Part shown: positions 1 to 64,000 of the stretch, piece by piece
Layout of the letters: each line of letters opens with the position of its first letter
Position numbering within the stretch: position 1 is the stretch's first letter
Assembly: GCF_001570785.1 (NCBI RefSeq)
Contig: NZ_BCSI01000003.1
Coordinates: forward strand, 124,001 to 188,000
Reading direction: 5' to 3'
Origin: Dermabacter hominis NBRC 106157
GTDB taxonomy: Bacteria > Actinomycetota > Actinomycetes > Actinomycetales > Dermabacteraceae
Length of the DNA: 64,000 nucleotides
Notes under the pieces: model-generated
The model's database searches: none
Seen by the model: only the letters and a program-made list of their open reading frames with translations
What the model was told of the DNA's origin: nothing
Program-made: the position numbers and the translations under genes

Positions 1-1
1 T

Positions 2-742
2 ATCCGCGGGGGAGAGGCCGGGCAGGAGGCCTTCACGCTCTTCAGCGCGGCGCCGGGCGGGAAACGCACGACGGTGCCGTTCAGCCAGGACATGCGCTGG
101 GAGGAGCTCGATCTCGGCCAGGAATCGGGCGTGATTCGCGCCGTGCCGTTTGCGCACACGAAAGACGGCGGCCTGTGCGTGCTTCGAGGCAATCTCGCAA
201 CTGATGGCGCCGTCATCAAGAGCGCCGGCATTGACGAGGAACTCTTCCACTTCGAGGGGCGCGCCTTTGTTGTCGAGTCCCAAGAGGAAGCGGTGCAACG
301 CATCCTCGACAAGTCCGTCACGGAAGGCGACGTTGTCGTGATCCAGTTCGAGGGGCCGCAGGGCGGCCCGGGCATGCAGGAGATGCTCTACCCCACCTCC
401 TATCTCAAGGGGCGCGGGCTCGGTAAGGCGTGCGCGCTCATCACCGACGGTCGATTCTCGGGCGGCACCTCGGGCATTTCAATCGGGCACATTTCGCCCG
501 AAGCTGCTGAGGGCGGCACGATCGGACTCGTGGAAACAGGTGACCGAATCATCATCGACGTTCCGAGGCGAGAGCTGACGCTCGATGTTCCGCAGGCAGA
601 ACTTGATCGTCGCCGCGAATCACGCGGACCTCTTCCGTGGCGGCCGAAGAATCGACGCCGCGAGGTGAGTCAGGCGCTAAAGGTGTATGCCCACCACGTG
701 CGCTCGGCAACATTCGGCGCGACGCGCAGGCCTCTCCCGTAA
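2..742 (+). CDS. ilvD: Dihydroxy-acid dehydratase, C-terminal part (5' end outside window)
   Basis: Dehydrates dihydroxy-isovalerate and dihydroxy-methylvalerate to the 2-oxo acids of the valine and isoleucine pathways, using an Fe-S cluster. Reading frame 2 is open from the left edge; about 246 residues are visible. Family hallmarks are the [10 protein letters not shown] stretch near the edge and the C-terminal [11 protein letters not shown] block followed by [12 protein letters not shown]. The gene runs into the ilvBNC-leuB-ilvE-cimA cluster on the same strand, but an attenuator and a likely promoter separate it from ilvB. The family assignment is secure; the N-terminal cluster cysteines cannot be checked here. 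Confidence 0.95.
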
Positions 743-785
743 GCGGCGAGCGCCGTGGGTCCGACGGTTCCCGGCAACCGTCGGA

Positions 786-798
786 TCTCAAAATGTGA
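786..798 (+). promoter_or_regulatory. Candidate operator upstream of ilv leader (site 1 of 3)
   Basis: The 13-mer TCTCAAAATGTGA is an imperfect inverted repeat (TCTCA, 3-nt spacer, TGTGA). Matching 13-mers lie before ilvC (3287-3299) and between the IclR regulator gene and leuC (26678-26690), with shared pattern TCTC[A/G]NNNTG[T/A]GA. Its centre is about 36 nt upstream of the proposed -10 box, a position that suits an activator. Binding by the IclR/NdgR-like regulator of this window is inference. Confidence 0.45.
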
Positions 799-827
799 AC
801 TGTTTCGTTTCAAAATCCGTATCCGGG

Positions 828-833
828 TAGTTT
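828..833 (+). promoter_or_regulatory. Proposed -10 box of the ilv leader transcript
   Basis: TAGTTT lies 7 nt before the ATG of the leader peptide, so transcription would start at or near that ATG and the leader peptide would be translated from a leaderless mRNA. No good -35 hexamer is seen, which fits dependence on an activator at the upstream palindrome. There is no Shine-Dalgarno sequence before the leader ATG. Confidence 0.4.
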
Positions 834-840
834 TACACGC

Positions 841-879
841 ATGCAGAGCATTCTCCTTATCGTTACCGGGCGCGGCTAA
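841..879 (+). CDS. ilv operon leader peptide (12 aa, branched-chain-rich)
   Basis: A 13-codon reading frame, ATG to TAA, encodes MQSILLIVTGRG. Five of its twelve residues, consecutive, are Ile, Leu, Leu, Ile and Val, the three end products of the operon it precedes. It is followed at once by mutually exclusive RNA hairpins and a terminator before ilvB, the layout of a classical ribosome-mediated attenuator. The same arrangement is known upstream of ilvBNC in Corynebacterium glutamicum. The start is proposed to be leaderless because a -10-like TAGTTT ends 7 nt upstream. The peptide itself probably has no function beyond being translated. Confidence 0.8.
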   Translation: MQSILLIVTGRG

Positions 880-936
880 CGCCCCCGCACGATAAGCCGC
901 GCCCCTCGATTCCCCGCAAGGAACGAGGGGCTTTTT
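856..936 (+). promoter_or_regulatory. Transcription attenuator of ilvBNC
   Basis: Three alternative pairings can be read directly. CTTATCGT (856-863) pairs with ACGATAAG (889-896). GGGCGCGGC (868-876) pairs perfectly with GCCGCGCCC (896-904), the likely antiterminator. GCCCCTCG (901-908) pairs with CGAGGGGC (924-931) ahead of a T run, the terminator. The antiterminator uses four bases of the terminator's 5' arm, so the two exclude each other. A ribosome stalled on the Ile/Leu codons would leave 868-876 free and allow read-through. A ribosome reaching the stop codon would cover 868-876 and let the terminator form. Confidence 0.75.
901..936 (+). terminator. Intrinsic terminator arm of the ilv attenuator
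   Basis: A perfect 8-bp stem (901-908 with 924-931) is followed directly by TTTTT (932-936). It lies 25 bp before the ilvB start codon and after the leader peptide, so it is the conditional terminator of the attenuator; it would also stop read-through from ilvD. Confidence 0.75.
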
Positions 937-960
937 CGTCAGTGAACAGTTGGAGGCGTT

Positions 961-2715
961 ATGGCTGAAGCAGTCACGGGAGCGCAGTCGCTCATCATGT
1001 CGCTCGAAGCGGCGGGGGCGGAAGTCGTGTTTGGCCTGCCCGGGGGAGCGATCCTCCCGACCTATGATCCGCTTCTCGATGCGAAGGGTCTTCGGCACAT
1101 TCTCGTGCGTCACGAGCAGGGCGCTGGCCACGCGGCGAGCGGGTACGCGCATGCCACCGGCAAGGTGGGCGTGTGCATCGCGACCTCGGGACCCGGCGCA
1201 ACGAACCTCATCACCGCGATTGCGGATGCCCAGATGGACTCGATCCCCATGGTGGTCATCACCGGTCAGGTCGGTTCGAGTTTTATTGGCACGGACGCGT
1301 TCCAAGAGGCCGACATTGTGGGCATGACGATGCCCGTGACGAAGCACAACATCCTCGTCAAGAATGCGGATGACATTCCGCTCGCGATCAAGCAGGCCTT
1401 CCATATCGCCTCGACGGGCAGGCCGGGAGTCGTGCTCGTAGACGTGACGAAGGATGCGCAGCAGGCCGAAACCGTTTTCGAATGGCCCGAAGAGCTCAAT
1501 CTTCCCGGCTACCGGATCCCCGGTCGCCCGCACGGCAAGCAGATCCGCGAAGCGGTCGAGTTGCTCGTCAGTGCGAAGCGCCCCGTGTTCCTCCTGGGTG
1601 GTGGTGTGCTTCGGTCGCGCGCGAGCGAGGAGGTGCGTGCGCTCGTCGAAGCGGCGAACGCTCCGTTCGTCACGACCCTCATGGCGCGCGGCGCCCTTCC
1701 TGATTCGCACCCGCAGCACTTGGGAATGCCCGGAATGCACGGAGACGTTGCGGCGGTCGCGTCTCTCCAACGCAGTGACCTGATTATCGCGATCGGGGCG
1801 CGCTTCGATGACCGCGTGACGGGAAGGCTTGACTCGTTTGCGCCAGGCGCGAAGGTTGTGCACGCCGATATCGACCCCGCCGAGATTTCAAAAAACCGAG
1901 TCGCCGACGTGCCGATTGTGGGCGATGCGGCGGATGTCGCTCGCGCTCTTCTGGCGGCCCTCGCCGATCGCCTTGCAGACGGCGACGATCGCGACTACGA
2001 AGCCTGGTGGCAGATCATGAACGGACTGCGTGAGAACTACCCGCTCGGGTGGACCGCGACCGCCGACGGCTACACGGCGCCGCAGTACGTGATTTCGCGC
2101 ATCAGCGCCATCAGTGGCCCCGAATCGATCTTCGTCGCCGGGGTAGGCCAGCACCAAATGTGGTCGAGCCAATTCATCGACTTCGAGGAGCCGTATTCGT
2201 GGATCAACTCCGGCGGCCTCGGCACGATGGGCTACTCACTGCCCGCGGCGATGGGCGCGAAAGTGGGCCAGCCCGGCAAGGTCGTGTGGTCGATCGACGG
2301 TGATGGTTGCTTCCAGATGACGAATCAGGAGCTCGCGACCTGCGTGCTCAACGACATTCCGATCAAGGTCGCGATCATCAACAATTCGTCGCTCGGCATG
2401 GTGCGTCAGTGGCAGAACCTTTTCTACGATCAGCGTTTTTCCAATACCGATCTCAATACCGGACACGGCACGCGCCGCGTTCCTGACTTCGTAAAGCTCG
2501 CCGAGGCCTACGGTGCCGTGGGGCTGCGGTGCGAGCGCGACGAGGACATCGACCTGGTGATTGGCGAGGCGATGACGATCAACGATCGCCCCGTCGTGGT
2601 CGATTTTCACGTGAGCGCTGACGCGATGGTGTGGCCCATGGTGCCCGCTGGCGTGAGCAATGACGAGATTCAAATCGCGCAGGGCATGACGCCCGAATGG
2701 GAGAGGGAGATCTGA
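961..2715 (+). CDS. ilvB: Acetolactate synthase, large catalytic subunit
   Basis: Thiamine-diphosphate enzyme joining two pyruvates, or pyruvate and 2-oxobutyrate, in the first common step of valine, leucine and isoleucine synthesis. The 584-aa length is normal. The catalytic glutamate is E52 in VRHEQGAGH. The ThDP/Mg motif [12 protein letters not shown] with a downstream NNSSLGM lies near residues 445-475. The N-terminal ThDP-binding, central and C-terminal domains are all present. The ATG is preceded by GGAGG (952-956). It begins the ilvBNC group and lies just after an attenuator, so supply of charged Ile, Leu and Val tRNA should set its transcription. ilvN follows after 2 nt. Confidence 0.97.
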
Positions 2716-2717
2716 GC

Positions 2718-3248
2718 ATGGACTTTTCGCGCGACCCGGAGAAGAACCATACGCTGTCCGTCCTGGTAGAGAATAAGCCCGGCGTTCTCACGCGTGTTTC
2801 GGGGCTTTTTGCGAGGCGCGGTTACAACATCGCATCGCTCGCGGTGGGACCCACCGAGCACGAGGGCATCTCTCGCATCACCGTCGTGGTCGAGGTCGAT
2901 CAAATGCCGCTCGAGCAGATCACGAAGCAGCTCAATAAGCTCGTGAACGTCCTGAAAATCGTGCAGCTCGAGCCGCGGCAGTCGGTCGAGCGTGAGCTGG
3001 TGCTCGTCAAGGTCAAGGCCAATAACCAGACCCGCACGTCGGTTCTCGAAATTGTGCAGATGTTTCGGGCGAAGGTCGTCGATGCGGCCTCCGATTCCGT
3101 CACGATCGAGGCGACGGGATCGGCCGATAAGCTTGCGGCGCTGGTGTCCATGCTCGAGCAGTTCGGGGTCAAGGAGATCGTGAAGTCGGGGGCGGTCGCG
3201 ATCGGGCGCGGCTCGCGTTCGATTACGGATCGTGCGCTGCTCGGGTAG
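2718..3248 (+). CDS. ilvN: Acetolactate synthase, small regulatory subunit
   Basis: Regulatory partner of IlvB; it activates the large subunit and mediates feedback inhibition, classically by valine. The 176-aa protein opens with an ACT domain (HTLSVLVENKPGVLTRVSGLFARRG is split across residues 11-35) and has the usual C-terminal ALS_ss domain. The ATG at 2718, two nt after the ilvB stop, is chosen because a purine-rich GAGAGGGAGA lies just upstream and the protein then starts like its homologues; an in-frame ATG at 2697 inside ilvB would add 7 residues. It is surely co-transcribed with ilvB. Confidence 0.95.
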   Translation: MDFSRDPEKNHTLSVLVENKPGVLTRVSGLFARRGYNIASLAVGPTEHEGISRITVVVEVDQMPLEQITKQLNKLVNVLKIVQLEPRQSVERELVLVKVKANNQTRTSVLEIVQMFRAKVVDAASDSVTIEATGSADKLAALVSMLEQFGVKEIVKSGAVAIGRGSRSITDRALLG

Positions 3249-3286
3249 GGGGCGAGGGGTCCGACGGGTACACACCTACCAGCGTT

Positions 3287-3299
3287 TCTCAATATGAGA
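3287..3299 (+). promoter_or_regulatory. Candidate operator upstream of ilvC (site 2 of 3)
   Basis: TCTCAATATGAGA is the most symmetric copy of the shared 13-mer: 5-bp half-sites TCTCA and TGAGA are exact inverse complements around ATA. It lies 31 nt before the TAGACT box, almost the same spacing as the site before the ilv leader. An activator role is inferred from this position. Confidence 0.5.
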
Positions 3300-3330
3300 C
3301 ACGTATCCAGTAAGTAAGACGAGGGGCGGT

Positions 3331-3336
3331 TAGACT
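3331..3336 (+). promoter_or_regulatory. Proposed -10 box of a separate ilvC promoter
   Basis: TAGACT lies in the 129-nt gap between ilvN and ilvC, 41 nt before the GTG start. The -35 region is poor, as at the ilv leader promoter. The gap plus operator suggest that ilvC can be transcribed on its own as well as with ilvBN. Confidence 0.4.
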
Positions 3337-3359
3337 GCCCACAACCGAATCACACATGA

Positions 3360-4409
<1,050 letters not shown>

Positions 4410-4453
4410 TTCGTCGCCCCGTGCACCACCCTCGCGCCACCGAAGGAGAAACC

Positions 4454-5509
4454 ATGAGCACACTTGACCTCGCTGTCATCCCCGGAGACGGGATTGGGCA
4501 GGAAGTTGTACCCGAGGGCCTCAAGGTTCTTAGGGCGGCCCTGGAAAGCACGGGGCGTGACCTCGTCACGACCGACTACAACCTCGGCGCGAGCCGCTGG
4601 CACGACACCGGCGAAACGCTGACGGATGAGGACCTGGACGCGCTTAAGCGCCACGACGCCCTGCTGCTGGGTGCCGTCGGACACCCGAGTGTACCCTCGG
4701 GTGTTCTCGAGCGGGGGCTTTTGCTCAGGCTCCGGTTTGCGTTCGAGCATTACGTGAACCTCCGCCCTACGACTCTCTTCCCGCACGTGGATTCCCCACT
4801 TGCGAACCCTGGCGCGGTCGACTTCGTGGTCGTGCGCGAGGGAACCGAGGGGGCGTACGTTGGCGCCGGTGGGGTGCTTCGCGAGGGGAGCGCCGACGAG
4901 GTTGCGACCGAGGTGTCGATCAATACTGCCCACGGAGTTGAGCGCGTCGTGCGCTATGCCTTCGAGCTTGCCGCGAAGCGCCGCGGGAAGCTCACCCTCG
5001 TGCACAAGCACAACGTGCTCGTGCACGCCGGGCGTCTTTGGAAGCGCATCGTGGAGAACGTGGCCGGCGAGTATCCCGATGTCGAGGTCGATTACTCGCA
5101 CATCGATGCGATGATGATCTACCTCGTTCAGGATCCTTCGCGTTTCGACGTGATCGTGACGGACAACCTCTTTGGCGACATCATTACTGATCTTGCGGGT
5201 GCGATCTCTGGCGGCATCGGGCTTTCGGCTTCCGGCAACCTGAACCCCACGGGTGAGTTTCCGTCGATGTTTGAGCCCGTGCACGGAAGCGCCCCCGATA
5301 TCGCGGGCAAGGGCATTGCGAACCCTACCGCGACGATCCTCTCCGTTGCGCTCCTTCTCGAGTCAATCGGCGAAGACGCAGCCGCGCAGCGCGTGCGCGA
5401 GGCCGTGACCGAGGATCTCGCCGAGAACCCCGGCTCCGCGCGTACGTGCGCGCAGATCGGGGACGCAATCGCGCAGGCTGTTCGGGAAAAGGCGCGCGCA
5501 GCCTCGTAA
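4454..5509 (+). CDS. leuB: 3-isopropylmalate dehydrogenase
   Basis: Oxidises and decarboxylates 3-isopropylmalate with NAD+ in leucine synthesis. 351 aa, normal for the actinobacterial enzyme. It starts [21 protein letters not shown] and has the metal and substrate region around the [14 protein letters not shown] signature and the NAD-binding [23 protein letters not shown] 4454 has AAGGAG 5 nt upstream; the in-frame ATG at 4421 overlaps nothing useful and lacks a site. Its place among ilv genes, away from leuCD, links the leucine branch to control of this cluster. Confidence 0.96.
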
Positions 5510-5550
5510 ACTGGGGAAATCAACGATTAAAGGTGAGAGGATAAAAGCCC

Positions 5551-6633
5551 ATGGGTGAATACCGCGCAAGCTCGGCTCCGCGTCGAATCTCGAACGAGGA
5601 GCGTGAGCGCATCCTCAAGGATCCCGGCTTCGGCGACAACTTCACCGATTACATGGCCCATCAGCGGTGGACCGAAGCCGAAGGCTGGAGCGAGGGTGAG
5701 ATTCTTCCGTACGGCCCCCTCTCGCTCGAACCCGCCGCTGCGGTCTTCCACTACGCCCAGGAAATCTTCGAGGGGCTCAAGGCTTTCCGGCACGCCGACG
5801 AAAGCGTGTGGACCTTCCGCCCCGAGAAGAACGCCGCGCGTATCCAGAACTCGGCGAGGCGCCTCGCGCTTCCAGAGATCTCGACCGAGGACTTCCTCGC
5901 CTCGCTGCGAGGCGTCGTGAGCGCCGATGAGCCGTGGGTTCCCACGGGTGGCGAGTCGAGTCTCTACCTTCGCCCGTTCATGTTCGCCTCGGAAAGCTTC
6001 CTCGGCGTGCGTGCGGCGCACACGGTCGACTACTACGTGATCGCTTCGCCTGCCGGTAACTACTTCCCGCGCGGCGTGCAGCCCCTCGTCGTCTGGGTCT
6101 CGCCGCTCGCCGCCCGCGCGGGCCGCGGCGGCACGGGCTTTGCCAAGTGCGGCGGCAACTACGCGAGCTCGCTCCAGGGCAAGTACGAGGCTGCCAAGGC
6201 GGGGGCCGATGAGGTCATGTTCCTCGACTCGGAGACACACTCGAACATCGATGAGCTCTCGGGCATGAATATTTTCGTCGTCTACGCCGATGGTCGCATC
6301 GTGACGCCCACGCTCACCGGGTCGATCCTTCCAGGCGTGACGCGCGAATCGATCCTTACGCTCGCCGCCGATCGTGGCCTTAGCCCGAGCGAAGAGTCCG
6401 TCAACTACGAGGCGCTCACCGCCGATATCGCTGCGGGCCGCGTGACGGAAATGTTTGCGTGCGGCACAGCGGCCGTGATCAACCCGATTGGCGAGCTGCG
6501 TGATGAAAACGCCACGTGGACGATCGGCAATGGTGGCAGCGGCGAGGTCACGATGGCCCTTCGCGAAGAGCTGACGGGCATCCAGTACGGCCGCGTTGAG
6601 GACCGCCACGGCTGGCTCACGCGCCTCGTGTAA
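5551..6633 (+). CDS. ilvE: Branched-chain amino acid aminotransferase
   Basis: PLP enzyme that makes valine, leucine and isoleucine from their oxo acids with glutamate. The 360-aa protein is a fold-type IV transaminase. The EIFEGLKAFRH block binds substrate, the PLP lysine lies in GGTGFAKCGGNYA (K of FAKCGGNY), and the C-terminal MFACGTAAVINPIG segment binds the PLP phosphate. The ATG is preceded by AGGTGAGAGG. It lies 41 nt after leuB and 46 nt before cimA, so all three are likely one transcript. Confidence 0.96.
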   Translation: MGEYRASSAPRRISNEERERILKDPGFGDNFTDYMAHQRWTEAEGWSEGEILPYGPLSLEPAAAVFHYAQEIFEGLKAFRHADESVWTFRPEKNAARIQNSARRLALPEISTEDFLASLRGVVSADEPWVPTGGESSLYLRPFMFASESFLGVRAAHTVDYYVIASPAGNYFPRGVQPLVVWVSPLAARAGRGGTGFAKCGGNYASSLQGKYEAAKAGADEVMFLDSETHSNIDELSGMNIFVVYADGRIVTPTLTGSILPGVTRESILTLAADRGLSPSEESVNYEALTADIAAGRVTEMFACGTAAVINPIGELRDENATWTIGNGGSGEVTMALREELTGIQYGRVEDRHGWLTRLV

Positions 6634-6679
6634 CGCCGCATCCCCACCCGTTTCTTTCAGCATCCCGGAGGTCACGGCA

Positions 6680-8293
6680 GTGTTTCACCTGTACGACACG
6701 ACCCTGCGCGACGGCTCCCAGCAAGAAGGGCTCACGCTTAGCGTTGAGGACAAACTACAGGTCGCAAGGCTCCTCGATGAGCTCGGCGTGACCTATATCG
6801 AGGGCGGCTGGCCGGGTGCAGTTCCGAAGGACACAGAGTTTTTCACCCGTGCGAAAAAAGAGCTCTCTTTGAAGAACGCCCGCCTCGCGGCCTTCGGGGC
6901 GACTCGCAAAAAGGGGTGTGCGGCGAGCGAGGACCCGCAGCTGCGGGCGCTCGTGGATTCAGGGGCTCCGACGGTCACTCTCGTGGCAAAGTCTGATCTT
7001 CGGCACGTCGAATCGGCGCTGCGCACGAGCGCCAAGGAGAATCTCGCTATGGTGCGCGAGAGCATTGAGTTTCTCCGTGGTTACGGGCGCGAGGTGTTCA
7101 TCGACGCCGAGCATTTTTTCGACGGCTACGCTCACGATGCCGACTACGCGGTGCGCGTCGTAGCCGAGGCCTTGCGCGCCGGGGCGGCGATCGTCATTTT
7201 GTGCGATACGAATGGTGGAATGCTTCCGCATCAGGTGAGTGCGATCGTCGCGGATGTGCGTGCACGGCTTGAAAAAGCAGGGCTTGAGAGCGACCGTCTC
7301 GGTGCCCACATGCATAACGATTCCGGCTGTGCGATCGCGAACACGATCGCCGCCGTAGAAGCGGGTGCGGTGCACGTTCAGGGCTGTGTGAACGGCTATG
7401 GCGAGCGAACGGGAAACGCCGACCTCATCCCGGTTCTCGCAAATCTTCAACTCAAGCTCGGGCGCACCCTCGTGACAGACGAGCAGCTCGGCGACGCCAC
7501 TCGAATCGCCCACGCCATTGCCGAGATCGCGAATATACCCGCGCCGGCGCGCGCCCCCTACGTAGGGGCGAGCGCATTCGCGCACAAGGCTGGCCTGCAC
7601 GCGAGCGCGATCCGCGTGGATCCAGATTTGTATCAGCACATGGATCCAACGGTCGTGGGCAATGACATGCGCATGATTATCTCGGACATGGCGGGCAAGG
7701 CGTCGATCGAACTCAAGGGGCGCGAGCTCGGCTACGACCTCTCCGGTGAGGACGCCACACTCGCCCTGCTCGCCCAAACAGTCAAGGGGCGTGAAGCCGA
7801 GGGGTACAGCTACGAGGCGGCCGACGCCTCTTTCGAAATGCTCGTGCTCCACGTTCTCGGGGACCTTCCCACCTACGTTGAGGTGGAATCCTGGCGCACC
7901 TCCTCCCACCAGCTCCGCGACGGGTCGCTCGAATCGGAAGCCACCGTGCGCCTCAGCACGGCTCCCGGTCACCGAAGCGTGACGATCGCCGAAGGCAACG
8001 GTCCCGTGAACGCCCTCGACAAGGCCCTTCGTGAGGCGCTCGTGGACACCTATCCCGAGATTGCCTCGTTCGCCCTCGTCGACTTCAAGGTGCGTATCCT
8101 CGACTCCCAGCAGGGCACCGACGCGACGACTCGCGTGCTCGTGACGAGCCAGGCACCCTTTGGCCGCTTCACGACGGTTGGCGTGGGCCCGAACATTATC
8201 GAGGCCTCGTGGGAGGCGCTGTTCGACGCGTACTGGTACGGCCTTCACAAGCTCCGCGTGGCCCCAGCGCGCGAAAGCGGAGGATCGCTCTAA
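6680..8293 (+). CDS. cimA: Citramalate synthase
   Basis: Condenses pyruvate and acetyl-CoA to (R)-citramalate, giving a threonine-independent route to 2-oxobutyrate and isoleucine through LeuCD and LeuB. The 537-aa protein starts LYDTTLRDGSQQEG (HMGL-like catalytic barrel with the metal-binding HMHNDSGCAIANT near residue 210) and ends with a LeuA-type allosteric domain. The overall pattern (YIEGGWPGAVPKD, ARLAAFGATRKKG) is the CimA subgroup, not 2-isopropylmalate synthase. The GTG start has CGGAGG 9 nt upstream; the longer in-frame start lies within ilvE. Co-location with ilv and leuB supports the role. Confidence 0.92.
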   Translation: MFHLYDTTLRDGSQQEGLTLSVEDKLQVARLLDELGVTYIEGGWPGAVPKDTEFFTRAKKELSLKNARLAAFGATRKKGCAASEDPQLRALVDSGAPTVTLVAKSDLRHVESALRTSAKENLAMVRESIEFLRGYGREVFIDAEHFFDGYAHDADYAVRVVAEALRAGAAIVILCDTNGGMLPHQVSAIVADVRARLEKAGLESDRLGAHMHNDSGCAIANTIAAVEAGAVHVQGCVNGYGERTGNADLIPVLANLQLKLGRTLVTDEQLGDATRIAHAIAEIANIPAPARAPYVGASAFAHKAGLHASAIRVDPDLYQHMDPTVVGNDMRMIISDMAGKASIELKGRELGYDLSGEDATLALLAQTVKGREAEGYSYEAADASFEMLVLHVLGDLPTYVEVESWRTSSHQLRDGSLESEATVRLSTAPGHRSVTIAEGNGPVNALDKALREALVDTYPEIASFALVDFKVRILDSQQGTDATTRVLVTSQAPFGRFTTVGVGPNIIEASWEALFDAYWYGLHKLRVAPARESGGSL

Positions 8294-9019
8294 AGCATCG
8301 CTTCGAGGTTTTTCAGCTTGTGGGCCCTGAATGGATAGCAGCGCCAGCGGTAGGCGGGACCGCATCTCAAGCCCGCAGTGAGAAGGGCAGAAGGGGAGCC
8401 GGGAGGCCCGTGGTGGTGAGGTGTGAAGAAGGGTGGAAGCCATGTGCTCTCTAGGGGGAGGGGGGAACCGTTCTATGCTTATGGCATTTCCACCCCTACT
8501 CGCGGGCAGCAAGCCAGCTTCTCGGAGCGTCGCTACGTGCGTAGTAACGGTGTGGGGAGTGCAGCCCACTTCTTCCGAGATATCGCGGCGGGGTGGTATA
8601 CGTCCGGTATCGCTATACCTACTGGAGACGGCGAGGAGGATGCGACCGCGCGTCTCGTTGCCCTGTACCCAACCAGACCGCACGCGAACTGCCCGGAGAT
8701 TTCCCGGGTCCCGGGACAATCGCACTTTTAGACATCTATCGAATGTGCTATATGTCGGATGACGACAGCGTTGCCACAATCAGATGCCGCCACGGAGTCA
8801 CTGAAGCCGACGAGAACGAGGAGTGCGCGAGACTCTCACTCTGCCACTACCGACCGAGGGGAACATTTGACGTCTCGCAAGGGACTTTTTCAGTGTTCTC
8901 ACATCCTAACTCTTCAGCGGAAGAGATCTTTTGGGGGGGGCAACTTGTGCGGCTCGCTGTGAGTCATCCCGGAGGCCACTTCGGGAGCGTTGGTAATTAC
9001 TCAAAGGAGAGAAAACATC
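8294..9019. other. Gene-poor 726-bp gap at the left edge of an accessory patch
   Basis: No intact gene is convincing here. The stretch is less GC-rich and less codon-like than its neighbours. It contains a minus-strand winged-helix coding remnant (8457-8683), a CCCGGGTCCCGGG tandem near 8702-8714, and an inverted repeat GACAT/ATGTC at 8731-8756 that could be an operator for the remnant. No T-run hairpin follows cimA, so I cannot place a terminator. The short plus-strand frames have no ribosome sites. Confidence 0.5.
8457..8683 (-). pseudogene. LexA-type winged-helix DNA-binding domain, probable remnant
   Basis: Reading the minus strand from a GTG at 8683 gives RGRILLAVSSRY, then TGRIPPRRDISEEVG, then HTVTTHVATLREAGLLPA. 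This follows the LexA N-terminal DNA-binding domain: helix 1, the G-x-PP-x-R-x-I box, the recognition helix and the L-x-x-x-G-x-L turn. The SOS peptidase domain of LexA is absent. The frame stays open into the antisense of cimA without a natural stop, so the true C-terminus is unknown; low-complexity CCCCTCCCCCT follows the domain. It is either a truncated regulator gene or a small DNA-binding protein. No ribosome site is evident. Confidence 0.45.
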
Positions 9020-9697
9020 GTGTCTAAAACAGTTACTAGGCGCACCGCCATTGGTCTATTGGGGGCAAGTTTGCCTCTTGTGTTTTTGCAGCCGGCCCTA
9101 GCCGATGATTCGCTGACAGATGAGGAGCTGAAGCTCATCTATCAGGTTATCGAGGAGATTGACCAAGATCTCACCGAAAAGGGAACCTCGGTTGAAGCGG
9201 AACTACAGAAGATCAGGCCCCCCGCTCCGGAGCAGACGTCTAGGAGTGTGCAACCCTACAAAGTCACACAGGAAGACATTCTTGGCTCCGCTGTGAATTC
9301 TGTAATTGCAGCGTTCACAGCGGGGGGATACATGCTGTCAGCCGAACTGCTGCTTAGGGCGAAAAAGAAGGATTCATCCGCATACCGTCCGCGTCACGGC
9401 TCGCGAGCAAAATCCAGCCCAGTAGTCGCCCGCCTAAGGAATTCGAAGGCAGTCAGCGGCTCTAGCATTTTCGCCCTTAACAGTGGCGGAAAGTACGGGG
9501 TAAACCTCTACTACTCCATCAAAAGGTTTGATTACAAAAAGAAGTCCCCCACGGACTATAACTTCACAATCCACGATGTCTATGACTTCGACCCGAAAAC
9601 CAAATATAAAGGCGTTACTAATAAGGTTGTGGCAGTGATGGCGCTCGCGCAGAAGCGTGGGGTGATCAGGCCATACCCAGTGGTGATTAGCGTTTAA
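9020..9697 (+). CDS. Secreted protein of unknown function
   Basis: 225 aa, unrecognised. The GTG start is chosen because AAGGAG lies 10 nt upstream and the product then begins with a signal peptide: twin arginine R7-R8 in TRRTAIG, a hydrophobic stretch to about residue 25 and ALA-D at 26-29 as a likely cleavage site. The mature part has an acidic helical start, a Gly/Ala-rich hydrophobic segment (AAFTAGGYMLSAELLLRA), a basic KKK linker, and an aromatic, Lys/Asp-rich C-terminal half (YYSIKRFDYKKK, HDVYDFDPKTKYKG). Base composition is more AT-rich than the flanking genes. It is convergent with a lipoprotein gene 12 nt away; the two may be a transferred pair. Confidence 0.75.
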   Translation: MSKTVTRRTAIGLLGASLPLVFLQPALADDSLTDEELKLIYQVIEEIDQDLTEKGTSVEAELQKIRPPAPEQTSRSVQPYKVTQEDILGSAVNSVIAAFTAGGYMLSAELLLRAKKKDSSAYRPRHGSRAKSSPVVARLRNSKAVSGSSIFALNSGGKYGVNLYYSIKRFDYKKKSPTDYNFTIHDVYDFDPKTKYKGVTNKVVAVMALAQKRGVIRPYPVVISV

Positions 9698-9709
9698 AGA
9701 GGGATCGAT

Positions 9710-10174
9710 TTAAAATATCGATTCGAAGGAATAGTAATCATCTGATGCTCTGCTGTAGCAGAGCATCAGATAAGATCCATCTTCCCTCTTGGTGACGGGA
9801 AGGCACTTCATATCATTTAAATCTTCTAGATTAAATGGGGCGTTCGAGTTGGTGATGACGGTCGTACCAACCCATTCATCTGGCGATTCTTGGAAGTTAG
9901 CTGGAGCCCACATCCCAACTTGGTCTGCCTTGGGCAGCTTCATTACGCGTAGATAATCTCCGTCGCCCGTGAACCCTACATCGCTGCTGTAAAGCTCTTC
10001 AGTAGTCATAGAGGCGGGGACGTCAATCCCCCAGGCTTCCGACAGTACTTGCGGCGAATCATCGGCATCCAGCCCCAGCTCCGCGCTTAGGTCGTGACCG
10101 CAACCTTGAAGGGGCAAGCAGAGAAGAGTGATGGATCCGCAAGCCAGAATCGTTGACCACAGCTTTTTCTTCAC
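9710..10174 (-). CDS. Small lipoprotein of unknown function
   Basis: 154 aa, unrecognised. The N-terminus MKKKLW, hydrophobic core and lipobox L22-Q23-G24-C25 show a diacylglyceryl-anchored extracytoplasmic protein. The mature part is acidic with no family motif I know (SPQVLSEAWGIDVPASMTTEELY). Translation probably starts at GTG 10174 after a GAGGGGG purine run. It converges on the secreted protein gene; between the stop codons lies a short ATCGAT/ATCGAT inverted repeat (9704-9722) that could be a weak shared terminator. Codon use is AT-richer than the neighbours, suggesting transfer. Confidence 0.75.
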   Translation of the reverse strand: MKKKLWSTILACGSITLLCLPLQGCGHDLSAELGLDADDSPQVLSEAWGIDVPASMTTEELYSSDVGFTGDGDYLRVMKLPKADQVGMWAPANFQESPDEWVGTTVITNSNAPFNLEDLNDMKCLPVTKREDGSYLMLCYSRASDDYYSFESIF

Positions 10175-10256
10175 CGGCCCCCCTCTGAAACGCGATAGCG
10201 CCAGCTCAAACTTTTCCTACCAGACAACCCCATTCTATGCCTGACGACCGTGTGAG

Positions 10257-10496
10257 CTACGCATTGGTGATGCGGTAGGCGTGTTCGTGTGCATCGATGA
10301 TGGGGGCGTCTTTGAGGCGCTGGCCGCGTTTGTGTGCGCGGTGTGCGGTTTTGAGGGCGTGGCGGAAAGCTGTTTCGTCGCGTTGTGGGGTGCCTGCTGC
10401 GTCGTAGAGGGCGCGGATGCCTTGGATGTAGGACGGGTCGTGGCGTTCGAGTTCTTCGACGCTGAAGCCGTCGAGCTCGTCGGAGAGGGCGTGCAT
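10257..10496 (-). CDS. Small uncharacterised protein downstream of EIIA-like gene
   Basis: A 79-aa frame starting MHALSDELDGFSVEELERHD and ending DAHEHAYRITNA. The charged, helix-like composition and lack of odd residues suggest it is translated. It begins 14 nt after the EIIA-like stop codon with no clear ribosome site. The same frame can be read further upstream, in good composition, to about 10545 (VHLILQAKANRERAQ), overlapping the low-complexity proline tail of the EIIA-like gene in another frame. So a frameshift fusion or a non-standard start is possible. Function unknown. Confidence 0.45.
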   Translation of the reverse strand: MHALSDELDGFSVEELERHDPSYIQGIRALYDAAGTPQRDETAFRHALKTAHRAHKRGQRLKDAPIIDAHEHAYRITNA

Positions 10497-10509
10497 GCGC
10501 TGAGCGCGT

Positions 10510-11040
10510 TCACGGTTGGCTTTGGCTTGAAGGATCAGGTGTACGCGGGTGGGGGGTGTCGGGGGCTGTGGTGAGTGCGGCGAGTTGTTCGAGCATCGCT
10601 TCGAAGGACCGCCGTGCGTTCTCGGCCGAGCCGGCTTCGAGCCTTTCGCGGCGCGCGCCGTCGCCAAGGATGCTGAGGAGCCTTTCGAGTGCCTCGACCT
10701 GGGCCATCCCGTTGCCGGCAACGATAAAGACGGCGAGGCGCACCTGGAGCGCTCCGGCGTCGGAATCTCCCATTGCACCGAACGCGAGTGGCTCAGCGAG
10801 CCTTGCCACCACGAGTGCGTCCTTGAGTGTGTGGGTCGTGTCAGCGTGGGGTATCGCGACGGGCGGTTCGAGCGGGAGGCCGGTGGGGTAGAGCTGCTCG
10901 CGCGCGAGTACGGCCCCGACCCACGATGACGTCACGCATCCGTCGGCCTCGAGATGACTCGCTACGAACCGGGTGAGTGAGGCGAAGCTCGTGCCCTCGC
11001 CTTTCGGGACGTCGAGCACGTATAGGCGTGGCCGCGTCAC
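10510..11040 (-). CDS. PTS EIIA-like (fructose/mannitol type) domain protein
   Basis: 176 aa. The core FVASHLEADGCV, LYPTGLPLEPPVAIPHADTTHT is the EIIA(Fru/Mtl) fold with its phosphorylatable histidine at H65. No sugar permease or EIIB gene is near, so a regulatory or orphan transport role is likely. The GTG start overlaps the TGA of the upstream helicase gene (GTGA, 11037-11040), so the two are translationally coupled. The C-terminal 25 residues are Pro/Ser/Thr-rich and look like a linker, raising the possibility that the next reading frame was once fused to it. Confidence 0.8.
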   Translation of the reverse strand: MTRPRLYVLDVPKGEGTSFASLTRFVASHLEADGCVTSSWVGAVLAREQLYPTGLPLEPPVAIPHADTTHTLKDALVVARLAEPLAFGAMGDSDAGALQVRLAVFIVAGNGMAQVEALERLLSILGDGARRERLEAGSAENARRSFEAMLEQLAALTTAPDTPHPRTPDPSSQSQP

Positions 11041-13592
11041 CGCCAGGGTGCCTTCACGATGTCCCCGACGTACTCGAGGGTGAGCGCGAGCTCGCCCTCC
11101 TCGTCGGTCTGTTCGAGGTCCACGATCGCCTGCATCACGAAGTCGTTATCGCCTTCGGGATCGACGATGGTCTGCGTGACGAGCCACCGCTTCGACTCTT
11201 GCTCGAGGCGGAGGTATTGGCGTGCGCGGGCGCGATCCTCGATCACGACGTGATCGTGCGCGTCGTAGAAGTCGTCCATGGCTTCGCCCCAGCGATCCGC
11301 GTCCCACCCACTCGCGCCATCGAGTTCACCGAGTTGCTCCTCGCGCTCGAACGCGAAGTCTTCCACTCGTCGCCACATCGCGGCGCGCACCATTTGCGTG
11401 AGCACCTTGGTCTGCGCGCTCAGATTGCGTGGCGAATCGGGGCGTACTTCGCTCGCGGCATCCGCATCGCTGTCGGGGTTGGTGAGCGCTTCCCACTCAT
11501 CCAGCAGGGACGAATCGACGCCGCGCACGAGCACTCCGAGCCACTCGATCACATCCTCGAGTTCTTCGGTTCGCAGCTCGACCGGGAGGGTACGCCGGAG
11601 GGCCTGGTAGGCGTCGGAAAGATAGCGCAGCACGATGCCTTCCGAGCGCATGAGCTGGTACCGCGAGACGAACTCGCTGAACGTCGCGCCCGTCTCGTAG
11701 AACTCGCGCACGATCTTCTTGGGGGAGAGGTCGTGCACGTTGATCCAGGGGCGATTCTTCGCATAGATCTCGAGGGCTGTCGTGAGTTCTTCTTCGAGCG
11801 GCTTTGGCCAGGTGACTTCGTCGAGGCGTGCCATGCGTTCGGTGTATTCGACGCCGTCGGCTTTGAGTTCGGCGAGTAGAGCGCTCTTTTCGGCGTTTTG
11901 CTGAGCGAGGAGAATTTGGAACGGGTCTTCGAGAATTGCCTCGATGATCGAAACCGAGTCCATCGTGAGAGTCGGGGAGTCCTCGTCGAGGATATCGAGG
12001 GCAGCGATCGCGAATGCGGCGAGCGGCTGGTTCATCTGGAAGTCCCACTGCAGGTCATCCACGAGCGTCACCGTCCGGCCAAGGTGGTCCGGCTCCTCGC
12101 GCACCGTGATGATCTCCGCTTCTTTGAGGCCGCGGAAAAGCTCGAGGGCTCGGCGTTTGAGCGCGAATTTCTGGGCGCGGCTCTGGTGGCTTTCGTCGAT
12201 GAGGTGCCGAGCAGCCTCGAGGGCGCTTCCCGGGCGGGAAATGAGCGCGAGCAGGATTGCGCTCGTCATCGCCATGTGGGGTTTCAGTTCCGACGGTTGC
12301 TCTTCACTCAGCTTCCTGAGGTTCTCCTCGGTCCAGTTCACCCGGCCCTCGGGGACCCGCATTTTCGGTTCGCGCTGCTTTTTCTTCGCGTTGTTCGGCT
12401 TCGATCCGCTTTCGGCGCGCTTTGCGAAGCGCTCCTTTTCCTTCTCGAACTCGACGGCCCACTCGGGAGCCTGGACGACGACGTGCCCCACGGTGTCGTA
12501 ACCCGCGCGTCCGGCGCGGCCCGCGATCTGGAGGAACTCGCGCGTGTTGAGGAGGCGCTGGCGACGCCCGTCGAACTTCGCGAGCCCCGTCATCAGAACC
12601 GTGCGGATCGGAACGTTAATCCCCACCCCGAGGGTGTCGGTGCCCGCGATGACCTTGAGCAGCCCCGACTGGGCGAGTCGCTCAACGAGGCGGCGATACT
12701 TCGGGAGCATGCCGGCGTGGTGAACGCCGATGCCCTCGCGCACGAGCTTCGAGAGGATCGAGCCAAAGCCGCGCGAGAAGCGGAAATCACCGATGAGCTC
12801 GCGGATCTTGTCTTTTTCCTCGCGCGTAAGAATCTTCGTGCCGAGCAGGTGCTGTGCCTGTTCGAGTGCATCTTTCTGGGTGAAATGGACGATGTAGACG
12901 GGCGCGTCGCGGTTGTCGAGGATCTCCGTGATCGTCTCGGGAAGGTCGGTCGTCGCCCAGCGGAAATCGAGGGGCACGGGGCGTTCGGCCCCCGCGATCG
13001 TACTCACGCTCCTGCCCGTGCGCGTCGCGAGGTCTTTTTCGAAGAAGGTCACGTCGCCGAGGGTCGCGCTCATGAGCACGAACTGCGTGCGCGGGAGTTC
13101 GATCAGAGGCACCTGCCACGCCCAGCCGCGCTGGGAATCGTCGTAGAAGTGGAACTCATCCATGACGACGAGGCCGATATCGCTCGTCTCACCGTCGCGA
13201 AGCGCATGATTCGCGAGAATCTCAGCCGTGCACACGATGATCGGGGCCTCGTGGTTCACGGACGAATCGCCCGTCATCATGCCGACGTTCTCAGCCCCAA
13301 ACATCGAGACGATCTCGAAGAACTTCTCGCTCACGAGCGCCTTAATCGGGGCTGTGTAGTACGCGGTTTCTCCGCGCGCCATCGCGGCGTAGAGCGCCGC
13401 GTAGGCAATCGTTGTCTTTCCCGAGCCGGTGGGTGTCGCGGCAATCACGTGGTCGCCAGCGGCGATCGCGAGGAGCGCCTCCTCTTGATGGGAGTAGAGG
13501 GTGCGGCCAACCTCGGCTTGCGCCGCGATGAAACCCTCGACGATCGCATCCTCGCTCGAGGACGTGGGGAGAAAGTCGTGAAGAAGTGGCAT
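11037..13592 (-). CDS. Ski2-like DEAD/DEAH-box RNA helicase with DUF3516-type C-terminus
   Basis: 851 aa. Walker A ATPTGSGKT, motif II VVMDEFHFYDD, motif III MSATLGD, and motif VI IAGRAGRAG define a superfamily 2 helicase. The long C-terminal helical part (PFQILLAQQNAEKSALLAELKADG split over the middle; ending YLRLEQESKRWLVTQTI) resembles the actinobacterial DUF3516 helicases, which are thought to act on RNA. ATG 13592 is used instead of upstream in-frame codons because the conserved protein starts MPLLHDFLP and a CACAAT -10-like box ends exactly 6 nt before this ATG, implying leaderless translation. EIIA-like and small genes follow as an operon. Confidence 0.9.
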   Translation of the reverse strand: MPLLHDFLPTSSSEDAIVEGFIAAQAEVGRTLYSHQEEALLAIAAGDHVIAATPTGSGKTTIAYAALYAAMARGETAYYTAPIKALVSEKFFEIVSMFGAENVGMMTGDSSVNHEAPIIVCTAEILANHALRDGETSDIGLVVMDEFHFYDDSQRGWAWQVPLIELPRTQFVLMSATLGDVTFFEKDLATRTGRSVSTIAGAERPVPLDFRWATTDLPETITEILDNRDAPVYIVHFTQKDALEQAQHLLGTKILTREEKDKIRELIGDFRFSRGFGSILSKLVREGIGVHHAGMLPKYRRLVERLAQSGLLKVIAGTDTLGVGINVPIRTVLMTGLAKFDGRRQRLLNTREFLQIAGRAGRAGYDTVGHVVVQAPEWAVEFEKEKERFAKRAESGSKPNNAKKKQREPKMRVPEGRVNWTEENLRKLSEEQPSELKPHMAMTSAILLALISRPGSALEAARHLIDESHQSRAQKFALKRRALELFRGLKEAEIITVREEPDHLGRTVTLVDDLQWDFQMNQPLAAFAIAALDILDEDSPTLTMDSVSIIEAILEDPFQILLAQQNAEKSALLAELKADGVEYTERMARLDEVTWPKPLEEELTTALEIYAKNRPWINVHDLSPKKIVREFYETGATFSEFVSRYQLMRSEGIVLRYLSDAYQALRRTLPVELRTEELEDVIEWLGVLVRGVDSSLLDEWEALTNPDSDADAASEVRPDSPRNLSAQTKVLTQMVRAAMWRRVEDFAFEREEQLGELDGASGWDADRWGEAMDDFYDAHDHVVIEDRARARQYLRLEQESKRWLVTQTIVDPEGDNDFVMQAIVDLEQTDEEGELALTLEYVGDIVKAPWR

Positions 13593-13598
13593 GCCCCC

Positions 13599-13604
13599 AT
13601 TGTG
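13599..13604 (-). promoter_or_regulatory. -10-like box, leaderless start of helicase gene
   Basis: On the minus strand CACAAT ends 6 nt before the helicase ATG. The same hexamer at the same distance precedes the endonuclease-like gene (14455-14460), supporting a leaderless promoter class. Confidence 0.35.
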
Positions 13605-13626
13605 GCAGCCCCGCCCGGGCCGCTGC

Positions 13627-14448
13627 CTATTCGGCGGCGAGATCGACGTGAGGGATCTCGAGTTCCGCGACGACCGGGAGGTGATCCGACGCGTGCGTGC
13701 GGAGGGTCTTCGCCGAGATCGGCCGAATGTCACGACTCGCGAGAATGTAGTCGATACGTCGCATCGGGATGGGGATCACGGGGTTTGTGCGGCCGAGGAA
13801 GCGCTTGGCAAGCGGGAAGCGATGCTTCGCGGCCCACACGTCTGTGAGCCCTTTCGTGAAGACGGAATAATCGCGCGCATGCGAGGGCGCGGAATTGAGA
13901 TCTCCCACGAGGACTGCGGGCTCCGCGCCCGTGAATGCGACCTCGCGCGCGGCTCGGAACTGCGCGCGCCTGGTCCGCCCTGGGCCGAGGGCGAGATGCG
14001 TGACGGCAAATGAGAAGGGGACTCCATCGGCGTCGATCCGCGTGCGTAGCACCGCGCGGCGTTCGATCAGTCGGTTTTCGGGAAGACGCGCGAGGTGCGA
14101 ATCGACAATCGGGTACGAGGACAGCACCGCGATCCCGTACTGTCTGCGCGTGCTAAGCCCCACCCGCTCCGCGGAACGACGCGACGGATCAAGATCGATC
14201 GTGGGGGCGAACTGAGCGTGCATGTGGAGGCGGTCTGCGAGCCACGCTGCCTGATCCACGAAGTCTGAGCGCGTCCCGAAGAATCGATCGACCTCCTGCA
14301 GGCCGATCACATCGGCCTCGAGCGACTCGAGAGCGTAAGCGGTCGCGTCGAGATCGAGAACGTTGCGGGAATTAGCGCCGTGATGAATGTTGAACGTGGC
14401 GACGCGGACGCGCGCAGTGCGCGGGGACGAGGGCGGGGAAGCAGGCAT
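13627..14448 (-). CDS. Endonuclease/exonuclease/phosphatase family protein
   Basis: 273 aa, metal-dependent phosphoesterase fold. Visible motifs in order: RVATFNIHHG (metal asparagine), DVIGLQEVDR (metal glutamate), VTHLALG, VLVGDLNSAPSH (catalytic Asp and Asn), RIDYILAS, and THASDHLPVVAEL (catalytic SDH). No signal peptide is evident. The substrate could be a phospholipid headgroup, a nucleic acid or a sugar phosphate; the sequence does not say. ATG 14448 has no Shine-Dalgarno but a CACAAT box 6 nt upstream. The helicase gene downstream has its own promoter-like box. Confidence 0.9.
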   Translation of the reverse strand: MPASPPSSPRTARVRVATFNIHHGANSRNVLDLDATAYALESLEADVIGLQEVDRFFGTRSDFVDQAAWLADRLHMHAQFAPTIDLDPSRRSAERVGLSTRRQYGIAVLSSYPIVDSHLARLPENRLIERRAVLRTRIDADGVPFSFAVTHLALGPGRTRRAQFRAAREVAFTGAEPAVLVGDLNSAPSHARDYSVFTKGLTDVWAAKHRFPLAKRFLGRTNPVIPIPMRRIDYILASRDIRPISAKTLRTHASDHLPVVAELEIPHVDLAAE

Positions 14449-14454
14449 ACCTCT

Positions 14455-14460
14455 ATTGTG
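14455..14460 (-). promoter_or_regulatory. -10-like box, leaderless start of endonuclease-like gene
   Basis: Minus-strand CACAAT ends 6 nt before the ATG at 14448, with AGAGGT between; a start at the ATG itself is likely. The AGAGGT could alternatively act as a very short-spaced ribosome site, which I consider less likely. Confidence 0.35.
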
Positions 14461-14496
14461 CCGCGAAACGTCGAAGAATAATGGTGTTTGGGAGAC

Positions 14497-15441
14497 TTAG
14501 CTCGCGCAGGGGCGAGAAGCCTTAGCAAATAGAGGCACGAGAGGTTCCACGGCGGCGAGAATCCGCGTGCGCAGCGCATCCGAACGATCGGCGAGAAGCC
14601 GCTGGCGCCGCACGTACTCGCGCTTACCCTCATCAGTTTCGATCGGTACGATCCCGTATCCGTAGCCTCGGCAGTCGTACGGTGAGGCCTCCATATCGAG
14701 AATCCTTAAATCCAGGGCGTGCTCGAAGCAGTCGAGTGCGATATCGCTCGGCAGCAGCGGCGCGAGCTTCATCGACCACTTGTACAGGTCCATGCCCACG
14801 TGAAGGCATGCCGGATCATCTCTCATGGGCTGACTCTCGCGAGTGGGGCGCGAGGCATTGAGCGGAGCCGCCTGCGGCGTAAAGAAACGAAACGCGTCGA
14901 TATGCGAGCACACGAGACGGTTCTCTTCAACCACGCGGTTTGTTTCCTCGGCGCTCAGTCGCAAGGGAAGCGATTCGTGACGCTTCTCGCCCGGCCCGAG
15001 GCGGTACACCATCGCCCATTCGTGAAGTCCAAAGCATGAAAAATTCCCGGGCTTTTCGGCAAAACTCGAGTTAGACAGCAATCGGTGAATCCAGTAGGCG
15101 GCATCGCCTCGCTCGCGTGCAAATCGCTCGAGGTCCGCCGCGCGCACCGCACCGGATGCGCCGCCCGATTGGGGCTGCATGTCGCTATACCAGCGCCGGC
15201 AGCCGTCGGAATCGACATCCCCAACCCCGCTGCGTGCCTGATCCGCCGAGGCTTCGTAACCCACCTGCCAGCCCGGATGCCAGCGCCGAAGCTGCCCCGG
15301 GCTGAAGGGATAGTACGTGTGCAGAAAATCCTCGATCGGGTGCTTCTCGCCGCGTGCCTTTCGCTCTCGGTGCGGGGCGCTCAAACGATCCGCGCGCGCC
15401 TCGTGCTCCTCGCGTGCATGCATCGCTTCTTCCGCCGACAT
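14497..15441 (-). CDS. Putative 3-methyladenine DNA glycosylase (actinobacterial family)
   Basis: 314 aa. The opening HAREEHEARADRLSAPHRERKARGEKHPIEDFL and FLHTYYPFSPGQLRRWHPGW match the actinobacterial protein family annotated as 3-methyladenine DNA glycosylase, a label inherited by similarity and to my knowledge weakly tested. No HhH or AlkA motif is visible, so DNA repair is uncertain. The frame can extend to a GTG at 15510, but the extra residues are a low-complexity Ser/Arg run, so the ATG at 15441 is preferred. It stands alone, divergent from the FAH-family gene. Confidence 0.65.
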   Translation of the reverse strand: MSAEEAMHAREEHEARADRLSAPHRERKARGEKHPIEDFLHTYYPFSPGQLRRWHPGWQVGYEASADQARSGVGDVDSDGCRRWYSDMQPQSGGASGAVRAADLERFARERGDAAYWIHRLLSNSSFAEKPGNFSCFGLHEWAMVYRLGPGEKRHESLPLRLSAEETNRVVEENRLVCSHIDAFRFFTPQAAPLNASRPTRESQPMRDDPACLHVGMDLYKWSMKLAPLLPSDIALDCFEHALDLRILDMEASPYDCRGYGYGIVPIETDEGKREYVRRQRLLADRSDALRTRILAAVEPLVPLFAKASRPCAS

Positions 15442-15630
15442 CACGGCGACGAAGCGACCGGGGGCAGCGGGCGAGAGCGATGACGAAGACGAACGCGATG
15501 AAGAAAACACTCATTGAGTTTACGTGCCGATACGTGTGGGGCGGGCTGCGCACGGGCTGCGGATGTGAAGAAAGAGTGAGGGGTGGCCAAGGGCATAGAG
15601 GCATAGCCCGTGCAAGCCAAAGCGCGCTAC

Positions 15631-15636
15631 TAGACT
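15631..15636 (+). promoter_or_regulatory. -10-like box, start of FAH-gltX-mevalonate operon
   Basis: TAGACT ends 6 nt before the ATG of the first gene of the operon, with no Shine-Dalgarno between, so the operon's first message is probably leaderless. No convincing -35 hexamer is seen. Confidence 0.45.
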
Positions 15637-15642
15637 GAGGGC

Positions 15643-16434
15643 ATGCGCATTGCACGATTCACCACCGGCTCGAACCCGATGTTCGGCATCGTCCAGGAAA
15701 AGGACGGCGTGGACATGGTGTACGGAATCTCGGGAGACCCGCTGTACACCCAGATTCAACCTAACGGCACGATCCTCCCGCTCGAGGACGTCCGCCTCCT
15801 CGCCCCTGTGATCCCAAGGTCGAAGGTCGTTGGCGTTGGCAAGAACTACGCGGAGCACGCGCGCGAGATGGGCGACGAAGCTCCCGAACGCCCGCTGCTG
15901 TTCCTCAAGCCGAACACGTCGGTGATCGGTCCCAACGATCCGATCGTTTACCCCGCTGACGCCGCGGAGCTCAGCTTCGAGGCAGAGCTCGCGGTCGTCA
16001 TCAAAACCCTCGCGAAAAACATCCCGGCCGAACGCGCCTCGGACGTCATCCTGGGCTACACGTGCGCGAACGATCTCACGGTGCGCGATGCCCAGCGCGA
16101 AGAGTCCCAGTGGTTCCGCGCGAAAGCCTTCGACACCTCGTGCCCGCTCGGGCCGTGGATCGAAACGGACCTTGATGCCGCGAACGCACGCATCCGCTCG
16201 CGCGTAAACGGCGAGGTCAAACAGGACGGCACGAGCGCCGACATGCTGCGCCGCATCCCCGAGCTCATCGAGGAGGTCACGCGCTCGACGACCCTTCTTC
16301 CCGGCGACGTCATCCTCACCGGTACGCCCGCGGGCGTCGGGCTCGTGAACGTTGGTGACACCGTCGACATCGACATCGACGGAATTGGCACCCTCACAAA
16401 TCGCATAGTGTCGCCCGAAGATCTCGAGGCCTAA
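15643..16434 (+). CDS. Fumarylacetoacetate hydrolase family protein
   Basis: 263 aa. The C-terminal FAH domain is complete: KVVGVGKNYAEHAREMG, LFLKPNTSVIGPNDPI, the metal-binding E-x-E (SFEAELAVVI) with the later D of CANDLTVRDAQ, and ILTGTPAGVG. Members hydrolyse or decarboxylate small beta-keto acids such as oxaloacetate or acylpyruvates with Mg2+. In actinobacteria this gene commonly precedes gltX, as here (51-nt gap). A role as oxaloacetate or acylpyruvate hydrolase cannot be decided from sequence. Confidence 0.9.
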   Translation: MRIARFTTGSNPMFGIVQEKDGVDMVYGISGDPLYTQIQPNGTILPLEDVRLLAPVIPRSKVVGVGKNYAEHAREMGDEAPERPLLFLKPNTSVIGPNDPIVYPADAAELSFEAELAVVIKTLAKNIPAERASDVILGYTCANDLTVRDAQREESQWFRAKAFDTSCPLGPWIETDLDAANARIRSRVNGEVKQDGTSADMLRRIPELIEEVTRSTTLLPGDVILTGTPAGVGLVNVGDTVDIDIDGIGTLTNRIVSPEDLEA

Positions 16435-16485
16435 GACCACATCCGGGGATCTCACCCCGCCAACCTCTCGAAGGAGAACACCCAC

Positions 16486-18027
16486 GTGAGCGCTGAGAAC
16501 ATCGATCTCGCGAGCCTTCCCGCCCTCGACAGCACGCGCGGCCACAGTGAGGTCCGCGTGCGCTTTTGCCCGTCGCCAACCGGCACGCCGCATATCGGCA
16601 TGGTGCGCACCGCCCTGTTCAACTGGGCCTACGCGAAACGCACGGGTGGCACGCTCGTGTTCCGCATCGAGGACACCGACCAAGCGCGCGATAGCGAAGA
16701 AAGCTACAACCAGCTTCTCGATGCGATGCGATGGCTTGGCATTACGTGGGACGAAGGCGTGGACGCGGGCGGCGAGGACGGTCCCTATCGCCAGTCGCAG
16801 CGCGGTGAGATTTACCAGGACGTCATCCAAAAGCTCAAGGACGGCGGCTACATCTACGAGTCGTTCTCGACTCCCGAGGAAATCCAGCAGCGCCACATTG
16901 CCGCTGGCCGCCCGAAGGAATCGGGGTATGACGGTTTCGATCGTGACCTGACCGAAGAGCAAAAGGCAGCGTTCCGCGCCGAAGGACGTGAGCCCGTGTG
17001 GCGCGTGCGCATGCCCGATGAGGACATCACGTTCAACGACCTCGTGCGCGGCGAGATCACGTTCAAAGCCGGTTCGACCCCCGACTACGTTGTCGTGCGC
17101 GCGAACGGCCAGCCGCTCTACCCCCTCACGAACCCCGTCGACGACGCCCTCATGGGCATCACCCACATTCTGCGCGGCGAAGATATCCTCAGCTCGACGC
17201 CCCGGCAGATCGTGCTGTTCGAAGCACTCAAGAAGATCGGCATCGCAAAGTTTACGCCCGAATACGCCCACCTTCCCTACGTGATGGGGGAGGGCAACAA
17301 GAAGCTGTCCAAGCGCGATCCCGAGTCGAGCCTTTTCCTCTACCGCGACGAGGGTTTCGTGCCCGAGGGAATGATCAACTACCTCTCGCTGCTTGGCTGG
17401 GGCTACAGCGGCGATCAGGACATCTTCACGCGCGAGCAGTTCGTCGCGAAGTTCGATGTTGCCGACGTGAACCCGAACCCCGCTCGCGTTGACTACAAGA
17501 AGGCGCTCGCGATTAACGCCGACCACATGCGCATGCTCGACGAGGCCGAGTTCACCGAGCGCATGATCCCGTACCTCGAGAAGGCCGGGGTTGTCGAAAC
17601 CCCCATCACCCAGGATCAGCGCGCCCTCCTCGCGAAGGCCACGCCACTCGTGCAGCCGCGCATGAACCTCCTCGGTGAGGCCCCGGGGATGCTGCGCTTC
17701 CTCTTCATCGACGATGCCGATCTCGTGATCGAAGAGGACGCCCTCAAGAAGCTTGGCGACGATCCCGTTTCCGTTGTGCGCCGCGCCATCGAGGTCATCG
17801 AGGAAGGCGGCAAGGAGAACTTCACGACCGAGACGCTTGAGGCGTCGCTGCGCGAAGCGATTATCGACGGCATGGGCGTCAAGCCCCGGCTCGCGTTCGG
17901 GCCGCTTCGTTCGGGCATCTCTGGCCGTCGCGTGAGCCCGCCGCTGTTTGAATCGATGGAGCTTCTCGGCTACGAATCCACGATCGCCCGCCTTTCGTCG
18001 TTCGCCGATCTGCTCGCATCCCGGTGA
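16486..18027 (+). CDS. gltX: Glutamyl-tRNA synthetase
   Basis: Class I synthetase charging tRNA-Glu, and probably tRNA-Gln if the organism uses GatCAB, as most actinobacteria do. 513 aa. The HIGH-type motif is H36-I-G-M39 in [11 protein letters not shown], and the KMSKS-type motif is KKLSKR at 272-277. Other GluRS landmarks are [15 protein letters not shown] and [15 protein letters not shown] is preceded by AAGGAG. Its stop overlaps the mevalonate kinase start (GTGA), tying translation of the mevalonate genes to this essential gene. Confidence 0.97.
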
Positions 18028-19196
18028 GCGAAGAGACGTTCGAGTACGCGACCGGGCACGGCAGCGCGCACGCCAAGACGATTCTGATCGGCGAGCACGC
18101 TGTCGTGTACGGGCATCCCGCGATCGCCTTTCCCATTCCCCACTTGAGCCTCACGGCAACGGCCAGGCTTTTGCCCTATCCGGATTCGGTCAGTACTCAC
18201 ACCGGACGCATCGAGGGATCCGTCTCCGCCGAGGGTTTCGGGACGATCAGCGGCTCGTACTCGCTGACCGAGGGTTTCTCGTTCGATGATCAGACCGTTC
18301 CCGGCGACGAGGTGCGTTTCGAGAGTGGCCTCACGCTCGATGTACCCTCGTCGCGCACGGGGGAGCGGCGTGGAAAGCGGCGCATTGCAACCGTCGGCGA
18401 CCCTTCCACGGGCGCGATCTACCTCGACGTCGATACGGAAGAGGCCGAGGACGAACTCGCCCAGTCGGCACTGCGGACAATTCTCAGCCACGTGGGCGAG
18501 AAGCCTGGACGCGCCGAAGTCACGGTCGAGGGAAGTATCCCCACGGCGCGCGGCCTCGGGTCGAGTGCCGCGATGGCGAGCGCGATCGCCGTTGCCGTTG
18601 CGCGCCTATACGGTCACGAACTCACGAGCGAGGAACGTTTCGAGCTCGTGCAGTTCGTCGAACGCATCGCGCATGGAACTCCGAGTGGTCTTGACGCATA
18701 CCAGACCATGGCGGATGGCCCACTGTGGTTCCAGGCAGGCAAGGCGGAACCGCTCGAACTTGCTCACGCGCCGGCGCTCGTCGTGGCTGACACGGGGCTT
18801 CCCGGGCACACCCTCGATGCGGTTCGCGGCATCCGCGAGCGGCGTGAACGCGATCCCCGACTCGTGGATCTTGCGCTCGAGACGATCGCTTCGCTCGCGC
18901 ACACCACACGCGAAGCGCTGCGTATCGGCGATATGAGCAGCGTGGGTCGCGCAATGAACGACTGCCAGGAGATTTTGACGGAGCTCGGGGTATCGCATTC
19001 GCGGCTCGAACACCTCGTGGGGGCAGCACGCGATGCAGGTGCACTCGGTGCGAAGCTCACGGGTGGAGGCCTGGGCGGCTGCATCATCGCCCTCGCTCCT
19101 TCTCACGGCGCTGTCCCCGCGCTTTCGCGTGCGCTTTCGGCTGCCGGTGCGAAGAATGTGTGGTCAATCAACCCCGCGAGTGAGGAGAGCTCATGA
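18024..19196 (+). CDS. mvk: Mevalonate kinase
   Basis: Phosphorylates mevalonate with ATP, first kinase of the lower mevalonate pathway. 390-aa GHMP kinase: N-terminal [20 protein letters not shown], the ATP-binding [18 protein letters not shown], and the C-terminal [13 protein letters not shown]. An insert of about 50 residues after residue 55 is longer than in many bacterial enzymes. The GTG overlaps the gltX TGA by 4 bp, and its own TGA overlaps the next ATG. Order mvk-mvaD-pmk-fni-hmgR-hmgS is that of the known Streptomyces mevalonate cluster, which backs the assignment over other GHMP kinases. Confidence 0.93.
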
Positions 19197-20185
19197 CCCG
19201 CGCTACCGCCGTCGCACACCCCAACATTGCACTCGTGAAGTACTGGGGGAAAACGGATCGCGAGCTCAATCTGCCCGCGACCGGATCACTGTCGCTGACT
19301 CTCGACATATTCCCGACGACCACGACGGTCGAGGTGACGGACGATCCCTTCGACCGGGTCGTCCTCGACGGGGTTGAGCTGTCCGGTGAGGAATCTGCGC
19401 GCGTGCGCACGGTCCTCAGTCTTGTGCGTGAGCTCGCGGGTTCGGAGGCGCACGCACATGTCACCTCCACGAACACGGTTCCGACGGCTGCCGGGCTCGC
19501 CTCGAGCGCGGCCGCTTTCGCGGCGCTCGCGAAGGCTTCGAGTGTCGCGTACGGGCTTTCGCTGAGCGATGCGGAGCTTTCGCGCCTCGCGCGCCGTGGC
19601 TCCGGATCGGCGTGCCGCTCAATTTTCGGCGGGCTCGCACGCTGGAATAAGGGCACGAGTGACGACACGAGTATTGCCGAGCCCCTCGAGTGGAGCGGCG
19701 AGCCCCTTTCGATGGTCGTCGCGGTCATCTCAAGCGCGCGCAAGAAGATCGGCAGCCGCGCCGGCATGAACCACACCGTGGAGACCTCTCCCTATTTCGA
19801 GGGATGGGTATCGTCGAACGCCGTGCTTTTGGAGCGCGCGTCGCGCGCCGTGCACGATGCGGATTTCACGAGCCTCGGCGAGATCGCGGAGATGAGCGCC
19901 CTTCGCATGCACGCCTCGATGCTCGGCGCGGAGCCGCCTGTGCGATACCTGACGGGCACGAGCTTCGCGATGATCGATGCGGTCCAGGAGCTGCGAGAGC
20001 AGGGGATCGAGGCATACGCGAGCGCCGATGCCGGGCCCAACGTGAAGATTCTGTGTCGCTCGCGCGAGGCCGCTCTCGTTACCGAGCGCCTGCGTGAGAG
20101 GATCGAAGACGTGAAGATGCATGTTGCGAACGCCGGCCCCGGTGCCTACCTCCTCGATGAGGGTGAGCGCCCGAGCGAAGCATGA
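19193..20185 (+). CDS. mvaD: Diphosphomevalonate decarboxylase
   Basis: ATP-dependent decarboxylation of mevalonate diphosphate to isopentenyl diphosphate. 330 aa, normal. It begins TAVAHPNIALVKYWGK, contains NTVPTAAGLASSAAAFAAL (GHMP ATP loop), GSGSACRSIFGG and the YFEGWVSSN block, and ends with AGPGAYLL. These segments separate it from the other GHMP kinases in the operon. ATGA overlaps at both ends give strict coupling with mvk and pmk. Confidence 0.95.
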   Translation: MTRATAVAHPNIALVKYWGKTDRELNLPATGSLSLTLDIFPTTTTVEVTDDPFDRVVLDGVELSGEESARVRTVLSLVRELAGSEAHAHVTSTNTVPTAAGLASSAAAFAALAKASSVAYGLSLSDAELSRLARRGSGSACRSIFGGLARWNKGTSDDTSIAEPLEWSGEPLSMVVAVISSARKKIGSRAGMNHTVETSPYFEGWVSSNAVLLERASRAVHDADFTSLGEIAEMSALRMHASMLGAEPPVRYLTGTSFAMIDAVQELREQGIEAYASADAGPNVKILCRSREAALVTERLRERIEDVKMHVANAGPGAYLLDEGERPSEA

Positions 20186-21309
20186 GCGCTTTCGAATTCC
20201 GCGCCCCGGGAAAGCTTTTCGTCGCTGGCGAGTACGGGGTTGTGCGCGCCGGTAATCCCGCGGTGTTGATCGCCGTGGATCGCGCGGTCACGGCCCGCGT
20301 GAGTCCCGTGCGCCGCGCCTACGGCGTGCGCGTCGCGAGCGAGCAGTGGGGCGAGGAGCGCGACTATGCTCCCGTGAGCGCCGAGGCGCCAGCATCCGAG
20401 CAGCAGCGAGAACCTATTTTCCGCGCTCTCGACGTTTTCGTGGAGTATTACGGGCCTCTGCCCGCCCTTGATATCCACGTGTCGTCAACCCTTGATGACA
20501 GTGACGGTCGAAAGTATGGCTTCGGCTCTTCCGGCGCCGTTGTCGTCGCGACCATTGGCGCCGCGGCTCGCGCCCTCAACATCGCTCTCAGCCCGCGAGA
20601 ACTCTTCAAACTTTCGGCTCTCGCCGTGCTCGACGGTAATGTGCGCGCCTCGTGTGCAGACGTCGCCACGAGTGTGCTCGGTGGCTGGGTCCTGTACCGA
20701 TCATTCGATCGGGAGGCCGTGCGCGATCTGCGCGCACGCGAAGGCGTCAAGAGCGCGCTCGCCGCGCAGTGGCCGGGCCTTGCTCTTGAGCCGCTCGACG
20801 TGCCACACGCGCTCAAGACCGTCATCGGCTGGAGCGGTGCGCCTGCGTCGACCCGCTCGCTCGTAGCGCAAGTCGACGATGCTGCCCGCGCTGGACGCAT
20901 CGACTTCGAAGCATTCGCGCGCGAGAACGCCGCGCATGTGGAGCGTTTCGTCGAGGCGGTGCGCACGGGCTCGACGATTGACGCCATGCGCGTGCTCGAA
21001 TGCGTCCTCGCTCAATTGCGTGACCTCGACGCTGCGGCAGGAGGAAGCGAGGGGCCGCTCGGCATCGAAACGCCAGAGCTGCGCGCTATGACCGAGATCG
21101 CCGTCGCACACGGTGCCGCCGCAAAACTCTCGGGAGCTGGCGGCGGGGACTGCGTTCTTGCCCTCGCCCCGAATGCCGACGTCGCGACGGCAGTGAGACA
21201 AGCCTGGCGGCGAGCGGGAATGACCGCGCTCAACGTGGGCGTAGAGCCGTCGGACCTCCACGCCCGCACACATGTGACGACCGAAAAGCAAGGAAGCGCC
21301 CATGAGTAG
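20182..21309 (+). CDS. pmk: Phosphomevalonate kinase
   Basis: Phosphorylates mevalonate 5-phosphate to the diphosphate. 375-aa GHMP kinase: FRAPGKLFVAGEYGVVRAGNPAVLIAVDRA at the N-terminus is typical of PMK, KYGFGSSGAVVVATIGAAA is the ATP loop near residue 115, and KLSGAGGGDCVLAL closes the fold. CADVATSVLGGWVLYRSFD is also PMK-like. It overlaps mvaD by 4 bp and fni by 8 bp. Confidence 0.93.
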   Translation: MSAFEFRAPGKLFVAGEYGVVRAGNPAVLIAVDRAVTARVSPVRRAYGVRVASEQWGEERDYAPVSAEAPASEQQREPIFRALDVFVEYYGPLPALDIHVSSTLDDSDGRKYGFGSSGAVVVATIGAAARALNIALSPRELFKLSALAVLDGNVRASCADVATSVLGGWVLYRSFDREAVRDLRAREGVKSALAAQWPGLALEPLDVPHALKTVIGWSGAPASTRSLVAQVDDAARAGRIDFEAFARENAAHVERFVEAVRTGSTIDAMRVLECVLAQLRDLDAAAGGSEGPLGIETPELRAMTEIAVAHGAAAKLSGAGGGDCVLALAPNADVATAVRQAWRRAGMTALNVGVEPSDLHARTHVTTEKQGSAHE

Positions 21310-22387
21310 TTCCCGCAAAGACGATCACGTTCGGCTTGCGATGGAGCAAGAGACCGCCCACCGCCGCTCACGGGACTTCGATGACGTGCGCGTGCTTCAT
21401 CACGCCCTGAGCGCCGTCAATGTCGAGACCGTGAGTCTCGAGGTTGAAATAGGAGAGCGCACGTGGCCTCTGCCGTTCTACATCAACGGCATGACCGGCG
21501 GTAGCGAGTTCACCGGCAAGATTAATCAGGCACTCGCGATCGCCGCTGCGGACACGGGTATCGCGATGGCCTCAGGGTCCATGAGCGCCTACTTCAAAGA
21601 TCCATCGTGCGCGCCGAGTTTCACCGTTCTTCGTGACGAAAACCCACACGGCTTCCTCATGGCGAACCTTTCAGCGAACGCAAGCCCCGAGCAGGCCTGC
21701 GAGGCGGTCGAGCTCATCGATGCCGATGCACTTCAAATCCATGTGAATGCCGTCCAAGAAATCGTGATGCCCGAGGGAGATCGCGAATTCGAGCACTGGG
21801 CCCAGCACATCGAGGCGATCGCACGGGCCGTCGATGTTCCCGTGATCGTGAAGGAGGTGGGCTTCGGGATGACGGGGGCTAGCGCACGCACGCTGTCCTC
21901 ACTCGGTGTTGCCTTTGTGGACGTGGCTGGCAATGGTGGCACTGACTTCGCACGCATCGAGAGCGCGCGCCGCACCGATCAGTTCTCCCACCTCAATGGC
22001 TGGGGTCAGAGCGCCGTCGAGAGCCTGATCGATGCGCGCGGGGCGTCGCGCGACACGGGGCTCCCGCTTCTCGCGAGCGGAGGTGTTCGCACGAGCCTCG
22101 ATGTCCTCAAATGCCTCGCGCTAGGGGCGAAGGCCGTGGGAGTCGCGGGCGGTTTTCTCGCGATCGTGCGCGACCACGGACCCGATGCGCTCATTGGTGA
22201 AATCCGAACGTGGAAAGAGCAACTGCGGTTGATGATGGCGCTCGTGGGCGCACGAAACGTCGACGCGCTCACGCGCACAGATCTCGTGCTCACGGGGCGC
22301 GTGCGCGAGTACGCGGAGGCGAGAGGCATCGATCTTTCCCCCTACGCGCGGCGCAGCGGAAAGGCGAATGGAGGCACTCATGAGTGA
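21302..22387 (+). CDS. fni: Isopentenyl-diphosphate delta-isomerase, type 2 (FMN-dependent)
   Basis: Interconverts IPP and DMAPP using reduced FMN. 361-aa TIM barrel. Motifs: FYINGMTGGSEFTGKIN (FMN and substrate), MASGSMSAYFKDP, QIHVNAVQEIVMPEGDREF (the Gln and metal Glu region), KEVGFGM, VAGNGGTDFARIE and SGGVRTSLDVLKCLALGAKAVG. Type 2 enzymes typically accompany mevalonate operons. The start overlaps pmk by 8 bp and the end overlaps hmgR by 8 bp. Confidence 0.95.
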   Translation: MSSSRKDDHVRLAMEQETAHRRSRDFDDVRVLHHALSAVNVETVSLEVEIGERTWPLPFYINGMTGGSEFTGKINQALAIAAADTGIAMASGSMSAYFKDPSCAPSFTVLRDENPHGFLMANLSANASPEQACEAVELIDADALQIHVNAVQEIVMPEGDREFEHWAQHIEAIARAVDVPVIVKEVGFGMTGASARTLSSLGVAFVDVAGNGGTDFARIESARRTDQFSHLNGWGQSAVESLIDARGASRDTGLPLLASGGVRTSLDVLKCLALGAKAVGVAGGFLAIVRDHGPDALIGEIRTWKEQLRLMMALVGARNVDALTRTDLVLTGRVREYAEARGIDLSPYARRSGKANGGTHE

Positions 22388-23441
22388 CACACGCGAGCAG
22401 GGCGCTTTCGCGCAGATTCCCATGAAATGGCTCGGGCCCCTGAGGATCAGCGGAAACGTGGCCGAAGGCGAGGTCGAGGTCCCCCTCGCCACCTACGAGA
22501 CGACCCTGTTTCCCTCAGTCAAGCGCGGGGCAACGGTGTCCCGGCTCGTCGAGGGCGGAATCCGCACGACCCTCGTTGACGAGCGCATGACCCGCTCGAT
22601 CCTTTTCGAAGCAGATTCGGCGGCCGATGCCTACGACGCGGCGAGGCGTGTGTGCGCGGATCTGTCCTCGCTTCAGGAGGTTGTCGCCGGCACGAGCCGC
22701 TTTGCGCGCCTGATCGAAATCGCCCCCGAGATCGTCGGTAATCTCCTGTATTTGCGCCTCGAGTTCCTCACGGGCGATGCGGCTGGCCACAACATGGTGA
22801 CCCTCGCCGCAGACGCCCTCATGGCGCACATCGCGAACCGCGAGAGCGCTTTGCGATACGCGAGCATCTCCGGCAACTACTGCACCGACAAGAAAACCTC
22901 GGCCGTGAACGGAATTCGAGGGCGCGGCAAGAATGTGATCGCGGAGATCGTCCTTCCCGAAGAGGTTCTGCGCCGGCGACTGCGCACGAGCGCCGAACGT
23001 ATGGCGGACCTCAACGTGCGCAAGAACCTTGTGGGTGGCATCGCCGCAGGCTCCCTCAGGAGTGCCAATGCGCACTACGCCAACATGCTGCTCGGGTTCT
23101 ATCTTGCGACGGGCCAGGACGCCGCAAACATCGTTGAAGGCAGCCAGGGCATCACGCACACCGAGCGCCGGGGCCGAGACGGCGAGGACCTGTATTTCTC
23201 GTGCACGATCCCGCATCTCATTGTCGGGTCCGTGGGCAACGGCAAAGGGCTTGATTTCGTGAGTGACAATCTCGCGCGCCTGGGATGCCGCGAGGAGCGC
23301 GAGCCGGGGGAGAACGCCCGACGTCTCGCGGGACTCGCCGCCGCAACCGTCCTATGCGGCGAGCTCTCGCTCATGGCTGCGCAGACCAATCCGGGCGAGC
23401 TCATGGCCGCCCACGTCCAGTTTGAAAGGAGTTCGCGATGA
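22380..23441 (+). CDS. hmgR: Hydroxymethylglutaryl-CoA reductase (class I-like)
   Basis: Reduces HMG-CoA to mevalonate, the committed step. 353 aa, catalytic domain only with no membrane segment. Class I features: GDAAGHNMVTLAADAL, SGNYCTDKKTSAVNGIRGRGK with the catalytic lysine in TDKK, NLVGGIAAGS, and the cofactor region VGNGKGLDF. The final catalytic His region is divergent and not obvious to me near the C-terminus. ATG 22380 is chosen over 22368 because GGAGG precedes it; the start overlaps fni by 8 bp. Confidence 0.93.
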   Translation: MSDTREQGAFAQIPMKWLGPLRISGNVAEGEVEVPLATYETTLFPSVKRGATVSRLVEGGIRTTLVDERMTRSILFEADSAADAYDAARRVCADLSSLQEVVAGTSRFARLIEIAPEIVGNLLYLRLEFLTGDAAGHNMVTLAADALMAHIANRESALRYASISGNYCTDKKTSAVNGIRGRGKNVIAEIVLPEEVLRRRLRTSAERMADLNVRKNLVGGIAAGSLRSANAHYANMLLGFYLATGQDAANIVEGSQGITHTERRGRDGEDLYFSCTIPHLIVGSVGNGKGLDFVSDNLARLGCREEREPGENARRLAGLAAATVLCGELSLMAAQTNPGELMAAHVQFERSSR

Positions 23442-24598
23442 CGCACGCGATCGGCATCACCGATATCTCAGCGGCGACGACCTCGCTCTTCTTCTCCCTC
23501 ACTTCGCTCGCCGAAGCACAAGGCACGAGTCCCGGCAAGTATTTGCGCGGAATTGGCCAACATGAGATGAGCGTGCCGGGCGACGACGAAGACATTGTCA
23601 CTCTCGCGGCCCGGGCAGCTGCGCCCATTATCGAGCGCCACGGCACCAAGGAGATCCGCACGCTCGTGCTCGCGACAGAGACAGGCATCGACCAGTCGAA
23701 AGCGGCGGGCATCTACGTGCACGAACTCCTCGGCCTCGAGCACAATGCCCGAGTCGTCGAGCTCAAAGAGGCATGCTATTCGGCAACCGCAGCGCTCCAG
23801 TTTGCGCTCGGAATCGTGGCGCGCAACCCCGATGAAAAAGTTCTCGTGATCGCGAGCGATATTGCCCGGTACGAGCTTGATTCGAGTGGTGAGGCAACCC
23901 AGGGGGCGGGTGCGCTAGCGATGCTCGTGAGCGCTGACCCCGCGATCATGGCAATCGAGCCCGCTTCGGGTCTTTTCACCGAAAACGTCCATGACTTCTG
24001 GCGTCCCAATGACCGCACGACCGCCCTCGTCGACGGCCGTTTCTCCGTGACCGTCTACCTGCGCGCCGTGACAGAGGCATATGACGACTACGTGCGCCGC
24101 GGGGGAGCGGAGTTCTCCTCCATCGCGCGCATGTGCTTCCACCAGCCGTTCACCAAGATGGCGGCGAAGGCCATGCAGACCCTCGCGAAGCACGCGGGCG
24201 CCCAATCGGTCGCGAGCGCCGTGTCCTCGCTCGAGGAGACCATGATTCACAACCGCCGCCTCGGCAATACGTACACGGCGTCGGTGTACATGGGGCTCTT
24301 GTCCCTTCTCGAGAACGCCGAGCTTGGTGCAGGCGAGCGCATCGGGATCTTCAGCTACGGCTCGGGCGCGGTCGCCGAGTTTTTCGCCGGCACGCTCGTC
24401 GAAGGGTATCGCGAGCATGTGCGCCCAGGTGCGCTCACGGCCCAGCTCGATGCGCGCCGCGAAATCGGCTATGAGGAGTATCGCGAACGGCACATTCGCG
24501 CGGATCGTACGGGCGATTATGAAACGCGTGCGGAGGGGAAGGGCCCATTCCGTTTGGCGGGTGTGCGCGAGTCGGTTCGGGTGTACGAAAAAGCGTGA
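23438..24598 (+). CDS. hmgS: Hydroxymethylglutaryl-CoA synthase
   Basis: Condenses acetyl-CoA with acetoacetyl-CoA. 386-aa thiolase-fold enzyme. The catalytic cysteine is C113 in LKEACYSATAAL; the glutamate is E81 in LATETGIDQSKA; the general-base histidine is in RMCFHQPFTKMAAKA; GNTYTASVYMGL closes the active site. AAAGGAG lies before the ATG, which overlaps the hmgR stop. Last gene of the mevalonate operon; no acetoacetyl-CoA thiolase gene follows, so that step must be encoded elsewhere. No T-run hairpin is seen before the tRNA promoter. Confidence 0.95.
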   Translation: MTHAIGITDISAATTSLFFSLTSLAEAQGTSPGKYLRGIGQHEMSVPGDDEDIVTLAARAAAPIIERHGTKEIRTLVLATETGIDQSKAAGIYVHELLGLEHNARVVELKEACYSATAALQFALGIVARNPDEKVLVIASDIARYELDSSGEATQGAGALAMLVSADPAIMAIEPASGLFTENVHDFWRPNDRTTALVDGRFSVTVYLRAVTEAYDDYVRRGGAEFSSIARMCFHQPFTKMAAKAMQTLAKHAGAQSVASAVSSLEETMIHNRRLGNTYTASVYMGLLSLLENAELGAGERIGIFSYGSGAVAEFFAGTLVEGYREHVRPGALTAQLDARREIGYEEYRERHIRADRTGDYETRAEGKGPFRLAGVRESVRVYEKA

Positions 24599-24675
24599 AA
24601 ACAGGGTCCGACGGTTGCAGGGCCAGCGTCGGAATCGCATTCGTGTGAAAGCTTCCACAAAGGACGCAGGAAAAG

Positions 24676-24704
24676 TTGCCGGGGCTTTCGCGCTGGACTA
24701 CTGT
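24676..24704 (+). promoter_or_regulatory. Promoter of tRNA-Gln
   Basis: TTGCCG (24676-24681), a 17-nt spacer and TACTGT (24699-24704) form a good housekeeping-type promoter 32 nt before the mature tRNA-Gln 5' end. Confidence 0.55.
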
Positions 24705-24736
24705 TGTATTTCGTTCGGCTCGCCGGGCAAAACCCT

Positions 24737-24808
24737 TGGGGTATGGTGTAATTGGCAACACGGCTGATTCTGGTTCAGTTGTTCTAGGTTCGAGTCCTGG
24801 TACCCCAG
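24737..24808 (+). tRNA. tRNA-Gln (anticodon CTG)
   Basis: 72-nt cloverleaf: acceptor arm TGGGGTA/TACCCCA with discriminator G, D-arm region GGTGTAATTGGCAACAC, anticodon stem GCTGA/TCAGT with loop TTCTGGT (anticodon CTG), and T-arm with GGTTCGAGTCC. CCA is not encoded. It has its own promoter and lies 138 bp after hmgS. Confidence 0.96.
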
Positions 24809-24832
24809 CGATGCAGGTCACACGACCTGGAT

Positions 24833-24861
24833 TTGGAAACAGCCAGCAGCTTTGCTAAAGT
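24833..24861 (+). promoter_or_regulatory. Promoter of tRNA-Glu
   Basis: TTGGAA (24833-24838), a 17-nt spacer and TAAAGT (24856-24861) lie 23 nt before the tRNA-Glu 5' end, so this tRNA can be made independently of tRNA-Gln. Confidence 0.5.
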
Positions 24862-24884
24862 TTCTAAGGTCTCATTGAGGCAAG

Positions 24885-24957
24885 GCCCCGTTCGTCTAGC
24901 GGCCTAGGACGTCGCCCTCTCACGGCGGTAACACCGGTTCAAATCCGGTACGGGGTA
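24885..24957 (+). tRNA. tRNA-Glu (anticodon CTC)
   Basis: 73-nt cloverleaf: acceptor arm GCCCCGT/ACGGGGT with discriminator A, D-arm TCGTCTAGCGGCCTAGGA, anticodon loop CTCTCAC giving CTC, and T-arm CCGGTTCAAATCCGG. CCA is not encoded. A strong terminator follows 9 nt later. Confidence 0.97.
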
Positions 24958-24966
24958 CAGAGCGAA

Positions 24967-24996
24967 AGCCCGACCACTTCGGTGGTCGGGCTTTTT
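24967..24996 (+). terminator. Intrinsic terminator after tRNA-Glu
   Basis: An 11-bp perfect stem, AGCCCGACCAC / GTGGTCGGGCT, with a TTCG tetraloop and a T run (24992-24996). It ends the tRNA transcript before the universal stress gene. Confidence 0.92.
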
Positions 24997-25085
24997 CGTG
25001 CCCGGGACCTTTCCGGCGTATCCTTAAAGCGAGCAGGGAGTTTGGCTCACAAAAGCGTGAGCCCGGCCGTGGAAGGAAGAAAACC

Positions 25086-25904
25086 ATGAGTGCAAATGAA
25101 GGCCGGATCGTTGTCGGCGTCGAAGACACCGAGGAATCCGATCACGCAATCCGCTGGGCGGCGCACACTGCCCTCGCCCTGAATAAGCCCCTGCATCTTG
25201 TGCACGCATTCGTGTGGCCGCTCATGGGGGTCGATGTCGATCCCGTTCCCGGCGTGAGTGGGTCGGGCCTCAAGGTCGCCGCGCAGCGCTTGCTCGATGA
25301 AGCGGCTCAGATCGCCCATGAAGTTGCCCCCGGCTGCGAGGTGACGACCCAGATTGTCGACGGCCGCGCGGTCGACGTGCTCATTCAGCAGTCAGCGACC
25401 GCAGATGCGCTCGTGGTCGGCTCTCGCGGGCTCGGTCGCTTCCTCTCGATCATCGTGGGATCAACCAGTTCGGCGCTCCTCACACGCTCGAAATGTTCGA
25501 TCGTTGTCGTTCGCGGCGACATTGCCGCAGATGGCCCCGTGGCCGTGTTTTACGACGGTGGGACGGCCTTTGACCGCGCGCTCGAGCGCGCCGCAGAGTT
25601 TGCGAAGGTGTACGGCACCGGCGTTCGTGTTGTCCCCTCGATCGTGATTCCCGAGGAGAAATGGGCGGGCATTCTCGAGAGCGCTCAACGTCACTTGCGC
25701 GAGGTTGCGCCCGAGGTGGACGTGGAGATCACCGAGTACGGTCGCCAGCACACGGCAAAAGAGTTGATCCGACGTAGCGAGGGCACGAGGCTTATCGTTG
25801 CGAACGCGCGCGGCAAGCACGGGGAACTTGAGCGTCAGCCCGTCGTGTCGAATACCGCTTTCTTGCAGTACGCGAACACCCCCGTGTGGCTCGAGAGGCA
25901 GTAA
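25086..25904 (+). CDS. Universal stress protein, tandem UspA domains
   Basis: 272 aa with two Usp folds. Domain 1 (about 8-140) opens IVVGVEDTEESDHAIRWA and has the ATP-binding G-2x-G-9x-G-S/T pattern in VGSRGLGRFLSIIVGSTSSALL. Domain 2 (about 150-272) is more degenerate: VAVFYDGGTAFDRALERA, then VSNTAFLQYANTPVWL without a full glycine motif. Tandem Usp proteins of actinobacteria bind ATP and respond to stress or hypoxia; the partner here is unknown. ATG with GGAAG upstream. Monocistronic; it converges on the IclR gene 26 nt away. Confidence 0.9.
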   Translation: MSANEGRIVVGVEDTEESDHAIRWAAHTALALNKPLHLVHAFVWPLMGVDVDPVPGVSGSGLKVAAQRLLDEAAQIAHEVAPGCEVTTQIVDGRAVDVLIQQSATADALVVGSRGLGRFLSIIVGSTSSALLTRSKCSIVVVRGDIAADGPVAVFYDGGTAFDRALERAAEFAKVYGTGVRVVPSIVIPEEKWAGILESAQRHLREVAPEVDVEITEYGRQHTAKELIRRSEGTRLIVANARGKHGELERQPVVSNTAFLQYANTPVWLERQ

Positions 25905-25930
25905 GCCGCTCGAGCCCGTCAAGTGGACTT

Positions 25931-26662
25931 CTAGTGGCCGCTCTGGCACACGAGTTCGCTAAGTTTTTCCGCGTAGCTCATGACGAGAGTAGCGTGGATT
26001 TTTCCGGGCTGTCGCGTCATGCGGTCGATCGGGCCCGAGATTGAGAGGGCGGCAATGACGCGGTCGCTCGGGCCTCGAACCGGCGCACTCACGGAGGCAA
26101 CGCCCGATTCGCGTTCGCCGACGCTTTGCGCCCACCCCCGTCTGCGCACGGCCGACAGCATTGAGGCTGTGAAGCGTGCTCCGTGGAGCCCGCGGTGGAG
26201 GCGGTCGGGCTCTTCCCAAGCGAGAAGAATCTGTGCGGCGGAACCGGCTCGCATCGTGAGCGTTGAGCCTAGTGGGACGGTATCGCGCAGGCCGCTTGGG
26301 CGCTCGGCCGTCGCGACGCATACGCGGTGTTCGGCTTGGCGGCGATAGAGCTGCGCCGATTCTCCGGAGCGGTCCCTGAGCTCGGCAAGAACGGGGCCGG
26401 CGGAGGCGAGGAGGCGGTCCTCACCAGCGGCGGCGGCGAGTTCCGTCAGGCGAGGCCCGAGGATGAAGCGACCTTGGATATCGCGCGCGACGAGCCTGTG
26501 GTGTTCGAGCGCGACCGCGAGCCGGTGAGCCGTCGGTCGGGCGAGCCCGGTTGTGCTCACGAGAGTGGCGAGCGTTGCGGGCCCCGCTTCAAGTGCGCCG
26601 AGTACCGTGGCGGCTTTGTCGATTACACCGACGCCGCTTCCCTCTTCGATCTGAATGTTCAT
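25931..26662 (-). CDS. IclR-family regulator (NdgR/LtbR-like), divergent from leuCD
   Basis: 243 aa. N-terminal winged helix (about 12-75: VIDKAATVLGALEAGPATLATLVSTTGLARPTAHRLAVALE split over helices) and a C-terminal IclR effector domain (GSTLTMRAGSAAQILLAW, VSAPVRGPSDRVIAALSISGP). In actinobacteria the IclR protein divergent from leuCD is NdgR/LtbR, which governs leucine and branched-chain amino acid genes; the position here supports that. A TAGTCT box ends 6 nt before the ATG (leaderless start). The shared 13-mer sits 3 bp upstream of that box, where binding would repress its own gene. Confidence 0.9.
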   Translation of the reverse strand: MNIQIEEGSGVGVIDKAATVLGALEAGPATLATLVSTTGLARPTAHRLAVALEHHRLVARDIQGRFILGPRLTELAAAAGEDRLLASAGPVLAELRDRSGESAQLYRRQAEHRVCVATAERPSGLRDTVPLGSTLTMRAGSAAQILLAWEEPDRLHRGLHGARFTASMLSAVRRRGWAQSVGERESGVASVSAPVRGPSDRVIAALSISGPIDRMTRQPGKIHATLVMSYAEKLSELVCQSGH

Positions 26663-26668
26663 GGAATA

Positions 26669-26674
26669 AGACTA
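26669..26674 (-). promoter_or_regulatory. -10-like box of the IclR regulator gene
   Basis: Minus-strand TAGTCT ends exactly 6 nt before the ATG at 26662; no ribosome site lies between. The 26678-26690 palindrome occupies the adjacent spacer, consistent with autoregulation. Confidence 0.45.
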
Positions 26675-26677
26675 TCG

Positions 26678-26690
26678 TCTCGCGATGTGA
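26678..26690. promoter_or_regulatory. Candidate operator between IclR gene and leuC (site 3 of 3)
   Basis: TCTCGCGATGTGA matches the ilv sites at TCTC and TG[T/A]GA with a 3-nt spacer. It overlaps the promoter spacer of the divergent regulator gene and lies about 107 bp upstream of the leuC ATG. Binding by the IclR protein is inferred. Confidence 0.45.
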
Positions 26691-26796
26691 AATGCGAGCG
26701 CTTCGCCACTGAGCTTTCGCGAAACTTGGTGCCAACGAGCTGTGCGCTTCACGCAAAGGAGCGACGCGGGGAGACGACGATCGAGGAGTCACTCAA

Positions 26797-28233
26797 ATGG
26801 CGGGAACTCTCGCGGAAAAGGTTTGGCAAGACCACGTAGTCCGCAAGGGCGAAGGCGGAGAGCCGGACCTCCTGTACATTGACCTTCACCTGCTTCACGA
26901 GGTGACCTCCCCGCAGGCATTCGAGGGGCTGCGGCTCGAGGGGCGCTCGCCGCGCCGCGTTGACCAAACCCTCGCGACGGAGGATCACAACACGCCGACC
27001 GTCGATATCGACAAACCAATTGCCGACCTCACAAGCCGCACCCAGATCAACACTCTGCGTGCCAATGCCGAGGAATTCGGCGTGCGTATCCACTCGCTCG
27101 GCGACGTTGACCAGGGCATCGTCCACGTCGTGGGGCCGCAGCTCGGCCTCACGATGCCGGGAATCACGGTCGTGTGTGGCGACTCGCACACCTCGACCCA
27201 CGGTGCATTCGGCGCGCTTGCCTTCGGCATCGGTACCTCCGAGGTTGAGCACGTCCTCGCAACGCAGACCCTGCCCCTCAAGCCCTTCAAGACCATGGCG
27301 ATTACGGTCGAAGGATCGCTTAAACCGGGCGTGAGCGCTAAAGACATCATCCTTGCGGTCATCGCGAAGATCGGTACCGGTGGCGGGCAGGGATACGTGC
27401 TCGAATACCGCGGAGAAGCCATCCGAAACCTCTCCATGGAGGGGCGCATGACGATCTGCAACATGTCTATCGAAGCGGGTGCCCGGGCCGGCATGATCGC
27501 TCCCGACGAGACGACCTTTGAGTATGTCAAGGGACGCCCCCACGCGCCGACGGGGGAGGCGTGGGACGAAGCGGTCGAGTACTGGAAGAGCCTCAGGAGC
27601 GACGACGACGCGACCTTCGATGCCGAAGTTGTGATCAACGCCGACGAATTCGAGCCATTCGTCACGTGGGGCACGAACCCCGGTCAAGGCCTGCCGCTCT
27701 CGGGCGCCGTTCCCGCCCCAGAGGACTTCGCCGACGACAACGCGAAAGCCGCGTGCGAGCGCGCGCTCGAATACATGGACCTCGAGCCCGGGACCGCACT
27801 CAAGGACATTCGCGTCGACACGGTCTTTATGGGCTCGTGCACGAACGGTCGAATCGAAGACCTACGCGCTTTCACCGATGTGATCCGAGGCCGCACGAAG
27901 GATCCGAATGTTCGTGTTCTCGTCGTTCCCGGCTCGGCGCGCGTGCGACTCCAGGCCGAAGCCGAAGGACTCGACAAGGAGATCCTGGCCTTTGGCGCCG
28001 AGTGGCGAAACGCGGGATGCTCGATGTGCCTTGGCATGAACCCCGACCAGCTCGCCCCGGGGGAGCGCTCCGCCTCGACCTCGAACCGCAACTTCGAGGG
28101 GCGCCAGGGCAAGGGTGGGCGCACCCACCTCGTGTCGCCCGTCGTCGCGGCCGCGACGGCCGTGCGCGGAACCCTTTCATCACCCGCTGACCTCGACAAT
28201 CTCGAACAAACCGACGCCTCGGTGCGTGCCTGA
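26797..28233 (+). CDS. leuC: 3-isopropylmalate dehydratase, large subunit
   Basis: Fe-S hydro-lyase subunit that isomerises 2- to 3-isopropylmalate; in CimA organisms it also processes citramalate. 478 aa. The 4Fe-4S ligands lie in [13 protein letters not shown] and [34 protein letters not shown]. The N-terminus [11 protein letters not shown] and [33 protein letters not shown] region (here VCGDSHTS) is standard. GAGGAG precedes the ATG. leuD follows after 33 nt. Confidence 0.97.
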
Positions 28234-28266
28234 GGGCCGCGAGGACGCTGGGAAAGGACTCACACC

Positions 28267-28878
28267 ATGGAAAAGTTCACTTCGCACACGGGTATCGGTG
28301 TTCCGCTGCGACGCTCCAACGTCGATACCGACCAAATCATCCCCGCTGTGTACCTCAAGCGCGTGACGAAGACGGGTTTCGATGACGGTCTCTTTAGCGC
28401 GTGGCGCCAGGATCCAGATTTTGTGCTCAACCGTGAGCCCTACTCGCGAGGCTCCGTTCTCGTCGCAGGCGAAGAGTTTGGCACCGGTTCTTCGCGCGAG
28501 CATGCCGTGTGGGCGCTTCGCGACTACGGTTTCAAAGCGGTACTTTCGAGCCGATTTGCGGATATTTTCCGAGGCAACGCCGGTAAGCAGGGCCTCGTTG
28601 CCGCAGTTCTCTCGCAGTCGGATATCGAGCAGATCTGGAAGATCCTCGAGAACGCGCCGGGAACCGACATCACCGTCGATCTCGAAAATCGAGTGGTTGA
28701 GGTGGCCGATTCGACCTTCTCGTTCGAAATCGACGACTACACCCGTTGGCGTCTCATGGAGGGCCTCGATGACGTTGGGCTCACGATGCGGCACGAAGCA
28801 GACATCGCGGAGTTTGAAAAGCGTCGGCCCTCCTGGCTCCCGAAGACGCTTCCCGCGCGCACTGTCGACTCCCAGTAG
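28267..28878 (+). CDS. leuD: 3-isopropylmalate dehydratase, small subunit
   Basis: Swivel-domain partner of LeuC. 203 aa, normal. It has [21 protein letters not shown] near the N-terminus and [25 protein letters not shown], which recognises substrate, followed by [22 protein letters not shown] precedes the ATG. Co-transcribed with leuC. Confidence 0.97.
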
Positions 28879-28994
28879 CGGAGCTTTTGCGCCCTCGGCG
28901 TACACCGGCGCGTGTGCAGTTCTTTTCAAAGCGCCGTTCGGTATGGTGAGACGGTTACCTGTGGGCTCGTCCCGGAAAAGGAATCAACTCCACT

Positions 28995-30311
28995 ATGACC
29001 TCAAGCTTCTATGTGCGCGGCGGGAAGCCGCTCGAGGGTGAGATCACCGTTCGCGGTGCAAAGAACCTGGTCTCGAAGGCCATGGTCGCCGCACTTCTCG
29101 GTGAGACCGAAAGCTTCCTCACGAGTGTCCCCGACATCAGTGATGTGAGGATCGTGAGCGAGCTTCTTCGCGTGCACGGCGTAAAAATCGAGCGCGATAC
29201 GGAAGCGGGAACCCTCCGCATGGACCCGTCGAACGTCGAGCGTGCGCACGTGGCGGACATCGACGCTCACGCGGGAAGCTCGCGCATCCCGATCCTCTTC
29301 TGCGGCCCGCTTTTGCACCGCCTCGGTGAGGCCGTGATCCCCGATCTGGGCGGTTGCCGCATCGGCACGCGCCCGATCAACTATCACCTCGACGTGCTGC
29401 GCAATTTCGGTGCGCGTGTTGATAAGCGCGAGCACGGCATTTACATCACGGCACCGGATGGTCTTCGTGGTGCAAAAATCCGCCTCGAGTACCCGAGTGT
29501 TGGTGCGACCGAGCAGGTGCTCCTCACGGCAGTACGGGCGAAGGGCATCACTGAACTCGAGAACGCGGCCGTCGAGCCCGAGATCGAGGATCTCATCGCC
29601 GTTTTGCAAAAGATGGGCGCGATCATTTCGCTGCGTACCGATCGCACAATCGTGATCGAGGGCGTCGAGAAGCTCAATGGCTACCGTCACCGCTGCATTC
29701 CCGACCGCATCGAGGCGGCGAGCTGGGCCTGCGCTGCCCTCGTGACTCACGGCGACGTATTCGTCCGCGGGGCCGAGCAGAAGGCGATGGGCACCTTCCT
29801 CAACGTGCTGCGCAAGATCGGTGCCGGCGTCGATATTCACGATGACGGGATTCGGTTCTACGACACGGGTAAGGGCCTCTCCTCGGCAGCGATCGAGACC
29901 GACGTCCACCCTGGCTTCATGACGGACTGGCAACAGCCCCTCGTCGTGTTGTTGACTCAGGCCAACGGTATTTCGATCGTCCACGAGACCGTGTACGAGA
30001 ATCGCCTTGGCTTCACGAGCGCGCTCAATGACATGGGCGCGCAGATCCAGGTGTATCGCGAGTGCCTCGGCGGCTCCCGCTGCCGCTTCGGTCAGCGCAA
30101 CTACAATCACTCGGCGGTTGTGAACGGGCCGCGCCCGCTTGAGGGTGCCGAGATCACGGTCCCGGACCTGCGCGGCGGGTTCAGCTACCTGATCGCGGCA
30201 CTCGGGGCTGACGGCGTCTCGCAGATCCACGGCATCGACCTCATCGATCGTGGCTACGAATCCTTCAGGGACAAGCTCACGAAGCTCGGTGCCGATTTCT
30301 GGGAAGAGTGA
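28995..30311 (+). CDS. murA: UDP-N-acetylglucosamine 1-carboxyvinyltransferase
   Basis: First committed step of peptidoglycan synthesis: transfers enolpyruvate from PEP to UDP-GlcNAc. 438 aa with the inside-out alpha/beta repeats. The fosfomycin-target cysteine is present (C121 in DLGGCRIGTRPINYHL); K at NLVSKAM replaces the usual GAKNAALP with GAKNLVSKA, an actinobacterial variant. VPDISDVR and PDRIEAASW are conserved. AAAAGGA precedes the ATG. A poor promoter (TTTCTT at 28920, TATGGT at 28943) may lie in the 116-bp gap after leuD. It heads a murA-orf-gpsA-ddl group. Confidence 0.94.
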   Translation: MTSSFYVRGGKPLEGEITVRGAKNLVSKAMVAALLGETESFLTSVPDISDVRIVSELLRVHGVKIERDTEAGTLRMDPSNVERAHVADIDAHAGSSRIPILFCGPLLHRLGEAVIPDLGGCRIGTRPINYHLDVLRNFGARVDKREHGIYITAPDGLRGAKIRLEYPSVGATEQVLLTAVRAKGITELENAAVEPEIEDLIAVLQKMGAIISLRTDRTIVIEGVEKLNGYRHRCIPDRIEAASWACAALVTHGDVFVRGAEQKAMGTFLNVLRKIGAGVDIHDDGIRFYDTGKGLSSAAIETDVHPGFMTDWQQPLVVLLTQANGISIVHETVYENRLGFTSALNDMGAQIQVYRECLGGSRCRFGQRNYNHSAVVNGPRPLEGAEITVPDLRGGFSYLIAALGADGVSQIHGIDLIDRGYESFRDKLTKLGADFWEE

Positions 30312-30344
30312 GAACGAATCAACGTTCGAGGTAAGGAGCCAACG

Positions 30345-30938
30345 GTGACAGAGAATCCCTCGACGCACGCGACCGGTGCGTCGCACGAGCGGTACACGTC
30401 TCTCGCACTTCGCGATATTCCGCTTCCGGACTATTGCGATGTCGTGATTGTGCCAACCAAGGGCGTTGATGAACCGGATCCGCGCGTGTGGGCCGAGGCG
30501 ATTTTCTCTCATGAGAACGCGACGCTGACCTCGCGTGGTGCCCGGGCCGTACGGGATGAGGCCATTCGCCTTTTCGACCTCGTGCCGCCGCCCGAACGCG
30601 AACGCTATGTGAGCGAGGTTGTGGGCTCTGAGGCTCTCATTATCGACGACACGCCCTCGCTCATGATCCGCATCGGCGTTGCCGTCGAGCCCGGTGGTGA
30701 GCTCGTGCGGATCACGACCGCGGTCAAGTACCGTACGATCCGCGGTCGCCTCACCTTTGGCCCGCGACGAATGATGCACGCATCGGCGATTCACACGCTC
30801 GCCAAACGCGCCCCTGCCACGCTCAGGCGGCGCGAAACAGCGCGTCTCACCTCGCCTCGGGCGCGTCGCGCGGGATTGACGCGCGGTATCCGTCGCAACC
30901 GGCAGCTCCCCTCAGGCAACGGTGAACGCTCGAAGTAG
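30345..30938 (+). CDS. Uncharacterised protein between murA and gpsA (weak DUF2867 resemblance)
   Basis: 197 aa. LALRDIPLPDYCDVVIVPTKGVDEPDPRVWAEAIFS, then LMIRIGVAV, then TTAVKYRTIRGRLTFGPRRMMHASAIHTLAKRA vaguely follow the DUF2867 layout (a small SRPBCC-like fold ending in a G-R-x-Y-x-x-V-x-P-x-H block), which I offer only as a hint. The last 40 residues are Arg-rich and disordered. GTG with AAGGAG upstream. In many actinobacteria a PlsC acyltransferase sits here before gpsA; this is not one, since the HX4D motif is absent. gpsA starts inside its 3' end. Confidence 0.75.
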   Translation: MTENPSTHATGASHERYTSLALRDIPLPDYCDVVIVPTKGVDEPDPRVWAEAIFSHENATLTSRGARAVRDEAIRLFDLVPPPERERYVSEVVGSEALIIDDTPSLMIRIGVAVEPGGELVRITTAVKYRTIRGRLTFGPRRMMHASAIHTLAKRAPATLRRRETARLTSPRARRAGLTRGIRRNRQLPSGNGERSK

Positions 30939-31941
30939 GGCGGGCGAGAGCGAGGGCCACATCGCGGTTCTCGGCGCAGGATCGTGGGGCACGGTTTTCT
31001 CGCACATGCTCGCGCGCGGTGGCAATCGCGTGCGCCTGTGGGCGCGCCGAGCGGAACTCGCTTCGCAGATCAACGACAACCACGAGAACGAGAGCTACGT
31101 TCCCGGTCTAAAGCTTCCCGCCTCCGTCTGGGCTTCGAGCGATACCGAGGACGTTATCCAAGGGGCACGTGGCATCGTCCTCGCCGTTCCCGCCCAGTCC
31201 TTGCGTGCGAATCTCGCGGCCTGGCCATCCATTGCCCACCTGCCCGTCGTCTCGCTCATCAAAGGCATCGAGCGCGGCAGCGACGAGCGCATGTCACAGA
31301 TTCTTGCGACAACCGGCGGCATTAGTGAGAGCCGCATCGCGGTGCTGTCGGGCCCGAACCTCGCGCGGGAGATCGCCCGCGAGCAACCGTGCGCCTCGGT
31401 TATCGCCTCAGCGAGCGAGGAAACAGCCAGAGAAGTGGCCTCGTGGTGTGCGGCGCCCTATTTCCGCGCCTACGTGAGCCGCGATGTGACGGGCGTCGAG
31501 GTTGCGGGCGCGATGAAGAATGTCATCGCGATCGCCGTGGGTGCCGCCGCCGGGCTCGGCTACGGCGATAACACGCGCGCATCGCTCATTACGCGCGGCC
31601 TCGCGGAAATTACGCGGCTCGGCGTTGCCCTCGGTGCGGAAACGCCCACGTTTGCTGGGCTCGCCGGGATGGGCGACCTCGTCGCGACGTGCGCCTCTCC
31701 GCTTTCGAGGAATTTCAGACTGGGGAAGGCCCTTGGCGAAGGTCAAAGTCTGGAGGAGGCCAGAGCAAGCGTCGGACAAACCGCCGAAGGCGTCCCTACC
31801 GCCCGCGCCGTAGCAGAGCTTGCCGAGCGCTCGCAGCTGGACCTGCCCATCACCCGTGCCCTCGTCGATGTCGTTGATCGCGGGCGTAATATTGCCGAAG
31901 TGACGAGCGCACTTCTTTCGCGTTCTGTCCGATTCGAATAG
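30922..31941 (+). CDS. gpsA: Glycerol-3-phosphate dehydrogenase [NAD(P)+]
   Basis: Makes sn-glycerol 3-phosphate from dihydroxyacetone phosphate for phospholipids. 339 aa. The Rossmann start HIAVLGAGSWGTVFSHMLARGG, the SGPNLAREIA segment, the catalytic lysine region EVAGAMKNVIAIAVGAAAGLGYGDNTRA and TFAGLAGMGDLVATCASPLSRNF are typical. GTG 30922 lies 17 nt inside the upstream gene; other starts would cut the nucleotide-binding strand. ddl follows after 10 nt. Confidence 0.95.
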   Translation: MNARSRAGESEGHIAVLGAGSWGTVFSHMLARGGNRVRLWARRAELASQINDNHENESYVPGLKLPASVWASSDTEDVIQGARGIVLAVPAQSLRANLAAWPSIAHLPVVSLIKGIERGSDERMSQILATTGGISESRIAVLSGPNLAREIAREQPCASVIASASEETAREVASWCAAPYFRAYVSRDVTGVEVAGAMKNVIAIAVGAAAGLGYGDNTRASLITRGLAEITRLGVALGAETPTFAGLAGMGDLVATCASPLSRNFRLGKALGEGQSLEEARASVGQTAEGVPTARAVAELAERSQLDLPITRALVDVVDRGRNIAEVTSALLSRSVRFE

Positions 31942-31951
31942 AGGAGCCCAC

Positions 31952-33052
31952 GTGCACACCATCGCGCTGATTTTCGGCGGCCGTTCGAGCGAACACGGCA
32001 TTTCATGCGTGACCGCCGGCGGTATTTTGCGCCAGATTGACCGCTCGCGTTTTGACGTTGTGCCCATCGGCGTTACGAGCGATGGCCGCTTTGTCGAGGT
32101 CACGGGAGATCCTGAGCAATGGCAGATCACGAACGGGCTCGCCCCGCACGTGCCCGATTCGGGTGACGAAATCATCCTTCAGCAGTCGCGACTTGGGCAG
32201 GGAAAGGTCGAGCTTCGCGTCGTGCGCGACGGCGGTCGTATTGAGCACCTCGCACATATTGACGCGGTGTTTCCTCTTTTGCACGGGCCCTACGGCGAGG
32301 ACGGCACGATCCAAGGACTATTCGAGCTCTGGGATGTGCCCTATGTCGGGTCGGGCGTGCTTGCCTCCGCAGCTTCGATGGATAAGGACTTCACGAAGCG
32401 CATTCTCGAAGGCGCGGGTCTCAACATTGCCCGCGGCGTCGTCGCGCGCGCGAGTGAACCTCGAGCGGCGGTGCGCGAGCGCGCATCGAGCCTTTCCTTT
32501 CCGCTGTTCGTCAAACCGGCGCGCGCGGGTTCGAGTTTCGGCGTGACGAAAGTGGACGCCCCCGAGCAGCTCGATGCGGCGCTTGACGAAGCCTTCCGCT
32601 TCGACCCGAAGGTACTCATCGAGCAGGGTGTCGAGGGGCGCGAGGTGGAATGCGGCGTTCTCCAGGGGGAGAATGGACAGGCACCGCGCACGAGTCTTCC
32701 GGGTGAGGTCGTCATCGGCGAGGACCTCGCGTTTTATGACTACGAGTCGAAGTATTTCGGTAAGGGCACCGTCACGATCGATATCCCCGCGGCGATTCCC
32801 GAGCGGTACGTGGCGGCAGTGCGAGAGGTAGCCGCGCGTGCGTTCGAAGCCCTCGAACTCGAGGGGCTCGCGCGCGTGGATGTGTTCGTGACCGGGGCGG
32901 GCGAGGTGATCGTCAACGAGGTCAACACAATGCCGGGCTTCACCCAGATCTCGATGTTCCCCGTGCTGTGGGAGAACATGGGGCTTTCCTACGCCGACCT
33001 GATCTCTCACCTGATCGACAACGCCCTTGAGCGTGGTGTAGGGCTGCGCTAG
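31952..33052 (+). CDS. ddl: D-alanine--D-alanine ligase
   Basis: ATP-grasp ligase for the peptidoglycan dipeptide. 366 aa. N-terminal ALIFGGRSSEHGISCVTAG, LLHGPYGEDGTIQG, YVGSGVLASAASMDKDFTK, the ATP-grasp FVKPARAGSSFGVTKV, and the Mg-binding VDVFVTGAGEVIVNEVNTMPGFT are all present. GTG start with GAGGAG upstream. It is the last gene of the murA group and converges on the DUF3515 gene 3 nt away. Confidence 0.96.
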   Translation: MHTIALIFGGRSSEHGISCVTAGGILRQIDRSRFDVVPIGVTSDGRFVEVTGDPEQWQITNGLAPHVPDSGDEIILQQSRLGQGKVELRVVRDGGRIEHLAHIDAVFPLLHGPYGEDGTIQGLFELWDVPYVGSGVLASAASMDKDFTKRILEGAGLNIARGVVARASEPRAAVRERASSLSFPLFVKPARAGSSFGVTKVDAPEQLDAALDEAFRFDPKVLIEQGVEGREVECGVLQGENGQAPRTSLPGEVVIGEDLAFYDYESKYFGKGTVTIDIPAAIPERYVAAVREVAARAFEALELEGLARVDVFVTGAGEVIVNEVNTMPGFTQISMFPVLWENMGLSYADLISHLIDNALERGVGLR

Positions 33053-33055
33053 GGG

Positions 33056-33586
33056 CTATTGCGCGTCGTCGAATGCGAGGCAGCGACCACCCGATTGAGG
33101 GACCTGCGCAATGAGGCTCGCGAGTTCGATGGCCGCGGCGCTCGGCTGGTCGGGGGCGACCGAGCGAGGCACGGTGATGTCAATTGCCGGTTCTCGCCCG
33201 TAGGTCGTCATGTGGACGATCCTGCGCTTGTCGTCTTCTTTCACGATCCAGTCGATCTCCTTGCCGTTGCGCGCGGCGATCGTGGTGCACAGATCGGTCG
33301 TGGGCGGGGGAGGGGTTACACCGCAGCGAAGCACGATCGTACTGTCGCCGTGACCCCATGCGGCCGTTGATTGGGCCGTGGTTTCGCTGCGATCGAGGCC
33401 TACAAGGGTATCGGGAAGTGACACGATGATCTCGGCGCAGCGGGGGTTGGTGGCGTCGGCTTCGGGCGGGGGCACGGCGACGGCTCCGCACGCAGCGAGT
33501 GTCAGGGTGCTCCCGATCGCAAGCGAGATACCAAGCGCGCGCCGCAGCGCGCATGCCAGGGGCTGGGCCGGGGGCGTATGCATCAT
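33056..33586 (-). CDS. DUF3515 family lipoprotein
   Basis: 176 aa. A signal sequence with lipobox LAAC-G near residue 33 (SLAIGSTLTLAACGAV) anchors it outside the membrane. The body NPRCAEIIVSLPDTLVGLDRSETTAQSTAAWG and STIVLRCGVTPPPPTTDLC match the actinobacterial DUF3515 family, function unknown. Conserved cysteines may form disulfides. ATG 33586 is used because the signal peptide starts there and AGGGTGG lies upstream; the frame is open further only as antisense of the GNAT gene. ddl-DUF3515-thiL neighbourhoods are common in the phylum. Confidence 0.85.
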   Translation of the reverse strand: MMHTPPAQPLACALRRALGISLAIGSTLTLAACGAVAVPPPEADATNPRCAEIIVSLPDTLVGLDRSETTAQSTAAWGHGDSTIVLRCGVTPPPPTTDLCTTIAARNGKEIDWIVKEDDKRRIVHMTTYGREPAIDITVPRSVAPDQPSAAAIELASLIAQVPQSGGRCLAFDDAQ

Positions 33587-33638
33587 GAACACCACCCTAA
33601 CTCTCTGTCTTGATCGTGAGTGCCTGGACGGAAGCTGA

Positions 33639-33644
33639 TAATCT
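33639..33644 (+). promoter_or_regulatory. -10-like box before the GNAT gene
   Basis: TAATCT ends 8 nt before ATG 33653 (2 nt before an in-frame GTG at 33647), fitting a leaderless or near-leaderless mRNA. Confidence 0.35.
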
Positions 33645-33652
33645 TGGTGACC

Positions 33653-34744
33653 ATGAGCGAGAAGTACGCACTGACGCCCCGCACCGAGCAGCTTTTCCCC
33701 GAAGGGCCGCATGTCACGGTGCGATTCCTCGATCAATCGAGCGACGCGGAGCTGAAGCAATATTGGGATCTCTACCGCGTTCTTGACGAGGAGTTTTGCG
33801 GCGCCCACGAGCGTCGCACGCCCGCCGAGCTTCGTGCTGAACACGCGGACACCGATCGGAAGCGTTCCTATCAACTCGTGGCCGAGGTTGAGAGTCTTGA
33901 AGGTGCGCGCATGATCGCCGGACTCGCCGAGCTTCAGCTCCCTCTCGCTGAGAACACTGATACGCAGGAGATCGACCTCGTGGTGTACCCGGCGTGGCGA
34001 GGCAAAGGCATTGGCACGATGCTCACGGATGCTCTTCGGGACATCATGAAGCACGAGGAGCGTCCGAAGGCTTTCGGCTATGCGCTCACCCACGTGGATT
34101 CAACTCAGGCGGAAAACGAGCTTCCGGCTTCAAGGATCGCGACCCGGCTTGGCCTCGCGAAGGTCGCCACGGAGTTCGTGAGCACGGTTTCGCTCCCGCT
34201 CGATCGCGATCTCGTCGAGGACCTCCACGTCGAGGTCGAAGCTTCCCTTGGCAAGTACCGCATCATTACCTGGGAAGGGGACATCCCTGAGGAGCACATG
34301 GAGCAGTGGTGTGTGCTGCTGAATCAGATGGTCGCGGATGCCCCGACTGAGGATTCTTCGCTTGAGAAGCCCGAGTACGACGAGGAGCGGGTCCGAGCGA
34401 TCGAAGCGAGGATCGCTGAACGTGGCTATCGCCGCCTTACGGCGGTCGCCCTCGCGTCGAACGGCACGTTTGCTGGGACGTCATACGTGATGTTTCGCGA
34501 GGATGGTTCGCGACTTGGCGAGCAGGCCATCACCCTGGTCATGCCCGAGCACCGCGGGCATAACCTTGGCCTCGCGCTTAAGCTCATGACGCATCGCCTC
34601 CTGACCGAAACTGAGTCAAAAGTCGATGTGCTGCGCACGTACACGAACCACACCAATACCTATATGAATGCCGTCAACGAACGCCTTGGCTATCGCACGG
34701 TCGCGAAAGAAATCACCTTCGAAGGAAAGCTTCGAGGGATTTGA
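33653..34744 (+). CDS. GNAT-family N-acetyltransferase, two domains
   Basis: 363 aa. Two GNAT folds in tandem: the first with an acetyl-CoA loop at VVYPAWRGKGIGTMLTDAL (about residue 110-130), the second with VMPEHRGHNLGLALKLMTHRLL near residue 300. The tail YTNHTNTYMNAVNERLGYRT is typical of actinobacterial double-GNAT proteins related to mycothiol synthase-like enzymes, but the mycothiol synthase signature is not clear and the substrate is unknown. thiL begins directly at its stop codon. Confidence 0.85.
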   Translation: MSEKYALTPRTEQLFPEGPHVTVRFLDQSSDAELKQYWDLYRVLDEEFCGAHERRTPAELRAEHADTDRKRSYQLVAEVESLEGARMIAGLAELQLPLAENTDTQEIDLVVYPAWRGKGIGTMLTDALRDIMKHEERPKAFGYALTHVDSTQAENELPASRIATRLGLAKVATEFVSTVSLPLDRDLVEDLHVEVEASLGKYRIITWEGDIPEEHMEQWCVLLNQMVADAPTEDSSLEKPEYDEERVRAIEARIAERGYRRLTAVALASNGTFAGTSYVMFREDGSRLGEQAITLVMPEHRGHNLGLALKLMTHRLLTETESKVDVLRTYTNHTNTYMNAVNERLGYRTVAKEITFEGKLRGI

Positions 34745-35773
34745 GTGCGGCAGCACGAGACAAGCCTCGGCGAGCTTGGTGAGTCGGGGATCCTCGAGCG
34801 AATCGTCCCGTTTTTTCAGCATCGCGATGATGCGGTCATCGTGGGCCCGGGCGATGACTGCGCCGTTGTTCGCGCCGCCGGGGAGCTGGTGTTCACGACC
34901 GATGCGATCGTCGAGGGATACGACTTCATTCTCGGTATTTCCGATCCCGTGAGCATCGGCCGCAAGGCTGCCGTGCAGAACCTCGCGGATGTCGCCTCGA
35001 TGGGGGCGCAGCCGCGCTGGCTGCTGACGACCGTTCTCGCGAGCAAAGACACACCGATCGCGGTACTCGAGGGCATCGCCGAGGGCATTGCGCGCGAGGC
35101 GCACCCGCTCGGCGCGTCGGTGATCGGCGGGGACCTCGGCACCGCTCGCGAGCTCACGGTTTCGATCACGGCGATCGGCGAACTTGCGCGGCCGGGTACG
35201 GCAGTCATGCGCTCTGGCGCGACAGATGGGGATGTTCTTGCGGTCGGCGGGGAGGTACTCGGGCTCAGCAGCGCGGGGCTCGCTCAGGTACTCGGGAAGT
35301 CCGACGCCACCCTGCCCGACCTCGAGTCTCGGGGCAAAGGCGTCGCGAGCATTGCGGACCGTGCACTCTCGTGGCACCTCGCGCCCGAACCCGACCTCAC
35401 AGCGGGGTGGGGCGCGGGGCGTTCGGCAAGCGCGATGATCGATATCTCCGATGGACTCGTGAGGGATGCGAGCCGAATCGCTCGCGCAAGTGGGGTAAAC
35501 CTCGATCTATCGCGGGCTGCGCTTGAGAGTGATCGCGCGCTTCTCGCGCCGCTTGCCAGGGTGTTTGGCGTCGATCCCATGGAGTGGGTCCTGGGCTCAG
35601 GGGAGGAACACCTCATGCTCGCGACGTTCCCTCGCTCGGTGTGGGACGAAAACGCTCAGGTGCGTGCCGCATTCCGGGAGATTGGGTGCGTGCGCGCTGC
35701 CGAGGGCGATGGCGACGTGCGTCTCGACGGCGTGCCACTCGCCATGTACGGCTGGGACCATTTTTCCGTTTAG
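34745..35773 (+). CDS. thiL: Thiamine-monophosphate kinase
   Basis: Phosphorylates thiamine monophosphate to the active diphosphate. 342-aa PurM-like fold: the N-terminal GELGESGILERIVPFF, IVGPGDDCAVV (Mg-binding aspartates), DFILGISDPVSIGRKAAVQNLADVASMGAQPRW, VIGGDLGTA, and the SAMIDISDGLVRDASRIA / GSGEEH blocks. GTG immediately follows the GNAT TGA. IlvB in this window needs the cofactor it makes. Confidence 0.95.
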   Translation: MRQHETSLGELGESGILERIVPFFQHRDDAVIVGPGDDCAVVRAAGELVFTTDAIVEGYDFILGISDPVSIGRKAAVQNLADVASMGAQPRWLLTTVLASKDTPIAVLEGIAEGIAREAHPLGASVIGGDLGTARELTVSITAIGELARPGTAVMRSGATDGDVLAVGGEVLGLSSAGLAQVLGKSDATLPDLESRGKGVASIADRALSWHLAPEPDLTAGWGAGRSASAMIDISDGLVRDASRIARASGVNLDLSRAALESDRALLAPLARVFGVDPMEWVLGSGEEHLMLATFPRSVWDENAQVRAAFREIGCVRAAEGDGDVRLDGVPLAMYGWDHFSV

Positions 35774-35776
35774 GGT
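35771..35776 (+). promoter_or_regulatory. -10-like box, leaderless start of methyltransferase gene
   Basis: TAGGGT, whose first three bases are the thiL stop codon, ends 6 nt before the methyltransferase ATG. This repeats the spacing seen at several other genes of the window. Confidence 0.35.
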
Positions 35777-35782
35777 GGATGG

Positions 35783-36442
35783 ATGCCTTCTATGCCGATC
35801 ATGCCCATGAATCCCACGCCCGGTTCTCCCGGGAAATCGCAGTGGACGCGCAACCTCGAACGCAATCCGGGCCACTCCCAGTGGTACATCGAGCGCTGGG
35901 AGCGGATGCGCGCCGAAGGCAAGGACATCGATGGGGAAGCGCGACTTATCGATGCACTCGCGCCTCGCGGGGCCCTCGTGCTCGATGCCGGGAGTGGAAC
36001 CGGGCGCGTCGGTGCAGAGCTTGCTCGTCGCGGCCACGACGTTGTGGGGATCGACCTTGACCCAACCCTCGTCGCCTATGCGGAGCGTACCTCGCCAGGT
36101 CCCCGCTGGATTACAGGCGACCTTGCCGCGGCGTGCGCGATTCTCGGTGAGGACTCACTCGGTACATTCGACGTGGTTGTCGCGGCGGGCAATGTTGTCA
36201 CGTTTGTTGCCGAAAGCGATAGGCGCCGCGTGCTCGAGAACTTCGCAAGGCTCCTGCGTCCGGGAGGTCGCCTTGTTACCGGTTTTGGAACGGGCCGCGG
36301 GTATTCGCTCGAGAGCTATGTGGCGGATGCTGCTGCCGCGGGCTTCGAGGTCCCCCAGGTGTTTTCGACGTGGGATTTACGCCCGGCGAGCGATGACCCT
36401 GGATTCGCCGTTGCCATCTCGGTGAAGGGCGAAGGCACGTAA
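35783..36442 (+). CDS. SAM-dependent methyltransferase (class I)
   Basis: 219 aa. Rossmann-type methyltransferase: motif I ALVLDAGSGTGRVGAELARRGHDVVGIDLD near residues 55-85, post-I acidic residue, motif IV FDVVVAAGNVVTFV, and motif VI LRPGGRLVTGFG. The N-terminal 40 residues carry WTRNLERNPGHSQWYIERWERM, a pattern seen in actinobacterial orphan methyltransferases. Substrate unknown. It ends shortly before a bidirectional terminator. Confidence 0.85.
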   Translation: MPSMPIMPMNPTPGSPGKSQWTRNLERNPGHSQWYIERWERMRAEGKDIDGEARLIDALAPRGALVLDAGSGTGRVGAELARRGHDVVGIDLDPTLVAYAERTSPGPRWITGDLAAACAILGEDSLGTFDVVVAAGNVVTFVAESDRRRVLENFARLLRPGGRLVTGFGTGRGYSLESYVADAAAAGFEVPQVFSTWDLRPASDDPGFAVAISVKGEGT

Positions 36443-36511
36443 AGCAACCTCGGTGGGACTTCCCCGGGTACCTCGTGTGTGGTGCCACTGCGGATGTCTT
36501 CCGGGCATGCG

Positions 36512-36541
36512 AAAAGGACCTCCCCGAGGGGAGGTCCTTTT
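36512..36541. terminator. Bidirectional intrinsic terminator
   Basis: AAAAGGACCTCCCC (36512-36525) and its inverse GGGGAGGTCCTTTT (36528-36541) form a long stem with A and T runs on the two sides. It can end the methyltransferase transcript on the plus strand and rpmB on the minus strand. Confidence 0.85.
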
Positions 36542-36573
36542 ACTAAGCTTTCGCTCGGGCAGTGCCCGGATGC

Positions 36574-36765
36574 TCAGGCGGCGCGCTGAACCTTGCCGGC
36601 CTTGAGGCACGAGGTGCACACGTTGAGGCGCTTTGAGGTGCCGCCGATCACGGTGCGCACGGACTGGATGTTGGGGCTCCAGCGGCGCGAGGTGCGACGG
36701 TGCGAGTGGGAAACGCTCTTGCCGAAGCTCGGGCCCTTGGCGCAAATGTCACACTTGGAAGCCAC
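36574..36765 (-). CDS. rpmB: 50S ribosomal protein L28
   Basis: 63-aa ribosomal protein. Begins [27 protein letters not shown] and keeps both cysteine pairs (C-D-I-C at 5-8 and C-T-S-C near 49-52), the zinc-binding C+ form whose synthesis is often zinc-linked in actinobacteria through paralogues. GTG with GGAGAAC upstream; longer in-frame starts are in non-coding sequence. Divergent from recG across 214 bp. Confidence 0.95.
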
Positions 36766-36979
36766 GGTGTTCTCCTGAATAATCGCTAACGTACTTGATC
36801 TTGTGCGCCGAGGCTCATGCAGCGGATCGAGCCGCGTGGCGCTGGGCAACCCCAAAAGCATAGCCCACTCGCGCGCGAAGAGCGATAGGGATTCCTCCAT
36901 AACCCCTGTGTAGTCAGCCACATCGCGACTTCGGTCGTGAAAGAATGCCGTCAGTGATGGCGGGGCGAAAGGAGCGAGC

Positions 36980-39208
36980 GTGGTGAAGGCGAAGGCCGAC
37001 GGTTTCCCCGCGGGTCTCTTGACTCCCAAGGAAACCACCGCCGCGCGCGCACTGGGTGCGGGGGATGTCGAGGACCTCGTGCGCATTCCGCCACGCCGCT
37101 ATGCCTCGCCCGGTCCCTTGCGCGACCTGCGCCATTTGAGCGAGGGCGACGACATCTCCGTCATCGCGACCGTCGAACGCGTGCGTGAGCGCGCGATGAA
37201 GAATCGCAAGGGCACCCTCCTTGATGTGCGCGTGTGCGACGACGAGGGCGAAAGCATCCAACTCACGTTCTTTCTTTTCAAGGCGCACCTCGTCAACTGG
37301 CACATGAGCAGGCTGCGCGAGGGCACGCGCGTGCTTGTGAGCGGAACGGTTTCGCGTTTTCGGGGGGAAAACCAGATCGCGCACCCCGACTACCTTCTGC
37401 TTGCAAGCGACCCCTCGCCGGAGGAGGCCCGGGCGGTCGCCGCTGCGCTCGAGCCTGCTCCCGTGTATCCACTTCGCGGTGCAGCGACGCAGAAGCTCAT
37501 GCGCTCGCTATTGACAAAAGTGCTGCGGCACGTCGACGAGCTGCGCGACGTCATTCCTGCCGCGATTAGGCGTGAGCGCGACCTGCCCACGATCGCTGAG
37601 GCGGCGAGGATGCTCCATGCGCCTCACGACCAAACGGAGGTCGAATGCGCCCTGCGGTATTTCCGCTTCGAAGAGGCTTTTGTCATCCAGTCGATTTTCG
37701 CCAGGCGCCGAGCACAAGACGTTCAGGACGCCGCCCCGCAGCTCGGGACCTACGGGGACCTCAGCCGGGCACTCGATGGGCGGCTGCCGTTCACCTTGAC
37801 CTCGTCACAGAAGGACGTGGGGGAGCAGATCGCCGAGAGGATTGCTGCACCCCACCCCACGTCGCTCCTGCTCCAGGGAGACGTGGGCTCGGGAAAAACC
37901 GTGGTGGCGCTGCGCGCGATGGCGCGCGCCGTCGATTCCGGTTTCCAAGCCGTGCTTCTCGCCCCGACGGAAGTGCTGGCACGGCAGCATTACTCGACCA
38001 TCACGTCGATGCTTGGCGACCTTGCGCGCCGCGGTCACCTTGATGCGCACGAGTCGGCGACTCGCGTTCGTCTGCTCGTCGGCGCCCAGAAGGCCTCCGA
38101 GCGACGCGAGAGCCTTCTCGATCTCATGAGTGGCGAGGCCGGGATCGCCGTGGGAACACACGCGCTGCTGACCGAGAGCGTCGACTTTTTGAAGCTCGGC
38201 CTCGTGATTATCGATGAACAGCATCGCTTCGGCGTGGATCACCGCCGCCAACTGCGGTCCAAGGGACCCGGCGACTTGCGCCCGCACATGATGGTGATGA
38301 CCGCGACCCCGATCCCTCGATCGGCTGCGCTCGCCCTCGTCGGTGATCTCGATTTGCTCACGCTCGAGGGGCGACCCCGCGAGGGGGCCGAGGTGTCGTC
38401 ATTTGTCGTTCCCCTGGGCGATACCGCGTGGCGCGAGCGCATGTGGGAGCGCGTCCTCGAGGAAGTCCACGCCGGCCGCCAGGCATTCGTCGTGTGTCCG
38501 CGCATTGATCCGGAGGATCCAGCGCAGGCCGCTTCCCCCGCGGATCCGTTCGGGAGCGAACGCCCGCTCCATGCGGTCACTCACACGCTCGAGATGCTGC
38601 GGGCGAAACCGGGCTTTGACGCGCTTCGCATCGAGGAATTGCACGGCCGGCTTCCAAGCGACATTAAACGCGAGCGCATGGAGGCGTTTGCCGCCGGTGA
38701 CATTGACGTGCTCGTGGCGACGACCGTGATCGAAGTGGGAGTCGATGTGCCGAATGCGAGCGTCATGCTCGTGCTTGATGCCGAGCGCTTCGGCCTCGCC
38801 CAACTTCACCAGCTCCGCGGCCGTATTGGTCGAGGCGCGCATCCGGGAATCGCGTTCTTTGCCACGCGGTTCCCTCGCCAGAGCGCGCAGCACGACGGGC
38901 TCGTAGAACTTGCCTCCACCACTGACGGATTTGCTCTCGCCGAGCTGGATCTCGAGCGTCGCGGCGGCGGCGACCTCGTCGGCGATATTCAATCGGGAAC
39001 GTCCGTAGCCGTGCGATTCCTCGACGTGGGCCGCGACGCGCGTATGATCCTTGAGGCCCGCGAAGACGCTCTCGTGACCGAAGCCCTGTCTCGAGGGGCG
39101 CTTACGACAAGTAGCCTCGAGGCGCCGTCCGCGAGCGAACACGATGCCCTCGATGCCGCGATTGCGCGCCACAGTGCTCGCGGCGTCGACAACCTCGAAA
39201 GGAGCTGA
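36980..39208 (+). CDS. recG: ATP-dependent DNA helicase RecG
   Basis: Branch-migrating helicase that regresses stalled forks. 742 aa: N-terminal wedge/OB domain ([30 protein letters not shown]), Walker [20 protein letters not shown], motif Ib [17 protein letters not shown] box [37 protein letters not shown] and [12 protein letters not shown] with AAAGGAG upstream; a second GTG follows at once. The C-terminus [32 protein letters not shown] is standard. rsmD follows after 2 nt. Confidence 0.96.
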
Positions 39209-39210
39209 CC

Positions 39211-39792
39211 GTGCCCCGCATTATCGCCGGACGACTCGGCGGACGCACCGTGCCGTCACCTCCCACGAACCGCACCCGGCCCACGAGTGATCGCGTGCGC
39301 GAAGCAGTTTTCTCAAGGCTCGACTCGTGGGGCGCCGTGCGCGGCTCGACGGTTCTCGACCTCTACGCCGGAACCGGCGCGCTCGCCTTCGAGGCACTAT
39401 CGCGAGGCGCGGACTTCGCCGTCCTCGTCGAGGCGCATCGCCCCACGGCAAAAGCCATCGGCGAGGCCGCCCGAGCGCTTGGCCTCGACGAAAGCCTGAG
39501 GGTCGAGTGTGGCCAGGCAAGCGTCGGACCCCGCCGGGAGGCCCCCTTTACGCTCGTGTGCGCCGACCCGCCCTACGCCGTTGCGACCGAGGAGCTTGCG
39601 CGCCTCGTGACCGGCCTCGGTGCAGCCGGCCAGCTTTCCGATGAGGCGACTATCGTGCTCGAACGCTCCGCGCGAAGCGAAAAAACTCCGCTACCCTCCT
39701 ATTTCGTTGACGAGGGAGCGCGAGATTTCGGGGACACGAGAGTCGAATACTTCACCTACCTCGATCCAGCGATCACGGAGGCAAGCCGGTAG
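39211..39792 (+). CDS. rsmD: 16S rRNA (guanine966-N2)-methyltransferase
   Basis: 193 aa. IIAGRLGGRTVPSPPTNRTRPTSDRVREAVFS is the RsmD N-terminus; motif I VLDLYAGTGALAFEALSRGA and the catalytic ADPPYAV (D/N-PP-Y type) follow. GTG two nt after recG, with GGAG before it. The recG-rsmD-coaD order is widespread in bacteria. Confidence 0.94.
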   Translation: MPRIIAGRLGGRTVPSPPTNRTRPTSDRVREAVFSRLDSWGAVRGSTVLDLYAGTGALAFEALSRGADFAVLVEAHRPTAKAIGEAARALGLDESLRVECGQASVGPRREAPFTLVCADPPYAVATEELARLVTGLGAAGQLSDEATIVLERSARSEKTPLPSYFVDEGARDFGDTRVEYFTYLDPAITEASR

Positions 39793-39795
39793 GCT
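39790..39795 (+). promoter_or_regulatory. -10-like box, leaderless start of coaD
   Basis: TAGGCT, overlapping the rsmD stop, ends 6 nt before the coaD ATG; no ribosome site lies between. It may let coaD be made without recG-rsmD. Confidence 0.35.
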
Positions 39796-39801
39796 TAACG
39801 C

Positions 39802-40317
39802 ATGCTCACCGCCCTTATCCCGGGGTCATTCGATCCGTTCACTCTCGGGCACCTCGATCTCGTGAGGCGCGCGTATGCGCTCAGCGACCGCGTGATCGTG
39901 GCAGTCGCCCATAACCCCCATAAGAGCGCGCGCATCCCCTTAGACGCGCGCTGCGAAGCTATTCGTGAGACGCTTGCCCGCGAGGGCCTTGCCGATAGAG
40001 CGAGTGTTGACACGCTGCCGGGTGGCCTCCTTGTCGAAGGCGCGAAGAAACTCGGCGCAACCCACCTCGTCAAAGGAATACGAAACGCCCAGGACCTCGC
40101 GTACGAGGAACCCATGGCGCGGGCCAATATGGACCTCGGCGGGCTGGACACGCTCTTTCTCCTGACGGATCCCGCTCTCGCGCACGTCTCGAGCTCACTC
40201 GTGCGAGAGATTTTCTCGCTTGGCGGTGACGTGAGCCTTTATCTTCCGGATGCGTCAACGCGCGCCCTCGCCGCTGCATGCACCACACCAGCCGTAGACT
40301 CAAAGGAGCAATCATGA
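39802..40317 (+). CDS. coaD: Phosphopantetheine adenylyltransferase
   Basis: Penultimate step of coenzyme A synthesis. 171 aa. The nucleotidyltransferase motif is ALIPGSFDPFTLGHLDLV (T14-x-x-H17), with LVKGIRNAQDLAYEEPMA and SSSLVREIFSLGGDVS later. ATG lies 9 nt after rsmD. The TGA overlaps the next ATG (ATGA). Confidence 0.96.
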   Translation: MLTALIPGSFDPFTLGHLDLVRRAYALSDRVIVAVAHNPHKSARIPLDARCEAIRETLAREGLADRASVDTLPGGLLVEGAKKLGATHLVKGIRNAQDLAYEEPMARANMDLGGLDTLFLLTDPALAHVSSSLVREIFSLGGDVSLYLPDASTRALAAACTTPAVDSKEQS

Positions 40318-40934
40318 CCGACGCGAAGGGCAAGAGCACCCCGCGCACTCGAAAGAAGGACGCTCAGGCTGAAAAGCCCTTCAACGCGGGGCTCGATCTT
40401 GAGATCGACGCGATCGATCTCATCCATAAAATTGGCTCGCAGCGCACCATTTCGCGGGCAGCAACCTCCACGCAGCCCGTGGGCGATCCCGAATTTGCCG
40501 TAAGGCCCGGCGACGACATCACGGTCGAGGCAAGCCTCGAATCGGTCGATGAAGGCATCTACGTGACCGGGACGGCAAGCGCGGACGTCCACGCCGAGTG
40601 CTCGCGCTGCCTCGACCCGGTTGACGACCACCTCGACGTGCGCTTCGACGAACTGTTTAGCTACCCCGAGAAGGTCCCGGCCGAGCTCGAAGACGAGGAC
40701 GTCCCCGTACTCGAGGGCGATGTGATCGACCTCGGCCCTCTCGTTCACGACGCTTTTGCGATGGCCGCGCCCTACCAACCTTTGTGCCGCGAAGACTGCC
40801 CGGGCCTGTGCTCTCAGTGCGGCATGCGTATGGAAGACGATCCCGACCACGAGCATGTCATCTACGACCCGCGTTTTGCGGCGCTCGCCGGACTGCTCGA
40901 GCAGGACGACGATCGCGAGGGTGAGGAGAAGTGA
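40314..40934 (+). CDS. yceD: YceD/DUF177 family protein
   Basis: 206 aa. DUF177 core: an N-terminal basic region, LDLEIDAIDLIHKIGSQR, the C-S-R-C-L-D-P motif, FDELFSYP, and the cysteine-rich C-terminal CREDCPGLCSQCG that probably binds a metal. YceD is linked to 23S rRNA/L32 maturation and is normally followed by rpmF. Here the next gene, rnc, overlaps its stop (GTGA), so rpmF is absent from its usual place. ATG 40314 has AAAGGAG upstream and overlaps the coaD stop. Confidence 0.92.
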   Translation: MTDAKGKSTPRTRKKDAQAEKPFNAGLDLEIDAIDLIHKIGSQRTISRAATSTQPVGDPEFAVRPGDDITVEASLESVDEGIYVTGTASADVHAECSRCLDPVDDHLDVRFDELFSYPEKVPAELEDEDVPVLEGDVIDLGPLVHDAFAMAAPYQPLCREDCPGLCSQCGMRMEDDPDHEHVIYDPRFAALAGLLEQDDDREGEEK

Positions 40935-41680
40935 GCCGTAAGCGCAAACGGCAACCTATCCCGCACCTCGAGGATCGCAGCGGTCTGTTGGCTTCGCTCC
41001 CGCTGAAGGGCGAGCTCGATCCCGACCTGCTCGACCTCGCGCTCACCCACCGCTCCTACAGTTTCGAAAACGACGAGTGCCCACAGAATGAACGCCTCGA
41101 GTACCTCGGCGACGCGGTGCTGAGCCTCGCCGTCGCCGACCACCTGTACCGCACCTACCCGGACGCATCCCAGGGCTCTCTTTCCCGACGCCGCTCGACC
41201 GTCGTGAGCACGCGCGCCCTCTCGCACATCGCGCGCCTGCACAACCTCGGCGCCTACCTCAAGCTCGGCAAGGGTGAGTCCCTTACGGGAGGGCGCGACC
41301 GAGATTCCGTGCTCGAGGATGCCGTCGAAGCGATTATCGGAGCCGTGCACCTGAGCCTCGGCGCCGAAGCGGCCCGCGTATTCGTGCTCGACCTCCTCTC
41401 TCCGATCCTCGACGACGACACGTTCATGCTCGGCGCATTCGACTACAAGTCGCGGCTGCAGGAGATCGGCGCACTTCTTGGCGCTGTCCCCGCCTACACG
41501 TACGAGGAATGGACAGCGGGCGATACCGAACACTTCTGCGCGCACGTGAGCGTTGGCGACACCCTCGCGGGGACGGGCGAAGGCACGAGCAAGAAGGGGG
41601 CCGAGATGGAGGCCGCCCGCAGGGCCGTCCTCGCGTACTACAGCGCACGCGGCGAGACATTCACGATGTTCGAAGAGTAA
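40931..41680 (+). CDS. rnc: Ribonuclease III
   Basis: Cleaves double-stranded RNA in rRNA and mRNA processing. 249 aa: catalytic domain with NERLEYLGDAVLSLAVADHLY (signature, about 54-74) and the second metal site in SVLEDAVEAIIGAVHLS; the double-stranded RNA-binding domain runs from DYKSRLQEIGALLGAVPAYTY to the KKGAEMEAARRAVLAYY end. GTG overlaps the yceD stop. mutM follows after 12 nt. Confidence 0.96.
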   Translation: MSRKRKRQPIPHLEDRSGLLASLPLKGELDPDLLDLALTHRSYSFENDECPQNERLEYLGDAVLSLAVADHLYRTYPDASQGSLSRRRSTVVSTRALSHIARLHNLGAYLKLGKGESLTGGRDRDSVLEDAVEAIIGAVHLSLGAEAARVFVLDLLSPILDDDTFMLGAFDYKSRLQEIGALLGAVPAYTYEEWTAGDTEHFCAHVSVGDTLAGTGEGTSKKGAEMEAARRAVLAYYSARGETFTMFEE

Positions 41681-41692
41681 GGCAGGCCCGCG

Positions 41693-42655
41693 GTGCCCGA
41701 GCTTCCCGAGGTTGAGGTCGTTCGTCGAGGCCTCGAGCCGTACATGGCCTCGCGCGTGATCGAACGCGTCGAGGTGCTCGATGCACGCTCGCTCAAACGC
41801 CACTCTGGCGGCGCGGAAAGTTTCGTGCGGCAGCTTGAGGGGCGCCGCATTCGCTCGGTTGCGAGGCGAGGAAAGTTCCTGTGGGCGCCGCTATCCGACG
41901 CCGGCTACGCTCCTTCGATTCCTTCAGCGCACGGCGAAGCGCTCGTCATGCATCTGGGCATGAGCGGCCAGCTTCGTGTTCGCGACGGGGAAGTGCGCGG
42001 GGCGAGTCAAACGTCGGAACCGCACGTGAGCGAGGGACCCGCGCCAGATCCCGCGACCCACCTACGCATTCGCCTTCACATGGAGGGCGGTGCGCGCATC
42101 GATTTTGTGGATCAGCGGATTTTTGGCGGGATGCACGTAAGCCCGCTGATCGGTACGGCCGATGCTCGTGCAGGGGGCGAGGGCACCGATCTTCCGCTCA
42201 TTCCGCAAAGCGCGGCGCATATTGCCCGTGACCTGCTCGATCCTTGTCTCGATGAAGAGCTCCTCGTGCGCCGGATCCGTAGGCGCACGGCCCCCATCAA
42301 ATCCGTCATCCTGGATCAAAGCACCCTCAGCGGGATCGGGAATATCTACGCTGACGAGGGCCTATGGGAGGCGCGGCTGCATTTCGCGCGCCCCGCGATC
42401 GGAATCTCGAGTCGAAAGGTCAAGGAGCTTCTGCGGGCGTGCCGTGAAGTCATGCAGCGCGCCCTCGAGGTGGGCGGAACGAGCTTCGATGCGCTATACG
42501 TGAACGTCGATGGCCGAAGCGGCTATTTCGCTCGGTCACTGAAGGCCTACGGCAAGCACGGCACCCCATGCCCACGGTGCAATCGTGCCCTCGTGCGGAC
42601 GCAATTCCAGAATCGCTCGAGCCACTTCTGCCCGTCCTGCCAGCGGAAACGCTGA
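41693..42655 (+). CDS. mutM: Formamidopyrimidine-DNA glycosylase
   Basis: Removes oxidised purines such as 8-oxoguanine. 320 aa, longer than the usual 270-290 because of an insert around residues 98-125. After removal of the start residue the catalytic P2-E3 is exposed (PELPEVEVVRRGL); the lysine of RRGKFLWAPL, the YADEGLWEARLHFARPA region and the zinc finger cysteines C293, C296, C313 and C316 are intact. The last 135 bp are repeated at 57306-57440, so the present 3' end was probably brought in with the defence island. GTG start. Confidence 0.95.
   Translation: MPELPEVEVVRRGLEPYMASRVIERVEVLDARSLKRHSGGAESFVRQLEGRRIRSVARRGKFLWAPLSDAGYAPSIPSAHGEALVMHLGMSGQLRVRDGEVRGASQTSEPHVSEGPAPDPATHLRIRLHMEGGARIDFVDQRIFGGMHVSPLIGTADARAGGEGTDLPLIPQSAAHIARDLLDPCLDEELLVRRIRRRTAPIKSVILDQSTLSGIGNIYADEGLWEARLHFARPAIGISSRKVKELLRACREVMQRALEVGGTSFDALYVNVDGRSGYFARSLKAYGKHGTPCPRCNRALVRTQFQNRSSHFCPSCQRKR
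42521..42655 (+). repeat. Left direct repeat: 3' end of mutM
   Basis: These 135 bp align without gaps to 57306-57440 with 112 identities (83%). The longest exact block is the 25 bp at 42569-42593, equal to 57354-57378, which encodes the first cysteine pair of the zinc finger. Both copies are in the same orientation and bracket the defence island. Confidence 0.92.
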
Positions 42656-42977
42656 TTCCGAGTTCCTGCGGAGCATGGCTGTTTGCTCGGTCCCTGAGCA
42701 AGGGACAACGGTCTCGACCCGTCGTACATGAGTGCATAGTGGGAAGAAACTCTCTTCTTACGTTCGAGCATGTACATCCAGCGAGTTGAATCGAGACTTG
42801 TGGGTGTCCCAAGATTCGAACGAGCGCTCCGGGCAGTGAGTTGCGCATGTGTTTCAGTGCGCGAGGGCTTCGCGTGGAGCGCGGTCTCGACGCGTCGGAA
42901 CCCGGTTGCGCGCGATTGGATCGATATGATCAGGTCACATCGTCGCTCTATCTCAAATATAAGGAGAATCGCCTGCC
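42656..42977 (+). promoter_or_regulatory. hsdM upstream region with two CGACNNGTCG palindromes
   Basis: The 322-bp gap has no supported gene. A weak hairpin GTCCCT/AGGGAC (42690-42706) lacks a T run. Two nearly identical 16-mers, 42709-42724 and 42882-42897 (15/16 match), each contain the palindrome CGAC-NN-GTCG and may be operators. TATGAT at 42925-42930 is a candidate -10 box; AAGGAG at 42960-42965 is the hsdM ribosome site, 12 nt before the GTG. Confidence 0.4.
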
Positions 42978-44984
42978 GTGTCAGTCCTGTCCAACTTCGT
43001 GTGGAGTGTCGCCGACACTCTGCGCGGACCTTACGCAGAGTCCGAGTACGGCTCCGTCATCCTCCCCTTCACCGTGCTCCGCCGCCTCGAATGCGTTATG
43101 GAGCCGCACCGTGAGGTCATGGCAGAGGTCGTTGCGCAGTACAGCGGGGAGCAGCAGCGCCGCACGCACCTGAAGATCCGCACGCGCACCGAGGACAACG
43201 CAGGTCTTTCCTTCTGGACCACGAGCGACTACACGCTCGAGAAGGCGCTGCAGGACCCCGACAACCTCGCCGAAAACCTCATCGACTACGTGAGCGGGTT
43301 CTCAGCGAACCTGGACGTCTTCAAGTCCTTCGGCTTCGAGAACGTCATCAAGTTGCTCGAAGAACGCAATCGGTTAGCACAGGTCGTCCACCACTTCGAG
43401 AAGATCGATCTGTCACCTGAAGGTGTGTCCAACGCTGACATGGGTGACCTGTTCGAGAACCTGATCTACAGGTTTGCCGAGTCGGCCAACAATGGTGCCG
43501 GTCAGTTCTACACTCCCCGTGACGTCGTCCGGCTCCTCGTCGACCTCGTCTATGCCGAGGACACCGAGGCGCTGCGCGACCGCGGCACGGTCCGGTCGAT
43601 CTACGACCCGACAGTCGGCACCGGCGGCATGCTCACCGTCGCCGACGAGCACCTGCACAGCCTCAACCCGGACGCATCCATTGCGCTGTTCGGGCAGGAG
43701 ATCAACTCCCGAACCTACGCGATCTGCAAAGCCGACCTGCTCATCAAGGGCCAGGACCCGAGCAACGTACGGCAGGGCGACACCCTCTTCGAGGACCGGT
43801 TCGAGGACCGTCGCTTCGACTACGTGCTCTCCAATCCACCCTTCGGAACCGACTGGAAAGCCGTCGAGGCAGAGGTGAAGAACGAGCACGCCCGGGGTGG
43901 CCAGGGACGGTTCGCGCCGGGCCTGCCTGGTGTCGGTGACGCCGCGATGCTGTTTCTGCTGCATGTGGCGGCGAAGATGCGTGACGTCGATGAGACAGGA
44001 CGCGGAGGCCGCGCCGGCATCGTCCTCAACGGTTCTCCACTATTCAACGGCGGTGCGGGCTCCGGCCCATCCGAGATCCGTGGCCACATGCTCGAGAACG
44101 ACCTCGTCGAGGCGATCGTCGCACTGCCGAACGACATGTTCTACAACACCGATATCGCCACCTACCTGTGGATCCTCACGAACTCGAAGTCCGACGAACG
44201 CCGAGGCACCGTTCGGCTCATCGACGCCACCGCGCTGGGTACGAAGATGCGCAAGTCGATTGGCAACAAGCGCATGGAGATCTCGGGTCAGAACCGCGAG
44301 GACATCGTGCGTGCCTTCGCCGGCACGCAAGACGAGGACGCCGACGTGCAGGTGCCCGTCAAGACCTTCTCGAACCGCGACTTCGCGTACTGGACAGTCA
44401 CTGTCGAGCGCCCGCTGCAGCTTCGTTTCCAGTGCACTCCGGAAGCGATCGCTGCCGTTTCCCAGCAGAAGACCCTCGCGAACGTCGAGGGTCTCGCCGA
44501 GGCGCTCGCGTCCTTCGGTGACGAGGTCTACCTCAACCGTGAGAAGTTCAACAAAGAGCTTGGTGGTCACGTCAAGAGCCGTGGCGTCGATCTCTCCGCA
44601 GCCCAGCGCAAGAAGCTCTGGCAGACAATCGGTGTCCATGACGAGACCGCCGACTACTGCCGTGCGATCTCGGGGAAGAACAAGGGCGATCTCGAGCCCG
44701 ACCCGGCGCTGCGTGACACCGAGAACGTGCCGTTCGGGTGGGGTGGTCACCCGAAGACGCACGAGGCGCTCCGCGAGACCGTTGAGGCATACTTCGACGC
44801 CGAGGTGAAGCCCTACGTCCACGACGCCTGGGTCGATTGGGAAAAGACGAAGACGGGCTACGAGATTCCATTTACCCGACACTTCTACACCTACGATCCG
44901 CCTAGGCCGCTCGACGAGATCGACGCCGACCTCGAGAGGGTCGTCGGCGAGATCATGACGTTGCTGCGCGAGGTGGAGTCGTGA
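42978..44984 (+). CDS. hsdM: Type I restriction-modification system, methylation subunit
   Basis: 668-aa N6-adenine methyltransferase. An N-terminal HsdM_N helical domain (LSNFVWSVADTLRGPYAESEYGSVILPFTVLRRLE in the first 40 residues) precedes GAGQFYTPRDVVRLLVDL, motif I at D210 (YDPTVGTGGML) and motif IV N286-P-P-F-G. The LPNDMFYNTDIATYLWIL and RRGTVRLIDA blocks are standard. It forms the M2S methylase with HsdS, whose GTG overlaps its TGA. Codon usage and G+C are close to the host's, so the donor was probably another actinobacterium. Confidence 0.96.
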   Translation: MSVLSNFVWSVADTLRGPYAESEYGSVILPFTVLRRLECVMEPHREVMAEVVAQYSGEQQRRTHLKIRTRTEDNAGLSFWTTSDYTLEKALQDPDNLAENLIDYVSGFSANLDVFKSFGFENVIKLLEERNRLAQVVHHFEKIDLSPEGVSNADMGDLFENLIYRFAESANNGAGQFYTPRDVVRLLVDLVYAEDTEALRDRGTVRSIYDPTVGTGGMLTVADEHLHSLNPDASIALFGQEINSRTYAICKADLLIKGQDPSNVRQGDTLFEDRFEDRRFDYVLSNPPFGTDWKAVEAEVKNEHARGGQGRFAPGLPGVGDAAMLFLLHVAAKMRDVDETGRGGRAGIVLNGSPLFNGGAGSGPSEIRGHMLENDLVEAIVALPNDMFYNTDIATYLWILTNSKSDERRGTVRLIDATALGTKMRKSIGNKRMEISGQNREDIVRAFAGTQDEDADVQVPVKTFSNRDFAYWTVTVERPLQLRFQCTPEAIAAVSQQKTLANVEGLAEALASFGDEVYLNREKFNKELGGHVKSRGVDLSAAQRKKLWQTIGVHDETADYCRAISGKNKGDLEPDPALRDTENVPFGWGGHPKTHEALRETVEAYFDAEVKPYVHDAWVDWEKTKTGYEIPFTRHFYTYDPPRPLDEIDADLERVVGEIMTLLREVES

Positions 44985-46261
44985 GCCCGGCGGTATGGGA
45001 ACGGTCGCGCCTCAAGTACGTCGCCGATTGCAACAGACATGTGCTTTCGGAGTCGACGTGTGATGACCGCACATTCAAGTACGTCGACATCGGTGCCGTT
45101 GGACAAGGCACGATGGACATCCCCGATGACACAACTCGATTCGGCGACGCCCCATCCCGTGCGCGCAGATTGGCAGAACCGGGTGACATTGTCATCTCCA
45201 CAGTTCGGACGTATCTGCGCGCGGTAGCGACGGTTCCCGAGACGGACGAGAAACTGGTCTTTTCGACAGGTTTCGCGGTGTTGCACCCGCGGGCGGGCAT
45301 CTCCCGGCGGTTCTTTGCTTACGTGCTCCAGGGCGACGAGTTCGTCGACAAGGTCGTAGCGAACAGCGTCGGTGTGTCCTATCCAGCGATCACAGCCACT
45401 GACCTGATGTCGCTGGATCTCCAACTCCCGCATGTTGACGAGCAACATGCCATCGCCGACTACCTGGACCACGAGACGGCCCAAATCGACGCGCTCGTGG
45501 CCAAGCAGGAGGAACTCATCCGTCATCTCGAGGAGCGCCGTCTCACGGTCATCACGACCGCTGCACTGATGGGCCTCCAGGGCGAAGAAGGGGGCGAGCA
45601 CGACTTCTCGCGGTGGGGGAGCTCGCTGGCCGTCGAGCCTTGGCTCGCGCGATCACCATGCTCGTGGCGTATGGAGCGCTTTAAGACGGTTTGCCTGGCG
45701 CGGGAGGAGCGCAACGTCACAGGGACCGAGATGATGCTGTCGCTGACGGTCAAGGGCCATCTGATCGATCGTTCGACCATGGCCATCCAGCAGAACGCTT
45801 CCGACGTGTCTATCCCTCGATACTTCGTGGCGCGGCCGAGCGATCTCGTCGTCAACCCGATGTGGTTGATCGGCGGTGCGATCGGAGTCTCGGATAAGCG
45901 GGGAGCCGTCAGCCCTGACTACCGCGTGTTCGAGATCGACACAGCGCTGAACCCCCGGTACCTGCATGCGGTGCTCCGCTCCGCGCCCTACTTCGACCAG
46001 TACAAGCTGTACACCCGGTCCAACACGACGTTCGACCGCCGGATCAAGCAGAACGACCTCGACAACCTGCCCCTACCGATCCCGCCGATCGATGAGCAGC
46101 GTGCGATCGTCGAGCACATCGAGGAGCAGACTGCTCAGATCGACGTCCTGATCGCCAAATCGGAAGAACATATCGCCCTGGCCAAGGAGCGTCGCTCGGC
46201 GCTCATCACGGCGGCGGTGACGGGGCAGATCGACGTACGCACAGCACGGAAAGCGAGCTAA
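44981..46261 (+). CDS. hsdS: Type I restriction-modification system, specificity subunit
   Basis: 426 aa. Two target-recognition domains, each ending in the conserved helix motif: the first LDLQLPHVDEQHAIADYLDHETAQIDALVAKQEELI (about 145-185), the second LPLPIPPIDEQRAIVEHIEEQTAQIDVLIAKSEEHI (about 360-400). It sets the bipartite target sequence. The two half-repeats are intact, so the enzyme should be active. GTG overlaps hsdM; hsdR starts 3 nt after its stop. Confidence 0.96.
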   Translation: MSPAVWERSRLKYVADCNRHVLSESTCDDRTFKYVDIGAVGQGTMDIPDDTTRFGDAPSRARRLAEPGDIVISTVRTYLRAVATVPETDEKLVFSTGFAVLHPRAGISRRFFAYVLQGDEFVDKVVANSVGVSYPAITATDLMSLDLQLPHVDEQHAIADYLDHETAQIDALVAKQEELIRHLEERRLTVITTAALMGLQGEEGGEHDFSRWGSSLAVEPWLARSPCSWRMERFKTVCLAREERNVTGTEMMLSLTVKGHLIDRSTMAIQQNASDVSIPRYFVARPSDLVVNPMWLIGGAIGVSDKRGAVSPDYRVFEIDTALNPRYLHAVLRSAPYFDQYKLYTRSNTTFDRRIKQNDLDNLPLPIPPIDEQRAIVEHIEEQTAQIDVLIAKSEEHIALAKERRSALITAAVTGQIDVRTARKAS

Positions 46262-46264
46262 ACC

Positions 46265-49200
46265 ATGGCAGCACCGGACGGTACACGCGAGGCTGCGTTC
46301 GAGACCGAGATCGCCGAGTACCTCGCGGTTCACGGTTGGGAGTACAGCGAGACGGACACCGGCTACGACGTCGAACGGGCGATCTGGCCCGAGGACGTGC
46401 ACTGGTGGTTGCAAGAGACCCAGCCAGACGAGTACGCCAAGGTCGTGCGCGTTGGCACCGGCGCGGAAGCCGCGGATCGCGAGGCGCTGTTGAACTCCCT
46501 CGTTACCCACCTCGATATGCCCATGAGTTCCGGCGGTGGCACGCTCAACGTCCTGCGCCGGAAGTTCTCCCACACCTGCGGAGCGACGGCGCACCTGCGC
46601 ATGTGCCAGTTCAAACCGGCCACCACGCTCAATAAGGCTGTCACGGAGAACTACCGCAAGGTGCGGCTGCGTGTAGTCCGGCAGGTCCACTTCTCATCCA
46701 AACGTGGTGACTCGCGGTCGATCGACCTCGTCTTCTTCGTCAATGGTCTTCCTGTAGCGACCTGCGAGCTCAAATCCTTCTTCAAGCAGGAGTGGCGTTC
46801 GGCGGTCACCCAGTATCGGAAGGACCGTGATCCGGCCGGCCAGCCGCTGCTAGGGTTTGGCACCCGCGCGCTCGTGCACTTCGCGGTCGATGACGACCAG
46901 GTGCATATGACCACGAAGCTCGCGGGGGAGAAGACGTACTTCTTGCCGTTCAACCGCGGTCACGAGGACACCGGGGCGGCCGGCAACCCGTCGAATCCGG
47001 ACGGTGCTGCGACGTCCTACCTGTGGGAGGAAGTCCTCCAGCGCGAAAACCTGTTGGCGGTGCTCGGCTCGCAGATGTTCCTCAGGACCGAGGTCAACGA
47101 GGACCCGGCTACGGGGAAGATCAAACGCTCCACCGCGCTCATGTTCCCGCGCTACCACCAGTGGCGTGCGGTGAAGAAGCTTGTGGAGACGATCACCGAG
47201 GAGGGCCCCGGGTACCGATATCTGATCGAACACTCCGCCGGCTCGGGCAAGACGAACACGATCGCGTGGACCGCACACCGCCTCGCCCGCCTCCACGACA
47301 CCTCGAACGAGAAGGTCTTCGACAAGGTCCTCATCGTCTCCGACCGGCGTGTCCTCGACGCTCAGCTGCAGCAGGCTGTCGAGCAGGTCGATGACACCGT
47401 CGGCACCGTCGCCGTCATCGACTCCACAGCAGTGCGTCGTTCCGGTGGCTCCAAGTCCCGGGCGCTGCTGGACGCTCTCACCGGGTCGGCACTCATCGTC
47501 GTCGTCACCATTCAGACCTTCCCCTACGTGAAGGATCTTCTCGACACGACCCTCGGGCACAAGAACTTCGCGGTGATCGTCGACGAGGCCCACACCTCAC
47601 AGTCGGGTAAGACCGCGGGCGATCTCAAGAAGGTCCTCACCGACGGTGGTCAGTTCACCGATGAGGAGGAACTCGACAGCCAGGACGTCATCAACCAGAC
47701 CGTCGAAGCCGACCTCGCCCGCGAGCAGCAGATCGCTGCCGAGACCGCTGCGCGTGCGGGTGCTCGGAACGTGTCGCTCCTGGCGTTCACCGCGACACCG
47801 AAGGCGAAGACCAAACAGCTCTTCGGGCGGGAGAACGACGAGGGCAAACCCGTCTCGTTCGACGTGTATCCGATGAGGCAGGCCATCGAGGAGGGCTTCA
47901 TCCTCGACGTTTTGCGCGGTTACCAGACCTACAAGACCGCCTTCGAGATCGAGCGGCGCGGTGAGAAGGGCCTCGTCACCGAGCTCTCCCACGGTGAGGA
48001 CGGGGATCGACTCGTCGACCCGAAAGCCGCCACGCGCAAGATCATAAGGTTCGCGAAGCTGCACCCGACGAACGTCGGGCAGAAGGTCGAGATCATCGTC
48101 GAACACTTCCGGGCCAACGTCGCGCACCTGCTCGACGGGCATGCCAAGGCCATGGTCGTCACGGATTCTCGCCAGGCTGCGGTGCGGTACAAGATCGAGA
48201 CCGACAAGTACCTCGCCGAGAAGGGGTACGGGTACCAGTCGATCGTGGCGTTCTCCGGGAAGATCAGTGACGAGAACTACGGCCTGGAGGACGCCACTGA
48301 GGCGACGATGAACCCCGGGCTCGGTTCCGACCTCGCGAAGGAGTTCCGCCGCCCGAATTACCGGCTCATGCTCGTCGCCGACAAGTTCCAGACGGGTTTC
48401 GACCAACCCTTGCTGTGCGCGATGTACGTCGACAAGAAGCTCCCCGACGTGCACGCGGTCCAGACCCTGTCCCGGCTCAATCGCACCTACCGTGCGCCCT
48501 CCGGTGAGGTGAAGGACCGCACCTTCGTCCTCGACTTCGTTAACGACCCCGAGGAGATCCAGGAAGCCTTCCTCACGTACTACCTCGAGGCGCACGTCGA
48601 GACGGGTACGGATCCGAACCTCGTGCACAGGCTCGCGACGAAGCTCGCGCAGGCGCGCATCTACACGCCTGCCGACGTCGAGCAGTACGCCGAGGCGTGG
48701 TGGGTCCCGAAGCAGTCGCATGCCCGACTGGCTGCCGCGGTGACGCCAGCCCGGGATGAGTTCGTGAACCGGTGGACCGAGGCGCACGCACAGCAGGACT
48801 CACAGGCGCTCGACGATCTGCGGACCTTCCGGAAGGACTGTGGTTCGTATGTACGTCTGTATGACTTCATGTCCCAGGTGGTCGACTACGGCACCAGTGA
48901 TTTGGAGAAGCTCGCAGAGTTTCTCCGTCAGCTCACGAGACTGTTGCCCGGCGAGGAGCAGAGCGTTGACGTCGACGTATCCGGGCTCGAGCTGCGCCGG
49001 GTCCGTCAGATCGACCAGGGCAAGGCGAACATCGGCTTGTCAGGCGACCAGGACACCCCGCCGCTACCTGGCATCACCGGCATCGGTTCTAGAGTCATCG
49101 GGAAGGACCCGCAGCAAGAACTGTTGTCGGAGATCGTCGATCGCATCAACGCCCTCTTTGGGGCCGAGTTCGCCGACCCGCAGATCGAAGGGTTCGTCGT

Positions 49201-49486
49201 CGCCGCGGCCGGCATGGCCGAGGAAGACCCCCGCATCGCTGACCAGATCGATCACAATGCCCTGGACCAGTTTATGGCCTCGCCCGAGTTGCGCGAGACC
49301 CTCACCGACGCCGCTGTGCTCAACGAGGGCGCGTTCGGGAAACTCACCGGAGCGCTCACCGGTGAGAGCGACCGGGCCGATGAATTCATCCGCCTTATCG
49401 GGCAATTCCTCTACCGGTCGCGTCGGATGCGGACGATTGACGAGACAGCTCCGGGTGCCGCAGAGTCCTCCGTCGAGGGCGAGTGA
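46265..49486 (+). CDS. hsdR: Type I restriction-modification system, endonuclease subunit
   Basis: 1073 aa, the ATP-driven translocase and nuclease. The N-terminal PD-(D/E)XK nuclease has E168-L-K170 in ATCELKSFFKQ after DLVFFVNG; Walker A is SAGSGKT with K329; the DEAH box starts at D440 (VIVDEAHTSQSG); LAFTATPKAKT, VADKFQTGFDQPLL and TLSRLNR are further motor motifs. The C-terminal helical domain ends near residue 1060. The stop overlaps the next gene (GTGA, 49483-49486), so the downstream methylase-like gene belongs to the same operon, which is unusual for type I systems. Confidence 0.96.
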   Translation: MAAPDGTREAAFETEIAEYLAVHGWEYSETDTGYDVERAIWPEDVHWWLQETQPDEYAKVVRVGTGAEAADREALLNSLVTHLDMPMSSGGGTLNVLRRKFSHTCGATAHLRMCQFKPATTLNKAVTENYRKVRLRVVRQVHFSSKRGDSRSIDLVFFVNGLPVATCELKSFFKQEWRSAVTQYRKDRDPAGQPLLGFGTRALVHFAVDDDQVHMTTKLAGEKTYFLPFNRGHEDTGAAGNPSNPDGAATSYLWEEVLQRENLLAVLGSQMFLRTEVNEDPATGKIKRSTALMFPRYHQWRAVKKLVETITEEGPGYRYLIEHSAGSGKTNTIAWTAHRLARLHDTSNEKVFDKVLIVSDRRVLDAQLQQAVEQVDDTVGTVAVIDSTAVRRSGGSKSRALLDALTGSALIVVVTIQTFPYVKDLLDTTLGHKNFAVIVDEAHTSQSGKTAGDLKKVLTDGGQFTDEEELDSQDVINQTVEADLAREQQIAAETAARAGARNVSLLAFTATPKAKTKQLFGRENDEGKPVSFDVYPMRQAIEEGFILDVLRGYQTYKTAFEIERRGEKGLVTELSHGEDGDRLVDPKAATRKIIRFAKLHPTNVGQKVEIIVEHFRANVAHLLDGHAKAMVVTDSRQAAVRYKIETDKYLAEKGYGYQSIVAFSGKISDENYGLEDATEATMNPGLGSDLAKEFRRPNYRLMLVADKFQTGFDQPLLCAMYVDKKLPDVHAVQTLSRLNRTYRAPSGEVKDRTFVLDFVNDPEEIQEAFLTYYLEAHVETGTDPNLVHRLATKLAQARIYTPADVEQYAEAWWVPKQSHARLAAAVTPARDEFVNRWTEAHAQQDSQALDDLRTFRKDCGSYVRLYDFMSQVVDYGTSDLEKLAEFLRQLTRLLPGEEQSVDVDVSGLELRRVRQIDQGKANIGLSGDQDTPPLPGITGIGSRVIGKDPQQELLSEIVDRINALFGAEFADPQIEGFVVAAAGMAEEDPRIADQIDHNALDQFMASPELRETLTDAAVLNEGAFGKLTGALTGESDRADEFIRLIGQFLYRSRRMRTIDETAPGAAESSVEGE

Positions 49487-52014
49487 TCGGGATGGCGACG
49501 AAGAAGGCTCCACATCCGGCGATCAGCGCGGTTCTTCAAAACTCTGACTCGGTGCCGTACTCCGACAGGAACCGCGGTCTGGTCGGCCTGGAGCACACGA
49601 CGAGTGAGTCCTTGGCACGAGCGCTTGCCATCGGCGCCCTCAGCCGCCTAGATCCGAGCCTCGCGACTGTCGACGTCTGGGATCCTGCGGCCGGATTGGG
49701 GTTCGCCGGATACCTCTTGGTCGACGCTCTGCAGTCCTCGGGAGTTAACGTCCGGTATCGCGGCCAGGACATCAACGAGGCTGCAGTGTCGGAAAGCCTT
49801 CGCCGGTTCGAGACGATCCGCGACGCTGAGATCGCGCATGCGGACACGCTGGTGCACGACGCCTTCGAGGGCTTCCGCGCCGATCTGGTGATCGTCGACG
49901 CGCCCTGGGGCATGCACTGGAGACACTCGTCTGCGGCAGTGGAAGCGCGGCAGTCTGTCGGCGAGTTCGGATTCGGCCTCCCGCAGCGCTCCGATAGCAC
50001 CTGGTTGTTCATCTCTCTGGCGCTGGAGAAGCTGCGCCCGGCGGAGCAGGGCGGGGGGCGCGTCGCGGCATTGGTGAACCCCGGCGCTCTGAGCTCCGGC
50101 GGAGCAACCGGTGCTGTCCGGCAACGGATCGTCGACGCCGGCCTGCTGGAGTCGGTCACCCGTCTCCCCGATGGCCTCGCACCGGACACGTGGATCCCCC
50201 TGTACCTCCTGACCTTCTCCAACAGAGCCGATGACGTCGGCAAGGGGAAGACGATGATCGCGGACCTACAGACGATGTTCACCACGGAGCACGGCCGCAG
50301 ATCGATTCCAGTCGAGACGTTCGACACGCTCGAATCCGCGCTAAGGACGAAGAAGGCGGGCCCGCGCAATCGGTCCATCAGCACCAGGCAATTCACGCGC
50401 AGGGATGCACGCCTGTCGCGCACCACGAACGAAGGAAACCGGCTGTCGTGGCGCGTCACCACGTATAACGACGTGGCGATCGACGGTCAGTTCCTGGAGA
50501 CTCGCTATGGCCCGGACTCCGGCATCGAGTTGGACAAGGAACCACGCGAGATCGTCGACCTCGACCCCAGCCGCATCTTCGGCGATGACTCGCGCGAACT
50601 GCTCCGAGACATGGCCGCGAAGGGCTGGCCCGAATGCCGCCTGAGCAGCCTTCTCGCCCGAGAGCCTGAGGCGATGCTGGACGCGGTTGACCGAGACGAC
50701 GAACACCAACTGTTCGTGCCGACGACCGGGGCCGGTAGAGTCACCACCGACGGCTCGGAGACAAACACCGGCGGACGTGTGCTGTCCGTTCGACTCGACA
50801 GCGATGTGGTCTACCTGCCCTTCCTTGCGGCGTGGCTTAATTCGGAGCAGGGCGTCGCCAGCCGGCTCCGCGCCATCGAAGTCGCCAGTTCGGGCCATCA
50901 ATTCCGGGCTCTGGGGTCGGACGCTAACTCGCTGATGAGGTGGGCCGACGAACTCCTCCTGCCGCTCCCGGACCGCAGGGTCCAACTAGCCCTCGCCTCG
51001 GCGGATGAACGGCTCGGTTCGTTCCAGGCGGAGCTCGGCACTCAGCGAGCCAGCATCTGGTCTGCCCCAGAAAGTGCTGACGACGTCGTGAGCAAGATCG
51101 CGGGAGCATTCGACGACTCGCTGACCGCGTGGCTGGAACAGTTGCCGTACCCGATCGCCTCGGCGCTGTGGACCGCCGAGTCGGCCCAAGCGGCGGTGGA
51201 GAAGCAACGCGCTTATCTCCACGCCTGGGAGGCGATCGTGACTTTCCACGCGACCGTCCTGCTCGCCGCGACTCGTAGCGACCCTGGTAGTAGTAGCGAG
51301 ATCGAAGCGGCGATCCGTGAGACATTGCATGAGCATCATCTGGGCATCGAGAAGGCGTCGTTCGGCACCTGGGTGGTCATCGTCGAGAAGACCTCGAAGA
51401 GCCTGCGCAGCGCGCTCGAGAACGGCAACGCCGACGACGTGGCCCGCGTCCGCCGGGCGTTCGCCGACCTCGGCCGCGCAGGAATCGAGCGGTTGATCTC
51501 GAAGGACGTCGTCAAGAAGTTCAACGAGTTGAACAGCAAGCGGAATCGGTGGTCTGGCCACACAGGCTACACCTCGGAGCAAGAGCTGAGAACCCAGATC
51601 GACTCGCTTGTCTCGGACCTCAGGGAGCTTCGCGGACTCCTCGGGAACGTGTGGTCTCAGCTGCTGCTCGTCCGTCCGGGCAGCGCCAAGCACCGTCGCG
51701 ACAGCGTCGTCCAGACCGCAGAGGTCGCCGTCGGAACGCGCACGCCGTTCGCCGCTCGAGAGTTCGCCGTGGGCGAGCACATGTACGAAGACGAGCTTTA
51801 CCTTGTCCGGGACGGCTCGCAGTCGCCGCTGCGCCTGGGCCACTTCGTTCAGCTGCGCGCCGCCCCGAGCAGCGCCCAGTTCACCACGTACTTCTACAAC
51901 CGCACCGAGGGGACGAGCGTGCGGATGGTCAGCTACCAGTATGGACCGGAAAGCGAGCGGGTGGAACACGTGGAGAACCTTCGGGCGGACTTCGGGGAGC
52001 TGGCTCGTCGGTGA
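49483..52014 (+). CDS. HsdM/HsdS-like fusion protein of unknown role (defence operon)
   Basis: 843 aa. Residues about 60-260 look like a divergent N6-adenine methylase: VDVWDPAAGLGFAGYLLVDAL as motif I, LVIVDAPWGMHW as motif IV (DAPW where HsdM has NPPF), then ALVNPGALSSGGATGAVRQRIVDAGLLESVTRLPDGL as in HsdM. About 370-525 resembles a target-recognition half of HsdS (WPECRLSSLLA to LPFLAAWLNSEQGVASRL and LLLPLPDRRVQLALASADERL). The last 300 residues are helical and end in a beta-rich segment; no nuclease motif is visible. GTG overlaps the hsdR stop. It may methylate a second site or act as a sensor. I do not recognise a named system with this protein. Confidence 0.75.
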   Translation: MIGMATKKAPHPAISAVLQNSDSVPYSDRNRGLVGLEHTTSESLARALAIGALSRLDPSLATVDVWDPAAGLGFAGYLLVDALQSSGVNVRYRGQDINEAAVSESLRRFETIRDAEIAHADTLVHDAFEGFRADLVIVDAPWGMHWRHSSAAVEARQSVGEFGFGLPQRSDSTWLFISLALEKLRPAEQGGGRVAALVNPGALSSGGATGAVRQRIVDAGLLESVTRLPDGLAPDTWIPLYLLTFSNRADDVGKGKTMIADLQTMFTTEHGRRSIPVETFDTLESALRTKKAGPRNRSISTRQFTRRDARLSRTTNEGNRLSWRVTTYNDVAIDGQFLETRYGPDSGIELDKEPREIVDLDPSRIFGDDSRELLRDMAAKGWPECRLSSLLAREPEAMLDAVDRDDEHQLFVPTTGAGRVTTDGSETNTGGRVLSVRLDSDVVYLPFLAAWLNSEQGVASRLRAIEVASSGHQFRALGSDANSLMRWADELLLPLPDRRVQLALASADERLGSFQAELGTQRASIWSAPESADDVVSKIAGAFDDSLTAWLEQLPYPIASALWTAESAQAAVEKQRAYLHAWEAIVTFHATVLLAATRSDPGSSSEIEAAIRETLHEHHLGIEKASFGTWVVIVEKTSKSLRSALENGNADDVARVRRAFADLGRAGIERLISKDVVKKFNELNSKRNRWSGHTGYTSEQELRTQIDSLVSDLRELRGLLGNVWSQLLLVRPGSAKHRRDSVVQTAEVAVGTRTPFAAREFAVGEHMYEDELYLVRDGSQSPLRLGHFVQLRAAPSSAQFTTYFYNRTEGTSVRMVSYQYGPESERVEHVENLRADFGELARR

Positions 52015-52085
52015 GCTCGGATGCAATCGATGTCGGTGCGCGCCGCTAGCGTGAAGATGTCGAAGCTACAGAGAGGAAGAGCGTC

Positions 52086-54128
52086 ATGGCACTGACCACG
52101 TCACTCAAAGGGCGAGTTCGCAACACCAGTCTGCCGAAGAGCCACGCACTCTTGCCTCTCCTCGAGGCGGTCGTCAACGCCATACAGGCCGTCGATGACC
52201 GATTTGGCGACGCGGTCGAACACGGACGCATCGCCGTCAGGATTGACAGGAGGCTGCAGGACTCGCTCGATCTCGGCCCGGCCGGACCCGGCCGTACGCC
52301 GCAGAAGGCGATCACAGGGTTTGCCATCGAGGACAACGGCGTGGGTTTCACCCCCGAGAACATGGACTCCTTTGAGACTCTGGACACCGACTACAAGGCC
52401 GAGCTCGGCTGCCGGGGAGTTGGTCGCCTCCTCTGGCTGAAGGCGTTCGACAGGGTTGTCGTCAGCAGCGCGTACAAGAACAGTGACGGAGAGCTTTGCG
52501 GTCGTCGGTTCCGGTTCTCGATGGACCGGGAGGTCGAGCATGGCGGAGAGCCGGAAGGCCTCACCGAACCCGGCGCTGTCGTACGCCTGGACGGCTTCAA
52601 GGAGTCCTACCAGCAGGCCGCGGCGAAGACTGTCGAAGCAATCGCTCGCGAAATTTTCGAACACTGCATTTGGTACTTCCTTCGACCGGGAGGCGCTCCC
52701 GAGATCACGGTGTCCGATGGTGAGAGTTCCGTCGCGCTGAAAGACCTGATGCACGAGTTCGTGTACTCAGAGATGCCGACCACCACGATCGATGTCAAGG
52801 GTGAGAAGTTCGAGATGGTCAACCTCTGCTTGAAGTCGTCAACACGCAACCAGAGCCCACGGCTCCACTGGTGCGCCGCCAGCCGCGTGGTGATGGAGGA
52901 GAATCTCACTGGTAAGGTCCCCGGCCTCTATGGTCGGTTGAAGGACGAGAACGCCACGGAATTTACCTACGTCTGCTACCTATCGTCGGGTTTTCTCGAC
53001 ACACGCGTTCGCAGTGACCGTACTGGCTTCGACATCATGGATCGGGTCGCCGGCGCGTCACTGCTCGACGACGTTTCGCTGGACGACATCCGCGCGGCCG
53101 CGCTCAAGGAGGTGGAGCGGATCCTTGCGACGCCCCTCAGCGCCGCGCGCCAGGAGGGTAAGGCGCGGGTGAACGACTTCGTGAGCAATCGCTCGCCGAG
53201 GTATCGTCCGGTTCTCTCGCGTCTCGAGTCGCTGGGCGTGACTGTCGATCCGACGATCAAAGACCAGGACCTCGAGATCATGCTGCATCGCAGCCTGCAG
53301 AAGCTCGAGGCGGACGCCATCGCCGAGGGACAGGCCGTGTTCGCCGAGGTCGGCTCCGCACCGCTCGAAGACTACGAAGAGCGCCTCGCCGAATACCTTG
53401 ACAAGGTCACCGAGATCAACCAGTCGGACCTCGCCGCGTATGTGTTCCGTCGCCGCAAGATCCTCGACTTGCTCTCCAAGCTGATCCGATCCGACGACCA
53501 CGGAAAGTACAGCCGCGAGGAGACGATCCACTCGCTGCTGTTCCCGATGCGGAAGGACTCGAACGAGGTCGGCACCGATGCCTCAAACCTCTGGATTCTC
53601 GACGAGCGTCTCGCGTTCCACGACTACCTGGCGTCCGACAAGACGCTCAAGAGCACACCGATCACGGGCTCGGAGTCGACGAAGGAGCCGGACATACTCT
53701 CGATGAGGCTTGCCGATCGGCCGGTGCTCGCCGCCGAGGGCAAGTCGCTACCCCTACCGTCAATCGTCGTGGTCGAGATCAAGCGACCGATGCGCAACGA
53801 CGCGACCGAAGATAAAGATCCGATTCAGCAGTGCCTCGAGTACGTGAAGCGAGTGCGGGAGGGCGGGGTGCGAACGGCAGCCGGCCGCCAGATTCCTAAG
53901 TCCCAGGACCCACCGGCGTTCTGCTACATCGTCGCCGATCTCACGCCGACGATGATCAGTCGATGCGAGTATGCGAACTTGCGGCCGACTCACGATGGCC
54001 TCGGCTACTTTGGATTCAACGAACCGAACAAGGCGTACATCGAGGTCGTGAACTTCGACCGGCTTGTGAACGCGGCTACGGAGAGGAACCGGGCGTTCTT
54101 CGACAAGCTAGGGCTGCCGTCGACATAG
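52086..54128 (+). CDS. GHKL ATPase fused to PD-(D/E)XK nuclease (putative defence effector)
   Basis: 680 aa. The N-terminal GHKL (MutL/Hsp90-type) ATPase has the N box E27-A-V-V-N31, the G1 box D83-N-G-V-G87 and a glycine lid GCRGVGR (108-114). The middle is helical. The C-terminus carries a nuclease motif, P535-D536 then VVVE564-I-K566-R-P with a downstream Gln helix (DPIQQCLEYVKRV); E-[I/L]-K-R-P resembles the Shedu/DUF4263 nuclease core. ATG with GAGGAAG upstream, 71 nt after the HsdM/HsdS-like gene, same strand. An ATP-gated DNA-cutting effector is inferred. It is not HsdR-like, having no helicase motifs. Confidence 0.75.
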   Translation: MALTTSLKGRVRNTSLPKSHALLPLLEAVVNAIQAVDDRFGDAVEHGRIAVRIDRRLQDSLDLGPAGPGRTPQKAITGFAIEDNGVGFTPENMDSFETLDTDYKAELGCRGVGRLLWLKAFDRVVVSSAYKNSDGELCGRRFRFSMDREVEHGGEPEGLTEPGAVVRLDGFKESYQQAAAKTVEAIAREIFEHCIWYFLRPGGAPEITVSDGESSVALKDLMHEFVYSEMPTTTIDVKGEKFEMVNLCLKSSTRNQSPRLHWCAASRVVMEENLTGKVPGLYGRLKDENATEFTYVCYLSSGFLDTRVRSDRTGFDIMDRVAGASLLDDVSLDDIRAAALKEVERILATPLSAARQEGKARVNDFVSNRSPRYRPVLSRLESLGVTVDPTIKDQDLEIMLHRSLQKLEADAIAEGQAVFAEVGSAPLEDYEERLAEYLDKVTEINQSDLAAYVFRRRKILDLLSKLIRSDDHGKYSREETIHSLLFPMRKDSNEVGTDASNLWILDERLAFHDYLASDKTLKSTPITGSESTKEPDILSMRLADRPVLAAEGKSLPLPSIVVVEIKRPMRNDATEDKDPIQQCLEYVKRVREGGVRTAAGRQIPKSQDPPAFCYIVADLTPTMISRCEYANLRPTHDGLGYFGFNEPNKAYIEVVNFDRLVNAATERNRAFFDKLGLPST

Positions 54129-54279
54129 GGGCCATTGCACCGGTGGGGTGCTATCCCGTCCGGGTGCAGAGGATTACCGTGGCTAGTCAGTCACCTAGGC
54201 CCGGTGAACCGATTAGGCATTGATACTCTTCACACGGCTGCTCGACGGCCTGGTTGTCCTCGTCGCCACAGGTTGCGCA
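54129..54279. other. Short gap after the GHKL-nuclease gene
   Basis: No hairpin with a T run and no supported gene. The phrase GGCCCGGTGAAC near 54207 recurs near 54718, suggesting a small duplicated or decayed segment. A plus-strand frame from 54220 overlaps the minus-strand small gene and is the less likely of the two. Confidence 0.3.
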
Positions 54280-54540
54280 CTACAAACGAACGATTACTCC
54301 GGCGTGGACGCAGGACCTCTCGCCGATCGGATGGTGATTGAACGCTTTGGGGCTTGTGCAGGAGTCACCGAAGCTCGCCGGGCGGTACTCCTCGACTTCG
54401 TTAGGCCGGTGTCTCTCGGCGACTACTGAAAGCGCGTGGAAGAGCCGCTCCTCGGCTTCGAGACGCGCCTCGGGTGCTGTACTCTCCAGTAACGTATCGC
54501 GGAGTTCAGCGAGACGAGTGAGGACAAGGTGCGGTGTCAT
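54280..54540 (-). CDS. Small uncharacterised protein in the defence island
   Basis: 86 aa. The first 55 residues are charged and helical (LTRLAELRDTLLEST, LEAEERLFHALSVVAERH), which looks like real protein, while the Cys/His-containing tail is less convincing. ATG with a GGGGGC run upstream. It lies downstream, on the same strand, of the broken XRE regulator gene and could have been its partner. I do not recognise it; it may itself be a remnant. Confidence 0.35.
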   Translation of the reverse strand: MTPHLVLTRLAELRDTLLESTAPEARLEAEERLFHALSVVAERHRPNEVEEYRPASFGDSCTSPKAFNHHPIGERSCVHAGVIVRL

Positions 54541-54827
54541 GCCCCCATGATGAAGGCGCGACTCACCGCACCGGTTCCGGCACGCGTAAATACCAAGCTT
54601 CTCCTGACCGTCCCACGTTTCGTGCCTGCTGTGTCGACATACGCATCAGTGCACGGGGCCGAAAGCGACGGTAGGAACGCGGGAAACTACGGGGCAATTT
54701 GCCGTGGTGACAGGTACTGGCCCGGTGAACATTAACTAGTGCAAGCCGGGTGCGGCTTGGACGGGCCGATCGCAGCCCGGGAGTCACTGCGCTTCCGCGA
54801 TTTCTATTCGTACGAAGCTGGCGGCTT
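54541..54827. other. Gene-poor stretch inside the island
   Basis: 287 bp without a supported gene on either strand; frames seen here have low-complexity or Arg/Ser-rich translations. It separates the small minus-strand gene from the XRE remnant and looks like decayed coding sequence. Confidence 0.35.
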
Positions 54828-55052
54828 TCAAGGAATAGGTCTGAGGAGCTCCGATGGGGAGACATCGAGCCCGTGGGCGAACTTGACGATGATGTCGAGC
54901 GTGGGGTTGCGGCGGCCACGCTCCAGGCCGCTTATGTAGGCGCGGTCGAGACCAAAGTGGTGAGCGAAGGCCTCCTGAGACGCTCAGCCTCGCTCCTGGC
55001 GGAGTTCGCGGAGATGCTCGCCGAATGCGATGCGGTGCGCGGACTCCCTCAT
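54828..55052 (-). pseudogene. XRE-family helix-turn-helix regulator with in-frame TGA
   Basis: Minus-strand translation from ATG 55052 gives RIAFGEHLRELRQERG, a TGA at 54984-54986, then ASQEAFAHHFGLDRAYISGLERGRRNPTL and DIIVKFAHGLDVSPSELL before the true stop. This is a complete XRE/Cro-type domain of about 74 residues (RxxRG-SQEAFA, AYISGLERG, P-T-L, L-x-V-x-P-S-E-L) broken by one stop between helices 1 and 2. No stop-codon readthrough signal is obvious, so loss of function is the simplest reading. Such regulators often control restriction genes in cis. Confidence 0.75.
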
Positions 55053-55167
55053 ATCTCAACAATTTCGCTACGATGACCATGATTCCACGGACTATGAGCC
55101 ACATTCGAAAACCCGGGGTGATCGCATTCGCGTCAGGATCTGGGCAACGCGAAGGAGCAAGTAGAGC

Positions 55168-55383
55168 ATGGGGCCAGAAGATGAGTGGATCGACATTGCC
55201 GCGGCGTCAGAGCGCGAGTCGTGCAGCCCTCAGTCCATTCGCCGACGGACCAAGGCTGGGGTTCTGACGGCGCGCATAGAAGGCTCCACGGATCGCGATG
55301 GGCGGTACACGGTTAAGACTTGGCTCCGGGTCTCTGAGCTCGATGAGGTGTTTGGCCACGCGGCTCGAGAGGAACATGTTTGA
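55168..55383 (+). CDS. Small helix-turn-helix (excisionase/MerR-like) protein
   Basis: 71 aa: EWIDIAAASERESCSPQSIRRRTKAGVLTARIEGSTDRDGRYTVKTWLRVSELDEVFG. The pattern (a helix, S-x-x-S-I-R-R-x-x-x-x-G-x-L-x-A, then a beta wing and V-x-x-S-E-L-D) is that of small winged HTH proteins of the MerR/Xis group, which act as recombination directionality factors or local regulators. No integrase gene is in the island. ATG with AAGGAG about 11 nt upstream. Its last codons overlap the start of the following small frame. Confidence 0.6.
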   Translation: MGPEDEWIDIAAASERESCSPQSIRRRTKAGVLTARIEGSTDRDGRYTVKTWLRVSELDEVFGHAAREEHV

Positions 55384-55506
55384 AGGATTCGAGCCACCTC
55401 GCAGCCGTTGACACGGGACCAGAAGATCGTTCTACGTAAGGTGCTTCTCGATCATCTTGCAGAGAAGGAGGCGAAGCTAAAGAGGGGGGGCAGGTTGGCG
55501 GAGTGA
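55376..55506 (+). pseudogene. Small coupled gene with probable frameshift
   Basis: An ATG overlapping the end of the HTH gene reads FEGFEPPRSR and stops; one frame shift at about 55405-55410 continues as LTRDQKIVLRKVLLDHLAEKEAKLKRGGRLAE to a stop at 55504-55506. The second part is a well-formed basic amphipathic helix, so an approximately 43-aa protein was probably encoded once. A sequencing slip is possible. Function unknown. Confidence 0.4.
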
Positions 55507-55697
55507 CGCCCTAGAGCTACGAGGTCACAAAACTGCTACTCAGGTTGCCGTGCGAGAAGCCGGTGTGGTCTGTTATGTATATACGCCCGTGGCAAGCTGA
55601 GTAACTGGCACTGCTAGAATCGACAGCGTACGCCCCGGTGACTATTCAGACCTCCTAGTCCGGACTCCAGGGGCATCAGTCTTGTAGGGGAGAGCGC

Positions 55698-57173
55698 ATG
55701 CCTAGTGGACCGCTGCATCTGGCTGAGTCCCATGAGTGGTCCGGACTGTGGTGGCTGCCTGACGCGCCGGATGATCGGGTGCCAGGCGTGCTCCGCTACG
55801 ACCGCGATGGCGGTGTGAGGTTGACGTTGATCGGTACATTCGAAGACCGGATCTTCTCCTCGCCTCAGCCCGGGGTAATGCTTGAGCACGATGGCGTGCG
55901 GTCTTGGGAGGTCATCCACGGTGTCGCCGAGGCGAGGGAAATCACTCTGCTCGGGTGCAACTTTACGAACTCGAACCGAAATCTTGGGCCCCGGGTTCAG
56001 AGTCCTGACAAACAGGTGGTCTCGGCTCAGTCCGCGCTGATTGGTGTCCATGCTACGAACGGAGGTGACGCCCTGTTCGAAGCACTTCAACTCTCGATCG
56101 AGAACCTCAGGCGCTGGTCCGCCGTCACGGTTTTCTCATCTTCCATTGGTGTTCTAGACGGGAAGCGTCCCGACGGGAGCGGCTCCATTTCGGCGAAGCC
56201 TATGGAATCCACGTCGGTCCTGGTCGACGGCACCGAGTACTCACTTGAGCACCTTCGCAATCCTCCGTACTTCGACGAGCTTCGCGGGAGGACGACCGCG
56301 CGGATGCGTGACACGGTCTTCCTGCAGGTCGCTCCGCGAGGGGCATGCTCCTTCGAGGAAGCGCTCGCATCGATGAAGTCTCTGCAGGACCTGATTTCGC
56401 TCGCGACCCATCGTGCTGCCGGGGTGATCTGGCTGCGGCTAAAGCTGACGGGAGACGGACCGGGGGCCGAACGACATCCGATGGAGCGTTATGTCGAGGT
56501 GCTCTACTTGCCCGCCGCAGTGGGGGAGCGAGATGCAAAGGCCATCGAGCACCGCAGAGTGTTCTTCACCTGCAGGGACATTCCCTTCGAGGAGATCGTC
56601 CCGCGATGGTGCGCTGTGCGAGATCGCCTCCGGGCCTCGATGGACCTGATCTTGGCGCTGAGGTACGCGCCGGCGCAGTACGTCGAGAGCCGTCTTCTCA
56701 TGGCGGTCGGCGCTGCCGAAGCCCTCCATCGGGCGCTCGGAATCGAAAAGCGCCCAATGCCGAATGCTGAGTTCAAGAAGATGCGCGAGGCGATGCTTGA
56801 GCTGGCTCCGGAGGATCAGCGGGAGCGGCTCAAGTCCGCGATCCGCAACGACCTGACTCTCCGCGACCGGCTGGGGGCGCTAGTCAATCGGCCTGACCAG
56901 GAGGCGGTGTCTGTGCTCGTTCCTGATGTTGAGCGATGGGCCAGCAGGACTGTAAAGGCCCGCAACGACCTGGCTCATGAGGGGCGCACCCCGAGGCACG
57001 AGCTCGAGGAGCTCGTCGCCGTCGTCGAGGTCACAACGGGCGTGGTGATCCTGAATCTCTTGCACGAGATCGGGATGCCCGCGGACCGTCAGCGAGCGAT
57101 CGTGAGGGAGCATCCACAACTCCGGATGATCGCGAGTTGGGCGAGGACGGAGCTCGTGACGCCCGAAGCGTAA
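55698..57173 (+). CDS. apeA: ApeA-like HEPN abortive-infection protein
   Basis: 491 aa. The N-terminal part (SGLWWLPDAPDDRVPGVLRYDRDGGVRLTLIGTFED broken over strands, to about residue 300) follows the ApeA N-terminal domain; the C-terminal 150 residues are helical with R422-N-D-L-A-H427, the R-x4-H catalytic motif of HEPN ribonucleases. ApeA is known as a single-gene anti-phage defence protein thought to cleave RNA on infection. ATG with GGGGAGAG upstream, monocistronic, 191 bp after the broken small gene. The symbol is given by domain architecture; exact subfamily should be tested. Confidence 0.78.
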   Translation: MPSGPLHLAESHEWSGLWWLPDAPDDRVPGVLRYDRDGGVRLTLIGTFEDRIFSSPQPGVMLEHDGVRSWEVIHGVAEAREITLLGCNFTNSNRNLGPRVQSPDKQVVSAQSALIGVHATNGGDALFEALQLSIENLRRWSAVTVFSSSIGVLDGKRPDGSGSISAKPMESTSVLVDGTEYSLEHLRNPPYFDELRGRTTARMRDTVFLQVAPRGACSFEEALASMKSLQDLISLATHRAAGVIWLRLKLTGDGPGAERHPMERYVEVLYLPAAVGERDAKAIEHRRVFFTCRDIPFEEIVPRWCAVRDRLRASMDLILALRYAPAQYVESRLLMAVGAAEALHRALGIEKRPMPNAEFKKMREAMLELAPEDQRERLKSAIRNDLTLRDRLGALVNRPDQEAVSVLVPDVERWASRTVKARNDLAHEGRTPRHELEELVAVVEVTTGVVILNLLHEIGMPADRQRAIVREHPQLRMIASWARTELVTPEA

Positions 57174-57228
57174 GCTCGTCGAAGGGGAGGACCAGTACCC
57201 TTGATCGCATAGCCAGACCACGTAAGGC

Positions 57229-57304
57229 AGTCGAGTCTCCATTGAGTCACCACTGGACTGATGACTCGACTGACCATTCGTGAGCGTTATAAACGAGTCG
57301 AGTC
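57229..57304. repeat. Three AGTCGAGTC 9-mers at the island's right junction
   Basis: AGTCGAGTC occurs at 57229-57237 and 57296-57304, and inverted (GACTCGACT) at 57263-57271. The first and inverted copies could form a 9-bp stem with a 25-nt loop after apeA. The last copy ends 2 bp before the mutM remnant begins. They may be a terminator-like hairpin plus a recombination arm; no T run follows. Confidence 0.5.
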
Positions 57305-57305
57305 C

Positions 57306-57440
57306 GACTATTTCGCCCGGTCGCTGAAGGCCGACGGCAAGCACAGAAGCCCGTGCCCACGGTGCAATCGTGCCCTCGCGCGGGCGCAGTTCCAGAACCG
57401 CTCGAGCCACTTCTGACCCTATTGTCAGCGCCTGCGCTAG
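57306..57440 (+). pseudogene. Right direct repeat: remnant of mutM 3' end
   Basis: Degenerate copy of the last 45 codons of mutM. It reads DYFARSLKADGKH, then SPCPRCNRALARAQFQNRSSHF, then TGA where mutM has the third zinc cysteine, then PYCQRLR and TAG. It has no start and is not attached to the rest of mutM. Its final TAG (57438-57440) interlocks with the chrA stop (57437-57439, other strand), so this looks like the original mutM end, once convergent with chrA, pushed away by the island. 83% identity to 42521-42655. Confidence 0.9.
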
Positions 57441-58654
57441 AGCGCTTGGAGGAGCACCCCGCCCGCAGCTCCGCACGCCACGACCGCCCACGGCGGGAGC
57501 TTCCATGAGTGCAGAAGCACGAAGCATGCGAGAGCGAGACAGAAAGACCCGACGCCGGTAATGGCGGTCGTGAAAACGGGGGAGTAGAGGGCGGCGGTGA
57601 GGATTCCAACGACCGCGGCGTTGGCACCGCGCATCGCAGACTGTGCCCACACGACAGTGCGGAAACGGTCCCAAGCGGGAAGAACCCCGATCAAGAGCAG
57701 GAATCCCGGCGCAAAAATTGCCGCGAGAGCGAGTACTGCACCGGCCACGCCACCTGGCCCCATGTTCGAGGCCGCGCCGAGATAAGGCGCGAGGGTGAAC
57801 AGCGGACCCGGCACCGCTTGGGCCGCGCCGTACCCCGCGAGAAAATCCGATTCACTCACCCAACCGGGCTCAACGACGCCCGATTCGAGAAGCGGCAGAA
57901 CAACGTGCCCGCCGCCGAACACGAGAGCACCCGCACGGTAGAAGGCATCGGCGATCGACAAGCCGCCGTTGTTCGAGGCATGAGCGAGAACGGGAAGCCC
58001 GAAGAGGAGCCCCGCGAAGAGAACGAGCGCGAGCACGCCGGCGGCGCGGCCCACCGGAAACCGCAGAACGCTCGGGGGAGGAGAAGCGTCGGACCTGCAC
58101 AGCGCAAGACCCGCAAGCACGCCGCAACCGATCGCGATCACCTGGCCCGCTGCGCTGGCGAACACAAGAGCGAGGCATGCGGCGACCACGGCAATTGACG
58201 CGCGCCGGGCATCCGGCGTGAGCGAGCGCGCCATACCGAGGACGGCGTGGGCAACGATGGCGACGGCTGCGATCACGAGTCCCTTGAGGATTCCGGAACC
58301 CACCATTCCCGAAAACACCGACGCGCCATACGCGAACGCCACCATGAGTGCGGCGGACGGAAGTGTGAAGCCGACGAACGCCGCGAAGGCCCCGAGGTAA
58401 CCCGCACGGCGGAGCCCGAGAGCAAAGCTCACCTGGCTAGAGGCAGGGCCCGGAAGAAACTGGCACAGAGCCACGAGATCCGCGTACTCCTCATCGCTTA
58501 TCCAACCGCGCTTGTCGACGATATCGGCACGGAAAAAGCCAAGGTGTGCGGTGGGCCCGCCAAAAGAGGTGACACCCAGCTTCGAGAAAGCGACGAGCAC
58601 CTCCCACGCAGAGCCACGAGAGCTAACGGCAGCGGCACCGTGTGTCGTTGTCAT
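57437..58654 (-). CDS. chrA: Chromate transporter, ChrA family
   Basis: 405-aa membrane protein with two homologous CHR halves and about 10-12 membrane segments. Motifs: FSKLGVTSFGGPTAHLGFFRADIV and LCQFLPGPASSQVSFALG in the first half, ALVFGGGHVVLPLLE and GAAQAVPGPLFTLAPYLG in the second. It exports chromate, or may move sulfate-like anions. ATG has no Shine-Dalgarno but TAAGAT ends 6 nt upstream (leaderless). The stop codon interlocks with that of the mutM remnant. Confidence 0.92.
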   Translation of the reverse strand: MTTTHGAAAVSSRGSAWEVLVAFSKLGVTSFGGPTAHLGFFRADIVDKRGWISDEEYADLVALCQFLPGPASSQVSFALGLRRAGYLGAFAAFVGFTLPSAALMVAFAYGASVFSGMVGSGILKGLVIAAVAIVAHAVLGMARSLTPDARRASIAVVAACLALVFASAAGQVIAIGCGVLAGLALCRSDASPPPSVLRFPVGRAAGVLALVLFAGLLFGLPVLAHASNNGGLSIADAFYRAGALVFGGGHVVLPLLESGVVEPGWVSESDFLAGYGAAQAVPGPLFTLAPYLGAASNMGPGGVAGAVLALAAIFAPGFLLLIGVLPAWDRFRTVVWAQSAMRGANAAVVGILTAALYSPVFTTAITGVGSFCLALACFVLLHSWKLPPWAVVACGAAGGVLLQAL

Positions 58655-58660
58655 GCTGCC

Positions 58661-58666
58661 ATCTTA
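58661..58666 (-). promoter_or_regulatory. -10-like box, leaderless start of chrA
   Basis: Minus-strand TAAGAT ends exactly 6 nt before the chrA ATG (GGCAGC between). Same geometry as at six other genes here. Confidence 0.4.
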
Positions 58667-58795
58667 TGAGCGCGCAGCCGCACGCTCATATACGCCCGCA
58701 TAAAGGTGTTGTAGTGGGGCATTTGGTCCCCGTTCGGCTAGGATGTCCAGGTAGGACAAGTGAGGATCCCGATCAAACGAACTGGAGAGTACCGC

Positions 58796-59419
58796 GTGAG
58801 CGAAGTAAGCGGCGATCAGTACCGCGTCATGATTGTCGACGACCACGAAGTTGTGCGTCGCGGCATCGTTGCCGTCATTGACGCGGATGCCCGCCTCAGC
58901 GTTGTCGCCGAGGCAAGCACCGTTGGCGAAGCCAAGCGTCGGCTTCCCGCCGTCCAGCCAGACATCCTCGTCACGGACCTCCAGCTCCCCGACGGTACCG
59001 GAATCGACGTCATGAACGCGGCCCGCCAGGAGAACGAGAACCAGACCATGCTCGTGCTCACCTCGTTCAATGACGATGCGGCGATCCGCGAATCCCGCGC
59101 TGCTGGCGCCTCGGGGCTCCTCCTCAAATCCGTGCGCTCGGCCGAGATCATCTCGACGATCCTCAAGGTGGCGAACGGCGAAACCGCGTGGCCCGCGGGC
59201 GGCACGAGCGAAGACGAATTCGACTTCTCCGCCGTCGAACGCCGCATCGTTGAGTACATCGGTGACGGGCTCGCGAACCGCGAAATCGCCGACCAGCTCG
59301 GCGTCGCCGAAAAGACCGTCAAGAACCGCATCACGGGCATCCTCCACAAAATGGGGCTGCAGCGCCGCACTCAGGTCGCGGCCTGGGTCGTCTCGCGCCG
59401 TCGAGCCGACTGGAAGTAA
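58796..59419 (+). CDS. NarL/FixJ-type response regulator
   Basis: 207 aa. Receiver domain (10-125) with the acidic pair D15-D16, phospho-acceptor D61 in ILVTDLQLPDG, T89 and K111; LuxR-type helix-turn-helix at the C-terminus (SAVERRIVEYIGDGLANREIADQLGVAEKTVKNRITGILHKMG is split over helices). Resembles DevR/DosR-group regulators, but the sequence does not prove a hypoxia role. GTG 58796 has GGAGAG about 8 nt upstream. It is convergent with a histidine kinase gene 15 bp away, its probable partner. Confidence 0.93.
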   Translation: MSEVSGDQYRVMIVDDHEVVRRGIVAVIDADARLSVVAEASTVGEAKRRLPAVQPDILVTDLQLPDGTGIDVMNAARQENENQTMLVLTSFNDDAAIRESRAAGASGLLLKSVRSAEIISTILKVANGETAWPAGGTSEDEFDFSAVERRIVEYIGDGLANREIADQLGVAEKTVKNRITGILHKMGLQRRTQVAAWVVSRRRADWK

Positions 59420-59434
59420 CGCCCCTGCGCCGCA

Positions 59435-60616
59435 CTACTCGGCGATGATGGTCGCGCGCCAGCTCACCATCGTCCCCGGGTCGAGGCTGTAAAAATCAAC
59501 CCAGCCGAGGTGGCGCCGTGCGCGTGCACCCATGTTCGCGAGCCCCGAGCGGCGCGTGATACTGGGATCGATGCCGCGCCCGTTGTCGCTCACGTTCACC
59601 TGGATGACCGTATCCACGCCCTCTTTGAAGAGCGTGATGCTCACGGAGACCGCGCTCGCGTGCGCGTGGCGCGCAACGTTCGCCAGGCACTCCTTCACGA
59701 CCGCGACAACATCCTCCTTAAGTTCGCCCTCGATCGCGTCGAGCTCGGCGACCGGTGCCTGAAGGTGCAGCGACGGCACAAAGCCGAGGCCTGCGATCGC
59801 GAGCCCGCACTCGTGGCGAAGCCGCTGAGAGAGCGTCACCTCGACCGTCTCATTCCGCAGCGACTGGACGATCCCGCGGATTTCCGCGATCGAACGCTCG
59901 ATGCCCGCGACAGAATCCTTAAGGCTCGTCGCGACCGGCCCTTCGTCTGAGTATTCAGGAAAACGCGAGGCTTGCGACATCACGGTCTCAAGCTGCATGC
60001 CCACACCGAAAAGCTCTTGGATGGCGAGATCGTGAAGGTCGCGGGCGATGCGGTTGCGTTCATTATTGAGGTCATCCTCGATGGCGCTGCGCCCCGTTGA
60101 CCCATTGAGCGCGAACGAAAAGAGAGAGGCGAGCGAAGCGGCGCTCACGTTCTCGGCGTCGGTAAAAGCTGCGGTGGCGTCGGTGCCCTCATCCGCGAAC
60201 CGAACGGCGATGAGTAATCCGCGCCTCGCGGCACCCGCATCGATCGGAAACGCCACGAGTGCGCTCGTCGATCCCGCGGGAGCCGGGAGGTCCTCATCGG
60301 CAAGAGCGCGCGTGAGGTCACCCCACGTGAGAGTCGCAAGTGCCTCCGGTGAGTCGTGATCGAGTACAAAAGGCAAGGGCGCCGAATCGGCCGTTTCCGA
60401 CGAGTGAGAGACGGACGCTCCGAGTAGTTCAGCTTGAAACCGCCCCCGAACAAGCTCGCACACCCACGTCGAATCGTTCAGGGGGAGAAGCACGAGGAGC
60501 GAAGCGGGCGAAAGAATCTCGAACGTGGAATCGGCCAAGAGGTCGAGGACATCGTCGGGGTCCTCGGCATTGAGTACCGCCGCTGTCAGCTCACTGATTT
60601 TCGTGGCGTTCGACAT
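59435..60616 (-). CDS. Histidine kinase, GAF plus HisKA_3 (DevS/NreB-like)
   Basis: 393 aa, no membrane segment. An N-terminal GAF-like sensor (about 10-170), the HisKA_3 dimerisation helix with phospho-accepting H195 (RIARDLHDLAIQELFGVGMQLE region), and an ATPase domain with N box ECLANVARHAHAS and G1 box VSDNGRGIDPS, plus SGLANMGARAR. Partner is most likely the convergent NarL-type regulator. The start lies 26 bp inside cydC on the same strand, so it is translated from the cydDC message, linking sensing to cytochrome bd assembly. Confidence 0.92.
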   Translation of the reverse strand: MSNATKISELTAAVLNAEDPDDVLDLLADSTFEILSPASLLVLLPLNDSTWVCELVRGRFQAELLGASVSHSSETADSAPLPFVLDHDSPEALATLTWGDLTRALADEDLPAPAGSTSALVAFPIDAGAARRGLLIAVRFADEGTDATAAFTDAENVSAASLASLFSFALNGSTGRSAIEDDLNNERNRIARDLHDLAIQELFGVGMQLETVMSQASRFPEYSDEGPVATSLKDSVAGIERSIAEIRGIVQSLRNETVEVTLSQRLRHECGLAIAGLGFVPSLHLQAPVAELDAIEGELKEDVVAVVKECLANVARHAHASAVSVSITLFKEGVDTVIQVNVSDNGRGIDPSITRRSGLANMGARARRHLGWVDFYSLDPGTMVSWRATIIAE

Positions 60617-62450
60617 GGGTGCTCCCTTCGTGATTCGTGTGGGCGTCGAGGTCGAGCACCGCCGCTCCCGATTCCTTGAAGCGCTGATCGTGCGTAATCA
60701 CGATGACGGTCGCATCGGCCGCGAAGAACGCGCCCGGGGTGAGAATACCGTCCATGAGCTCGGCCGCCAGGTCAAGGTTGAGGTGTTCGGTAGGTTCATC
60801 GAGGATCGTCACGGGAGCGCCGTGCGCGATCGCGCGAGCGAGAAGAAGCCTTCGCCGCTCGCCACCGGAGACGTCCTCGCCGCCACTGCCAAGGATTGTG
60901 TCGAGCCCCGAAGCGAGCCCCGAAACCCATGGACCGAGGCCCGCGAGGTCGAGGGCGCGATGGATTTCTGCGTCGGTGAGATCGCCGCGCACGACACGAA
61001 TATTCTCGCGAAGGCTCGTCGCAAACACGTGCGCGTCCTCGGCGTAAAACGACACACGTGAGGCGAGCGCGGCCGGAGTGAACGACGTGAGGGGAGTATC
61101 GCCATACACAACTTGCCCGCTCAGTGGGGTGAGGAGCCCCGCAAGGGTCAGGCCGAGCGTCGACTTTCCGCGGCCCGAAGCGCCGTACACGAGAGTGCGA
61201 CTTCCCGGGGTAAAGCTCAGTTCAAGCCCGTGTGCGAGTGGATGCTCGGCACTCCAGCCCGTCGTCAGTCCAGATGCACTCAGGACTGCGGGGGAGGGGC
61301 GTTCAGCGCGTGCGGGTGCGGGTGCGGGGGCGACTTCGGCAGAGGCGGGCCCGACGGCTCGGCGGCCTTCGATCGCCGACTGCGCGTCTTCTGTCGCAGC
61401 ACGCAGAGCGTCGCGCACGCTCGAGCCTGCCCGAGTGTCGAATGCTGAGGCGATCGGGGTGTTGCCTGGATCAAGTTCGTGGAGGCGTTCAGCGGCCACG
61501 ATCGAGCGTGCGCGCTGACTGGCTGCTTGCGGGAGAACAGATGCCGCTTCAAAGCTCGACAGCGGGGCGAGAATGATGACGCCGATGATGCCCGCCGTGT
61601 GGCCCATGAGGCCGCCAAGCAACCCCGTGGTGTCGAGGTTGTAGACGGCGCCCGCGGCGAGAATCGAGCCGAGAAGCGCGGGGATCATAGCGATCTGGGT
61701 GCTACTGCGCGCGAAAGCCGAGGGCACGGCCGCTTTGTCGAGGGCCGCATCAAACTGTCCCTGGGCGGCCTCTAGGTCGGCGAGGGTGCTGTTCCATTGC
61801 CCCTTTACGCGAAGGACATCAGCGTTGTCGAGGGCAAAAAGCGAGAGCGTATTGAGGCGAGAGCGGGCCTCGACGAGTTCGCGCTCCGCAAAGAGCGCCG
61901 CCTTGAAGGCGAAGAACGGGGCGATGATCGTCGCGAAGGCGAGGCCAACGAGCATGGCGAGTGCCGCAATCGGCGAGAATGGGGCGATGGTCGCAAGGAT
62001 CGCGACTGCCATGACGAGTGCGACGAGGGCGGGCACCACGGCACGAATGACATCGTTCGCCATGTCTTCGGCGTCATCGCCGATACGCGCGAGTAGATCG
62101 CCGCGTTTGAGGCGCCCTGCGAGGGCTGAGGGGGCGCTCGCAAGCCCCGCGTACATGTTGGTACGCAGGCGCGCGACGCCGGTGAGGGCGGCATCGTGCG
62201 TGAGCAGGCGCTCGAAATACCGAAAGACGCCGCGGGAGATGCCAAGAGCACGCACGGACACGACGGCAACGGAAAGGTCGAGAACTGGCGGCATCGTCCA
62301 CGACTTCGTAATGAGGTAGCCCGACACAACCGCGAGGGCAAAAGCACTCGCGAGGGTCGCTGCACCTGCGGCGACCGCTGATGTGAGCTGACGCGGGGCG
62401 ATCTCCATGAGCTCATGCATGCGCGAAAGAGCGCGCGACGATATTTTCAC
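60591..62450 (-). CDS. cydC: ABC exporter subunit CydC (cytochrome bd assembly)
   Basis: 619 aa. Fused membrane (about 20-310, six segments, LITKSWTMPPVLDLSVAVVSVRALGISRGVFRYFERLL is the CydC signature region) and ATPase domains: Walker A VYGASGRGKST, signature DVSGGERRRLLLARAIA, Walker B VTILDEPTEHL, and H-loop VITHDQRF. An Ala/Pro-rich linker (APAPAPARAERPSP) joins the domains. With CydD it exports thiols (glutathione or cysteine in E. coli) needed for haem bd oxidase assembly. It overlaps cydD by 4 bp. Confidence 0.93.
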   Translation of the reverse strand: MKISSRALSRMHELMEIAPRQLTSAVAAGAATLASAFALAVVSGYLITKSWTMPPVLDLSVAVVSVRALGISRGVFRYFERLLTHDAALTGVARLRTNMYAGLASAPSALAGRLKRGDLLARIGDDAEDMANDVIRAVVPALVALVMAVAILATIAPFSPIAALAMLVGLAFATIIAPFFAFKAALFAERELVEARSRLNTLSLFALDNADVLRVKGQWNSTLADLEAAQGQFDAALDKAAVPSAFARSSTQIAMIPALLGSILAAGAVYNLDTTGLLGGLMGHTAGIIGVIILAPLSSFEAASVLPQAASQRARSIVAAERLHELDPGNTPIASAFDTRAGSSVRDALRAATEDAQSAIEGRRAVGPASAEVAPAPAPARAERPSPAVLSASGLTTGWSAEHPLAHGLELSFTPGSRTLVYGASGRGKSTLGLTLAGLLTPLSGQVVYGDTPLTSFTPAALASRVSFYAEDAHVFATSLRENIRVVRGDLTDAEIHRALDLAGLGPWVSGLASGLDTILGSGGEDVSGGERRRLLLARAIAHGAPVTILDEPTEHLNLDLAAELMDGILTPGAFFAADATVIVITHDQRFKESGAAVLDLDAHTNHEGSTHVERHENQ

Positions 62451-64000
62451 GGGACTGGCACCTCCGCGGCACGCACATCGATCACCTGGTCGGCGACATC
62501 GAGGAGAGCCTGTCTATGAGCGGTCACGAGGACGCTTGAGCCCTGTTCGCGCAGCGTCTCGAGCAGGCGAACGATCATCGCCTCGCTCGCCCCGTCGAGG
62601 TGCGAAGTGGGTTCGTCGAGGATGACGAGCGGTTTCGCCTCGAGGAGGGCGGTTGTGAGGGCGACGCGCTGGCGCTGACCGACGGAAAGCCCAGTTCCGC
62701 CGCGACCAAGTTCGACGTCCCAGCCGTGAACATCCGCGACGTGTGTGCCGAGACCGGTCGCACGTGACGCCCTCGTAATGAGGGCGCATGCCTCTTCGGT
62801 TCCCGGGGCGATTCCCGCGGGAAGGGACTCGTGGAGGATCTCGCGTAGGGTGCCAGGGCCCACGACGGGTCGCTGGGGCAGCCATGCGATCTGCGCCCAG
62901 AGGCTTTCTCGATCGATCTCGCTGAGTGCAATACTGTTGCCTTCCTCAGTGCGAAGCAGGACGCCGCCCGTGGTCGGCGTGAGGAGCCCGAGGATGGCGG
63001 CGATCGTCGTCGATTTTCCCTCGCCACTTGCGCCGCGAAGGGCAGTGATCTGGCCGGGTGTGATGACGGCAGTGAGGTGGGCTGGCGCGAGACGGTCGCG
63101 CCCCGCAACGCTCAGATCACGCAGGACAATACTCGTGCGTGATAGCGAGGGGGCAGCGGGGCGGGTGGCCTCGTCACCGGTATCCACTTTGCCCGCCGCT
63201 GCGGGGGCATTGAGGATCTCGAAGGCGGCGTCGACGGCCGCGAGGCCATCCGTCGAAGCGTGAAACTGCTGGCCCACAAGGCGCAAGGGGAGATACACCT
63301 CGGCGGCAAGAACGAGCACGGCGATTGCCGGAAAAAGCTCCATTGCACCGCCCACGAGGCGCAAACCGATGGAGACCGCGATGAGCGCGATGCCGAGGGT
63401 AGCGATGAGTTCGAGAGCAAAGCTCGAAAGGAACGCCCACGCAAGCGTCGTCATTGCGGACTTCTTGTGTCGCGCGCCGAGGTCCGCGACGATGCGCTCG
63501 GATCCCTGTGCGCGGCCGAGCGCACGTAGCGTCGGGAGGCCTTCGACCAGATCCAGAGTCTCGGCCCACAGCGTGCGCATGGTCGCGAGAGAGCGGGCCG
63601 AGGAGCCTTCAGTCATTTTCCCGATGAGGATCATAAAGATGGGGATGAGCGGAAGGGCGATACACGCGACGATCGCACTGGTGAGATCCCATACCGCGAT
63701 CGCGGTCAGTGCGAGTGGGGTGACCGTCGCCGATAGTGCAAGCTGCGGAACGTACCCCGTGAGATAGGGGCGGAGGTTTTCGAGCCCCGCGGTGGCGAGT
63801 GCGGCTGTCGAGGCGGCTTCGCCGGTGCGTCCGCGCGGGCCGAGACGCGCGTTCGTCTCGACGACGGCCCGCCTCAGTTCCCCGATCGTTTCGGTCGCTG
63901 CACGATGGCCCGTGGCTTGCGTGTACCACACGGCGCTCGCACGAATCACAAGCGCGATCGCGAGCACGACAAGTGGGAGGGGGTTTTCGTGCGGCCATGT
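62447..64000 (-). CDS. cydD: ABC exporter subunit CydD, N-terminus outside window
   Basis: At least 517 residues visible; the frame is open to the right edge, so the start lies beyond. Membrane segments (LVVLAIALVIRASAVWYTQATG, LALSATVTPLALTAIAVWDL, IVACIALPLIPIFMILIGKM) precede the ATPase: Walker A LRGASGEGKST, signature GLSVGQRQRVALTTALL, Walker B LVILDEPTSHLD and H-loop VTAHR. RTLWAETLDLVEGLPTLRALGRA is the coupling region typical of CydD. Half of the CydDC heterodimer; order cydD-cydC-kinase on the minus strand. Confidence 0.93.
   Translation of the reverse strand, partial: TWPHENPLPLVVLAIALVIRASAVWYTQATGHRAATETIGELRRAVVETNARLGPRGRTGEAASTAALATAGLENLRPYLTGYVPQLALSATVTPLALTAIAVWDLTSAIVACIALPLIPIFMILIGKMTEGSSARSLATMRTLWAETLDLVEGLPTLRALGRAQGSERIVADLGARHKKSAMTTLAWAFLSSFALELIATLGIALIAVSIGLRLVGGAMELFPAIAVLVLAAEVYLPLRLVGQQFHASTDGLAAVDAAFEILNAPAAAGKVDTGDEATRPAAPSLSRTSIVLRDLSVAGRDRLAPAHLTAVITPGQITALRGASGEGKSTTIAAILGLLTPTTGGVLLRTEEGNSIALSEIDRESLWAQIAWLPQRPVVGPGTLREILHESLPAGIAPGTEEACALITRASRATGLGTHVADVHGWDVELGRGGTGLSVGQRQRVALTTALLEAKPLVILDEPTSHLDGASEAMIVRLLETLREQGSSVLVTAHRQALLDVADQVIDVRAAEVPVP

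Follow-up and report, generated by a model that had tools for sequence, protein, structure and literature searches.

A methylase-like protein with a putative HEPN domain as a predicted optional fourth gene of type I restriction-modification

A 64,000-nucleotide stretch of the Dermabacter hominis NBRC 106157 genome (contig NZ_BCSI01000003.1, positions 124,001 to 188,000, hereafter the window) carries the genes of a type I restriction-modification (R-M) enzyme, followed by a gene for a methylase-like protein, here named Mx, and a gene for a GHKL ATPase with a nuclease domain. The initial annotation had placed the five genes on one strand, as is confirmed from the plus-strand open reading frames (Table 1), and had proposed that the last two form either a second modification and restriction module or an add-on to the type I enzyme. 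The question that the locus raises is whether either holds. The identity of hsdM, hsdS and hsdR is borne out by domain matches for all three subunits: HsdM has both HsdM_N and a canonical motif IV, HsdR has the nuclease N-domain together with an SF2 motor, and HsdS has a specificity domain match. As to spacing, the 71-nt gap before the GHKL gene stands and the GTGA overlap given between hsdR and Mx probably does not. The Mx open frame counted from GTG spans 49483-52014 (843 aa), but the ATG at 49492 is the likelier start, since close relatives begin with MAxK..PHPA just after hsdR; with this start, 5 nt separate hsdR and Mx and there is no overlap. Scans for promoters and terminators gave no signal above chance, so that co-transcription is suggested by gene spacing alone. 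The variable site holds further defence genes, with an ApeA-like gene at position 55698, and in a genome of the same genus a GmrSD gene lies at the position equivalent to the window locus. Four mutM neighbourhoods were found, three of which were fetched, G062 being left out.

Table 1 Features of the locus, in window coordinates.
Feature	Position	Strand	Description
hsdM	42978..44984	+	668 aa; HsdM_N and N6_Mtase (Pfam), canonical SNPPF motif IV
hsdS	44981..46261	+	426 aa; Methylase_S (Pfam, 1.4e-13)
hsdR	46265..49486	+	1073 aa; HSDR_N, SWI2_SNF2 and T1R_D3-like (Pfam)
Mx	49492..52014	+	putative methylase-like/HEPN-like add-on protein; ATG start preferred over GTG at 49483
Mx methylase-like domain	49549..50361	+	about aa 20-290; Pfam N6_Mtase 2.2e-19
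Mx motif IV position	49897..49908	+	D-A-P-W in place of NPP[FY]
Mx middle region	50389..51036	+	about aa 300-515; weakly HsdS-like
Mx HEPN-like helical domain	51124..51666	+	about aa 545-725
Mx Ex3K	51385..51399	+	aa 632-636; the other HEPN motif, within predicted helix 2
Mx R-N-x4-H	51541..51561	+	RNRWSGH, aa 684-690; signature of HEPN RNases, closing predicted helix 3
GHKL gene	52086..54128	+	680 aa; paraMORC3-type GHKL ATPase with C-terminal PD-(D/E)XK nuclease

A neighbourhood survey for joint travel went against the second module: Mx and the GHKL gene never co-occur elsewhere in the sampled loci and genomes. Mx is found in none of the 47 GHKL loci fetched (flanks of up to 10 kb, several shorter at contig ends), where the Mx query gave methylase-domain cross-matches only. 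Conversely, none of the nine other Mx loci has a GHKL neighbour, and a GHKL relative is found in none of seven other whole genomes with an intact Mx, in a search that had no positive control; the GHKL query finds its own gene in a separate search. A second modification-restriction pair made of Mx and the GHKL nuclease, for which the 71-nt gap in the window speaks, is highly improbable in view of these counts, and the two-gene unit was rejected. The remark that the pair resembles no named system fits PADLOC, which has no match for the GHKL protein and methyltransferase models only for Mx, while the build of the GHKL protein has been described in papers.

GHKL-nuclease proteins of such a build are known as paraMORC3 (PMC2292703) and VcSduA (PMC12137116), and the GHKL gene of the window belongs to the paraMORC3 type, resembling the anti-phage protein VcSduA. 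In Pfam the protein has a weak HATPase_c match only (0.0076); it also matches Hsp90 and GyrB, with a best E-value of 1.4e-9. An alignment of 26 sequences reveals the ATPase motifs (invariant E27/N31, DxGxG and a glycine-rich RGxGR), which occur with an S5-like domain, and a C-terminal restriction endonuclease-fold nuclease of the E-D-ExK type. The PD-(D/E)XK assignment made earlier holds as the series E507-D536-E564xK566-Q582xxxY586, invariant in all 26 sequences; the nuclease region of the structure model has low confidence. The protein shares with paraMORC3/VcSduA (Shedu type I-D) the GHKL ATPase, the S5-like domain, the E-D-ExK nuclease and a gene that often stands alone. Its E27 and K566 occupy the positions of E27 and K557, on which VcSduA depends, and a GHKL relative from Vibrio lentus has a lysine at exactly 557. 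DUF4263 of Shedu is absent among the matches listed for the 26 GHKL members, the likeness to VcSduA being one of description.

That the GHKL gene is always solitary was rejected. An HsdR match lies in the flanks of 6 of the 47 GHKL loci: in L005 and L018 hsdMSR immediately precedes the GHKL gene on its own strand, in L009 it lies about 3 kb downstream, and the HsdR match is on the opposite strand in L027, L036 and L043. In addition, a GHKL relative (49%) on a Vibrio fluvialis plasmid ends, with a 4-nt overlap, a run of hsdM, hsdS and a Shedu-annotated nuclease; the "Shedu" label at that locus refers to the adjacent nuclease gene and not to the GHKL relative. The GHKL gene thus occasionally joins type I operons. 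In the window, it is best taken as an independent defence gene and not as part of the M-S-R-Mx unit behind which it lies.

The add-on proposal, which fails for the GHKL gene, survives for Mx, whose gene comes immediately after hsdR at seven of ten loci. The ten Mx loci examined include the window; L098 and L099 (decayed fragments of the Mx C-terminus only) and two more Streptomyces plasmid records with a distant Mx were left out. At the seven linked loci, Mx is on the strand of hsdR and begins -4 to +5 nt after it. Five of them have closely related hsdMSR (81-87%), one is diverged (L096, with Mx 64%, HsdM 56% and HsdR 52% identical) and one very different (L093, where Mx is 79% identical, though HsdM is 29% and HsdR 23% identical). 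The three others (L095, L097 and L080) have no adjoining hsdR. In turn, L142 carries an open hsdMSR (668, 421 and 1061 aa; HsdM 82% and HsdR 85% identical) without Mx, and among 297 genomes of the order HsdR relatives (E<=1e-150) are present in 43 and a full-length Mx in 3, own genome included. None of 295 genomes of one genus was positive, in a search without positive control, and no Mx was found in phage records or viral contigs with the queries used. Apart from the Mx gene of the window itself, a further search gave one marginal match (E 0.0015, with one internal stop), which was left out. Because Mx occurs with unlike hsdMSR, solo copies exist and a close intact hsdMSR lacks it, Mx is, on the evidence of sequence comparison, an exchangeable add-on, an optional fourth gene of type I R-M. 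Its occurrence with unlike HsdMSR also disfavours a tight coevolved contact with them. Mx might owe its place after hsdR to defence-island crowding and be functionally unconnected to type I restriction, as a variable site with other defence genes (ApeA-like, GmrSD) and 3 of 10 copies standing alone would allow; but a spacing of -4 to +5 nt on the same strand in 7 of 10 copies, with three unlike hsdMSR sets, is not expected from linkage, so that island linkage alone is disfavoured, and we consider it improbable.

The methylase-like part of Mx (aa 25-284) matches the M subunit of EcoR124II (PDB 7bst) at 1.8e-16. It differs from a type I HsdM in that it has no HsdM_N match, has a motif IV other than NPP[FY] and is joined to the middle region and the HEPN-like domain. 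The SAM motif I reads DPAxGxG in 9 of 10 members and DPACGSA in L080. The catalytic motif IV NPP[FY] is seen in 0 of 10 Mx versus 7 of 7 linked HsdM, its place being taken by D[AS]PW in nine members and by EIPY in L080; D-[AS]-P-W may yet be an active motif IV. The "HsdM/HsdS-like fusion" of the initial annotation stands for the methylase part, given its N6_Mtase match. An HsdS-like middle is weakly backed: the mad5 model matches it in 4 of 10 members (weak, best E 0.009), two Specificity_I models match one member each (best E 0.0064), and hhalign gives E 0.16 at a probability of 0.4%. The HEPN-like C-terminal region had been overlooked. Across four closely related operons, the middle region is 71-75% identical, versus 18-36% for the HsdS recognition domains (against the window HsdS, 18-22% for TRD1 and 18-36% for TRD2, with boundaries placed by the analyst).

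The C-terminal region carries R-N-x4-H, with a polar residue after R, in all ten Mx, and Ex3K in nine, the tenth (L080) having Qx3K; these signature residues are retained across about 30% identity. HEPN domains are defined by Rx4-6H, the R being followed by a polar residue, and by Ex3[KR] in helix 2, and the placement of the motifs in the helices matches that in Mx (PMC3710099): in the fragment model of Mx, R-N-x4-H ends helix 384-401 and Ex3K lies within helix 337-357. This model is of low quality as a whole, with a mean pLDDT of 49.8 (64-89 by blocks over residues 341-430). In VIA-align, HEPN proteins, recognized by title or cited papers, make up five of the best ten rows, with Z 6.3-7.3: 8xdj (Z 7.3, 3.9 Å over 113), 8yuf (Z 7.1, 4.3 Å over 116), LsoA 5hy3 (Z 6.6, 3.8 Å over 125), 5yep (Z 6.4, 4.5 Å over 116) and 2hsb (Z 6.3, 3.8 Å over 116). 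Z below 13 may reflect only a common helical arrangement, and values of 6-7 say little for helices because GPCRs, rhodopsins and designed bundles score similarly; a ROQ domain scores highest (4z31, Z 7.8), and the top ten also holds designed bundles, a GPCR and a nucleotidyltransferase-like protein. With the same model, Foldseek gave no row at E<=0.001, its best rows being not HEPN and 2hsb ranking 50 at E 1.3. Pfam HEPN_Swt1 (PF18731) matches one of four Mx members scanned, at E 0.2 and 12.4 bits (cut-off 27.5), and hhalign of Mx versus nine PF18731 members is not significant (E 0.08, probability 0.7%). HEPN is absent among the 6 matches at E<=10 of a PDB profile search, and PADLOC and PHROGs profile searches for HEPN in Mx gave nothing significant. 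The HEPN nature of the domain is supported, not proved, and Mx would accordingly be a predicted RNase.

Two other readings of Mx were weighed. Mx could be a self-contained methylation-gated RNase in no need of HsdMSR, which would methylate its own fixed host site and fire its HEPN domain where it finds this site without the methyl mark, in the manner of a type IIG enzyme whose DNase has been replaced by an RNase. The solo copies L095, L097 and L080, the constancy of the middle region while HsdS specificities change and the motif I retained in 9 of 10 members favour this; however, NPP[FY] is absent in all ten (EIPY in L080) and the recurrent position behind hsdR would have to be explained otherwise, so we hold this reading somewhat unlikely. 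Mx could also be an accessory modification subunit only, an extra methylase or an HsdM/HsdS partner, whose C-terminal helices would form a non-catalytic dimer or RNA-binding domain. Such a role would suit the N6_Mtase match (2.2e-19) and the operon position, and some motif-less HEPN domains are thought to be non-catalytic binders (PMC3710099); yet HEPN signature residues retained across about 30% identity and a non-canonical motif IV make it rather unlikely.

The explanation that we prefer, and that commands about half of our confidence, is a type I R-M enzyme with an optional Mx that serves as a backup to restriction, its HEPN RNase being coupled to a degenerate methylase-like sensor. In possible contact with HsdMSR, Mx would stay silent until triggered; its methylase-like part, perhaps with the middle region as a half-specificity domain, would sense type I restriction failing or engaged. 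Candidate triggers are an anti-restriction protein, unmodified DNA that has escaped restriction or an alteration of the type I enzyme. The HEPN domain would then cut RNA and halt the infected cell. The three of ten Mx without adjoining hsdR and the non-significant HEPN profile scores stand against this explanation. An unlikely version casts Mx in the role of an integrated decoy of the type I methylase core: anti-restriction proteins from phages or plasmids that fill the type I DNA cleft would also grip the degenerate M/S-like part of Mx, and this grip would unleash the RNase. If true, it would account for the loss of the catalytic motif, for Mx staying constant while HsdS specificities change, and for its presence both beside quite unlike HsdMSR sets and alone. 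Since Mx stands behind unlike type I enzymes and a close intact hsdMSR lacks it, natural with/without pairs are at hand for tests of sensing, and the solo copies are suited to asking whether Mx needs a restriction enzyme.

With MADS, the locus shares matches of the window HsdM to the mad2 model and of the window HsdS to the mad5 model, the latter being weakly matched by 4 of 10 Mx C-terminal fragments. It differs in that no further mad model is among the matches listed, for which Mx was rejected as a MADS component, and in that the window proteins miss the NCBIfam MAD2 and MAD5 cut-offs by far. HEPN_Swt1 is closer: most of the nine members aligned have an RNxxAH motif, the weak match lies at the right place in Mx, and some members are fused to ATPases within R-M operons (PMC3710099). 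In contrast, the Mx score is under the Pfam cut-off, its spacer is one residue longer, and its HEPN-like domain is joined to a methylase-like domain. Mx thereby ties a probable RNase to a methylase-like protein, a fusion not found by the survey of R-M-linked HEPN domains, which reports them as not fused to methylases; Table 1 of the same survey gives occasional methylase fusions of the HEPN-M family (PMC3710099).

Guards of R-M are already known in PrrC and PARIS (PMC12707154). PrrC is a HEPN RNase that a type Ic enzyme keeps silent (PMC3710099; PMC12707154). Encoded with EcoPrrI (type Ic), it resembles the arrangement preferred here, in which the gene of a HEPN RNase is linked to hsdMSR and backs up restriction. 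The N-terminal part of PrrC is an ABC ATPase, whereas Mx has a methylase-like domain, and the SbcC/Rad50-like ABC ATPase of PrrC/RloC has no match in Mx in domain searches. The gene settings differ too: Mx is placed behind hsdR, accompanies several dissimilar type I sets and also exists as a solo gene.

The five consecutive open frames that the initial annotation had placed on one strand do all lie there, in a part of contig C3 of the 2.16-Mb assembly, which would be actinobacterial judging from the closest named relatives, and the assignment of the first three, hsdM, hsdS and hsdR, to a type I restriction-modification (R-M) operon was confirmed by Pfam and PADLOC, with NCBIfam matches below cut-off. 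The fourth gene, Mx, encodes a methylase-like protein with a HEPN-like C-terminal region: residues 64–288 match Pfam N6_Mtase (2.2e-19), the EcoR124II M subunit matches at 1.8e-16, and no HsdM_N match was found in Mx.

Coordinates of the gene block and of adjoining features in the window
Feature	Position	Strand	Remarks
mutM	41693-42655		immediately upstream of the block
Variable spot	42656-58760		compared with L149, L150 and L151 (loci of relatives)
Five-gene run	42978-54128	+	open frames
Mx	49492-52014	+	fourth gene, directly after hsdR
GHKL gene	52086-54128	+	fifth gene
ApeA-like gene	55698-57173	+	ApeA N-terminal domain 5.4e-55, ApeA-type HEPN 6.5e-21 (Pfam)
Chromate transporter family gene	57437-58654	-	Pfam 9.9e-73; within the variable stretch
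Response regulator	begins 58760

Ten Mx loci were examined, that of the window and nine fetched from relatives (L079, L080, L081, L082, L093, L094, L095, L096 and L097); their sources are genomes of the window's own order or class, plus Gordonia and Streptomyces. In seven of the ten loci hsdR immediately precedes Mx on the same strand, at a spacing of -4 to +5 nt, which upholds for Mx the suggestion that the last genes are an add-on to the type I enzyme; hsdR is absent beside Mx in L095, L097 and L080. The window-like sets L079, L081, L082 and L094 match the window at 81–83% (HsdM), 84–87% (HsdR) and 77–82% (Mx), and L096 does so at 56, 52 and 64%, respectively. In L093, where the type I set is complete by Pfam, the values are 29, 23 and 79%. 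Mx is absent from the open hsdMSR operon of L142 (HsdM 82%, HsdR 85% to the window) and from the related operons of L143 and L144 (58–62%), and 43 of the 297 genomes sampled from the order contain HsdR relatives at E ≤ 1e-150. Given the seven hsdR-linked loci, the solo copies and the operons devoid of it, Mx is optional for type I enzymes and occurs with unlike ones. The genes that follow it also differ between loci: the GHKL gene in the window, a small ORF and, further on, a SIR2-family gene in L079, an SF1-type helicase in L082 and an ORF on the opposite strand in L081.

The order search brought 30 of the 297 genomes above threshold, 27 of these through the methylase domain only, and full-length Mx is present in three, own included. 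A phylum sample (n = 396) contained it in the own genome only, the families of two Mx matches in 1/12 and 1/24 genomes (the matches themselves), and one family of the same class in 5/251 genomes, plus two decayed fragments; none was found in 295 genomes of one Streptomyces-like genus, in a search without positive control. The decayed C-terminal fragments (L098, ~9380-9538; L099, ~9675-9803) belong to two genomes of one genus. Among plasmids, one close record was retrieved, Gordonia pJH63-1, together with three distant Streptomyces records (31% to Mx over the C-terminal part), one of which was examined; none was found in phage records and viral contigs. The Gordonia plasmid copy (L079:14001-16520) carries one in-frame stop within the middle region. 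An IS3 transposase annotated near its operon (L079:1-346), a phage-type integrase gene adjoining a solo Mx (L095:12999-14216) and two similar-looking ORFs that precede the L093 operon (L093:3475-4619) point to mobility.

Alignment of the ten Mx with seven linked HsdM places NPP[FY] at methylase motif IV in 7/7 HsdM and 0/10 Mx, which have D[AS]PW (nine) or EIPY (one) instead. The motif X segment changes from FYTP, HYTP or FFTP in HsdM to HTTS, HATS and similar in Mx, and motif I is retained in nine of the ten Mx. Judging from these residues, methylase catalysis is probably lost, though D-x-P-W might still be functional. The HsdS recognition domains (boundaries set by hand) are 18–36% identical between the window and four close operons, so that the DNA targets of the five HsdS should differ. 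In the same comparison, the middle and HEPN-like regions of Mx are 71–75% and 83–86% identical. As these regions stay constant while the recognition domains diverge, Mx does not track the specificity of its neighbour.

HEPN domains are defined by Rx4-6H ending helix 3, with a polar residue after R, often with Ex3[KR], whose acidic residue sits in helix 2 (Anantharaman et al. 2013, PMC3710099). R-N-x4-H is present in all ten Mx and Ex3K in nine. An AlphaFold model of an Mx fragment, weak overall, has helices at 281-308, 337-357, 384-401 and 409-430 (fragment numbering), with shorter helices between; Ex3K (345-349) lies inside helix 337-357, R397 in helix 384-401 and H403 in the loop after it. 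HEPN proteins make up five of the best ten VIA-align rows, in matches that span model residues 258-440 (Z 6.3–7.3, values of a size that arises by chance for helical bundles), counting 8xdj, 8yuf and 2hsb by title and LsoA and SO_3166 by description (PMC3710099 and PMC4621449, respectively). Profile methods gave nothing significant for HEPN in Mx, and Foldseek alone no match to the fragment model at E ≤ 0.001. We regard this as quite probably a HEPN domain and hold, with somewhat less assurance, that it would be catalytically active.

The proposal that Mx and the GHKL gene form one travelling pair found no support in the neighbourhood survey. One scan of species-level genomes yielded 47 loci with GHKL relatives (43–81% identity to the window protein over the best segment); in their flanks, several of which end early at contig ends, Mx occurs in none and an HsdR match in six. 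HsdMSR is immediately upstream on the same strand in two loci (L005, L018) and downstream in one (L009), and the neighbours are mostly not common to different loci. The reading of the gene product as a GHKL ATPase with a nuclease stands: the GHKL motifs and the C-terminal E-D-ExK-QxxxY series are invariant (26/26) in an alignment of the window protein with 25 relatives, hand-picked among those looking unbroken, and there is no DUF4263 among the matches listed for these 26 members. The structure predicted for the window protein has a mean pLDDT of 64.5, mostly <50 in the nuclease region, and matches Hsp90 and GyrB (Foldseek, best E 1.4e-9). The GHKL-nuclease architecture defines paraMORC3, of which standalone members were noted (Iyer et al. 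2008, PMC2292703). This build is shared by VcSduA, which confers phage protection requiring E27 and K557 and was classed as Shedu type I-D (2025 paper, PMC12137116). The window protein shares E27 and has K566 where VcSduA has K557; in a relative from Vibrio lentus the two residues are E27 and K557. Because of this architecture and of these matching residues, the gene can be assigned, by sequence, to the paraMORC3 type. On a Vibrio fluvialis plasmid (L152, 1-5019), a GHKL relative ends a run that starts with hsdM and hsdS and continues with a nuclease gene annotated as Shedu; here a member of the GHKL family is joined to a type I operon in another way.

In two genomes of the same family (G255, G011), the response regulator follows mutM within ~70 nt and precedes a kinase, whereas ~5 kb separate mutM from the regulator in a same-genus genome (G199), where the gene next to mutM is a GmrSD gene. 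The spot holds a defence block in the window, the GmrSD gene in the same-genus genome and nothing in the two same-family genomes; since the interval differs among them, the hsdMSR-Mx-GHKL-ApeA block sits in a variable defence spot. The ApeA-like gene, whose product matches PADLOC PDC-S58 at 4.1e-41, is a further defence gene adjoining the block.

Because Mx occurs beside unlike HsdMSR sets, a protein contact fitted to one partner is less likely than a shared signal as the trigger; the signal could be translocation itself, DNA that lacks modification or an anti-restriction protein. That an anti-restriction protein grips the methylase-like part as a decoy and thereby releases the HEPN RNase seems an unlikely version. 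According to the HEPN survey, R-M-linked HEPN domains are found fused to ATPases, to helicases and to nucleases 'but not to the methylases' (PMC3710099). Mx would be an exception to that statement, although Table 1 of the survey has occasional methylase fusions within the HEPN-M family. None of the titles and opening lines of abstracts listed, mostly of non-subscription literature, describes a HEPN-methylase protein added to type I operons, which is weak evidence of novelty. The best analogue of Mx is PrrC, which a type Ic enzyme keeps silent until phage T4 Stp inhibits that enzyme (PMC3710099, PMC12707154): the genomic logic is common to both, but the build is different.

Follow-up and report, generated by a model that had tools for sequence, protein, structure and literature searches.

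A candidate HEPN ribonuclease effector carrying a diverged methylase core in a type I restriction operon of Actinomycetota

Introduction

The type I restriction operon in the window (the whole 64,000-nucleotide stretch of Dermabacter hominis DNA that was analysed) raises the question of what its fourth gene is for. The hsdM, hsdS, and hsdR genes upstream are all typical by Pfam, and they are followed directly by a gene whose product is here called protein X. A sequence-only reading had described X as a divergent N6-methylase joined to an HsdS-like recognition half and continued by 300 further helical residues, and had proposed that it may be either an active modification enzyme in a single chain, of the type IIG or BcgI-like kind, or a catalytically dead target sensor for the nuclease of the next gene. 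The positions of the operon genes, of the parts of X, and of the neighbouring gene are collected in Table 1.

Table 1. Features of the fourth-gene locus (positions in the window; residues are those of X counted from the GTG)
Feature	Position	Strand	Basis
hsdM, NPPF intact	42978..44984	+	PF02384, HsdM_N
hsdS	44981..46261	+	PF01420
hsdR	46265..49486	+	HSDR_N, SWI2_SNF2; stop codon overlaps GTG of X
X, fourth gene of the type I restriction operon	49483..52014	+	ORF and translation; start compared with relatives; dN/dS
Diverged N6-adenine methylase core, residues 36-250	49588..50232	+	PF02384; PADLOC; VIA
Motif IV DAPW, residues 139-142	49897..49908	+	alignments
HsdS-like recognition half with its long helix, residues 296-552	50368..51138	+	hhalign; predicted helix
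HEPN-like helical domain, residues 553-727	51139..51663	+	AlphaFold2; VIA; hhalign; Pfam below cut-off
HEPN motif R687-N688-x4-H693	51541..51561	+	alignment
Beta-rich C-terminal tail, residues 728-843, modelled at low confidence	51664..52011	+	AlphaFold2; VIA
GHKL ATPase, paraMORC3-like; in the island of X but outside the X unit	52086..54128	+	HATPase_c weak; synteny

Results

The frame of X is open over 843 amino acids when counted from the GTG at 49483 in the ORF list and translation, as had been described, but an ATG at 49492 (MATKK; 840 amino acids) agrees with the starts of close relatives and appears the likelier start. Comparison with relatives at 64-83% identity gave dN/dS values of 0.15-0.21, and X is a real protein under purifying selection. 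The family has about a dozen members and its alignments are shallow; the whole-chain AlphaFold2 model has an overall pTM of 0.36 and is poor beyond the methylase core. Searches of PHROGs, NCBIfam, and PADLOC with X returned methylase models alone above chance.

The front of X is a diverged methylase core, as the sequence-only reading had proposed. Pfam N6_Mtase (PF02384) matched residues 64-288 at 70.4 bits, well above its cut-off of 20.4 bits (E 2.2e-19), and the PADLOC model MTase_I (PDLC03029) was the best model for X (E 2.7e-23) and for the HsdM of the operon alike. This core is also the most confident piece of the whole-chain model (residues 41-230 mostly at pLDDT 60-85). The earlier reading had named the lack of a SAM-binding pocket and of an HsdS-like fold as the outcome that would speak against it; the modelled core instead aligned with solved HsdM subunits and class I methyltransferases at Z 17-19.5 (VIA). 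The likeness to HsdM is partial: the HsdM_N domain, which accompanies PF02384 in the HsdM of the operon, is absent from X by Pfam, and X scored 24.4 bits against TIGR00497 of NCBIfam, below the cut-off of 242.75.

More specifically, motif I reads DPAAGLGF (residues 67-74), motif II GQDIN, and motif III ADTL, and the alignment shows that the SAM-motif residues are kept. Motif IV is DAPW, again as first described, or DSPW in one of the close relatives, and EIPY in a Streptomyces relative, against NPPF in the HsdM of the operon, while the motif X position reads LEHTTS against GQFYTP in HsdM. Motif IV of X thus departs from the consensus (N/D/S)PP(Y/F/W), a departure that alone is no proof of inactivity. 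Other m6A enzymes tolerate D and W at the outer positions of motif IV; inactivity is accordingly likely for the EIPY form of Streptomyces, and the DAPW form of the window may be either active or dead. The variation among DAPW, DSPW, and EIPY suggests relaxed constraint on motif IV, and inactivity is not proven thereby.

Downstream of the core, the claim of an HsdS-like half was borne out as a likeness. When residues 296-540 were compared by hhalign with a profile of 14 HsdS halves, the match reached a probability of 93.3 (P 2.8e-7) over 65 columns at about residues 428-506, whereas four other segments of X, taken as controls, stayed below 1% each. The matched columns belong to the distal portion of the HsdS domain and close with the L-P-x-P...Q signature, after which AlphaFold2 predicts a long helix at residues 498-526. 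The two recognition-like segments singled out in the sequence-only reading, at about residues 446-463 and 491-511, align with this same distal half of the HsdS recognition domain. Pfam Methylase_S (PF01420) found no match in X even at E 1, and the segment is supported as having the likeness of an HsdS half, not as belonging to the HsdS family.

The C-terminal third of X carries what we regard, with high though not complete confidence, as a HEPN domain, predicted and not proven. This HEPN-like third was not noted in the sequence-only reading. A weak Pfam match of the Swt1 type pointed to the sequence KRNRWSGHTG at residues 686-695, which contains R687-N-x4-H693, that is, the Rx4-6H pair with a polar residue after the R by which HEPN domains are recognised. 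The R, N, W, G, and H of this motif are invariant in 11 of 11 aligned sequences, the relative at 31% identity included, and the additional locus L020 has the same motif. When residues 600-726 were compared by hhalign with 15 cleaned bacterial Swt1-type HEPN domains, nearly all of which read RNxWAH, the motif columns fell into register and the probability was 40 (P 3e-4), against at most 1% for the remaining segments tried. The figures quoted here and for HsdS come from cleaned sets with controls. The Pfam family HEPN_Swt1 (PF18731) itself scored 15.6 bits against a gathering cut-off of 27.5 (E 0.03-0.2), and membership of X in that family was rejected because the score lies below the cut-off.

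Structure prediction leans the same way. Residues 553-843 modelled alone gave a pTM of 0.68, with core helices at pLDDT of about 80-94, and the top three solved structures matched by VIA-align, over about residues 553-730, are all HEPN toxins (8yuf, Z 8.4; 8xdj, Z 8.2; 5yep, Z 7.2), values that are modest for a helical bundle; HepS aligned with the same model at Z 5.8. Foldseek searches of PDB and BFVD with the C-terminal model gave no significant match, and solved structures searched with a profile of the C-terminal region yielded at most weak, irrelevant ones. Among the large segments of X, the HEPN region is in most comparisons the one most strongly conserved, at 84-91% identity among close loci against 71-76% for the recognition-like part. 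The claim of 300 further helical residues holds as far as about residue 723; beyond it the chain is predicted, at low confidence, to be beta-rich over about residues 728-820, and part of this tail aligned at Z of about 5 with the OB-fold N-domains of proteasomal ATPases (VIA).

These results bear on the proposal of a one-chain modification enzyme of the type IIG or BcgI-like kind, which loses ground: Pfam and PADLOC found no DNA-nuclease domain in X (a very diverged one could escape), such a domain was set aside, and the C-terminal third is HEPN-like instead. A related possibility is that X is an active second m6A methylase, acting on DNA or RNA through its own recognition part, and that the HEPN-like domain has a structural role. 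Motifs I, II, and III can be recognised, DAPW retains both the D and the aromatic position of motif IV, and a recognition-like half follows the core, but the altered motifs IV and X set X apart from HsdM and the R...H pair of the HEPN motif is invariant, and we hold an active second methylase to be improbable.

X is linked to hsdMSR, and the linkage is not obligatory. A scan of genome contigs yielded nine relatives of 64-83% identity in Actinomycetota, the plasmid collection added one Gordonia plasmid copy (80%) and three Streptomyces plasmid relatives (about 30-31%), and whole-genome searches added one further genome (L020). The order hsdM-hsdS-hsdR-X is found in nine full loci (the window, L003, L004, L006, L007, L008, L010, L012, and L020), a count from a set drawn partly for having X and thus biased towards linkage, and these loci span three diverged hsdMSR backbones. 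At L009, the tail of hsdR is visible ahead of X before the contig ends, and a 31% relative on Streptomyces plasmids has no hsdMSR nearby. In sampled genomes, X was present in 1 of 396 across the phylum and in 3 of 347 of the order, the genome of the window being included in both. A relative of HsdR (E 1e-100 or better) occurred in 58 of the 347 genomes of the order and reached at least 81% identity in five of them, three of which have X and two of which have none. Thus, X is an uncommon, optional accessory that the restriction system does not need. Among eight loci with related hsdR and without X, the slot behind hsdR held various genes or none, with no common gene. No relative was found in viral contigs scanned with a profile of the C-terminal part or in 199 large genomes of one actinobacterial genus, possibly Streptomyces, and phage records matched the methylase core alone.

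HsdM and HsdR of L007 and L010 are 45-57% identical to those of the window, yet X is 73% (L007) and 64% (L010) identical. X has thus passed from one hsdMSR backbone to another, into the same slot. At close loci, X (77-83%) lies slightly below HsdM and HsdR (81-87%), and HsdS falls to 37-41%, as expected of target-domain swapping. Since the recognition-like part of X remains at 71-76% where HsdS is at 37-39%, X is not tracking the site specificity of the linked system, and if X recognises DNA, it would do so without following that specificity.

Moreover, either partner has been lost in nature. At L005 (Gordonia sp. OPL2), what remains ahead of X is the terminal 72 bp of hsdR (87.5% identity, E 6e-19); at L011 (Aldersonia kunmingensis), it is an hsdM remnant of 104 bp (81%, E 1e-18). 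Genome searches found the cognate HsdR absent from both genomes, the nearest HsdM-like protein being a 32% match in that of L011. As such, hsdMSR was lost at these two loci, the only solo cases with hsdMSR scars, leaving X intact; the dN/dS of X in L005 is as low as usual. Conversely, the Gordonia plasmid locus L012 has an intact hsdMSR and an X broken by a TAG at codon 483. The survival of X after the loss of hsdMSR places a strict model of a latent toxin held in check by hsdMSR in difficulty, unless X is silent at these loci. Loci that have lost one or the other partner make a model of silencing by the restriction complex directly testable.

The main rival reading starts from these losses. 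X may be self-contained, its methylase/recognition module reading DNA (for example, an unmodified or phage-specific site) and switching on the HEPN RNase, with hsdMSR as a frequent companion. The two genomes in which X is intact without hsdMSR, the 31% Streptomyces plasmid relative without it nearby, the retained SAM-motif residues, and a recognition part conserved independently of HsdS would all fit such a protein. The solo cases may nevertheless be young relics, and X lies directly behind hsdR in nine full loci and occupies the same slot after moves between backbones, so that a functional tie with hsdMSR is favoured; we therefore regard a self-contained X as rather unlikely.

The gene downstream, a GHKL ATPase, bears on the remaining proposal, that X, itself catalytically dead, senses targets for the GHKL/nuclease protein of the next gene. 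The two genes are adjacent on the same strand in the window and the GHKL family is found near type I systems, but no X relative in the loci inspected has the GHKL gene beside it. GHKL relatives are widespread, near other type I systems, and those inspected are without X. A functional tie between the two was rejected, and synteny largely refutes this sensor role, which we consider extremely improbable. In one Vibrio plasmid, a GHKL relative adjoins a Shedu nuclease.

Discussion

The explanation that we favour, with somewhat better than even confidence, is that X is the optional product of a type I restriction-modification operon, a predicted HEPN RNase effector of abortive infection with a methylase/recognition sensor, and a mobile accessory of the restriction system. 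Its probable role is that of a reserve suicide weapon against phages, not of a second methylase. Counted against an effector of this kind are the HEPN_Swt1 score below cut-off, the non-significant Foldseek searches, the modest Z of 8, and the fact that the restriction system can dispense with X. We infer the RNase activity, the trigger, and the outcome, which would run as follows. The front of X, with its methylase core and one HsdS-like half, probably docks on or senses DNA or the restriction complex, and in an uninfected cell X would stay quiet. The front may then sense that restriction is blocked by a phage inhibitor, or may sense a state of the DNA, upon which the HEPN domain would be released to cut cellular RNA; its R...H pair is expected to do so independently of metal. 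RNA cutting would stop the infection by dormancy or death, in the manner of PrrC/EcoprrI. A toxin that needs the restriction complex for its silencing should not outlast the loss of hsdMSR unless it is unexpressed, and L005 and L011 count against this version.

It is possible, and we put it forward tentatively as a less than even prospect, that X represents a new type of immune protein that senses DNA and cuts RNA. More specifically, its methylase/recognition module would sense foreign or unmodified DNA, or blocked restriction, and directly switch on the fused HEPN RNase, and the gene would be a plug-in that moves from one diverged type I operon to another.

That restriction systems have HEPN RNases to fall back on is a known theme, and the closest working precedent for X is PrrC, which the linked type I enzyme keeps silent until a phage anti-restriction peptide releases it (PMC2610378). 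PrrC (with EcoprrI) and RloC are anticodon nucleases that resemble X in placing a HEPN-type RNase within a type I hsd operon or next to it, as a proposed second line of defence. They differ in that their sensing part is an ABC ATPase, whereas X has a methylase core and a recognition half and is a fourth gene behind hsdR; no ATPase domain was matched in the X chain by Pfam, PADLOC, or NCBIfam. Silencing of the PrrC kind would agree with the conserved linkage of X and hsdMSR, yet X outlasts the loss of hsdMSR in two genomes. The HEPN-DUF499 systems (BREX-related/Hma) offer a second likeness, with a HEPN domain of the Abi2/Swt1 group, the motif RNxWAH, and an operon resembling restriction-modification. 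There an AAA+ ATPase carries the HEPN domain at its N terminus and the methylase has a gene of its own; the parts that X unites lie in different chains in these systems (PMC12839542).

Within restriction-modification proper, the core of X is closest to the HsdM subfamily of its own operon and its recognition half with the long helix is HsdS-like, but X differs from HsdM and HsdS in lacking HsdM_N, in its altered motif IV, in its single recognition half, and in its extra HEPN-like and beta-rich parts. Enzymes of the type IIG or BcgI-like kind share with X the joining of a methylase core and a recognition part in one chain, whereas X shows a HEPN-like domain in place of any detected DNA-nuclease domain. 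The best structural matches to the C-terminal third of X come from HEPN-MNT toxin-antitoxin systems (SO_3166 and relatives), in which the HEPN domain is free and not fused as in X, and no MNT antitoxin gene was recognised beside X. The GHKL neighbour resembles in its make-up paraMORC3, described by Iyer et al. as GHKL-S5 with a C-terminal RE-fold domain (PMC2292703).

HEPN domains fused to other parts of restriction-modification systems are on record, and the 2013 survey that describes them states that their fusions are to nucleases, helicases, and ATPases "but not to the methylases", an absence from which it drew mechanistic conclusions (PMC3710099). In the open-access papers searched, we found no report of a methylase-HEPN fusion in restriction-modification. 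If our reading is true, X would be an exception to the statement of the survey, as a conserved methylase-recognition-HEPN protein encoded in a type I operon, and would suggest that a suicide RNase can use a methylase/recognition module for sensing.

Genetic context of the restriction island

The 3' end of mutM is present twice in the window, with the second copy beyond the opposite end of the island (115 columns, 88.7% identity, E 8e-36). Two mutM ends thus flank approximately 14.7 kb that comprise the type I operon hsdMSR, the gene for the 843-aa protein with methylase-core, HsdS-like and HEPN-like parts (X), the gene for the GHKL protein and one that is ApeA-like. This arrangement resembles the outcome of an element's insertion at mutM. 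No tRNA was found in the vicinity. The island also holds a second HEPN gene, the ApeA-like one, whose product closely resembles the PADLOC candidate PDC-S58.

Features of the island and of related loci
Feature	Location	Strand	Match
mutM 3' end, first copy	window 42520-42633
mutM 3' end, second copy	window 57305-57419
paraMORC3-like GHKL gene	window 52086-54128	+
ApeA-like HEPN gene	window 55698-57173		ApeA_NTD1 (E 5e-55), HEPN_Apea (E 6.5e-21)
X copy, Gordonia plasmid	L012 12001-14520
Uncharacterised gene	L113 3846-5945 (reading orientation)
Uncharacterised gene	L111 4005-5579 (reading orientation)
Weak match in a 313-residue frame, same genome	G000:C3:46498-46608 (L017)	-	HEPN_Swt1 (E 0.0045, below cut-off)

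At another site in the same genome, a 313-residue frame carries a weak HEPN_Swt1 match.

On the Gordonia plasmid, the copy of X is interrupted by a single TAG stop at codon 483 and is split into two genes by annotation, next to an intact hsdMSR. In two related type I loci without X (L111 and L113), an uncharacterised gene lies directly 3' of hsdR, one of the two being similar by eye to a DUF262-type protein, and this slot may accommodate varied accessory genes. Relatives of the GHKL protein are found on many plasmids (58 records) and adjoin type I systems; in Vibrio fluvialis a relative adjoins a Shedu-family nuclease. L041 and L042 are among the loci with such relatives.
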